Shown here: positions 1 through 35,498 of the stretch, one piece after another
Layout: each line of letters opens with the position of its first letter
How positions within the stretch are numbered: position 1 is the stretch's first letter
From: Zhongshania sp.
Lineage (GTDB): Bacteria; Pseudomonadota; Gammaproteobacteria; Pseudomonadales; Spongiibacteraceae
DNA: 35,498 bases
Direction of reading: 5' to 3'
Assembly (NCBI RefSeq): GCF_029212375.1
Contig: NZ_JARGNU010000025.1
Location: 1 to 35,498 of the forward strand
The notes under the pieces: model-generated
What the model was told of the DNA's origin: nothing
Databases searched by the model: none
The model's input: only the letters and a program-made list of their open reading frames with translations
Position numbers and translations under genes: made by a program

Positions 1-55
1 CAACAGGTGATCACGTTGCGTCGCAGGCGGTGATCAGGTTGGGTCGGAATACGCA
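1..55 (+). mobile_element. Probable terminus of an IS21-family insertion sequence
   Basis: Two direct 18-bp repeats, at 6-23 and 29-46, match at 16 of 18 positions; each contains TGATCA followed by GTT and GTCG. The block ends in GGAATACGCA. Multiple ~20-bp terminal repeats built on TGATCAC and a TG...CA outer end are typical of IS21-family elements, as I recall them. If so, the transposase genes (istA/istB) lie to the left of the window and the element ends near base 55. No transposase gene is visible here, so the family assignment rests on the repeat pattern alone. Confidence 0.5.
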
Positions 56-865
56 GTATGTCGTACTCCGCAGATTACGTTATTAGATCACCCTCAGATC
101 AGTGTCAAAAACTATGGTCTTCCGGCTCAAATCTACGAAGGTTTTGATCGCTTATTAAAGCATTCAGCAGCTACTTACGAATCTCTAGCCGTCAATGAGG
201 ATATCAATATCAAACTGCTGGAGTTGGCAAGGAATCAGCTTGATATAGCTCGTCTGAATGTCGCTGATGCCGCTGGGCTTGTCGTAGCGACAAATATAGA
301 ACACGCCCACAAACTGGCGGCGTTGCTGCAGCAGATGGGAGAAAATGCGCTAGTTGTCTCAACCCATCGACCTGACGCGGGAGCAGCGATTGATCAATTC
401 CGTATTGAATCGAGTAAGTGGATTGTCGCTGTCGGGATGATCTCTGAAGGCACTGACATCCCCAGGTTGGCCGTATGCTGTTATCTAAGTCGGATACGTA
501 CCGAAATGTCCTTCAGGCAGGTGCTGGGAAGGGTGTTGCGACGAAGGGGGCGTGACGATGATCAGGCATGGATGTTTATGATTGCAGAGCCTGAACTGAT
601 AGCCTGTGCTGAGCGCCTGATGGAAGATCTTCCTGAGCATCTAGCTTACGGCAACCATCTTCAATTTGTCCCTCTGGAGGATAGAGAAGCTGGATCCTGT
701 AGTGCTAATGGCGCACAGGATTATCAACTCAATATAACTGAAGATGCTATTGCTTATGCAGACGGAAATAGCCAAAAAAATGTGGGAGGAAGCCAAGCAG
801 CCGGATTCATGGGTCAGCTGATACTGTCTGGTAGTTTCAGGGAAAGGCTATTGAATTTTTTCTGA
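56..865 (+). pseudogene. 5'-truncated SF2 (DEAD/DEAH-type) helicase, C-terminal RecA-like domain
   Basis: The frame is open from an in-frame stop at 8-10 to the TGA at 863-865. Homologous-looking protein starts only after the IS-like end, so the N-terminal ATPase lobe (Walker A and DEAH motifs) is missing. The remaining lobe shows the C-terminal helicase hallmarks: motif V (GMISEGTDIPRL, bases about 434-469) and the motif VI arginine finger region (QVLGRVLRR, about 518-544). A TTG at 224 could serve as a start, but the same frame reads protein-like sequence upstream of it, so the gene is better called a fragment. It converges on the recombinase operon with 36 bp between them and was probably island cargo. 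It is unlikely to work as a helicase alone. Confidence 0.72.
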
Positions 866-901
866 TTTTAGGTGGGTATGCGTAATTCCAGTATCGTGTT
901 T

Positions 902-1324
902 TCAATAGGGGATGTCGGTGCTATCCGAGGTAACCACAATGTTCGTTACCTCTCCGAATTTTGGAACGTCACCGCCGAGGCGACGAATTGTCTTGGCCAT
1001 CTCGGCATTGAGGTAGAGTAGCGACATATAGCGGCTACGTGCAATATCGAGATCACGCTTGAGTTGTTCGATTTCAGCTTTCTGTTTGGGGTTGGTTGGG
1101 TTGCGTTTTCGAGCCTTCGTGCGTGGCAGGATCTCTGCAGCGTCAATCTCAGCAATCAATGTTTCAAAGCCTGGGCGGTTGCGGATTGATCCCCTCTTGC
1201 GGCCCGCCTCTAAAGCAACTGAGTCTTTGTTGATTAAGCTACCTTTGGCGATGTTGACTGGATTATTTTGTTTCAGCCTATTCAGAGCGGCAAAATATTC
1301 TTTGACGGTGTTGCTAACCTTCAT
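902..1324 (-). CDS. Small basic coiled-coil protein of the recombinase operon (TnpC/GmtX-like position)
   Basis: 140 aa; last gene of the recombinase operon, starting 5 nt after the stop of the 707-aa recombinase, with an AGGAG Shine-Dalgarno (inside the upstream stop region) about 8 nt before ATG. Residues 30-60 are basic and look like a small DNA-binding unit (SVALEAGRKRGSIRNRP). Residues about 80-115 are predicted heptad-like helix (KAEIEQLKRDLDIARSRY), so a coiled coil is plausible. No catalytic motif is visible. Tn554 encodes a 125-aa TnpC after two recombinases, and gamma-mobile-trio islands carry a small third protein, GmtX; the same position suggests an accessory, target-binding or directionality role. 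That role is inference; sequence kinship to TnpC or GmtX was not tested. Confidence 0.75.
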   Translation of the reverse strand: MKVSNTVKEYFAALNRLKQNNPVNIAKGSLINKDSVALEAGRKRGSIRNRPGFETLIAEIDAAEILPRTKARKRNPTNPKQKAEIEQLKRDLDIARSRYMSLLYLNAEMAKTIRRLGGDVPKFGEVTNIVVTSDSTDIPY

Positions 1325-1329
1325 GAATT

Positions 1330-3453
1330 TTACTCCTGAGGCTCCAGATACATTTTTGTAATATGGTCGATTTCTGACGCAATAAGTTTAAAAGGGCGAC
1401 TGGTGGGCGAAAACTCAGCCTGATCAAATCGCAGGCTATCGAGATAGATCTCCAGTTTGTCTTCTGAAAGTATTGCGTCTGGGCAGTTTCTGGTGCAGGG
1501 CAACACAATATCAACACCAAAGTGAGGGCAGTCACCTTTGCGTGTACACCCGCCAACCGGGGTATCTATATAGGCTAAACGGCCCTGCTTGAGAGCCTTT
1601 TCGACGGAAACGCGACTCTCGTATATGTTTGGTAGGTTGCCCTTGTCCTTTGCACGTTGAATCTCACTACCGACAGGACCCTTAAGCCTAGTCTCAGACT
1701 TAATCACTTGATCATAAAAGCGTACACTCGTATTAAATCTAACTGACTCGCGGAAGGAGGTTAAAACACTTCCATGGTCAATTGGTTTACCATTTTTATC
1801 GATCAGGAAGTTCTGGGCATAGGTTGAGTTTTCTCCGTATAGGGCTGTCATGACGGCAGAGAGATGTTTGTATTGAGTTTTCAGTGTAGGCAGTGACACC
1901 ATCCCTGATCGGCTCGCGTAGACAGCCACAGTACGCCTAAATTGGTGGGATGAAAGGGGCCAATATTTCCCCTTTGCGAAATCTGGGTTTTCGTCCCAAT
2001 TCCGAAAGGCATCGAATATAGTAAGCTCATCTAAGTCACTCTGCTCAATCACGAGTCTGAGAGATTCGGAGTTATTACGGGCGTGTGGTGTGCCAAAAAG
2101 GGCGGTGTAAGTTGGTTGGGCATAGTGCTTACCAGGGTTAGTGCAGTTAGCGTCAGGGCTGAGCCACAATGGCATATTTCTCGGTATTTCTTCGTCTACA
2201 GGGTGGTGTCGATACCAGTTTAGTCGAGCGAGTTGTTGCGCGATGCGTACCGCATACACGCCTTCTTCTGAAGTTGCCCAGACTAGAGGCTTACTATAAT
2301 TCCCCTGTGATGAAAATTTAGAAAGGTGGGATATCAAAACTGGAACATCCCCAAAACCTTTTGCGGCTTGGTGAATCACTGGTTCATAAGGCATTACCTT
2401 GACTTCGGAGGCTCGCATGCCAGTAAAAGCGTGAATTAATAATACGCATAGTGACTGGAGATGTCCGATATGACTATTAAGTTCAGATAGACTGTTTCCT
2501 AGTCCGGCGTCTGTCCAATACTCACTTAGATCATAGCTATTCACTGTTTCTGATAGAGATTTATATTTTCCTGCTAAATCAATCCAAGTGGGGAAATCTC
2601 GAGTTGGATAAAGCCTTTTAACACGAGAAAGGTTGTTTTTGTAACCGCTGGAATATAGACCATTTTTGAAACAAGGTACGGATAGACTTGGATCAGCATA
2701 AGTATCTCTAATAAAACATTCTATACGTGGAAGATACGGCTCTATTCGTCTTAATTTTTCGAGTGATCCTTCAATCAATTTCGCATATAGGCGCGTTGGA
2801 ATCAGTGGGGTTTGTTGGGATTTGGAATCTGCCTCTATCTGCTTTCTTTGCGTAAGTGCAAGAATATTTTGCATTTCGGTTTCTGGGATAATCAGGGGGG
2901 CGCGCACCTCAATTGTTTCGATACCGCTCCAAAAGGCTGCATCCTTTAACAGCCCTTGGAGGGGAAGTGTTGCTGCAAATCCCGGGCTAGCATTCGCGAT
3001 TGAGTTTCGAAGCGCGACTTGAAATTGTGAAGATGTGTGAGCTTCGGTCAAGGTGATGCCTAAGTTATAGGCTATTTTAGCTAGCGATCTTAATGTCGGC
3101 ATAAGGCTGTTTAGGTAGCTGGTTCCGCGTGAGCGGCCTGCATTACACGTGGTTTCAAACCCGCTCAACCAGTGAAGTAGCTTTATCTCATCGGTTATTG
3201 TACGCGCTAAACTGTCCATAGCCCCGCGAGTTTTAAAGTCCCACCAGCTATCAAAAACAAATCTACTTCCGGCACCGTAGAGACGACAGTCCCACGTGTC
3301 GTGCATAAACTGGCTTAACACCGTACCGTCTACGTTGCGTGAAATAATATACCCAGGGCTAATGCCTTCTTGAGTGACTCCTTCCAACTGTTCAGGGGCC
3401 TGATGTGGTTTGGGGTTTGCCCAATTTATCTCAAACGACATGTTATGATTCAC
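1330..3453 (-). CDS. Large tyrosine recombinase/integrase (third in operon)
   Basis: 707 aa. The catalytic set of tyrosine recombinases can be traced: box I Arg347 in FTGMRASEV, box II His503 and Arg506 in SSHQFRRTVA, His530 in YKHLS and the nucleophile Tyr539 in TALYGENS. A long N-terminal region of about 330 residues precedes it. A cysteine cluster near residues 638-665 (GGCTRKGDC, PCTRNC) follows and may bind zinc. The GTG start overlaps the end of the preceding gene by 11 nt; an ATG four codons later (3441) falls just after the upstream stop and is an alternative. Its size and domain order exceed those of ordinary phage integrases and resemble the large partner recombinases of Tn554-like elements. 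Likely role: DNA cleavage and strand exchange in a multi-recombinase complex. Confidence 0.82.
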   Translation of the reverse strand: MNHNMSFEINWANPKPHQAPEQLEGVTQEGISPGYIISRNVDGTVLSQFMHDTWDCRLYGAGSRFVFDSWWDFKTRGAMDSLARTITDEIKLLHWLSGFETTCNAGRSRGTSYLNSLMPTLRSLAKIAYNLGITLTEAHTSSQFQVALRNSIANASPGFAATLPLQGLLKDAAFWSGIETIEVRAPLIIPETEMQNILALTQRKQIEADSKSQQTPLIPTRLYAKLIEGSLEKLRRIEPYLPRIECFIRDTYADPSLSVPCFKNGLYSSGYKNNLSRVKRLYPTRDFPTWIDLAGKYKSLSETVNSYDLSEYWTDAGLGNSLSELNSHIGHLQSLCVLLIHAFTGMRASEVKVMPYEPVIHQAAKGFGDVPVLISHLSKFSSQGNYSKPLVWATSEEGVYAVRIAQQLARLNWYRHHPVDEEIPRNMPLWLSPDANCTNPGKHYAQPTYTALFGTPHARNNSESLRLVIEQSDLDELTIFDAFRNWDENPDFAKGKYWPLSSHQFRRTVAVYASRSGMVSLPTLKTQYKHLSAVMTALYGENSTYAQNFLIDKNGKPIDHGSVLTSFRESVRFNTSVRFYDQVIKSETRLKGPVGSEIQRAKDKGNLPNIYESRVSVEKALKQGRLAYIDTPVGGCTRKGDCPHFGVDIVLPCTRNCPDAILSEDKLEIYLDSLRFDQAEFSPTSRPFKLIASEIDHITKMYLEPQE

Positions 3454-5437
3454 TCATTTCGATAATCCCGTTTATCTTTGCATTCCAGTATTGGTCTCTT
3501 TCACCGCGCATAAAGCGTTTTTGGGCCGCTAATAGTATCGCTGCATAACGATCATTTTCTAGTGGGAGTGCTTCAATAATTTGCTCTATTCTATTTAAGT
3601 AAGGCGCGTATTTTTTGTAGTGTTGGTCAATATTCGTGGACACAACACAACTTTGAACTTTGATCCATTGCTTGATAGTCAAAAGTCGTAGGAAGTCTTC
3701 CTCGTCAGCATGGAGTCCGAAGTGAACACAAAAGAAACACGTGATCGGCGCACTGCAGCGTGGTTCGAAATCGAGTTCGCTGAACCCTTCGATCAAGCGT
3801 GGGCCATCCTCCTCGTTGACATCGCAATGGCCCGTATTCATAGAGTCACCGTGTTCTATAATACGTAAGGGCGTAACTCCGCTGAAGCGCAGCGCCGCCG
3901 CAGCTCCTTGTGCGACAAAATATTTGCTCATCACTTCTGCCGCCTCAATACGGTTTTTAAAAGCATAATGCCGTTCAATCGTCCCCACTGTGGCTGATTG
4001 AAGTGCAGCGACGAGAGATATATTTCCACCGGATCCATCTACAAGATTCACAGTCTTATGTTTTCTTGCTGGGCGGGTTGCCAGAGATGGCGCGCCTATC
4101 GGCCAATAACTAACTTCCCTCATAGAGGTGTCACCCAACAGTGTGTAGGACGTGTCGGACTTCCGGCGTCCGATTGTAAACAAGCCCTTTTGAGGAGGGT
4201 TTTCAATCAGGAGGGACATCGTTGAGCGTAATTTTAAGTACTGCTTCCAAGTTGTTTTGGAAAATCTTAGATCAATGTACTGGTTTTGGGTCTCGTGGTC
4301 TGCCCGACTCTTAATAGTCCTTATTCCTGCGAGGCCTGCTGTTTTATCTAGACGAGCTTCACTAAAGTTTATAGAGGCGAGTTCGGCTGCGCCATTGCCT
4401 GCCTCGGCCAAAAGTAAATAACCGAAATGTCGTACCGCATTATTTGCTAATATCCTGAGTGAAGAGGTCCCGATACGCTTGTTGTTTAGCTTTGCGCTTT
4501 TAAAAGTACGAGCTGTACTATTAGAAAGAGGTTCTAAGTCGAGTTCAGTTAGAAGGGTGTTGAACTCATCGGGAGTGCCGTCAAATAAACCGTCCCGTCG
4601 ATAAAAATGAGGCATCCAATCTGCCTTTTCATTCTTGCTATATTTTCTCCATCCCCTGTGGTTATTTACATTTTTGTTATAGAAAATCAGGTCCTCAAAT
4701 CCTAAGTCGGCAAATTCAACTATCACAGGAGGTGGCGCGTTTTTTATTACGGCCTCACTAAAAGCATAAAAAAGGCGTGAATGCAGTTCGTAGGCGAGCG
4801 CATGCTCATTAGCTGTGGTGATCGGAGCCGGAAGTTCATTTTCCCGAAGTTTCCTTTGAGCGATGAGAATTGCCCACGACTGAACTACCTTTATATCGCG
4901 GTGGCATGCAATGCATGCAATATAGGCCATTGCTCTCTGCCTTCCTTGGGCCGTTTTATTGCCAATACTTTTTAGTTCTTCGTTTGTATTCGGGAGTCTT
5001 ATTTGGTGGCGGAGTGCGTTTGTAAAGTCACGGTAAATCATTCTTGCCCCCTCTACCGTGTTCAACTCGCTTGAACGTTCTCTTGCGTCAACCCAATCAA
5101 AGGCGGTTTCTATATCTACAAATGGTGGTGTCCCTGGTTTACCTATGAGGTAATCCTTTGCAATTGCTTTGATTAGTATCGAACGACTCTCACACAAGCT
5201 TAGTAGATTAACCTTCGCAAGCTCAGTAGTTGAGGTTACATTTGGGTTAAGGCGGCGACGGTCTAAGTAGCAAGGGCGATATATACGTATGTAGCGGGTG
5301 TGACTACCGTTTCTTGAGTTGGCTGATCCTGTGTCTATCAGGGTGTTTTCGGCGGTGAATTCTGGTGCTTCATCAAAATTATCAATGTTGAACGTATTTA
5401 GTTTTGGTAAAGCATAGGCTGCGTAATCAGAATTCAT
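3443..5437 (-). CDS. Large tyrosine-recombinase-like protein with degenerate active site (second in operon)
   Basis: 664 aa. Its start overlaps the stop of the 492-aa recombinase in an ATGA, indicating translational coupling. The C-terminal half has the end of a tyrosine recombinase domain: LQSATVGTIERHYAF carries a candidate nucleophile Tyr491. The box I segment (LLAEAGNGAAELASI, ~342-356) has no Arg at the expected place, and box II reads RPARKHK (455-461) rather than HxLR. It may be a structural or targeting subunit, or have a shifted active site. A Cys-rich stretch (CSAPITCFFCVHF, ~550) could be a zinc site. In Tn554, TnpB occupies this place and size class. Membership of a recombinase family is fairly clear; activity is uncertain. 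Confidence 0.75.
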   Translation of the reverse strand: MNSDYAAYALPKLNTFNIDNFDEAPEFTAENTLIDTGSANSRNGSHTRYIRIYRPCYLDRRRLNPNVTSTTELAKVNLLSLCESRSILIKAIAKDYLIGKPGTPPFVDIETAFDWVDARERSSELNTVEGARMIYRDFTNALRHQIRLPNTNEELKSIGNKTAQGRQRAMAYIACIACHRDIKVVQSWAILIAQRKLRENELPAPITTANEHALAYELHSRLFYAFSEAVIKNAPPPVIVEFADLGFEDLIFYNKNVNNHRGWRKYSKNEKADWMPHFYRRDGLFDGTPDEFNTLLTELDLEPLSNSTARTFKSAKLNNKRIGTSSLRILANNAVRHFGYLLLAEAGNGAAELASINFSEARLDKTAGLAGIRTIKSRADHETQNQYIDLRFSKTTWKQYLKLRSTMSLLIENPPQKGLFTIGRRKSDTSYTLLGDTSMREVSYWPIGAPSLATRPARKHKTVNLVDGSGGNISLVAALQSATVGTIERHYAFKNRIEAAEVMSKYFVAQGAAAALRFSGVTPLRIIEHGDSMNTGHCDVNEEDGPRLIEGFSELDFEPRCSAPITCFFCVHFGLHADEEDFLRLLTIKQWIKVQSCVVSTNIDQHYKKYAPYLNRIEQIIEALPLENDRYAAILLAAQKRFMRGERDQYWNAKINGIIEMSES

Positions 5438-6912
5438 GACTGAAGCCGCGGGAAGGTACGATTGATTCTTTCATGGTGAAAGGCTATTGCTGCTTTGGCA
5501 GCTGCGTTGCTTTTATCGAAGTCTAAGTAGCCCTGGGTTGTATCAAAATTTGAGTGCCCCATGCGTGCTTTGAGTTCCGCACGTACATCTTTGATCCCTA
5601 GTGCATCAGCATCCCTGATAAAGTTCATACCAAACGTTGCGCGTAAGTCGTGGAACCTGAATAAAATAAAGTCAGGATGAATAACTTGAATGTCCCGTAC
5701 GAGTCTTATGATGTAGTTCCGTACGGCATTCCCCTTTTGAATGGGGAATGAAACGCGATCTTTAGCTGAAATTCGTTGGCTAAACATGCCTCTCTGGCGG
5801 TCAGATATTTCAGAGGTGCTGGTGTAGTACGGAGATCCATTCGAGGTGAGAAAAACATAGTTTTCATTACTTTCCCTGTAGAAGCTAAGTGCTCGCCGCT
5901 CTAGATGTTCTTCAGATTCGATGTAGTCGCGCAACATGCGGACCAGTGCTACAGGGAAGTGTATTCGATATCTCTTTTGGTTTTTGCTATCGACTCCTGT
6001 ACCTTTGCCCACCAGAAGCAACACCTCACCTTCAGCAGATGTATTGCTGTGAAGGTAGTAGATATCCTTGACTCGGATAGTGCACACGGTTTGGATTCGT
6101 GCCCCTGTAAACAGGGCGACGAGGCACATCAGTATGAAGGCTTGATTACCACTCTGTTTAAGCTGATTAAGGATTAGTGTTTGCTCTTCTTCTGTGAGTG
6201 GCCTGAGGCGGCCTCCATCTTTGATTTCGCCGATATGACTGCGTTTAGGTACCCTGAATGTAAAATTGGTAATCTCTATTGTTTTTATACACTGAATCCC
6301 TGCGGAGTTGATTACTGGTATGCCTGCTAAAGTAGAGTTGTATGGCTCGTTTTCGAGAGTAGACTTTAGGATCAAATTCCAAGCGAGCAAGCCTTTATAA
6401 AAATTGACGACTGCTTGCATTCGGGCTTTTGCTACTCCTAAGGAAATGGGTTGGTTAGTTTGACGCAGTAATCGCTTTAAGTAGCGATAGTAAGTCCATG
6501 TGACGCGACTTTCTTCCAATTCGGGGAAGTGAATTTCGTGAATGGCCTTACCCTCAGATTGCAGGTGTTCAATCCAGCGTAGGTACATCATGAGATGTTT
6601 TGCAATTGATTTGACTGTCTCCACGCTTGGAGGCTCAAGCTTGGCCATTTCAGTAAACTTATTCATGAGATATAAATTGCCTAGGTCCCAAGGCGTTCCA
6701 TTCCCTTTGATTATGATAGGAAATTTTCTAATGACTCCATCTTCTATTGGAGATAGCTGAATAGATAGGTCTGTATACTTAAATGGAGAGAATCGGGCGG
6801 CAGTTTGGTCGAAATTAGTTTCTAGGGTGACGTGGGATGGGGTAAAGACATCTATGAAGGAAAGATGTGCATTTGAATTTAAGGCCTCCTTCGATCGCTT
6901 GTCTGGACGCAA
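5434..6912 (-). CDS. Site-specific tyrosine recombinase (integrase), first gene of the operon
   Basis: 492 aa. All catalytic residues are in order: Arg272 (FTGARIQTV), Lys303 (VGKGTG), His421 and Arg424 (FHDLRATFG), His453 (RMGHSNFDTTQ) and Tyr462 (GYLDF). Residues about 85-190 form a probable SAM-like core-binding domain. The start is TTG at 6912: a near-perfect AGGAGGT lies 8 nt upstream and no ATG is better placed. It heads the operon that runs to 902 and reads inward from the island end, 45 bp from the disrupted srkA reading frame. It corresponds in place to TnpA of Tn554 or GmtY of gamma-mobile-trio islands; the names are not assigned because no alignment was run. Confidence 0.9.
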   Translation of the reverse strand: MRPDKRSKEALNSNAHLSFIDVFTPSHVTLETNFDQTAARFSPFKYTDLSIQLSPIEDGVIRKFPIIIKGNGTPWDLGNLYLMNKFTEMAKLEPPSVETVKSIAKHLMMYLRWIEHLQSEGKAIHEIHFPELEESRVTWTYYRYLKRLLRQTNQPISLGVAKARMQAVVNFYKGLLAWNLILKSTLENEPYNSTLAGIPVINSAGIQCIKTIEITNFTFRVPKRSHIGEIKDGGRLRPLTEEEQTLILNQLKQSGNQAFILMCLVALFTGARIQTVCTIRVKDIYYLHSNTSAEGEVLLLVGKGTGVDSKNQKRYRIHFPVALVRMLRDYIESEEHLERRALSFYRESNENYVFLTSNGSPYYTSTSEISDRQRGMFSQRISAKDRVSFPIQKGNAVRNYIIRLVRDIQVIHPDFILFRFHDLRATFGMNFIRDADALGIKDVRAELKARMGHSNFDTTQGYLDFDKSNAAAKAAIAFHHERINRTFPRLQS

Positions 6913-6929
6913 TGCCGTGACCTCCTGCG

Positions 6930-6956
6930 CGTGATATAAACATAGAGTATATCACG
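6930..6956. promoter_or_regulatory. 9-bp perfect inverted repeat in front of the recombinase operon
   Basis: CGTGATATA at 6930-6938 and its exact complement TATATCACG at 6948-6956 are separated by 9 bp. The repeat covers the predicted -10 of the recombinase promoter and lies just upstream of the Shine-Dalgarno of the first recombinase. It could be a repressor operator, or an arm-type binding site for the recombinases or the small accessory protein, allowing autoregulation. Function is inferred from position. Confidence 0.6.
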
Positions 6957-6974
6957 TTAGGGGTGCTGTGTCGG
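6946..6974 (-). promoter_or_regulatory. Putative sigma70 promoter of the recombinase operon
   Basis: On the minus strand, CCGACA (6969-6974) and TATACT (6946-6951) are separated by exactly 17 bp, matching the TTGACA/TATAAT consensus at 4 and 5 of 6 positions. Transcription would start near 6938 and give a short leader before the TTG start at 6912. The -35 lies in the last codons of the srkA-derived frame and the -10 lies beyond its stop codon, all on the island side of the junction. Confidence 0.5.
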
Positions 6975-7109
6975 TATGTGCGCGTTAAGGGTGTCATAGC
7001 TGTTTAGGGCAAATACCCGCATATCACTAATAAAGCCAAGGCTTTCAACAGCGTCGATGACTCTGTCTGGATTGAGTTCAGCAAAATCTTTTTGTTCAGT
7101 CTCGCTCAT
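6957..7109 (-). pseudogene. srkA: srkA (yihE/rdoA) N-terminal fragment, truncated by island insertion
   Basis: 50 codons starting at ATG 7109-7107, overlapping the modC stop in an ATGA. Residues 8-38 (including FAELNPDRVIDAVESLGF and FALNSY) match the start of the stress-response kinase A family, where LNSYENRVYQ is strongly conserved (E. coli SrkA: TPLNSYENRVYQF, from memory). After Tyr38 the frame continues for 12 unrelated codons to a TAA at 6957-6959, so the kinase body of about 280 residues is absent. SrkA is a Ser/Thr kinase of the APH fold linked to envelope and oxidative stress survival. The break marks the island attachment site at roughly 6990-7000. The remainder of srkA should lie at the other island end unless it was lost. 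Confidence 0.82.
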
Positions 7110-8224
7110 GAGGCGACTCCATATTCATTTACGAGGGCGACAGTTTTGATTTGTGCAAACACTTGCTGGCCAGCGTGTAGGTTTAAGCGGTCGTAGGATT
7201 TGCGGGTGATGCGGGCCAGTAAGTATTGCTCGCCAAGGGCCAAGCGCACAGTGACTTGCGAGCGGTTAACAGGGTTGTCGGTCTCAGCGTTGCTGTCGGT
7301 GTTTGTATCGCTGCTATTAATAGTGCAGTTCAATATATTTAAAATGCTGCTTTGCGTTGGGGCGTCAAGGCTAATACTAATGTCTCTGGCGGCTACAAAT
7401 AGCCGGACGGATTGGCCTGGGCGCGCCGAAATTTGTTTAACACTGAGCTGGTGGCCTGACGCCAACTGCAAGGTGCTCAGCTGGTAGTCTGCTTCATGTT
7501 CAACGAGGGTGGCATTGAGCACCGCGCCGGCATCCTGCTGGCGGCTAAGGGGCAAGTCTAAGCGGGTACTTAATTCCACTAGGTCGCCCTCGGCAATTAA
7601 CTGTCCGTTTTCGAGTAGTAGCACATGGTCTGCGAGGCGGCTGATTTCGTGAAAGCTGTGGCTAACATAAATGATAGGCAGGCTGAGATGCTGGGGCAGA
7701 ATTTGCAGCACATCCATCATCTCGTCTCTGGCCGTGTCGTGCAGTCCAGATAAGGGCTCGTCCATTAATAATAACTGGGGGTGACGCAGCAGAGCGCGGG
7801 CGATGGCGACTCGTTTGCGCTCGCCACCGGAGAGTTTGTTTACGTCGCGGTCTAGCAAGGCGGTAATTTGCAGCCATTCGCAAACCTCGTCGAAGCTGGG
7901 TCCTGTTGCGCGAAACTGGCGGTTTTGGGCGTAGCGTAAATTACCGGCCACGTTCAGGTGAGGAAAAAGCTGGGCGTCTTGAAATACCACACCGACGCCA
8001 CGTTGCTCGCAGGCCAGAAATTGGCGCTGGGTTTGCCAGTCGTCGCCGCAAAACTGCACCATGCCCTGGGGTGCGCGCTCAAGTCCGGCGATGCAGCGCA
8101 GCAAACTGGTTTTACCGCTGCCGCTGGGGCCACAGATGGCGGTGATGCCGATGCTCGGTAAAGCTGTGTCGACGTTAAGCTCAAAATCGCCGCGCCGCAT
8201 ATGCAGAGATAATAATAAACTCAT
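7106..8224 (-). CDS. modC: Molybdate ABC transporter ATP-binding protein ModC
   Basis: 372 aa, the usual ModC length. Walker A GPSGSGKT (residues 32-39), Q-loop VVFQDAQLFPHL (~79-90), ABC signature LSGGERKRVAIARALL (131-146) and Walker B LLLMDEP (151-157) are all present. A C-terminal MOP/TOBE-type domain (~290-372) is where ModC binds molybdate or receives regulation. It energises molybdate import through ModB at the inner membrane. Its ATG lies inside the end of modB (4-nt overlap), and its own stop overlaps the ATG of the srkA fragment, so modB-modC-srkA formed one translationally coupled unit before the island inserted. Confidence 0.95.
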   Translation of the reverse strand: MSLLLSLHMRRGDFELNVDTALPSIGITAICGPSGSGKTSLLRCIAGLERAPQGMVQFCGDDWQTQRQFLACEQRGVGVVFQDAQLFPHLNVAGNLRYAQNRQFRATGPSFDEVCEWLQITALLDRDVNKLSGGERKRVAIARALLRHPQLLLMDEPLSGLHDTARDEMMDVLQILPQHLSLPIIYVSHSFHEISRLADHVLLLENGQLIAEGDLVELSTRLDLPLSRQQDAGAVLNATLVEHEADYQLSTLQLASGHQLSVKQISARPGQSVRLFVAARDISISLDAPTQSSILNILNCTINSSDTNTDSNAETDNPVNRSQVTVRLALGEQYLLARITRKSYDRLNLHAGQQVFAQIKTVALVNEYGVAS

Positions 8225-8925
8225 GTCTGCGCCTTTGATGTATAACTGCTGCCAAGCTCAAGGCCGCGGGCGCGATTAAAGCGGTAAACGCCGCAGAGTA
8301 CAATAAAGGAAAAGCCGATAAGTCCGCCGGCCAACCAATGGGCGGCGCTGTATTGCAAAGATTCAACCCGATCATAAAGGGCGATGGACAGCACTTGGGT
8401 GCGGCCTGGAATATTGCCGCCAATCATTAATACCACGCCAAACTCACCCACAGTGTGGGCGAAGCCTAAGGTGGTGGCGACCAAAAAATTGCTGCGACAC
8501 AGGGGCAGCACAACGCTGGCAAAGCGGTCGAGGCGAGATGCGCCCAAGCTTGCCGCCGTTTCGAGCAGCGCTTTGGGTACTTGCTGAAAGCCGCTTTGCA
8601 GGGGCTGCACAACAAAGGGCAGCGAATACAATACCGAGGCAATGACTAGCGCACTAAAACTAAAAGCAAGAGTGCTGCCGGTTAAGGTGAACCAGAATTG
8701 CGCTATTGGCGAATTCGGCGCAAAGGCGATGAGCAAATAAAAGCCTAAAACCGTTGGCGGTAATACCAGCGGCAGAGCAACAAGGGCTTCAATTAAGGGT
8801 TTGCTACGCCACTGGGTATTGGCCAGCCACCATGCGAGTGGCGTTGCTATTAATAGCAGAATTAGCGTGGTCAGCCCTGCTAGCTTCAGAGTTAATAATA
8901 TCGCCAGCCAGTCTTGGTGACTCAT
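8221..8925 (-). CDS. modB: Molybdate ABC transporter permease ModB
   Basis: 234 aa with about five hydrophobic membrane segments and the BPD_transp_1 EAA loop around ETAASLGASRLDRFASVVLP, where the ATPase docks. The GEFGVVLMIGGNIPGRTQ segment is characteristic of ModB/CysT-type permeases. It overlaps modC by 4 nt. The expected periplasmic binding protein gene modA is not upstream: the next gene that way is comF. Only a 23-codon reading frame ends at the modB start, so ModA must be encoded elsewhere. Confidence 0.93.
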   Translation of the reverse strand: MSHQDWLAILLTLKLAGLTTLILLLIATPLAWWLANTQWRSKPLIEALVALPLVLPPTVLGFYLLIAFAPNSPIAQFWFTLTGSTLAFSFSALVIASVLYSLPFVVQPLQSGFQQVPKALLETAASLGASRLDRFASVVLPLCRSNFLVATTLGFAHTVGEFGVVLMIGGNIPGRTQVLSIALYDRVESLQYSAAHWLAGGLIGFSFIVLCGVYRFNRARGLELGSSYTSKAQT

Positions 8926-8993
8926 ATTAGGTGGCCCGTAAATTGAGCGTGGGCATTGCGTGGGCGTTGGCGGCGGTGTTTGGGATTGTGCAT
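8922..8993 (-). CDS. Possible 23-aa leader peptide upstream of modB
   Basis: The frame begins with ATG preceded by GGAGG at 5-nt spacing, a stronger ribosome-binding site than that of modB itself, and its TGA overlaps the modB ATG (ATGA). The peptide is rich in His, Arg and Pro (HRRQRPRNAH). It could couple translation to modB or be the residue of a lost upstream gene. There is no homology evidence, and the opposite strand is also open here, so coding is uncertain. Confidence 0.35.
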   Translation of the reverse strand: MHNPKHRRQRPRNAHAQFTGHLI

Positions 8994-9053
8994 GTCGCCT
9001 CCAAGTATGATGTTGATTTAGGCCTCTGAATGGCTATGGCTCTGCGTGTTGGC

Positions 9054-9767
9054 TTACGGTGTTCGCGCCAGACACCAGATATCAATTTGCCTAGCGCCAT
9101 TGCGCGCCAGTATAGCGGCCACAGTATTGGCTGTCGCGGTCGTTGTTACTACATCGTCGACTATGGCAATGTGCTTGCCGCGGATTGGACTATTTGCGTT
9201 CAATGCAAACGCTTTGCGGAGATTGCTGCTGCGTTGCGCGGCGCTGAGGCCTTGCTGGGTAAGGGTTGCGCGGGGGTGGGTGAGCGCATGGCAGACGGGG
9301 ATGTTCAGCGCGCGGCCCCAGTCGTCGGCGAGCAGAGCGGCTTGGTTGAAACCGCGCTGCCAGCGTCGTCGCCAGTGCATGGGTATCGGCACCAGAAGCT
9401 CGGGGCAGGGCGCGAGGTCGCCACCAAGGTTTGCCAGCCAGAGCTGTGCTAGCACCGAGCCATACTGCAGCTGTCCGTGATATTTAAAACCGGCGATGAG
9501 GCGGTCTACTGGAAAATCGTAGCGCAGGGGTGTTAGGCAGTGACTGAAGACTGGGGGCTTGCTAAGACAGCGGCCGCAATGGCTGTGAGCGTCTTTGGGC
9601 GACAGCGGCAGGGCGCAGCGTGCGCACTGCGGTCCCAGCCATGGCAAATCGGCTTCGCAGGCGTGGCAGAGGTCGATTTGGCGACGGCTGGGTGTTTGGC
9701 ATAAAATACAGAGGCCTTTAAATGCCTTGTAAATCAGTTTGTTATAAAATCTGTTAACCATAAGCAT
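9054..9767 (-). CDS. comF: ComF family protein (phosphoribosyltransferase-like)
   Basis: 237 aa. The N-terminal part has CxxC zinc-ribbon pairs (CILC, CHAC, CARC, CGRC; ~21-80), and the C-terminal part has a type I phosphoribosyltransferase fold with the PRPP-binding loop [14 protein letters not shown] (~200-213). ComF proteins support DNA uptake in competent bacteria and are widespread in non-competent ones; the biochemical role is unsettled. It is divergent from bioB, with the BirA site over its first codons. An internal ATG (9761) two codons later is an alternative start. Adjacency of comF and bioB is common in pseudomonads. Confidence 0.88.
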
Positions 9768-9783
9768 CCTTGCAGGTTGACAG
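9751..9783. promoter_or_regulatory. Predicted BirA operator of the biotin operon
   Basis: CTGTTAACC (9751-9759) and GGTTGACAG (9775-9783) are near-perfect inverted half-sites (8 of 9 complementary) separated by 15 bp. This matches the BirA box format in gammaproteobacteria (TTGTAAACC, 15-16 bp, GGTTTACAA). The right arm contains the -35 hexamer of the bioB promoter, so BirA bound with biotinyl-5'-AMP should block RNA polymerase. It also covers the comF start codons. Confidence 0.82.
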
Positions 9784-9804
9784 CTTGCGCCAAGCCTTTA
9801 TCAT
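9777..9804 (+). promoter_or_regulatory. bioB promoter (sigma70)
   Basis: A perfect TTGACA -35 (9777-9782), a 16-bp spacer and TATCAT (9799-9804, 5 of 6) form a strong promoter. The predicted start near 9811 lies upstream of the ATG at 9842 but downstream of an in-frame ATG at 9770, which excludes that earlier start for BioB. The -35 sits inside the BirA half-site. Confidence 0.75.
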
Positions 9805-9841
9805 ACTAAGCTTTACGACTTCGCCCAAATCGGATTTTATC

Positions 9842-10900
9842 ATGACTGCACACACGCCAACGACAATTCGTACTGACTGGACCAGCCAAGAGGTTCAAGC
9901 ATTATTTGCTCTGCCATTTAATGATTTGTTGTTTCAGGCGCAAACCGTGCACCGCGCTAATTTTGATCCCAATGCGGTCCAAGTCAGCACTCTGTTGTCG
10001 ATTAAAACTGGCGCCTGTCCAGAAGATTGCAAATACTGCCCCCAGAGCAATCGCTACGACACCGGTCTTGAGAAAGAAAAGTTGATGGAGGTCGAAAAAG
10101 TCCTCGCCGAAGCGCGTGCGGCCAAGGCCTCTGGTACAACCCGCTTTTGTATGGGGGCGGCGTGGCGCTCGCCCAAGAAAAAAGATATGCCCTATGTGAC
10201 CGCGATGGTGAAGGGCGTGAAGGAAATGGGTCTCGAAACCTGTATGACCTTGGGTATGCTCACCGGCGAGCAAGCAGCTGAATTGGCCGACGCGGGCTTG
10301 GATTACTACAATCACAATCTCGACACTTCACCTGAGTTCTACGGTGAAATCATCACCACTCGCACCTATCAGGATCGCTTGGGCACCTTGTCTAATGTGC
10401 GCGATGCCGGTATTAAAGTGTGTAGCGGTGGCATTGTTGGTATGGGCGAGTCCATCAAAGACCGTGCGGGTTTGTTACTGCAATTAGCTAATTTGCCGGT
10501 GCAGCCAGAGAGCGTGCCGATCAATATGTTGGTGAAGGTTGAGGGTACGCCGATGGCTGATGTGGCCGACCTCGACCCCTTCGATTTTATTCGCACCATC
10601 GCTGTGGCGCGGATTATTATGCCAAAATCCCATGTGCGCCTGTCTGCTGGCCGTGAATCTATGAATGAAGAAATGCACGCTCTGGCGTATTTTGCCGGTG
10701 CTAACTCCATTTTCTACGGCGAAAAACTGCTTACTACCGCCAACCCTAGCGCGAATAAAGACCTTGAGCTGTTTGGCCGCCTTGGTATTAAGCCTGAAGA
10801 GCGTCACGTTGAGCATGACGACGAAGCTCAAAGCGAGGCCTTGCTTGGCGCCGTGCAGCAAGTGCAGAACGATCGCTTTTTTTACGACGCCACCGCTTAA
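9842..10900 (+). CDS. bioB: Biotin synthase BioB
   Basis: 352 aa from ATG 9842; the frame is open earlier, but the promoter and operator lie there. It is a radical SAM enzyme that inserts sulfur into dethiobiotin, the last step of biotin synthesis. The 4Fe-4S cluster motif is Cys59, Cys63 and Cys66 in [13 protein letters not shown]. Other conserved blocks are [23 protein letters not shown] and SAGRESM, the last carrying the Arg ligand of the 2Fe-2S cluster. Length and order agree with E. coli BioB (346 aa). It is the first gene of the bioB-bioF-bioHC run under predicted BirA control. Confidence 0.97.
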
Positions 10901-10924
10901 TCGGCAGCGCTGTAATTCATTGTG

Positions 10925-12106
10925 ATGAATGAGGTTTTGCAGCGCCGCCTAACAGCGCGGCGGGAGCAGTCCCGTTACCGAAGCCGCCGTGTGCTTGAGT
11001 CTGCTCAGGGCGCGCGACTGCGCGTTGATGGTCGCGAGATGCTGCAATTCTGCAGCAACGATTACCTCGGCTTAGCTAACCACCCTAAGCTTGTTGCTGC
11101 AATGCAGGGCGCCGTCGCAGAGATGGGCGTGGGCGGCGGTGCTTCGCATTTGGTCTGTGGTCATTCGGCGCTGCATCACCAGCTTGAAGAGCGCTTGGCC
11201 AAAATCACCGGCCGCGAGCGCGCTTTATTATTCTCAACCGGTTATATGGCCAATCTCGGCACGGTAACCGCCTTGCTGGGCAAGGGCGATCATATTCTTG
11301 AAGATCGCCTCAACCACGCTTCTTTGCTCGATGCGGGCTTACTGAGTGGCGCGCGCTTTCAACGCTTTCAGCACAATGACATGGCCGATCTTGAGCGCCG
11401 TTTGCAAAAATTACCCGTCGAGGGCAATCGTCTTATTGTGGTTGATGCGGTCTTTAGTATGGACGGCGATATGGCGCCCTTGGCTGAACTGGCTGCGCTG
11501 GCTCAGAAATATGACGCATGGCTAATGGCCGATGACGCTCACGGCTTTGGGGTGTTGGGCGAAAGCGGGGCCGGCAGCGCAGAGTTTTTTGGCCTAGATC
11601 AGCAGCAATTGCCGGTGCTAATGGGCACTTTGGGCAAAGGCCTTGGCAGCTTTGGTGCGTTTGTGGCGGGCAGTGACGAGCTCATAGAAACCTTAATTCA
11701 GTTTGCGCGCCCCTATATTTATACCACTGCCATGCCACCGGCCGTAGCGGCGGCAACCATTGCTGGTTGCGATCTATTGGCTGATGAGTCGTGGCGGCGC
11801 CGTCATTTACAAGATTTGATAGCGTATTTCCGCCAGCGGGCAGAAAGTCTAAATTTACCCCTCATGCCGTCGCCAACGGCTATTCAGCCTTTGCTCATTG
11901 GTGACGAACAAACAGCAATGGCAATTAGCGCTCAACTTGAAGCGCGAGGTATTTTGGTATCGGCAATTCGCCCACCCACAGTACCGGTGGGGAGTTCGCG
12001 GCTGCGAATTACCTTGTCAGCGTCGCACAGCCAAGCCGATGTAGACGAGCTGTTAACCGTCTTAAGCGACGTGCTCGCCGAGGTTCTTGGGGCTGTTGAC
12101 TGCTAA
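10925..12106 (+). CDS. bioF: 8-amino-7-oxononanoate synthase BioF
   Basis: 393 aa from ATG 10925; a GTG one codon earlier (10922) is an alternative. This PLP enzyme condenses pimeloyl-ACP with L-alanine to KAPA, releasing CO2. The PLP-binding lysine is Lys238 in [22 protein letters not shown] (42-50), the HASLLDAG block (131-138) and [11 protein letters not shown] (202-212) are typical of the alpha-oxoamine synthase family. It begins 24 nt after bioB, and its TAA stop overlaps the next ATG by one base. Confidence 0.96.
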
Positions 12107-13686
12107 TGTTTATTTATCGCGAGCATTTGGCGGCTTACCGCAAAGACGCCGCCGAGTTGGTGCTGTTGCACGGCTGGGCCAGTGACTCCTCGGTTTGGCG
12201 GCCACTGCTGAGTGGCTTGCGTCGCAATTTTAATATCACCTTGATTGACCTCCCGGGCTTCGGCCGAAGTGATGGCTTGGAAGCTGGCGCAGATCCCGAT
12301 CAAGTCATTGACAGCATTTTGCCATTTTTGCCTGCCACCGCGCTTTACTGCGGTTGGTCTTTGGGTGGCATGTTGGCAACGCGATTGGCGGCGCGTTTGC
12401 CAGCGCGGGTGCAAGCTTTGATCTGCGTTGCCAGCAATGCGGTGTTTGTCGCCGACGCCGATTGGCCAGCGGCGATGCCGCCTGCTGATTTTGAGCAATT
12501 CGCCGCTTTAATAGCAACTAAGCCCAGTGCAGGTTTGCGCCGTTTCGAATTATTGCAATTACATGGCGATAAGCATGCTCGCCAATTGCGAGTTGAGCTG
12601 GCGGGTTTGAGCGCGGCACCAAAACCAGTCTATCTATCTAGTAGCTTGGCATGTTTGCGGACTATCGATAATCGCCAAGCGCTTGCCGAGCTGACGTGCC
12701 CCTGTCTCTATCTGTTTGGCGACGAGGATGCGCTGGTGCCGAGTTCGGCAGCAGCAGTCTTCGCTGAACGTTTTCCGCAGCACCGTGTTCAGTTAATGGC
12801 GGGGCGCGGGCATTTATTGTTTTTGGCTGAAGGCGATGTGTTTATCGCGTTGTTGGCTGAGTTTTGTCAGGCGCAGGGGCTATTATTGAGCGGCGCAGCG
12901 AGCCAAATGAACAAGCAGGATATTGGCCGCTCATTTAGCCGCGCGGCACCAAGCTACGACGGCGCGGCGCTGTTGCAGCGCAGGGTAGCCGATGGCTTGA
13001 TGGCCTATCTTCCCCAAGCGCTTGTTGGTCCGGTTATTGACTTAGGTTGTGGCACTGGCTACAGCTTGCCTGCCTTGCGCGCGCGGACAGGGACGGAGGC
13101 GCTACTTGCTGTTGATCTCGCGCCGGGTATGCTGCGTTACGCAGCAGATCAGTATAAGGGTGTTGCCGAGAACTTTGTGTGTGGTGACGCCGAAGATCTA
13201 CCTCTGGCAGACGGCAGCATAGGCACAATTTTTTCCAGTCTCGCCCTGCAGTGGTGTGAGAACTTGACAGCGCTGCTATCTGAAATCGAGCGGGTGTTGG
13301 CGCCAGGTGGTGATGCTTATATAGCAACCTTAGGTCCAGATACTCTGCATGAGCTACGCAGTGCGTGGTCGCAGGTAGACGGCTACGTACACGTAAATCA
13401 GTTTGCCGAGCGTTCAGCGTTGGCGGGTGCGATTGCCGATTCAGGATTAAGGCTCAAAGCTTGGGATGAGTCGACGGAAGTGATGCACTACCAGAAGTTG
13501 TCGGAGCTGACTCGTGAGCTGAAAAATATTGGCGCTCACAATGTAAATGGTGGTCGGCCTAGTGGCTTAACTGGCCGGCAGCGTCTTAAATCCCTGACCC
13601 ATCATTACGAGCGTTATCGGGATGAGAATAGTAACTTACCTGCGAGCTACCAACTTTGGTATATACATCTCCATAAGGCAGAATAA
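12106..13686 (+). CDS. BioH-BioC fusion: pimeloyl-ACP methyl ester esterase / malonyl-ACP O-methyltransferase
   Basis: 526 aa with two enzymes in one chain. Residues 1-~262 are a BioH-type alpha/beta hydrolase: nucleophile Ser85 in GWSLGG, Asp208 (in GDEDALVP) and His236 (GRGHLLFL) form the triad. Residues 268-526 begin with a methionine (MNKQDIGRSFSRAAPSYD), typical of BioC, and hold the SAM-binding motif VIDLGCGTGY (310-319). BioC methylates malonyl-ACP to disguise it for fatty acid elongation; BioH removes the methyl from pimeloyl-ACP methyl ester. The chain therefore pairs the opening and closing steps of pimelate synthesis. No stop or frameshift separates the halves. TAATG overlaps bioF. 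Confidence 0.93.
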   Translation: MFIYREHLAAYRKDAAELVLLHGWASDSSVWRPLLSGLRRNFNITLIDLPGFGRSDGLEAGADPDQVIDSILPFLPATALYCGWSLGGMLATRLAARLPARVQALICVASNAVFVADADWPAAMPPADFEQFAALIATKPSAGLRRFELLQLHGDKHARQLRVELAGLSAAPKPVYLSSSLACLRTIDNRQALAELTCPCLYLFGDEDALVPSSAAAVFAERFPQHRVQLMAGRGHLLFLAEGDVFIALLAEFCQAQGLLLSGAASQMNKQDIGRSFSRAAPSYDGAALLQRRVADGLMAYLPQALVGPVIDLGCGTGYSLPALRARTGTEALLAVDLAPGMLRYAADQYKGVAENFVCGDAEDLPLADGSIGTIFSSLALQWCENLTALLSEIERVLAPGGDAYIATLGPDTLHELRSAWSQVDGYVHVNQFAERSALAGAIADSGLRLKAWDESTEVMHYQKLSELTRELKNIGAHNVNGGRPSGLTGRQRLKSLTHHYERYRDENSNLPASYQLWYIHLHKAE

Positions 13687-14276
13687 TTGTGCGCCACAAT
13701 GGCAATAGTGCTGAATATTATGGGGCATAAGCCTTTATTTGGTGCAATAATTTTGATGTTGCGCTATGTTATGCGGGATAAAAAATGGCATCCTACCGCC
13801 CATCGTAGTGAAAATTTTCACGAAAATGTCATTTAACATGCATTAATTGAGCGAGCCGGATAATTGCTCAATATTATGTTAGATGATTCATCGTGTTTGT
13901 ATGGGATTGCGATTTGCGCGTGGCGTAGAGATTGCATGGAAATAATGAGTCGGTTTGCTGTCTGGCTTTGCGGTAAATAGTAATTCTTTAACAAAAATGC
14001 ATTTAAATTTTTGGGATTTAATTGCTAGGATAAGCATGTATTGCTATAAGTACCTACAGCTCGTGCAGTTAGCGTAATACTTTGTAGTGCTAGTTAGTTA
14101 CATGGCCTTCTTAGTTTTATATGCAAAAGACGCTGGAAGTGGGTGCTTTAGTCAATCATAATGCGGTAAAAAAAGTGTATAACACCAGTTGGCTGGTCGT
14201 TATTTGGGTGGGGGTCTGGCGCGCTTTGCGTCGATGCTGGCAAATTTAGTTCAAAATGAAAAACCGGAGTTTTACC
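13687..14276. other. 590-bp AT-rich intergenic region with palindromes
   Basis: No supported reading frame. Two structured sites stand out: a perfect 14-bp palindrome GTGAAAATTTTCAC (13808-13821) and an inverted repeat ATTGAGC/GCTCAAT (13846-13852, 13866-13872; 13-nt loop). No U-tract follows either, so they look like regulator sites rather than terminators. A TATAAC -10-like box occurs around 14177. The promoter of the following lipoprotein gene must be here. An unannotated small RNA cannot be excluded. Confidence 0.5.
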
Positions 14277-15173
14277 ATGATTAAATCGAAGAAAATGCGG
14301 CTTACTATGTTCGCTGCCAGCATTGTTGCAGCTGGAGTGCTCACGGGATGCTTTGATGATGAAAGCGCAGATCCAGTTAGCTCTGCATCGCCAACTGAGT
14401 TCTCTGCAACTGCTGCATATGGTGCATTAGTTGGTGCTACTTGTGTTGTAAACGGCACAGTTACTGCTGCTCTCGATTCTTACACTACTGATGCCGATGG
14501 TGTTGGTGCAATTAGTGCGACTATTGGCGCTGCTGAATACCCGCTTATCATTAGCTGTACTGGCGGTAATTTCTATAACGAAGCAACCGAAGCAACTGAA
14601 GCTAACGACGAAACCCTGAAGTCGATAGTACCTACTGCTGGTGCACTTACCGACGCTGGCGGCAATATTGCTGTTACCACGCTGACTAGCATGGCTGCGG
14701 CACTTTATGAGTCTCTTCCTGCTGCGCAGCGTAATTCGTCTACTGCTAACCAGGCTTTAACTAATGTTATTAAGGCTTTGGCTCCTGGCTTGGGTAATGG
14801 CGATGGCTTAGATTTGCTGCGCGCGCCAACCGTTGTAAAAAGCTCAGCTAGTACTGTTGCAAACAATGATGCCGGTTATTATGCGTCTATCCTAGCTGGT
14901 TTGGCTAAAGCTGGTGCAACATTGACTCCACCACTGTCACCTGCAAAATTGGCTGCTAAGTTAGCGACTGAAGCTGCTGCTGGTACTTTGGATGCGAACG
15001 TAGTGTCTGTGCTTAAAGCTAAAACAGCTGAGTTCGCGAATGACAAAGGTACTGCAGCGCTGAAAACTAAAGTAGAGGCGGCACCTGCGCCTACTACTAC
15101 TGTTACTAAACCTACAACTGGCACTGGTGGCACTGGTGGCACTGGCACTGGTGGTAACGGTAGCACTCTGTAA
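14277..15173 (+). CDS. Alanine/threonine-rich lipoprotein of unknown function
   Basis: 298 aa from ATG 14277, chosen over ATG 14256 because GGAG at 14266-14269 lies 7 nt before it and it gives a clean lipoprotein signal peptide (lipobox LTGC, Cys25). After the signal, residues ~40-90 resemble a carboxypeptidase-regulatory-like beta sandwich (YGALVGATCVVNG, TDADGVG, GGNFYNEATEA). The middle is helical and Ala-rich, and the C-terminus is a low-complexity Gly-Thr tail (GTGGTGGTGTGG). It should be anchored in the outer or inner membrane. A dedicated terminator follows, so it is probably a monocistronic gene between bio genes. I do not recognise a specific family. Confidence 0.8.
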   Translation: MIKSKKMRLTMFAASIVAAGVLTGCFDDESADPVSSASPTEFSATAAYGALVGATCVVNGTVTAALDSYTTDADGVGAISATIGAAEYPLIISCTGGNFYNEATEATEANDETLKSIVPTAGALTDAGGNIAVTTLTSMAAALYESLPAAQRNSSTANQALTNVIKALAPGLGNGDGLDLLRAPTVVKSSASTVANNDAGYYASILAGLAKAGATLTPPLSPAKLAAKLATEAAAGTLDANVVSVLKAKTAEFANDKGTAALKTKVEAAPAPTTTVTKPTTGTGGTGGTGTGGNGSTL

Positions 15174-15190
15174 TACCTAAGCTTAGGTTT

Positions 15191-15222
15191 AAAAAGGGCG
15201 GCTTTCAGCTGCCCTTTTTTTT
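15191..15222 (+). terminator. Rho-independent terminator after the lipoprotein gene
   Basis: Arms AAAAAGGGC-G-GCT (15191-15203) and AGC-T-GCCCTTTTT (15207-15219) pair around a 3-nt loop with one G-U pair and are followed by a T run. It starts 17 nt after the stop codon. A separate 14-bp palindrome, ACCTAAGCTTAGGT, precedes it at 15175-15188. Confidence 0.88.
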
Positions 15223-15268
15223 GCGTTAAAATAACAAGCAATTAAAACTAATGATTGAGAGGTTTCCC

Positions 15269-17389
15269 TTGAGAAGGAAAATTGGGGCTGGACTGTTTAT
15301 AGCCGTACCAACGCTTGCATTTGCGCAAGGGAATATGAATATGCAGGGCGTTAGTGGCTTGTTAAATGTGCCGGATGCCTCGGTGCTGGAATACGGCACC
15401 GCCGCAATTGCTTGGGATAATCAGGTCGATGGTCGTTTTGCTAGGCCTCGAACATTGAATGCCAAGGGGAACGATATTAATTTTGCTGCTGGGGCCTTTC
15501 CGCATTTTGAAATGGTCGGTCGCAATGTGGCGCCAGAGAGCACCTCGGGTGGTTCGGATTTATCCTTTAATATTAAAATACAGCTCCCTTGGGAATTGCT
15601 GCCAGGCCTGAATTTCGCAATAGGCGAAATGGATTTTGGCGGTTCGGTTAATGAATACGATACCAAGTATGCCGTGGCGACTTGGCAATATGGCCCTATT
15701 CGCACCACTCTAGGTGCGGGCACTTACGATGGTCGAGTGGAAGGCACTGGACGACTAGATGGGGTCTATGGTGGCGTGGAGTTTGCCGCAACCGACTGGC
15801 TAAGTGTAATTCTAGAAGACGACGCCTATTCAATGAATACCGGTATTCGCTTATCTACTCCACAGCGCTGGCTGCCAAGTGGTTGGCAGGCTTCGATGTT
15901 GTGGATGTATTCGGCAGAAGAGGGCGTGGATGACCGCCAAGATTGGTATGGTTTTAATGTAAAAATTCCTTTGGCCGCAGAGTATGCCAGAGTTTTGCCT
16001 AAGAGTAGGCCGAGGTCATTAGCGGTGGCAAAGGCGAATACGGTTACCAGTGAATCTTATGATGGTGACTCTGCGCTACAAAATAACCCTTTATTAGCGC
16101 CCCCCTCAAGCTCGCCTTCAGAGGCGATGTCTCGCTTAGATACCGCAAATGCCGAAAAAGCACTAAAAAGTCGTTTTGTGGCGGCTAATTTTGAGCAAGT
16201 TCGGGTTCAAAAATACGGCCGAGAATGGATTATTGCTTTTGAGAATGTGCAATACAATGCCAATGATATTGACGCTATTGGTGTCGCTGCGGGTGTGGCC
16301 GCAATGTCTTTGCCGGAAGGTGATCGCTTTTATTTGCAGTTAGAGAAATATGGCGTAGCAACTTTTGGTCTAGGTGGTGAAGTTAACGCGTGGAAGGCCT
16401 TCTTGGGTGGCAATGGTGCGATTCCGGACTCGGAAATGGTGACTGCACCAAGTAATAAATTGCGCCGCCGCAGTACGGGTGGCGGCCTATTTGCCTCTAG
16501 CCTGAAAAACAGTATCGACTATTTGGCATTTCGTCCCGATGTCCGTATTCGGCCTATTTTGTCGTCTACAGTAGGGACGGAGTACGGTGTATTTGATTAT
16601 TCTTTAGCAGCGCGAGCGGATGTGGTTTTACCACTGTGGCCTGGTGCGGCATTTAATGTTAGCCGTGACTGGAATGTTAACGACACCAAAGACTTCACTC
16701 GGGAAGGTATATACGGCGGTGTTTTTTATAATCAGCGGGTGACGGAAGGCGTTAAAGACCGAATATTTAGCCAAACATTCCGCCATGGCCAAGGCTTTAC
16801 CAGTATGATTTCTTATGGCCGCTTCTATGGCGCGGTCGATGGAGCTTCTATTGAAAGTCGCTGGGAACCTGGTGACGGCCGACATCGCTTCAATATTTTA
16901 GCAACTGACTTTGAAGAAAAACAGCGCCCCGAAAACACCCATAATGCACGCTTGTTGTCGTATCGATATTTCGCTCAAAGTATTAATAGCGAGGTAAGTA
17001 TTACAGGCGGCGATTTTTATAATGAGGACTCGGGTTACCGTTTGGAGTTTGTTCAACACGTTGGTGATGTCAGGCTGCATTTGTTGTACAAAACCTCCGA
17101 AGACAATTCTTTTGCTACTTTAGGGTTTACGATTCCACTCACGCCGCGCAAGGGTATGACGAGAATTGCTGGTATTCATGCTGAAGGACAGGCTAATTGG
17201 GCCTATGGCATTACCACTATTCTTGGTGAGCAGGGTAACCGTTTGGTGTTTGGCCCCAACATCGTTCCTACTGTTTATAACGATTTGCGAAATACCTATT
17301 TTAGCGGTGACCGCTTAAATGGTGCTTATATTCGCGCTAACCAAGAGCGTTTGGTTGACGCATGGCAACGTTATGGTGCAACTAAGTAA
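15269..17389 (+). CDS. YjbH/GfcD-like outer-membrane beta-barrel protein
   Basis: 706 aa from TTG 15269, preferred because GAGAGG lies 6 nt upstream; the in-frame ATG at 15251 has no Shine-Dalgarno (712 aa if used). A signal peptide is evident (IGAGLFIAVPTLAFA, then QGNMN). The body has two YjbH-type regions: N-terminal GLLNVPDASVLEYGTA with barrel-like alternation, and C-terminal ISYGRFYGAVDG, LSYRYF, GDFYNEDSGYRLEF. YjbH and GfcD are outer-membrane proteins of exopolysaccharide or group 4 capsule export clusters. None of the usual partners (YjbE/F/G) is beside it, so its substrate is unknown here. bioD begins just after its stop. Confidence 0.8.
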   Translation: MRRKIGAGLFIAVPTLAFAQGNMNMQGVSGLLNVPDASVLEYGTAAIAWDNQVDGRFARPRTLNAKGNDINFAAGAFPHFEMVGRNVAPESTSGGSDLSFNIKIQLPWELLPGLNFAIGEMDFGGSVNEYDTKYAVATWQYGPIRTTLGAGTYDGRVEGTGRLDGVYGGVEFAATDWLSVILEDDAYSMNTGIRLSTPQRWLPSGWQASMLWMYSAEEGVDDRQDWYGFNVKIPLAAEYARVLPKSRPRSLAVAKANTVTSESYDGDSALQNNPLLAPPSSSPSEAMSRLDTANAEKALKSRFVAANFEQVRVQKYGREWIIAFENVQYNANDIDAIGVAAGVAAMSLPEGDRFYLQLEKYGVATFGLGGEVNAWKAFLGGNGAIPDSEMVTAPSNKLRRRSTGGGLFASSLKNSIDYLAFRPDVRIRPILSSTVGTEYGVFDYSLAARADVVLPLWPGAAFNVSRDWNVNDTKDFTREGIYGGVFYNQRVTEGVKDRIFSQTFRHGQGFTSMISYGRFYGAVDGASIESRWEPGDGRHRFNILATDFEEKQRPENTHNARLLSYRYFAQSINSEVSITGGDFYNEDSGYRLEFVQHVGDVRLHLLYKTSEDNSFATLGFTIPLTPRKGMTRIAGIHAEGQANWAYGITTILGEQGNRLVFGPNIVPTVYNDLRNTYFSGDRLNGAYIRANQERLVDAWQRYGATK

Positions 17390-17408
17390 TGGCTTTAGTG
17401 GTTTTAGC

Positions 17409-18107
17409 GTGTTGACCTTAAAATCTAAACACTACTTTATTGCCGGTACCGACACCGATGTGGGTAAAACCCTGATTGCCTGCGGTATTTTACGTGCGGC
17501 GGCTAATCTGGGTTTAAAAACCTTGGCGATAAAGCCGGTTGCCGCTGGCGCAGAGCAGACGTCAGAAGGCTTGCGTAATAGTGATGCCGTGATGCTAATT
17601 AAGGCAATGACTGAGTCATTGCCTTATGCACAGGTCAATCCAGTTCTCTTGGCACCACCGATCGCTCCCCATATTGCTGCGGATCAAGCGGGTAGGCGCC
17701 TGAGTGTGTCCCAGTTGGCGGGCTTCTGTCGCGGGGTAATGATGCGCAAGGCTGATCTGGTGCTTATCGAAGGGGCTGGTGGCTGGCGTGTTCCCCTAAA
17801 TCAGCGGGAAATGTTGTCTGGTTTGGCGATAGAGCTGCAAATTCCCGTTATTTTGGTGGTCGGCATGAAGCTAGGTTGTATTAGTCATGCGCTGTTAACC
17901 GCAGAGGCGATCAAAGCAGATGGTCTGACATTAGCCGGTTGGGTAGCAAATCAAATTGACCCTGAGATGGCGTGTTTTGACGAAAATTTTGCAAGTTTAA
18001 CGTCATTATTACCGGCGCCTTGTCTTGGGTTGGTACCATATATGCATTCAATCGACGATGGCGATGTGAGTATTGCCCAGTATTTGCAGCTCAGTGTGTT
18101 GGCTTGA
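17409..18107 (+). CDS. bioD: Dethiobiotin synthase BioD
   Basis: 232 aa if started at GTG 17409, which gives the usual short N-terminus before the P-loop; ATG 17373 (244 aa, overlapping the yjbH-like gene) is an alternative, and neither has a strong ribosome-binding site. The enzyme carboxylates DAPA to dethiobiotin using ATP. Visible motifs (GTG numbering): P-loop GTDTDVGKT (13-21, Lys20), catalytic Lys42 in IKPVAAG, and EGAGGW (121-126). It is cut off from bioBF-HC by the lipoprotein and YjbH genes and by a terminator, and no second BirA-type box was seen in front of it. Confidence 0.93.
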   Translation: MLTLKSKHYFIAGTDTDVGKTLIACGILRAAANLGLKTLAIKPVAAGAEQTSEGLRNSDAVMLIKAMTESLPYAQVNPVLLAPPIAPHIAADQAGRRLSVSQLAGFCRGVMMRKADLVLIEGAGGWRVPLNQREMLSGLAIELQIPVILVVGMKLGCISHALLTAEAIKADGLTLAGWVANQIDPEMACFDENFASLTSLLPAPCLGLVPYMHSIDDGDVSIAQYLQLSVLA

Positions 18108-18333
18108 TTTTTGGTCTCCTATGTCGCGCCCATATTTAACTGCTGCAGTTACTTGAGAATCTTTGTTTAGGCGCTTGCGGGGCATAATACCCTTTATCAC
18201 TTTTCTATTGAGTCTAAAAATACAGGTTAGCTTTAATGTGTGATTGTGGTTTAAACCGCAATCGTTTATCGTTACGCCATATTGACTAATTAACATCGTT
18301 ATTAATTAGTAACGAAGCTTGCAGTTAAACTAA
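18108..18333. promoter_or_regulatory. Intergenic region with two inverted repeats
   Basis: No coding frame is supported. The first repeat (18242-18263) is a 22-bp dyad whose arms GATTG and CAATC flank GGTTTAAACC, with a single non-complementary pair. The second pairs ACTAATTAA (18285-18293) exactly with TTAATTAGT (18302-18310) across 8 nt. Both lie 25-90 bp upstream of the -35 of the OmpA-family gene and could be operators; neither has a T-run, so neither is an obvious bioD terminator. Confidence 0.5.
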
Positions 18334-18362
18334 TTGGATTTCTCTAAAACAGATCCTATAAA
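18334..18362 (+). promoter_or_regulatory. Putative promoter of the OmpA/TSP3 pair
   Basis: TTGGAT (18334-18339), 17-bp spacer and TATAAA (18357-18362) match sigma70 hexamers at 4 and 5 of 6. The leader would be about 40 nt and ends in GGGGA (18400-18404), 6 nt before the ATG at 18411. Confidence 0.6.
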
Positions 18363-18410
18363 AATGTAGCTTTGGGGCGTAATTTACGCTCTGTTTAACG
18401 GGGATAACAG

Positions 18411-19466
18411 ATGAGTTTAGATCGTTTTCGTACCCTCATATCTATTGGTTGTGCTTTTTTTATGTCCCTGCCCGCCGCTGCGATTGCTGAACAGCCGGCG
18501 GCCGTTCCTCACATCTATGCTTTAGGCACTTTGAGTAATGTCGATAGTAACCGTAATGTCGATTCCAGCAGTAATGGTTGGCAGCTTGGTATTGGTTACC
18601 CGATAAATGAGCGCCTGTACATAGAGGGTGTGTATTTTGATAATACCTTCGAAACGGGTGATGGAAACGGCAGTGATTTTTATCAATCTGGGTTTGGCGT
18701 CGATTTACAATACGGTTTTAATGACCGAGAAACGTTTACGCCCTTTCTGTTGATTGGTGTGGGCGCTGCACAAAATGATGTAGTACCCGATTTTCTCGAT
18801 GAAGATTCGATTTATTTTAATGCTGGCGTAGGTTTTGTTGGTCGTATTTTAGACTATCAGTGGCTGCGTTATCGCGGTGAAGCTCGCTACGTACAAGACG
18901 ATTACCTAAATGGTATGAGCGATATTCGTTTTGGTTTGGGATTGGAAATTGCATTAGGGCATCGTAGTACGACGCGCGAGGTTGTGCGGGAAAAAATTAT
19001 CTATCAGCAGGTGCAAGTTAAGCCTAAAGATAGTGATGGCGACCATATTGTTGATGAATACGATCAATGTCCGAATACCCTTCCCGGGGTTCGAGTTGAT
19101 AGCACTGGCTGTGCCATAGAACAGCAAAGCCTCGCAATTAAAAATATTACTTTTCACACTAACTCGGCTGAACTCACGCCTCTTGGTGAGCAAACGCTGA
19201 TGGCTGCCACTGAATTCTTAAACTCGCAAAAGAATATTCAGCTGGAAGTGGCTGGGCATACCGATAATGTTGGTAGTGATGCATATAATTTAGGCTTGTC
19301 GCAAAAGCGAGCAACTGCAGTTCGGCAGTTTCTAATAAGCCATGGTATTGCAACATCGCGGGTAAGTGCCAAGGGTTACGGTGAGGCAATGCCTCTTGTT
19401 ACCAATGCTACGCCGGAAGGGCGGGCTATAAATCGCCGAGTTGAATTTAGCTTAAGCACTCGATAA
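18411..19466 (+). CDS. OmpA family outer-membrane protein with a thrombospondin type 3 linker
   Basis: 351 aa. A signal peptide ends near residue 26 (LPAAAIA). Residues ~30-185 have the alternating pattern of an 8-strand OmpA-like barrel. A calcium-type TSP3 unit links it (DSDGDHIVDEYDQCP, then Cys in DSTGCA), and residues ~240-350 are the OmpA C-terminal peptidoglycan-binding domain (LEVAGHTDNVGS, NLGLSQKRATAVRQFL, GYGEAMP, NRRVEF). The architecture is that of OprF-like proteins that tie the outer membrane to the wall. A promoter and GGGGA ribosome-binding site precede it; the TSP3 lipoprotein starts 29 nt downstream and probably shares the transcript. Confidence 0.92.
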   Translation: MSLDRFRTLISIGCAFFMSLPAAAIAEQPAAVPHIYALGTLSNVDSNRNVDSSSNGWQLGIGYPINERLYIEGVYFDNTFETGDGNGSDFYQSGFGVDLQYGFNDRETFTPFLLIGVGAAQNDVVPDFLDEDSIYFNAGVGFVGRILDYQWLRYRGEARYVQDDYLNGMSDIRFGLGLEIALGHRSTTREVVREKIIYQQVQVKPKDSDGDHIVDEYDQCPNTLPGVRVDSTGCAIEQQSLAIKNITFHTNSAELTPLGEQTLMAATEFLNSQKNIQLEVAGHTDNVGSDAYNLGLSQKRATAVRQFLISHGIATSRVSAKGYGEAMPLVTNATPEGRAINRRVEFSLSTR

Positions 19467-19495
19467 TTATTTAAATGGCTTTAAGGAGTAGGGCA

Positions 19496-22471
19496 ATGCA
19501 AATACAGCGGTATTTGGCGGCATTATTGATTGTAATGGCCGCTAGCTTCCAGTTGGTGGGGTGTAAAAAGGCTAACGACGGTAATTCACGATCACAGCCG
19601 AGCGGCAGTAACAGTGCGCAAATTGACACTGACGGCGACGGCGTGGTTGATTCAGCGGATAACTGCCCATCAATAGCGAATTTAGATCAGCGCAATACTG
19701 ATAACGACAGTCAAGGTAATGCCTGTGATACCGACGATGATAATGACAATATCGCCGATACGACCGACAACTGCCCGCTAGTAAGCAACCCTCTGCAAGA
19801 AGATAGTGACACCGACGGTATCGGTGATGCATGTGAAGACCGTGATGGCGATTCAGTGCTTGATAGTGTTGATAACTGCCCAGCGATAAGCAATGTTAAC
19901 CAGCGCGATACCGATGATGATGGTGCTGGTGATGCCTGTGATATTGATGACGATGGTGATGGTGTTAATGACAGCACTGACAACTGCCCTTTGGTGCCGA
20001 ACTCCTTGCAGACCGATTCTGATAATGATGGCATTGGCGATGTTTGTGAGAATGACTCCGATGGTGATGGCATCCTAAATACCGTCGATAACTGCCCATT
20101 AATAGCGAATGAAGATCAAGCTGATGCCGATAACAACGGTACTGGTGATGTTTGTGAAGACGCCGATTCCGATGGTGTTGTTGATTCGATAGATAATTGC
20201 CCAACAATCTCAAATGCCAACCAAGTAGACACAGATAGTGATGGCTTGGGTGACGTTTGCGATAGCGACGACGATGGTGACACTGTGCTCGATGGCGCAG
20301 ATAACTGCCCGCTGGTTGGTAATCAGAATCAGTTAGACTCAGATGACGACGGCACTGGTGATGCTTGTGAGGCAGATGGTGACAATGACGGCGTCTTAAA
20401 TGGTGTCGATAATTGCCCGTTTGTGGCTAACGCGAGTCAGGCTGACGTGGATAACGACGGTATTGGTGATGCCTGCGACGACTCTGACGCCGATGGCGTT
20501 CTAGATACGGTTGATAATTGCCGTGTTAATGCAAACTCTGGGCAAGAAGACCTAGATGCTGATCTTAAGGGTGATGTATGCGACGCCGATAAAGATGGCG
20601 ATGGTGTAGAGAACGGTGTGGATAATTGCCCACTTGTCGTCAATACCAACCAAACGGATTCAGACAAAGATGGTATTGGTGACGCATGTCAGGAAGATGC
20701 CGATGGCGATTTAATCGCAGACATAAATGACAACTGCCCTGATACAGCGAATTTTGACCAAGCTGACACCATTAGCAATAACGGTATTGGTGATGCCTGT
20801 GATGATTCTGATACCGACGGCTTAGTGGACAATGCTGATAACTGCCCATTGGTTGCCAATTCGAGCCAGGTAGATACCGACGGTGATGGCGAAGGTGACG
20901 CCTGCGACATCGATGATGACGGTGACGGCGTACTAGATGGGCCAGATAACTGTCCTTTAGTGCCAAACTTGGATCAAGACGATGCCGGAAACAATGGTGT
21001 AGGTGATGCTTGTGAAGCGGATAACGACGCCGACAACGTTTTAGATGATGTTGATAATTGCCCGACTGTTGCAAATACTGCGCAAACTGATTTTGATGGC
21101 GACGGACTTGGCGACGCTTGTGATGACGACATCGACGGCGACACCGTTCCTAACAGCAGCGACAATTGCCCACTACCTAATCCAGGTCAGGAAGTTGACG
21201 ATAGTGGTAACGCGGTAGCGTGTAATCCTACGGCAATTGCAGAAAACTTTGAATGTACTGCCGGTGCGCCAGCAGGTTCTACTGTAGCTGCAATCGAAAC
21301 GGGTTTGGTTTGTACCATCACTGATTTGACCGCTCCTTTGTTGGACGGTTGCTCGGTAGTCTCGGCAGATAATGCAATAGACCTAGATTTGGCCTCATTT
21401 GCGATCATTAACTATGATATTGGTGTGCTTGATGCGCCATTACTTGGCGATGGTGGTTTGGGCTTAACGGGTTCGCAAACCTTGCAAGTGACTATGCCAG
21501 CGCCAATTGCTTCAGGGCAAGTTGCGGGCTTTATTATTAGTATTCCCAATAGCACTGTTGATTTAAGTATTACGCGTCGTATTAGCGTTAAAACTTACTT
21601 AAATGGCGTGCAAAATGGCGGTGCGGGTGTCGGTGAAAACACCGAGATCTCATTGCTTGGTCAGGGTGTTGTTCGTACTGACAATGCTTTGTTCCCTGCA
21701 TTTGATCCAATGGATCCCGCTACCGCAATTGATCCGGGCGCATTTAGCTTCCCAGATCCCGCTGCGGCAAATAATGAAGTGAAGTACCTACTTGGTTTCA
21801 TCGCACCAAATGACTTTGATCGCATCGAATTGGTGATTGATGCGCAATTGCTAACAGTTGATTTAACTGAGGCTGTGAAAGTCTATGAAACCTGTGTCGC
21901 CGCGGCACCCACTGGTGCAATGGATCCTAGCGTTCCAAGTAGTGGTGGTGATCCTGCTGCGCAACTGCAAACTCTGTTCGAAACGGTTGCCGATCCATTA
22001 GATGTGGCTGGTGTGATTGCAACGTTGTCTGGCAATCCCCCAGAGCAGTTACAGCTGCTGTTGGATTCCTTATCGGGAGCTAGTCAAGGCGAGTTGGAAA
22101 CCATCGTTAATATGTTGGTGGCAGGAACGCCTCAGCAAACACAGGATTTAATTAATGTGTTAACTGGACTTGCCGGCAGTGTTGGTGGGGCGGCTAGTGT
22201 TGATGAGTTACTTACCATTCTTACTGGTTTGGCGAGTGGTGATGTTTCAACTGCGCCACAGAATTTAATTAGTTTGTTAGACAGTCAGCCAATTGACACT
22301 CAAATTGACTTGACGAATATTTTGCCCGGTCTTGTTGTGGGTGATCAGGAAGCATTAATAGGCACGTTAACTGACTTGGCTAATCCAGCGTTAGTGACCG
22401 ATGCTATTAATGGTGTAGTCGCTGATCCGACCACGTTAGCTAGTTTGCTCGGTGGTTTATTTGGTGGCTAA
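19496..22471 (+). CDS. Large thrombospondin type 3 repeat lipoprotein
   Basis: 991 aa from ATG 19496, chosen because AAGGAG precedes it at 8 nt and it opens directly with a lipoprotein signal (lipobox LVGC, Cys23); an in-frame ATG at 19475 lacks this. Residues ~40-575 consist of 15 DNC(P) units in alternating long and short TSP3 repeats, with Asp-rich loops (DTDGDG, DSDNDGIGD) that bind calcium in this family. One unit has DNCR instead of DNCP. A ~200-residue beta-rich region with paired cysteines follows, then a Leu/Gly-rich helical tail ending in LLGGLFGG. It is likely a cell-surface protein stiffened by calcium. The partner or ligand is unknown. Confidence 0.9.
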   Translation: MQIQRYLAALLIVMAASFQLVGCKKANDGNSRSQPSGSNSAQIDTDGDGVVDSADNCPSIANLDQRNTDNDSQGNACDTDDDNDNIADTTDNCPLVSNPLQEDSDTDGIGDACEDRDGDSVLDSVDNCPAISNVNQRDTDDDGAGDACDIDDDGDGVNDSTDNCPLVPNSLQTDSDNDGIGDVCENDSDGDGILNTVDNCPLIANEDQADADNNGTGDVCEDADSDGVVDSIDNCPTISNANQVDTDSDGLGDVCDSDDDGDTVLDGADNCPLVGNQNQLDSDDDGTGDACEADGDNDGVLNGVDNCPFVANASQADVDNDGIGDACDDSDADGVLDTVDNCRVNANSGQEDLDADLKGDVCDADKDGDGVENGVDNCPLVVNTNQTDSDKDGIGDACQEDADGDLIADINDNCPDTANFDQADTISNNGIGDACDDSDTDGLVDNADNCPLVANSSQVDTDGDGEGDACDIDDDGDGVLDGPDNCPLVPNLDQDDAGNNGVGDACEADNDADNVLDDVDNCPTVANTAQTDFDGDGLGDACDDDIDGDTVPNSSDNCPLPNPGQEVDDSGNAVACNPTAIAENFECTAGAPAGSTVAAIETGLVCTITDLTAPLLDGCSVVSADNAIDLDLASFAIINYDIGVLDAPLLGDGGLGLTGSQTLQVTMPAPIASGQVAGFIISIPNSTVDLSITRRISVKTYLNGVQNGGAGVGENTEISLLGQGVVRTDNALFPAFDPMDPATAIDPGAFSFPDPAAANNEVKYLLGFIAPNDFDRIELVIDAQLLTVDLTEAVKVYETCVAAAPTGAMDPSVPSSGGDPAAQLQTLFETVADPLDVAGVIATLSGNPPEQLQLLLDSLSGASQGELETIVNMLVAGTPQQTQDLINVLTGLAGSVGGAASVDELLTILTGLASGDVSTAPQNLISLLDSQPIDTQIDLTNILPGLVVGDQEALIGTLTDLANPALVTDAINGVVADPTTLASLLGGLFGG
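19616..21230 (+). repeat. Degenerate tandem repeat region encoding TSP3 units
   Basis: About 15 imperfect units, each carrying GATAA(C/T)TGCCC-like codons for DNCP and GGTGATGC(C/T)TG-like codons for GDAC. Units diverge at synonymous sites, so this is an old protein-level array, not a recent DNA duplication. Confidence 0.85.
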
Positions 22472-22500
22472 GTTCTGAGTGTAATGAGTATATGTTGAAT

Positions 22501-22527
22501 AAAAACCCCGGTCTTCCGGGGTTTTTT
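22501..22527 (+). terminator. Rho-independent terminator after the TSP3 lipoprotein
   Basis: AAAAACCCCGG and CCGGGGTTTTTT form an 11-bp stem around TCTT, with a T-run. It begins 30 nt after the stop codon. Confidence 0.93.
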
Positions 22528-22623
22528 GCATTCTGGGGGTTCAATTCTCGGATTTGTAACGGTTTATCGAGTTTAGGCGCATTAAATGCTTGAGCTTTTC
22601 TTTATGGGCAAATCCAAAAACAC

Positions 22624-22651
22624 TTGCAAGACGTAATAAAAGCGCTATAGT
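22624..22651 (+). promoter_or_regulatory. Putative promoter of the acyl-CoA dehydrogenase pair
   Basis: TTGCAA (22624-22629), 16-bp spacer and TATAGT (22646-22651) match 4 and 5 of 6 consensus positions. Its location rules out an earlier in-frame start at 22651 for the first dehydrogenase. Confidence 0.5.
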
Positions 22652-22713
22652 TGTCACTGTCAACATTGCCCGGCAGGCACTGCCGCGGCTACCATGCACA
22701 TGAGGTCATTACC

Positions 22714-24501
22714 ATGCCGCAATATACAGCTCCGCTCCGCGATATTAATTTCGTGTTAAAAGATGTACTCAAGAGCGATAAACATTTCGCTAGTCTCGCT
22801 ACTCGTGAAGAAGTAAGCGAAGACTTAATGGACGCGATCATTAGTGAAGGCGCCAAGTTTTCTGAAAATGTGCTTTCTCCATTAAACCAGCCTGGCGACC
22901 AGGAAGGCTGCACATGGTCGGAAGACGGCGTAACCACACCTAAAGGCTTTAAAGAAGCTTATAAGCAATATGCAGAAGGCGGTTGGCCGTCGATGACCGC
23001 TAACCCTCAGTTCGGTGGTCAAGGCTTGCCAAATTCTTTGGGTTTGGTAGTAACCGAGATGGTCAGCTCGGCCTGCTGGTCTTGGGGTATGTATACCGGT
23101 TTGTCGCAGTCCGCCGCGCGTTTGCTCGAGGCTTATGCCAGCGATGAATTGCAGGAAACGTATTTAGGTAAAATGACTGAAGGTACTTGGGGCGGCACCA
23201 TGTGCTTAACCGAGTCTCATTGCGGCTCAGACCTTGGTCTGCTGCGCACCAAAGCCGAGATCAATGCTGACGGTAGTTATAGCGTCACCGGCACCAAGAT
23301 TTTTATCTCGGGCGGTGAGCACGACATGATGGAGAATATCATCCATTTGGTTCTGGCACGGGTTGAAGGCGCGCCAGAGGGCACCAAGGGTATTTCACTG
23401 TTTGTAGTACCGAAGTTTCTGCCCGACGAAAATGGTGAAGTCGGTGAGCGCAACGGCGTGCACTGCGGCAGTATTGAACACAAAATGGGCATTAAAGCGT
23501 CTGCGACTTGCGTGATGAATTTCGACAGCGCCAAAGGCTTTTTGGTTGGCGAAGAAAATCGTGGCCTGAACGCCATGTTCCATATGATGAACTCAGCGCG
23601 TTTGGGCACGGCTTTGCAGGGCTTGTCCGCCGGTGAAGCGTCGTTCCAAGGTGCGCTGGCTTATGCTAAAGATCGTCTGCAAATGCGCTCCTTGAGTGGC
23701 CCGAAAAACCCGAATGGCCCCGCGGATCCATTGATTGTTCACGCCGATGTGCGCCGTATGCTGCTCACCCAAAAGGCCTTTGCTGAAGGCAGCCGCGCCT
23801 TTATCTATTGGGTTGCGCAATTGGTTGATACCTTCTATTTCTCTGGCGATGAGCAGGCGCGCAAAGACGCAGAAGAGCTTTCTGAGCTGCTGACGCCAAT
23901 CGCCAAGGCCTTTGTAACCGAAACCGGCCTAGAATCTGCCAACTACGGCATGCAGGTCTTTGGTGGTCATGGCTTTATTTCTGAGTGGGGCATGGAGCAG
24001 ATTGTTCGTGATTTGCGCATCTCTACTCTGTATGAAGGCACCACCGGTATTCAAGCACTCGATTTACTTGGCCGTAAGGTCATGGGCAGCGGTGGTAAGC
24101 AGTTGATGGTGTTTACTAAAATCATCCACAACTTCTGTAAAGAGCAGCAAGACAAACCAGGCATGGCGCCTTTTGTCACTAAACTTGCTGAATTGAATAA
24201 AGAGTGGGGCGAAATTACCGGTAAATTGGGTGAAAAAGCCATGAACAATGCCGACGAAGTGGGCGCGGCCTCGGTTGATTACCTCATGTATGCCGGCTAT
24301 GTGTCGCTGGCGTTTATGTGGGCGCGGATGGTATCAGTAGCGCTGGATGGTGATGCCGAAGACGCTTTCCTGCAGGCCAAAGTGAAAACTGCCAATTTCT
24401 ATTATCAGCGTCTATTGCCGCGTACTGAGTCGCATAAAATTGCGATGCTGAACGGTGCCGATAGCCTGATGGACATGCCTGAAGATGCCTTTGCATTTTA
24501 A
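22714..24501 (+). CDS. Acyl-CoA dehydrogenase (600-aa DmdC/FadE type), first of a tandem pair
   Basis: 595 aa from ATG 22714 (GAGG 8 nt upstream). It has the extended N-terminal segment of this subfamily (MPQYTAPLRDINFVLKDVL), the middle beta domain around MCLTESHCGSDLG (163-175), the FGGHGF motif (416-421) and the catalytic base Glu441 in TLYEGTTGIQALD. The enzyme is a soluble FAD protein that oxidises an acyl-CoA to the 2-enoyl-CoA, passing electrons to electron-transferring flavoprotein. The subfamily includes 3-methylmercaptopropionyl-CoA dehydrogenase DmdC and long-chain FadE paralogues; the chain-length preference cannot be read from sequence. It lies 65 nt before a closely similar paralogue. 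Confidence 0.92.
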   Translation: MPQYTAPLRDINFVLKDVLKSDKHFASLATREEVSEDLMDAIISEGAKFSENVLSPLNQPGDQEGCTWSEDGVTTPKGFKEAYKQYAEGGWPSMTANPQFGGQGLPNSLGLVVTEMVSSACWSWGMYTGLSQSAARLLEAYASDELQETYLGKMTEGTWGGTMCLTESHCGSDLGLLRTKAEINADGSYSVTGTKIFISGGEHDMMENIIHLVLARVEGAPEGTKGISLFVVPKFLPDENGEVGERNGVHCGSIEHKMGIKASATCVMNFDSAKGFLVGEENRGLNAMFHMMNSARLGTALQGLSAGEASFQGALAYAKDRLQMRSLSGPKNPNGPADPLIVHADVRRMLLTQKAFAEGSRAFIYWVAQLVDTFYFSGDEQARKDAEELSELLTPIAKAFVTETGLESANYGMQVFGGHGFISEWGMEQIVRDLRISTLYEGTTGIQALDLLGRKVMGSGGKQLMVFTKIIHNFCKEQQDKPGMAPFVTKLAELNKEWGEITGKLGEKAMNNADEVGAASVDYLMYAGYVSLAFMWARMVSVALDGDAEDAFLQAKVKTANFYYQRLLPRTESHKIAMLNGADSLMDMPEDAFAF

Positions 24502-24566
24502 TTTGTACTAAAAACCCATTTTGATTGCGGCGACCTTGTGTCGCCGCTTGTCTAGAGGAACTCCGA

Positions 24567-26357
24567 ATGCCTGAATATAAAGCTCCCCTACGCGATATGC
24601 AGTTTGTGTTACACGATGTTTTTCACGCTGAACAGCTCTGGCAAACCATGCCCGCAATGGAAGACGTCAACCGGGAATTGGCTGATGCCATATTGGAAGA
24701 AAGCGCCAAAATTAACGAGAGCCTGATCGCGCCTTTGAGCCAGCCTGGCCACGAAGAAGGTGTGACTTGGACAGATGGTGTCGTGACTACACCCAAAGGT
24801 TACCCCGAAGCCTTTAAACAATTGGCTGACGGCGGCTGGGGTGGGCTGTCTGGTGCGCCAGAGTATGGTGGCCAGACCATGCCAAAGATGTTGGTGCTAT
24901 TGTTTGAAGAGATGCTGTACTCCTCAAATATCGCCATGGGCCTTTATTTAACGCTGACCTCGGGCGCAGCACTGGCGATTGCCAGCCACGCATCTGAAGA
25001 ACTCAAAACCAAATTTCTGCCAAACATGTATTCGGCCAAATGGGCTGGTGCCATGTGCTTGACCGAAAGCCACGCCGGTACTGACCTCGGCATGATTCGG
25101 ACCAAGGCGGTGCCCCAAGCTGACGGCAGCTACAGCGTTAGCGGTACCAAGATTTTTATCACCGGCGGCGACCAGGATTTGACCGAGAACGTCATCCATT
25201 TGGTGTTGGGGAAACTGCCAGACGCCCCAGCCGGTTCTAAAGGTATTTCTCTTTTCTTGGTACCAAAGTTTAAAGTTAACGACGATGGTAGCCTGGGCGA
25301 GGCCAACGGCGTGAGCTGCGGCAGCATTGAACACAAAATGGGTATTAATGCGTCAGCGACCTGCGTAATGAACTTCGACGGCGCTGAAGGCTATTTGGTT
25401 GGTGAAATCAATCGCGGCCTGCAGGGTATGTTCACCATGATGAACTACGAGCGTTTATCGGTGGGTATTCAGGGCTTGAGCGCGGCCGAGGCGGCGTATC
25501 AATGGTCTTCTATCTACGCTCGCGAGCGCACTCAAAGCCGCGCGCCATCTGGCCCCGTGAATAAAGATGGCGCCGCAGATCCGATCATTGTGCACCCCGA
25601 TGTACGCCGCATGCTGCTCACCCAAAAAGCCTATGTAGAAGCAGGGCGCGCTTTTGCGGTATACGTTGGCAAGCAATTGGATTTGTCTAAATTTGCCAGT
25701 GGCGACACCCAAGAGCGTGGTGCGGCTATGGTTGAATTGCTAACCCCAGTAGCCAAAGCATTTCTTACCGATAAAGGCCTTGAAGGCACTGTGCACGGCC
25801 AACAGATTTTTGGTGGCCACGGCTATGTGCGCGAATGGGGTATGGAGCAGTTGGTGCGTGATGTGCGTATTAGCCAGATTTATGAAGGCACCAACGGTAT
25901 TCAAGCACTGGACTTAATGGGTCGTAAGATTGCTGCTAACGGCGGTCAAACCTTGGCGTTGTTAGTTGCTGAAATGCGCGAGTTTAGCGCTTCAGCTGCG
26001 GCGGTGCAGGGTATGGACGAGTTTCTAAGCCCGCTGAATGAGGCGGTAGATAACCTCGAGTCACTATCTGCTTATGTGCTTGAACAGACTAAAAATGGTG
26101 ATGCTAACGCGATTGGCGCGGCTTCGGTCGAATTCCTCCACGTTATGGGCTTCACGCTTTATACCTATATGTGGGCAATGATGTGCAAAGCCGTATTGAG
26201 TGGTGACTGCGCGCAGGGCGAAGCCTTTGCGCAAGCGAAGCTGCACACCGCACGCTTCTTTGTGCAGCGCCTATTGCCACAGGCCAAAGGCTTGAGCGAG
26301 TCTATTCGCAACGGCAGTGCGAGCTTGATGGATATTCCAGAAGAAGCGTTTATCTAA
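24567..26357 (+). CDS. Acyl-CoA dehydrogenase (600-aa DmdC/FadE type), second of a tandem pair
   Basis: 596 aa from ATG 24567, with GAGGAA about 7 nt upstream. It is collinear with its neighbour: MPEYKAPLRDMQFVLHDV, MCLTESHAGTDLG (163-175), FGGHGY (415-420) and catalytic Glu440 in IYEGTNGIQ. Blocks such as CGSIEHKMGI and ASATCVMNFD are identical between the two, so they arose by duplication; differences concentrate in the C-terminal 120 residues and around 90-150, near the substrate cavity, which suggests different acyl chains. A strong terminator follows, so the two genes form a bicistronic unit. Confidence 0.92.
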   Translation: MPEYKAPLRDMQFVLHDVFHAEQLWQTMPAMEDVNRELADAILEESAKINESLIAPLSQPGHEEGVTWTDGVVTTPKGYPEAFKQLADGGWGGLSGAPEYGGQTMPKMLVLLFEEMLYSSNIAMGLYLTLTSGAALAIASHASEELKTKFLPNMYSAKWAGAMCLTESHAGTDLGMIRTKAVPQADGSYSVSGTKIFITGGDQDLTENVIHLVLGKLPDAPAGSKGISLFLVPKFKVNDDGSLGEANGVSCGSIEHKMGINASATCVMNFDGAEGYLVGEINRGLQGMFTMMNYERLSVGIQGLSAAEAAYQWSSIYARERTQSRAPSGPVNKDGAADPIIVHPDVRRMLLTQKAYVEAGRAFAVYVGKQLDLSKFASGDTQERGAAMVELLTPVAKAFLTDKGLEGTVHGQQIFGGHGYVREWGMEQLVRDVRISQIYEGTNGIQALDLMGRKIAANGGQTLALLVAEMREFSASAAAVQGMDEFLSPLNEAVDNLESLSAYVLEQTKNGDANAIGAASVEFLHVMGFTLYTYMWAMMCKAVLSGDCAQGEAFAQAKLHTARFFVQRLLPQAKGLSESIRNGSASLMDIPEEAFI

Positions 26358-26386
26358 ATTTGGGTTAAGCGGTAAAGCTGGAGAAG

Positions 26387-26422
26387 AAGGCGGCATCTTG
26401 CGATAATGATGCCGCCTTTTTT
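26387..26422 (+). terminator. Rho-independent terminator after the dehydrogenase pair
   Basis: AAGGCGGCATC (26387-26397) pairs perfectly with GATGCCGCCTT (26408-26418) around a 10-nt loop, followed by T residues. Confidence 0.93.
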
Positions 26423-26481
26423 ATTGCCTGCTATTTTGGCTGTTAGCCAAAGTGCGGTGATGCCTATACCGTGGTGAACCA

Positions 26482-26670
26482 ATGGAAAACGAACACAATA
26501 AGCTCAACCCAGAAGACCAAGCTAAGGTCGATGCCTTTTTAAAGCAAGGTTATAACGAGACTGACCGTAAGCCCTTTAGGCCACTGAAATTATTAGGAAT
26601 TTTGTTTGTTATTGTGTCTTTGATTACCGGCGGCAGTTTAATACTTGCTCGCATGAGTGGCGTTCACTGA
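26482..26670 (+). CDS. DUF3094-like small membrane protein
   Basis: 62 aa: a charged N-terminus (LNPEDQAKVDAFLKQG), the motif RKPFRPLKLL and one hydrophobic span (LLGILFVIVSLITGGSLIL). This arrangement matches the DUF3094 family of short inner-membrane proteins in pseudomonads and relatives, as I recall it. Function unknown. It stands alone between a terminator and a convergent gene. Confidence 0.75.
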   Translation: MENEHNKLNPEDQAKVDAFLKQGYNETDRKPFRPLKLLGILFVIVSLITGGSLILARMSGVH

Positions 26671-26754
26671 ACGCCGTCTAGTGCGTAATTTTGTGGTGTA
26701 CTCGAAGGACGCAATTTCTTGTTACACTCCGCGCTTTTGCGGCGCAGGGCTATA

Positions 26755-27614
26755 TCAGCCAAGCTTTTTCATGTCTACAGCAAAGTAGCGATACCAAACG
26801 CTGTGCTCTTCCTGGGGCGACTGCTTCCAGCCATATTGAGTCGGCCGCTCGGTTTCAATCGCAAGGGTGCCAAATAGCAGCCAATCGTATAGCGCTAATA
26901 AATTACACATATTCTTCGCAGAATTTTTACCCCGGGCATGATGATGGTGATGCTGGGTGGGGAAGGTAATAATATGGCAGAGGCCGCGCATGGTCTTACG
27001 CACCCAGGGCCAAGGGTGATTCAAAAAATATAAATCGTAATTCCAGTTAACGTGGTTATGGGCTGCCCACAGGCCCTTGAATGCCGTGCCAATCAAAAAT
27101 ACCTCAGTAAGCCCCAAGTAAAGACACAAAAACTGGAACCGGAAATTGGGCATGATGAACCAGAACAGCCAATGCTCAACAAAGGTTTGGGTTACACTGA
27201 GTTCGCCGCGGCCCTCGTTACCACCCGAGAAGTGGTAGGGCGGCGGCCGATTTTGTTTAGCTGCTGAAAAATAAATAGGGGCTTCCAGCGCGGCCGCCGT
27301 GCGTAGGAAAAGAAATGGGCGCCACTGTGCAATAACTCTTCAATAAAAATATAGGCAATGAGCACCGGCCAAAAATAAGCCTCTTCTAGCCAACTTAGAC
27401 CGCCTTGAAACTGCGGGACGAGTAATGTGTCAAGCCAGGCGATGGCAAATATCAGCGCGGGGCGTTGAATAGTGCTAAGGCCTAGCGAGGCAATGACCGC
27501 CATGCCCCAGTCTTCGCGGGTTTTTTTGCCGTTGCTATTGCGGCCCGACTGCCACTCCCACGCGGAGGCCAGAATAATAAATAGAATTACTGAGAGGCTA
27601 ACGACTTTGTCCAT
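26755..27614 (-). pseudogene. Sterol desaturase/fatty acid hydroxylase family protein, interrupted by a frameshift
   Basis: Two adjacent minus-strand frames make one protein. The first (27614 to 27192) has membrane segments and the first histidine motif, ELLHSGAH. The second, in the -1 frame, reads RPPPYHFSGGNEGRGELS and on through AAHNH and the terminal diiron motif TQHHHHHARGKN to NLLALYDWLLFGT, typical of the superfamily. The frames switch near 27250-27265, where a run of four A's (minus strand; 27251-27254) could have lost one base. The family comprises diiron membrane enzymes that oxidise lipid C-H bonds. Either the gene is dead or the assembly has an indel. It is divergent from the LysR gene, a possible regulator. 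Confidence 0.8.
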
Positions 27615-27729
27615 GGCTGTATTCCTAATGCGCTTTATTGTTCTAACAGCATAGCGATCTTTGGTTATTTGTAAATTTGATGTTATATATAATAATTATC
27701 CATATTTAATATAATGAAGCCTAACTGAT

Positions 27730-28644
27730 ATGCTCAATTTACGCGGCGTTGACCTCAATTTGCTTTCGATCTTCGATGCCCTGATGCATGAAGAGAATAT
27801 GACTCGCGCGGCTGATCGCTTGGGTATGAGCCAGCCAGCCATGAGTGCAGCGCTGCAGCGGCTGCGCCTCACTTTTAAAGATGAGTTATTTATCCGCAGC
27901 CGTCTAGGAATGCAGCCAACGCCGCGAGCCCATGCCATTTACCCTCAAATTAGGGAGGCGCTGGCCTTAATTCGTGGTGCCCTAGCCAAAGATCAGCACT
28001 TTGAGCCAAGTGTCGATGAGCGCTGCTTTCGCCTACTCGGCGATAATTATTTTGAAGCCGTCGCCCTTGGTCCGTTAATGGCCCAGTTGCAGCAAGCAGG
28101 TTCAGGCCTGACGGTAGAGGCCCTGCCCTTTAGCGGTCAGGAGCAGGATCATTCCCTTAGTTTACGGCGAATAGACGTCGATGTAGTTATTGATTACCTG
28201 CCCTTGGCGCAGGACTATATTTGTAGCGAGTTACTCGCCGAGGAGCGTTTGGTGGTGATTGCCAGCGCCGATCATCCGCGGGTTCAAACTGAGCTCTCGC
28301 TGGAACAATACCTCGCCGAAGAGCATGTGTTTTTACCCCAGCGCAGCCGCGAGCGGAGTCAGTTAGAGCAGGCTTTGGGCGGTAAGCCCCTGCCGCGTAA
28401 AAAAGCGGCGCAGGTGCAGAATTTTTCCAGTATGTTGCCGGTGGTAGCGGCCACAGATTATCTCGCAGTGATGCCGTCGCGAATTCAGAAAATTTACGCA
28501 GGGGCGTTTGATTTACAGTGTTTTCAATTTCCATTGCCGATTGCGCCGATACCGATATGGATGATGTGGCCGGCTGCATTAGATGGGGATCTTGCGCAAC
28601 AGTGGTTTCGCGGGCAGCTGCGGGGCTTGGTCAATAAGCTTTAA
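27730..28644 (+). CDS. LysR family transcriptional regulator
   Basis: 304 aa. The N-terminal winged helix-turn-helix (LNLLSIFDALMHEENMTRAA, then MSQPAMSAALQRLR; residues 8-65) is typical of LysR, and the C-terminal ~215 residues form the periplasmic-binding-like effector domain. The N-terminal VDLNLL and RSRLGMQPTPRA features resemble the NodD/LinR branch. It faces the sterol desaturase gene across a 115-bp AT-rich spacer containing ATATATAATAATTAT, so it may control that gene and itself. The effector is unknown. Confidence 0.92.
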   Translation: MLNLRGVDLNLLSIFDALMHEENMTRAADRLGMSQPAMSAALQRLRLTFKDELFIRSRLGMQPTPRAHAIYPQIREALALIRGALAKDQHFEPSVDERCFRLLGDNYFEAVALGPLMAQLQQAGSGLTVEALPFSGQEQDHSLSLRRIDVDVVIDYLPLAQDYICSELLAEERLVVIASADHPRVQTELSLEQYLAEEHVFLPQRSRERSQLEQALGGKPLPRKKAAQVQNFSSMLPVVAATDYLAVMPSRIQKIYAGAFDLQCFQFPLPIAPIPIWMMWPAALDGDLAQQWFRGQLRGLVNKL

Positions 28645-28738
28645 TGATCGTCGTGTTTAGGCGGCAAGTATTTAGACTAGGGACGTGGGCATTTGTTAGT
28701 CTGATTGGCAATGTGCTCCACTTAGAAGAGGTGTCGTT

Positions 28739-29164
28739 ATGTCTGCTGTTTTGACTCATATCGCGCTACATGTTTCTGACCTAGACGCCTGTATAACTTT
28801 TTACCAAGATTATGCGGGTCTAAAATTAATCCATCAGCGTGAAAATAAGGCGGGGGGCGAGGTTGTTTGGCTGGCCGAAGAGGGCCGTGAGCAGGAGTTT
28901 ATTTTAGTGTTGCTACCAGGTGGCCCAGGCCGTAAGCAGCTCGATACTGATTTTTCGCATTTGGGCTTTGCGCTGCCTAGTCGCGCTGCGGTGGACGCCA
29001 TTGCCGAACAAGCAGATTTGGATGGCATACTCGCATGGGCTACACGAGAAGAACCTTATCCTGTTGGCTATTACTGTGGCCTGCGCGATCCCGACGGTAA
29101 CTTTGTGGAATTCAGTTATGGTCAGCCCCTAGGGCCTGGCGCCGATGCAGCAAAGCTAAATTGA
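28739..29164 (+). CDS. VOC (glyoxalase/bleomycin-resistance fold) family protein
   Basis: 141 aa, two beta-alpha-beta-beta-beta modules. The metal-site positions are suggested by His in LTHIALHVSDLD, His in DFSHLGFAL and Glu in DPDGNFVEFSYG. An AGAGG sequence lies about 9 nt before the ATG. VOC enzymes include lactoylglutathione lyase, dioxygenases and epimerases; the substrate here cannot be assigned. It starts a run of four same-strand small genes ending with the sirtuin. Confidence 0.88.
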   Translation: MSAVLTHIALHVSDLDACITFYQDYAGLKLIHQRENKAGGEVVWLAEEGREQEFILVLLPGGPGRKQLDTDFSHLGFALPSRAAVDAIAEQADLDGILAWATREEPYPVGYYCGLRDPDGNFVEFSYGQPLGPGADAAKLN

Positions 29165-29179
29165 GTATTGGTCTGTTTT

Positions 29180-29659
29180 ATGAAGATTGAAATTGCCGAT
29201 TACCAAAACCCCCAAGATAGAGCTGGGATTGTGAAGTTAATGGCAGCGTATGCTTTAGACCCTATGGGTGGCGGCGAAGCATTGCCCGACGCGGTATTGG
29301 CGAATTTGTGTGATGCTCTCGCCAGTGAAGTTGGCGCCATTAGCTTGTTGGCCTTTGACGGCGACAGCGCGGTGGCACTGCTCACCGCGCTGCGCGGCTT
29401 CTCAACGTTTAAGTGCCAGCCGCTGCTCAATATTCACGACGTGATGGTCTTGCCCGAATACCGTGGTCAGGGCTTGAGCGCACAAATGATTACACAGCTT
29501 GAAGCGTATGCGCGGCGTCATGCTTACTGCAAAATGACACTGGAGGTGTTGGCGAATAATATCGGCGCGCAGCGAGTGTACGAGCGTTGTGGCTTCGCGC
29601 CATACCAGCTCGATCCGGAGCAGGGCGCGGCGAGCTTTTGGCAGAAAGCGTTGATTTAG
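29180..29659 (+). CDS. GNAT family N-acetyltransferase
   Basis: 159 aa from ATG 29180. The acetyl-CoA loop is VLPEYRGQGLSAQMI (Q/RxxGxG/A motif), preceded by the beta-4 strand LLNIHDVMV; the C-terminal block is NIGAQRVYERCGF. It should transfer acetyl from acetyl-CoA to an amine of an unknown small molecule or protein. It begins 15 nt after the VOC gene. A TTG at 29168 is a weaker start. Confidence 0.88.
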   Translation: MKIEIADYQNPQDRAGIVKLMAAYALDPMGGGEALPDAVLANLCDALASEVGAISLLAFDGDSAVALLTALRGFSTFKCQPLLNIHDVMVLPEYRGQGLSAQMITQLEAYARRHAYCKMTLEVLANNIGAQRVYERCGFAPYQLDPEQGAASFWQKALI

Positions 29660-29745
29660 TTTGTGCTCACAACATCTATTGTAATAAACCACCAAGAAAA
29701 GGCATTCATTAATGAAAGGGACGGTACTCGATTTTAAAGACGGCA

Positions 29746-29982
29746 TTGTTCGCATTTTTCTTTGGGGTGTTTGGCGTTCATAAATTTTACTTGGGCTATA
29801 CCAAACAGGGGGTGATTATGGCGCTGGCCTTTCTGTTTGGTTTTGTTCTGGCGGGTTTGCCTTCCCTCGCTATAGCGATAATTGCCTTTGTTGAGTTTAT
29901 TCTTTACATCATTAAATCAGGCGCTGAATTTGAGCAGACCTATGTGCTCAGCCAGCGGCCTTGGTTTTGGGGTCGGATATAA
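29746..29982 (+). CDS. TM2 domain protein with altered N-terminus
   Basis: 78 aa from TTG 29746, the only start codon in frame after the stop at 29713-29715. It contains the TM2 signature ([19 protein letters not shown]), a second membrane span ([20 protein letters not shown]) and the tail EFEQTYV.SQRPWFW. Longer relatives carry an N-terminal OB-like domain beginning with MKGxVLD. Such a start, [12 protein letters not shown], occurs at 29712 in a different frame, so the domain seems mostly deleted and shifted. Start and expression are uncertain; the function of TM2 proteins is not established. Confidence 0.7.
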
Positions 29983-29984
29983 GT

Positions 29985-30695
29985 ATGACGTATCAGCGGG
30001 TAGTGGTATTGACCGGTGCGGGAATTTCCGCAGAGTCGGGTATTAAGACTTTTCGTGCGGCAGATGGCCTTTGGGAGGAGCACCGAGTTGAAGACGTGGC
30101 GACCCCAGAGGGTTTTGCTGCCAACCCAGAGTTAGTGCAGCGTTTCTACAATGAGCGCCGCCGCCAATTATTAAGCGCAGAGGTAGCGGTAAATCCCGCT
30201 CATGTAGCGCTTGCTGAATTTGAGAAAAAATTTAGCGGTGAATTTTTACTCGTTACTCAAAACATTGATGATCTTCACGAGCGCGCGGGCTCGCAAAAAC
30301 TTATTCATATGCACGGCGAATTACTCAAAATGCATTGCAGCTATAGCGGTGTGGTCTATCCAATCGACACCGATATCAGTACCGAGGCTCGCTGCGCCTG
30401 TTGCGGGCTTCGCGGCGGCCTGCGCCCGCACATCGTCTGGTTTGGCGAGATGCCCTTGGGAATGGATGAGATTTACACCGCCCTGGAGCAGTGTGATTTG
30501 TTTATTGCAGTGGGTACCTCGGGCAATGTTTATCCCGCGGCAGGGTTCGTGCAAGCCGCGGCGAGTGTTGGCGCTCATACCATAGAAGTGAATCTCGAAC
30601 CCTCAGCGCTGCAATCGGCATTTTCAGAAACTCGGTATGGGCTGGCGAGTATTGAATTGCCGCGTTTGCTCAATGAATTGTTGAATGCGTCGTAA
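29985..30695 (+). CDS. cobB: NAD-dependent protein deacylase, CobB-type sirtuin
   Basis: 236 aa from ATG 29985, directly after the TM2 gene. Sirtuin motifs: [10 protein letters not shown] (11-20), TQNIDDLH (91-98), catalytic His110 in HMHGEL and [11 protein letters not shown] (145-155). Zinc ligands are probably among Cys118, Cys137, Cys139 and Cys140. Tyr55 and Arg58 in RFYNERR correspond to the pair that gives class III sirtuins desuccinylase and demalonylase activity. It removes acyl groups from lysines using NAD+, often on central metabolic enzymes such as acetyl-CoA synthetase. It is convergent with the MocR gene, 4 nt apart. Confidence 0.94.
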
Positions 30696-30699
30696 GGGC

Positions 30700-32118
30700 T
30701 TAGTCGCATTGCGCGCGGGCCAGTGCGCCCAGCGTGGCTAGGCCTTGCTCTAATTGTAAATTCCATGGACAGGCACAGGAAATTCGCAAGCAGTGGCGAT
30801 ATTTCTCGCTGGCGGTAAACAGTGGGCCAGCGGCAATACTGATATTTTTTGCTAGTGCCTGTTCGGCTAACAATAATGTGTCGACCTGCTTGGGAAGCTC
30901 CAGCCACAGCGCATAGCCACCACGAGGTTGCGTTATTTGGGTGCCGTTAGGCATATGCCGCGCTAAGGCTTCTCGGATGCGCGCCGTTGAGGTGGCCAGT
31001 GCGGCGCGCATACGGTGCAGATGACGGTCGTATTCGCCGCTGAGCAGTAGGCGCTCGGCAGCTAATTGGGGAATGGTTGCACTGGCGGCATTTAGGGTAA
31101 ATTTTTGGTAGTTCAGCTCTTCGCTGTATTTGCCACCGGCGATCCAGCCGATTCGCAGGCCAGGCGAGAGCGATTTCGATAGCGAGGAGCAATACAACAC
31201 ATCGCTGGCGTTGTCATGATACTTGGCAATTCCAGGGCGCTGTTGCTCAAAACTCAATTCACCGTATATATCATCTTCAATCAGTGGAATGTGCGCGGCG
31301 CTGAGCATGGCCACCAAGTCTCCTTTGCGGGTATCACTTAATGTGGCGCCGGTGGGGTTGCTAAAGTTGGTGACCACAATACAGGCTTTGACTGGCCATT
31401 TTTCAATTGCTAACTGCAAGGCTTCTAGAGAAATGCCGTGCTGAGGGTCAGTGGGTATTTCTAGGGCTTGTAGCCCAAGTGAGTCAATTATCTGAAGCAG
31501 CCCGTAAAACAGCGGTGATTCTAACGCAACAATATCGCCCGCTTTACAAGTAACTTTTAGGGCCAGATATAAAGCTTCTTGGCAGCCTTGAGTAATGGTG
31601 ATGTCGTCGGCTTGTAGTTGGCAGCCGAGCGCATTCATGCGTTTGGCAAGTTGTTGGCGCAAGCCTAAATAGCCTGGTGGAAACTCATAACCATTGCCGC
31701 GGCAGTGGGGGTGGCGGGCCGCGCTTGCTAAAGCGCGCTCAAGCGCGGTTACGGGTAAAAAGCTGGCATCGGGAACAGTAGCTCCCAAGCGCAGCATATT
31801 AGGTCGGTTGGCTGCAGATATGACCTGCATTACCCGTTGTTGGCTACCGATGAGGGTGGGTTTAGTATTGGGCCGAGATTCGCTAGGGCAACACACCATG
31901 TTTTCAAAGCGAGCTTTAATATAAAAGCCGGAGCGAGGCCGCGCCTCGATATATTGTTCCTGCTCCAAATAGCGGTAAGCGGCCAGCGCGGTAGACAGGC
32001 TGACACCGTGGGCTTCACTGGCTTGGCGCACGCCGGGCAGCTTGTTACCAATTTTGAGCTGACCTTGTTCTATATGCTTGGCGATCTGACTGGCAATTTG
32101 CCGGTAGCGTGGTGGCAT
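30700..32118 (-). CDS. MocR-type (GntR HTH + aminotransferase-like) transcriptional regulator
   Basis: 472 aa from ATG 32118, supported by GAGGAA 6 nt upstream; an ATG ten codons earlier (32148) sits inside an operator-like palindrome. Residues 1-70 are a GntR winged helix (ASQIAKHIEQGQLKIGNKLP, SLSTALAAYRYLEQE). The rest is a fold-type I aminotransferase domain with the PLP lysine at 315 in SSLSKSLSPGLRIGW and NFSNPTG. MocR regulators sense PLP or amino compounds and usually control a divergent gene; here those are a 55-aa membrane protein and a PhzF-like protein. Confidence 0.92.
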   Translation of the reverse strand: MPPRYRQIASQIAKHIEQGQLKIGNKLPGVRQASEAHGVSLSTALAAYRYLEQEQYIEARPRSGFYIKARFENMVCCPSESRPNTKPTLIGSQQRVMQVISAANRPNMLRLGATVPDASFLPVTALERALASAARHPHCRGNGYEFPPGYLGLRQQLAKRMNALGCQLQADDITITQGCQEALYLALKVTCKAGDIVALESPLFYGLLQIIDSLGLQALEIPTDPQHGISLEALQLAIEKWPVKACIVVTNFSNPTGATLSDTRKGDLVAMLSAAHIPLIEDDIYGELSFEQQRPGIAKYHDNASDVLYCSSLSKSLSPGLRIGWIAGGKYSEELNYQKFTLNAASATIPQLAAERLLLSGEYDRHLHRMRAALATSTARIREALARHMPNGTQITQPRGGYALWLELPKQVDTLLLAEQALAKNISIAAGPLFTASEKYRHCLRISCACPWNLQLEQGLATLGALARAQCD

Positions 32119-32137
32119 TGAGCTTTCCTCGTGGGAG

Positions 32138-32208
32138 CTGTTATGCATAACAGATACTTATAATGTTGGTCTGTACTGCATCAAAATAAAAATAGTGTAT
32201 CTGTTATG
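32138..32208. promoter_or_regulatory. MocR operator region: palindrome plus 12-bp inverted repeat
   Basis: CTGTTATGCATAACAG (32138-32153) is a perfect 16-bp palindrome. CATAACAGATAC (32146-32157) recurs as its exact complement GTATCTGTTATG at 32197-32208. The half-site CTGTTATG thus appears three times. On the minus strand TTGATG (32179-32184) and TATAAG (32157-32162), 16 bp apart, make a promoter for the regulator inside this array. MocR dimers bind repeated half-sites in such divergent regions, so autoregulation is likely. Confidence 0.72.
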
Positions 32209-32276
32209 GTTTTCCGTGTCGCGCTAATCTGGGGTCGTGCAAGTCGCTGCACGGATGACGCGGAAAGGAGTCAGTA

Positions 32277-32444
32277 ATGAAGACGTTAAAGCCACTTTTT
32301 TACTATTTAAAAAGCGTACCGCTATTATCGTATTTGGCTAATACCTTGTTCGTCGCAGTCGTGCTGGCGGTGATAATAATATTACTTGCGGGCGAGAGCG
32401 GAATAAGCGCTCAGGAACGGGAGTGGTGGTGGAATATTCATTAG
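32277..32444 (+). CDS. 55-aa single-pass membrane protein
   Basis: ATG at 32277 with AAGGAG 6 nt upstream, and a TAG at 32442-32444. The product has a basic N-terminus (MKTLKPLFYYLKS), one hydrophobic span (NTLFVAVVLAVIIILLA) and a charged, Trp-rich end (QEREWWWNIH). No family recognised. It lies between the MocR operator and the PhzF-like gene, 10 nt before the latter, so the two are almost certainly cotranscribed and under the same regulator. Confidence 0.7.
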   Translation: MKTLKPLFYYLKSVPLLSYLANTLFVAVVLAVIIILLAGESGISAQEREWWWNIH

Positions 32445-32454
32445 GATTGAAATT

Positions 32455-33243
32455 ATGAAATATTACGTTGTTGATGCTTTTAGTTCTGAGCGGTTTGCGG
32501 GTAACCCCGCCGCGGTGTGTTTGCTTGAGGGCGAAATGTCAGATGCGGAGATGCAGTCTTTGGCCGCTGAGTTTAATTTGTCTGAGACTACGTATTTACG
32601 ATTATTGCCTGACGGTCGTTATAGCTTACGCTGGTTCACACCGCTGACCGAGGTCAATCTCTGTGGTCACGCAACATTGGCGGCCGCCCATGTGCTGTGG
32701 CAGCAGTGTGCTATTGCCAGCACTGCTCTGCGTTTCGAAACTCGCAGTGGTGAGCTGGCTGCTAGTTTGCTCGCCGATGGCATCGCGCTGGAATTTCCCC
32801 TCGTGGTGACTCAGCCTCTTGCTGACGATACGCAATTGCGTGGTGTGGCGGATAATATTCTCGCGACGTGTCGCGCTGGCGAGGATTTGCTCATAGAACT
32901 GGCTGATGTCGCAACAGTGCAGAGTTTTATACCAGACCTCGCTGCGGTTTCTGCCCTGCCAGCGCGGGGTTTGATTGTAACTGCCAAGACCGGTGGCGGG
33001 GGTGGGAATCAGGTGGATTTTGTTTCGCGGTTTTTTGCACCGGCTGCAGGAATTGATGAAGACCCAGTAACGGGCTCCGCCCATTGCGCTTTGGCGCATT
33101 ACTGGTCGCAAAAATTGGGCCGTGAGACTATGCGGGGCAGGCAGCTATCTACTCGTGGCGGTGAAGTTGGGGTGGCAATTGCTGGCGACAAAGTGATTTT
33201 GTCGGGGCAGGCAGTGACCGTGATGGGCGGCGAGATTTTTTAA
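32455..33243 (+). CDS. PhzF family protein (isomerase/epimerase fold)
   Basis: 262 aa, near the usual length for the family. The diaminopimelate-epimerase-like fold is indicated by VDAFSSERFAGNPAAV (7-21), catalytic Glu44 in NLSETTYL, the CGHATLAAAH motif and the C-terminal DEDPVTGSAHCALAHYW. PhzF of phenazine synthesis isomerises DHHA, but most homologues outside phenazine clusters have unknown substrates and no phenazine genes are seen here. It has AGGA before ATG and follows the 55-aa membrane protein. Confidence 0.9.
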   Translation: MKYYVVDAFSSERFAGNPAAVCLLEGEMSDAEMQSLAAEFNLSETTYLRLLPDGRYSLRWFTPLTEVNLCGHATLAAAHVLWQQCAIASTALRFETRSGELAASLLADGIALEFPLVVTQPLADDTQLRGVADNILATCRAGEDLLIELADVATVQSFIPDLAAVSALPARGLIVTAKTGGGGGNQVDFVSRFFAPAAGIDEDPVTGSAHCALAHYWSQKLGRETMRGRQLSTRGGEVGVAIAGDKVILSGQAVTVMGGEIF

Positions 33244-33248
33244 GCGTG

Positions 33249-34124
33249 TTAACTGCGGCGGTGCTGGCGATATTCGCTAGGTGCGAGGCCAATGGTCTTT
33301 TTAAATAGCCGAGAAAAATAATAAGCGTCGTCGTAACCCACTGCGCCGGCTACCTGTTTGACCGATTGGCTGGTGCTGTCGAGTAAATAGCAGGCTCGCT
33401 GAATTTTCATATTAATAAAATACTGAATTGGCGACTGGCCGGTGTGGGCTTTAAACTTTTTGGTGAAGTGGTACTTCGATAATTTGGCGCCTGCCGCCAG
33501 TTCGTCGAGGTTGAGCTGGCCGTGAATATGCTCCTGCATGGTGGCGCGCAGTCGCTCCCAGTTTAAGGCCTTACCGCTTTGCGGGCGTTGTTGGCGTACT
33601 AATAAGGCGATGTAGCTGAGCAGCGCCTGCAGTTGATGGCCACCCTGCATAAATTCGGCAAATTGATAGGCGCTGCGGCGCAGCTCAGAAAGGCCGTCAA
33701 AAATGCGTACCACTCGCGGTTGCACGCCAATATTCACGCAGGGGCTGCTGAGTTGAATGTGTTGGTAAAAATCCGCAGCGAGCTTACCTTGAAAATGTAG
33801 CCAGTAAATTGTCCATGGGTCTTTGGCGTCGGCTTTGTAAGCGTGAGGATGATCTGGTGGCAGCAGAATAATATCGCCGCTATTGATGCGGTAGTGTTTG
33901 TCGTCGCACATTAAAGTGCCTTTGCCGGCAATGCAGTAAATAAGTAGATGGCTGTCGTGTTGTTGGCGCTGCATGCGGTGGCCAAAAGCGGCGGGGTAAT
34001 AGCCCATGGCAAGGGGGTACAAACCCTCGGTTAAGGGGTGGGCGGCCAGCTGAGTTTGCACAAATTGCGGTGTGAGGAAGCGAATACCCTGAGGTGGTAG
34101 TGGCCAATCTGAGGTAATGGGCAT
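33249..34124 (-). CDS. AraC family transcriptional regulator with cupin sensor domain
   Basis: 291 aa. Residues ~45-150 form an AraC-binding-like cupin (HLLIYCIAGKGTLMCDD, GDIILLPPDHPHAYKAD). Residues ~190-291 carry two helix-turn-helix motifs (LNLDELAAGAKLSKYHFTKK and VKQVAGAVGYDDAYYFSRLF) ending in the family signature FKKTIGLAPSEYR. It is divergent from the aldehyde dehydrogenase, with two direct repeats between them suited to AraC dimers, so it probably activates that gene in response to its substrate. The ligand is unknown; a sugar or alcohol is possible. Confidence 0.93.
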   Translation of the reverse strand: MPITSDWPLPPQGIRFLTPQFVQTQLAAHPLTEGLYPLAMGYYPAAFGHRMQRQQHDSHLLIYCIAGKGTLMCDDKHYRINSGDIILLPPDHPHAYKADAKDPWTIYWLHFQGKLAADFYQHIQLSSPCVNIGVQPRVVRIFDGLSELRRSAYQFAEFMQGGHQLQALLSYIALLVRQQRPQSGKALNWERLRATMQEHIHGQLNLDELAAGAKLSKYHFTKKFKAHTGQSPIQYFINMKIQRACYLLDSTSQSVKQVAGAVGYDDAYYFSRLFKKTIGLAPSEYRQHRRS

Positions 34125-34173
34125 GTTAAGCCTTTGGATTTAAGGGGTTTTTTTCTAATTTTCGAGTAATGTG

Positions 34174-34226
34174 TAGACCAAAGTCTATGCGCAATATAAT
34201 CCATCAAGTCGGCAATATAATCAATC
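34174..34226. promoter_or_regulatory. AraC-type operator: two direct repeats 21 bp apart
   Basis: GCAATATAATCCATC (34191-34205) and GCAATATAATCAATC (34212-34226) match at 14 of 15 positions with a 21-bp period, two helical turns, as in AraC I1-I2 half-sites. A short inverted repeat TAGAC/GTCTA (34174-34178, 34183-34187) lies next to them on the araC side. The array sits about 105-140 bp upstream of the dehydrogenase ATG. Confidence 0.7.
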
Positions 34227-34330
34227 CTACCGGATTCCTAACTGTGTTTATATGGTTGCCCTATTTATGCGCAGCTGGACGTGAGCCAGCTGAGCTATTG
34301 TAAGCCACAAAAATAACCCGGAGAGATACC

Positions 34331-35498
34331 ATGGCCGCTGAAACCGCCGTTGCTACTACAGAAGAGGCGCAACTTGTGCAGTCTCTGATTGCCCGCTCGC
34401 GCGCCGCGCAAGCTCAGATTGCCGATTATAGCCAAGAGCAAGTCGACGAACTGATCACCGCTATGGTGTGGTCTGTTGCCCGTCAAGACGTTGCTGAGAA
34501 AATTGCTAAGTTCACGGTAGAAGAGACCCAGCTTGGTAACTATGACGGCAAGTTCCTGAAAATATTCAAAAAAACTCGCGCCGCACTGTTCGATATTATC
34601 AATGACAAGTCAGTGGGCGTGCTGGAAGAAGACAAAGAACGCAATATCGTTAAAATCGCTAAGCCAGTTGGTGTTATCGGCGCATTAACGCCTTGCACCA
34701 ACCCAGAAGCGACGCCGGTGATTAAGGCAATCTCTGCCATTAAAGGTCGTAATTCGATTATTGTTGCGCCGCACCCGCGCTCTAAGCTAACCAATAAGAT
34801 GATCTGCGATTTGATGCGCGGCGCGCTTAAGGCCTGCGGTGCTCCCGAGGATTTGGTTATTTCTATGGACAGCCCGTCGATGGAAGGCACTGCTGAATTG
34901 ATGAAGCAGTGCGACCGTATTCTGGCTACCGGCGGCGCGCCAATGGTTAAATCTGCATACTCAAGCGGCACCCCAGCACTGGGTGTGGGCGCAGGTAATG
35001 CGGTTATCACTGTTGATGACACTGCAGACCTAGACGAAGCAGCTGAAAAAATCCGTATTTCTAAAACCTTGGATCTGGCGGCATCCTGCTCTTCAGACAA
35101 CGCGGTTATCGCCTTTGAATCAAACGTCGACGCGCTGCTTGAAAAACTGCAAGCCCAGGGCGGCTATATCTGTAACGCTGAAGAGAAAGCTAAGTTGCAG
35201 AGTATCATTTGGGAAGATGGTCACATCGCGGCACGTATCGTTGCTCAGCCCGCTAGCGTTCTGGCTGAAATGTCGGGTATTGACCTGCCCGAAGGCAAGA
35301 CCTTCCTAATCGTGCCAGAAACCGGCGCCGGCCCAGAGTACCCCTTCTCTGGCGAGAAGATGTCTGTTGTGATGGCTTTCTACACGGTGAAAGACATTGA
35401 CGGCGCTATTGCCATGACCAACGCCATTCAGGCGTATCAGGGGCAAGGCCACTCATGCGGTATTTATTCCTACAGCGATGAGAACATCATGAAGTTTG
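34331..35498 (+). CDS. Acylating (CoA-dependent) aldehyde dehydrogenase, partial
   Basis: 389 codons are visible, with no stop before the window ends. GGAGAG precedes ATG 34331 by about 6 nt. The AdhE/EutE/SauS-like group is indicated by VGVIGALTPCTNPEATPVIK, IIVAPHPRSK, an NAD-binding glycine stretch (ILATGGAPMVKSAYS) and the catalytic Cys253 in LAASCSSDNAVI. Such enzymes interconvert an aldehyde, CoA and NAD+ with acyl-CoA; sulfoacetaldehyde and acetaldehyde are possible substrates. Full-length single-domain members are about 450-500 aa, and the missing end decides whether an alcohol dehydrogenase domain is fused. Control by the divergent AraC protein is likely. Confidence 0.9.
   Translation, partial: MAAETAVATTEEAQLVQSLIARSRAAQAQIADYSQEQVDELITAMVWSVARQDVAEKIAKFTVEETQLGNYDGKFLKIFKKTRAALFDIINDKSVGVLEEDKERNIVKIAKPVGVIGALTPCTNPEATPVIKAISAIKGRNSIIVAPHPRSKLTNKMICDLMRGALKACGAPEDLVISMDSPSMEGTAELMKQCDRILATGGAPMVKSAYSSGTPALGVGAGNAVITVDDTADLDEAAEKIRISKTLDLAASCSSDNAVIAFESNVDALLEKLQAQGGYICNAEEKAKLQSIIWEDGHIAARIVAQPASVLAEMSGIDLPEGKTFLIVPETGAGPEYPFSGEKMSVVMAFYTVKDIDGAIAMTNAIQAYQGQGHSCGIYSYSDENIMKF

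Follow-up and report, generated by a model that had tools for sequence, protein, structure and literature searches.

An intA-tfp-intB-srap operon at the end of a probable SE-type integrative element inserted in srkA of Zhongshania sp.

Gene organization of the module

The window, a stretch of 35,498 nucleotides from Zhongshania sp., contains four minus-strand genes arranged head to tail at positions 902–6912. The ORF call confirmed the gene sizes and overlaps given in the original prediction, the junctions being a 4-nt overlap, an 11-nt overlap and then a 5-nt gap. The first gene, intA (5434–6912, minus strand; TTG start), codes for a catalytic tyrosine recombinase of 492 amino acids with the R-H-R-H-Y pattern and a match to PF00589 (E 3.9e-8). 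It is followed by tfp (3443–5437, minus strand; 664 aa, ATG start), the product of which has the tyrosine-recombinase fold without the catalytic pattern, and by intB (1330–3453, minus strand; 707 aa, GTG start), specifying a large tyrosine recombinase with the R-H-R-H-Y pattern and conserved C-terminal Cys residues. The last gene, srap (902–1324, minus strand; ATG start), encodes a small auxiliary protein of 140 amino acids which is, by eye, rich in Lys and Arg.

Of 80 related loci, 70 have homologues of all four genes in the same order inside a span of 7.5 kb, which indicates that the module is more than a chance assembly. The module had been described as containing three large tyrosine recombinases; this is partly right, since genes 1 and 3 have the R-H-R-H-Y pattern and gene 2 has the fold without it. 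When the catalytic residues were written as a regular expression, the pattern was recovered in gene 1 at 60 of the 70 loci, in gene 3 at 69, and in gene 2 at none.

Analysis of the four gene products

Tfp gave no Pfam or NCBIfam match at E values up to 1. Its predicted fold is that of a tyrosine recombinase, and Foldseek returned tyrosine recombinases throughout ranks 1–16; no match reached E 0.001, the best being at E 6.7e-3. Residues K376, R378, R458 and Y491, together with a C-terminal Cys/His cluster, are invariant among 26 aligned homologues. IntB matched PF00589 at E 0.11 only, and a sequence search of the PDB with this protein produced no match. With Srap the same search gave 12 rows, all weak (E 0.085 at best); these were taken as chance coiled-coil matches.

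The window proteins share 15–24% identity with the four proteins of the SE (strand-biased circularizing integrative element) on pAQU1. Family profiles of 26 rows (Tfp) and 25 rows (Srap) were compared by hhalign with two-row SE profiles (pAQU1 plus Vibrio parahaemolyticus pHLA), giving E 4.6e-20 over the full length of Tfp and E 1.2e-10 for Srap. This strong similarity depends on the broad family profiles, since narrow profiles of the window clade alone matched the pAQU1 type weakly (hhalign probability 1.9 for Tfp and 40 for Srap).

Element ends and insertion site

The attL site is located at 6980–6999, inside srkA and 68–87 bp upstream of the first gene, and the module thus lies at the end of an element, as had been proposed. 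It consists of motif C (CACCCTTAACGCGC; 6980–6993, minus strand), an imperfect inverted repeat of the C' motif at attR, and a 6-bp spacer, CTATGA (6994–6999, minus strand), which is host (attB) sequence and represents the srkA codons for Ser-Tyr-Glu. A second C-like repeat (CACCCCTAACG) occurs within attL at 6955–6965 (minus strand); by eye, the attL sites of the other three srkA elements also have one. Just upstream of intA is a perfect 9-bp inverted repeat with a 9-bp spacer (6930–6956), a putative operator or recombinase site. The broken 5' fragment of srkA, about 36 codons, occupies 6994–7109 (minus strand) and matches positions 3–40 of NF008738; its start is overlapped by the stop codon of modC.

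The attR site, with the 3' remainder of srkA, was located on contig C21 of the same genome. Convergent with srap is the 3' portion of a helicase gene of the cargo (56–865, plus strand), corresponding to residues 193–460 of the 460-aa helicase at related locus L024, while the 5' part, at the end of C21, matches residues 2–194 of that protein. The window contig and C21 could be linked because the helicase gene is split between them; the split in both gene and assembly is caused by an IS-like repeat, the end of which fills positions 1–55 and which also occurs at the end of contig C5. The island is at least 33 kb and has BREX and Mokosh genes as cargo.

Four elements inserted in srkA were found, and three of them (the window element and those of genomes G370 and G373) are split over contigs. 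As a survey of srkA in 369 gammaproteobacterial genomes listed only part of the secondary matches, no base rate of srkA duplication was drawn from it. All four have C and C' as imperfect terminal inverted repeats with 6-bp spacers, in keeping with the published SE rule. The spacers at attL are CTATGA, CTATGA, TTACGA and CTACGA, and those at attR are CTACGA, CAGAGC, CCACCT and GTCAGA. Three of the four attR spacers are not srkA-like, a point against the reading proposed below.

The carried srkA copy

Just inside attR, about 200 bp from the srkA remainder, is a full-length, diverged srkA, and such a copy is carried by each of the four srkA-inserted elements. In the srkA tree the carried copies and the broken gene of Oceanobacter form one group (support 100), with 71–93% identity within the group and 48–61% identity to the other three broken genes. 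As the element-borne copies form a single clade, we conclude that the copy travels with the element. The carried srkA is under purifying selection, with dN/dS values of 0.026–0.046 in the three unsaturated comparisons within the group.

In Oceanobacter mangrovi all that is left of a native-type srkA is a fragment containing a stop, and the fourth broken srkA, that of G373, is itself of the element type. A search downstream of the srkA remainder of O. mangrovi for an older, nested att site revealed no TGTACA-rich end. Around the att site the copy and the broken srkA are identical at 19–24 of 33 nucleotides in the four elements. Self-immunity by way of synonymous changes in the att core was considered, but it would not give full protection, as the element-type srkA in G373 has itself been struck.

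Target-gene copies at other insertion sites

At eleven further SE-type loci the element interrupts a gene of which it also carries a copy; the targets are hrpB, a gene resembling gloA and an ORF of Acinetobacter. The latter (154 and 170 aa) belongs to no Pfam family; by eye alone it has the look of a metallopeptidase, and its copy may or may not be full length. Carriage of the target gene has been published for bcp (SE-6283) and recA (RME) (PMC5991714, PMC9345347, PMC4405046), with a thyA-type case cited in PMC4405046, and hrpB is already published as a site of genomic-island insertion (PMC8373256). In the literature searched, as far as these sources describe it, there were the cases of bcp, recA and tgl but no general target-copy rule; the breadth of carriage is what is added here beyond bcp and recA.

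The carried srkA might instead be ordinary cargo or a homology arm, unrelated to the broken gene. GInts and SEs do acquire many genes, rescue by the carried srkA is a prediction, and one gloA-like insertion (L075) has no gloA-like copy within 29.5 kb. We nevertheless regard this explanation as unlikely, given that srkA is carried in four of four srkA insertions. The hrpB loci also argue against it: an hrpB copy is present wherever the insertion does no more than remove the end of the host gene (7/7 loci), whereas none was seen in the ten loci at which a new tail is supplied (two of them examined to the far end); this contrast leaves out L048, which has two tandem hrpB genes and a native tail. 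Likewise, a homologue of the abutting gene was found downstream in 16 of 66 loci, against 2 of 63 for genes 3.0–3.7 kb further left, the 16 being raw matches from which L037, L048 and L095 are to be discounted as weak or not abutting.

Target replacement may be a general strategy of SE-type elements whose site falls within a useful gene: the cut gene would be given a new end, or the element would bring a whole diverged spare, which assumes the role of the native gene as the latter decays. We consider the case for this generalization evenly balanced. If it is true, recombinase specificity and the spare gene would co-evolve, and replacement of the host gene would be a condition of carrying defence cargo.

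Assignment of the element and proposed mode of insertion

We propose that the module is very probably the intA-tfp-intB-srap operon of an SE-type integrative element of at least 33 kb, with defence cargo, inserted in the host srkA. The assignment to the SEs is based upon the layout in 70 of 80 loci, the family-profile homology to the pAQU1 SE and the 6-bp spacer rule. The suggestion of a recombination module that belongs to a mobile element, lies at an island end and has Tn554-like traits was right, and the four-gene synteny is conserved.

It is improbable that the element is not an SE but a GInt (ginABCD; named the Tn6571 family in PMC10121019). Both have a four-gene recombination operon, 6-nt staggered cuts and large cargo, and defence genes are known among GInt cargo (PMC5385486, PMC10121019). 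According to the description in PMC5385486, by which the two were set apart, genes 1 and 2 of GInts are catalytic and the third, GinC, is without the first Arg; at our loci it is gene 2 that is without the pattern (70/70), and gene 3 has it (69/70).

The original prediction had suggested that this may be an under-described class, which would be distinct from SE, Tn554, RIT and GMT elements. The 15–24% identity to the pAQU1 proteins and the weak matches of the narrow profiles would suit such a class, yet we now think it very improbable: the four genes and their order, the full-length Tfp family-profile match and the 6-bp spacer rule are all shared with SEs. When the module was compared with named families for an identical four-gene layout, the SE fitted, with layout and att rules agreeing with those published (PMC10214605, PMC9345347), and the module is not new. 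Least credible of all is the idea that the second srkA arose when the host gene was duplicated locally during insertion, as the proximity of copy and remainder might suggest; in the window genome these are 54% identical, against 71–93% for copies across hosts, and the copy groups with its own host's remainder only in Oceanobacter, where that remainder is of the element type.

By analogy with SEs that have been tested, IntA and IntB, with the likely partners Tfp and Srap, would act at the end motifs C and C'. One strand would be exchanged, and a circle would be copied out that carries the 6 bp to the left of the element; for an SE, this would happen with a bias to the top strand and would leave no empty donor site. 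This circle would then integrate at the identical short site in other srkA genes, so that the 6 bp would end at attR. The insertion cuts srkA after about 36 codons, and the full, diverged srkA just inside attR, presumably expressed, most likely makes up for this loss of function.

With this module the SEs gain a distant lineage. SE-type elements repeatedly carry the gene that they break, namely srkA, hrpB, a gloA-like gene and the Acinetobacter ORF here and bcp in print, as does the RME island for recA. The target of an unknown island would then be predictable from its cargo, a simple rule that can be tested. Carriage of this kind would offer a route for the replacement of housekeeping genes by mobile copies, and may explain the "duplicate" housekeeping genes that are annotated in genomes beside truncated ones.

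Comparison with known systems

The GMT islands were rejected since the GmtY model NF040693 did not match the module proteins at E values up to 1; its sole match in the genome, on contig C24, reached 20.3 bits, the cut-off being 340. GmtZ and GmtX gave no match in the profile search of the module proteins, the presence of both models in the library being unconfirmed. RIT elements are described in PMC10214605 (Table 1) as having three recombinases of 315–410 aa, all with the catalytic Tyr, and were rejected as well: the proteins found here have 492, 664 and 707 aa, and the gene 2 product, in which one Tyr is conserved, is without the catalytic pattern.

Members of the Tn554 family, including Tn552-II with tgl, have in TnpC a counterpart of Srap, bring in an att sequence at their right end and carry a target-gene-like gene (PMC12486829). 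They differ from the window element, by that account, in their Gram-positive hosts and in having no Tfp gene; the gene set given in PMC10214605 is tnpA, tnpB and tnpC only, and membership was rejected. The RME of Vibrio cholerae similarly breaks recA and has, at the end opposite the integrase, a full, divergent copy of recA, but its description in PMC4405046 gives a phage integrase and XerS, with no four-gene operon.

Among the SEs, the order intA-tfp-intB-srap at the motif C end is as in the window element, and the attB spacer at attL with a brought-in spacer at attR was seen in all four srkA elements. SE-Pda04Ya311 (pAQU1), whose activity was reported by its authors, shares the gene order and the Tfp and Srap families (PMC10214605); unlike the window element, to which its proteins are only distantly related, it is plasmid-borne and has a bla gene nearby. 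SE-6283 (Tn6283) of Vibrio alfacsensis, likened here by its published description, differs in its target (bcp rather than srkA) and its cargo, but has the four-gene operon and the 6-bp att rule, and it too has a diverged homologue of the gene that it breaks (PMC5991714, PMC9345347).

Identity of the four-gene module

ORF calling in the window gave four minus-strand ORFs (intA, 5434–6912; tfp, 3443–5437; intB, 1330–3453; srap, 902–1324), with the sizes and junctions of the original prediction. Its suggestion of an under-described class did not hold, since the set intA, tfp, intB and srap is already described, in PMC10214605, for strand-biased circularizing integrative elements (SEs). The SE of pAQU1, active according to that paper, was retrieved for comparison. 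Family profiles headed by the window proteins were compared with two-row profiles of the pAQU1 protein and its V. parahaemolyticus pHLA relative, giving E values of 4.6e-20 over 548 columns for Tfp (26 rows) and 1.2e-10 for Srap (25 rows). Profiles of the window clade alone, with four and five rows, gave weak matches (probability 1.9, E 0.026, for Tfp, and probability 40, E 3e-4, for Srap). The window module is a distant, newly found member of the SEs.

A scan of a collection of 84,980 species with the IntB alignment gave 213 related loci, of which the best 80 were taken. All four genes are found in order within 7.5 kb in 70 of these 80, confirming conserved synteny; the other 10 are without a match for one or two genes. 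Five loci are close (IntB 53–54%): L022, L025, and those of Cellvibrio (L023), Thalassobium (L024) and Oceanobacter mangrovi (L026). L022 and L025 possess identical ORF sets and left regions, and at 6380–6560 this close relative of the window module, lying outside srkA, has the end motif C just before a minus-strand ORF start. The SE-type operon of an E. coli IncC plasmid (L014, CP042646) has an intB frame broken at several places.

Extent, ends and cargo of the island

The window is the entire contig C28, and its left edge is the contig edge. The GC content is 0.44–0.48 at 1–7000 and 0.52–0.57 at 7000–13000, and returns to 0.42–0.50 at about 13500–22500; therefore, GC alone is no island marker. 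Approximately the first 36 codons of srkA stand upstream of intA, reading into the element, while on C21, another contig of this genome, the srkA remainder begins at residue 37 and adjoins a full srkA. A helicase is also split, with residues 2–194 at the end of C21 and 193–460 at the window start. These sequences lead us to infer a single island composed of C21, a repeat and C28 (26.3 kb + 7.0 kb + repeat). Window positions 1–55 and the end of a further contig, C5, represent the terminal part of an IS-like repeat. It contains a pair of 18-bp direct repeats (6–23 and 29–46), breaks up the helicase gene of the cargo and, on C5, terminates a phage-type integrase reading frame. The Thalassobium element is complete on one contig (17.5 kb); those of Cellvibrio and Oceanobacter are split across contigs.

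The srkA insertions of the window, Cellvibrio, Thalassobium and Oceanobacter all have CCyTAA in both end motifs. In each of them the attL spacer (in the window, within attL at 6980–6999) reads as part of srkA and is not identical to the attR spacer, in line with the SE rule of PMC10214605. Only the window element has an srkA-like attR spacer (CTACGA), as expected if the donor element sat in another srkA. TGTACA occurs 5, 3, 5 and 2 times in the 202–223 bp before attR of the four elements, where it may mark recombinase arm sites; two 15.9-kb segments from the element interior contain 3 and 1 copies.

The cargo scan covered ten C21 proteins, besides which two further ORFs lie between PglX and PglZ. 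The ten are the BREX proteins BrxA, BrxB, BrxC, PglX, PglZ and BrxL, a PDC-M07A/B pair in the BrxC–PglX interval of the operon (3623–5481 of the C21 region, L126), and MkoA/MkoB (Mokosh), which are closest to the srkA copy. Defence cargo of the related GInts is already in print (PMC10121019).

Beyond the element, several plus-strand window ORFs were annotated by eye. A 526-aa ORF resembling a BioH-BioC fusion (12106–13686) lies between bioF-like and bioD-like (17319–18107) ORFs, and this biotin cluster also holds a small lipoprotein-like and a 712-aa YjbH-like ORF (14256–17389). An ORF of 998 aa (19475–22471) contains a long Asp-rich repeat region and adjoins an OmpA-like ORF. Also by eye, two neighbouring minus-strand ORFs (26755–27614) look like parts of a single fatty-acid-hydroxylase-type gene that a frame change has split.

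A probable spare srkA carried by the element

A full srkA is carried in 4/4 srkA insertions, just inside attR in three and directly after srap in Cellvibrio. The L022 and L025 genomes, whose elements are inserted elsewhere, each contain one full srkA. A tree was built from 32 sequences over 285 columns: the four carried copies, the four remainders and 24 further srkA genes. All carried copies fall into a single group (support 100), which takes in the broken srkA of Oceanobacter and leaves out those of the other three hosts. Identity is 71–93% among carried copies versus 48–61% to the broken genes of those three hosts, and dN/dS within the group is 0.026–0.046 (three unsaturated comparisons, two including the Oceanobacter remainder).

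Near its element-type remainder Oceanobacter has an extra srkA fragment with a stop (L120, C20:423796–423966), of native type and decayed, with identities of 58% to the host gene of Thalassobium, 53% to Oleibacter and 40–42% to element copies. This is most simply explained if an element copy took over from a decaying native srkA and was then itself hit by a second element; a search of the srkA locus found no second attR.

Target copies beyond srkA

For the 66 of the 70 four-gene loci (from the best 80 of 213) with enough left flank, we searched the sequence downstream of srap (0.1 to 30 kb per locus) for a homologue of the gene abutting attL. One was present in 16/66, or 13 after discounting L037, L048 and L095; for control genes 3.0–3.7 kb further left this held in 2/63, each over only 38–39 residues. 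The 13 targets are srkA (2), hrpB (7), a gloA-like glyoxalase (2) and an Acinetobacter ORF (2) for which a Pfam search returned no family. Another gloA-like insertion, L075, showed no copy across 29.5 kb. Adding the window and Oceanobacter brings the elements with a target copy to 15, which are not independent: L076 and L078 carry hrpB copies with zero synonymous difference.

At hrpB, the host-gene match simply ends at residue 832–834 of about 855 in all seven loci with a copy, whereas in 10/10 loci without a visible copy the host gene has a new, near-constant tail (e.g. LFHKLDPWVESLN), which is taken to derive from the left end of the element. Two of these ten (L060, L089) were covered to the far element end, and some have <10 kb of DNA. 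L048 was set apart: it has two tandem hrpB genes left of intA (1143–6378), of which the first stops where hrpB is usually cut, and a C-terminal hrpB tail 17.5 kb beyond srap. With L048 in the no-copy group (7/0 vs 0/11) a Fisher test gives p 3e-5, a descriptive value which ignores ancestry.

Comparison with known systems

The spare-gene pattern is the part of the finding worth following. SE-6283 and relatives sit in bcp and carry bcp, and compensation has been proposed (PMC9345347, PMC5991714); the RME in recA has a divergent recA aboard (PMC4405046); for the target-like gene of Tn552-II a rescue role has been suggested (PMC12486829); and hrpB is mentioned as an island insertion site in PMC8373256. 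To these we add srkA as a new target, with evidence of ancestry and selection, another three target genes, and a distinction between elements that provide a tail and those that bring a spare.
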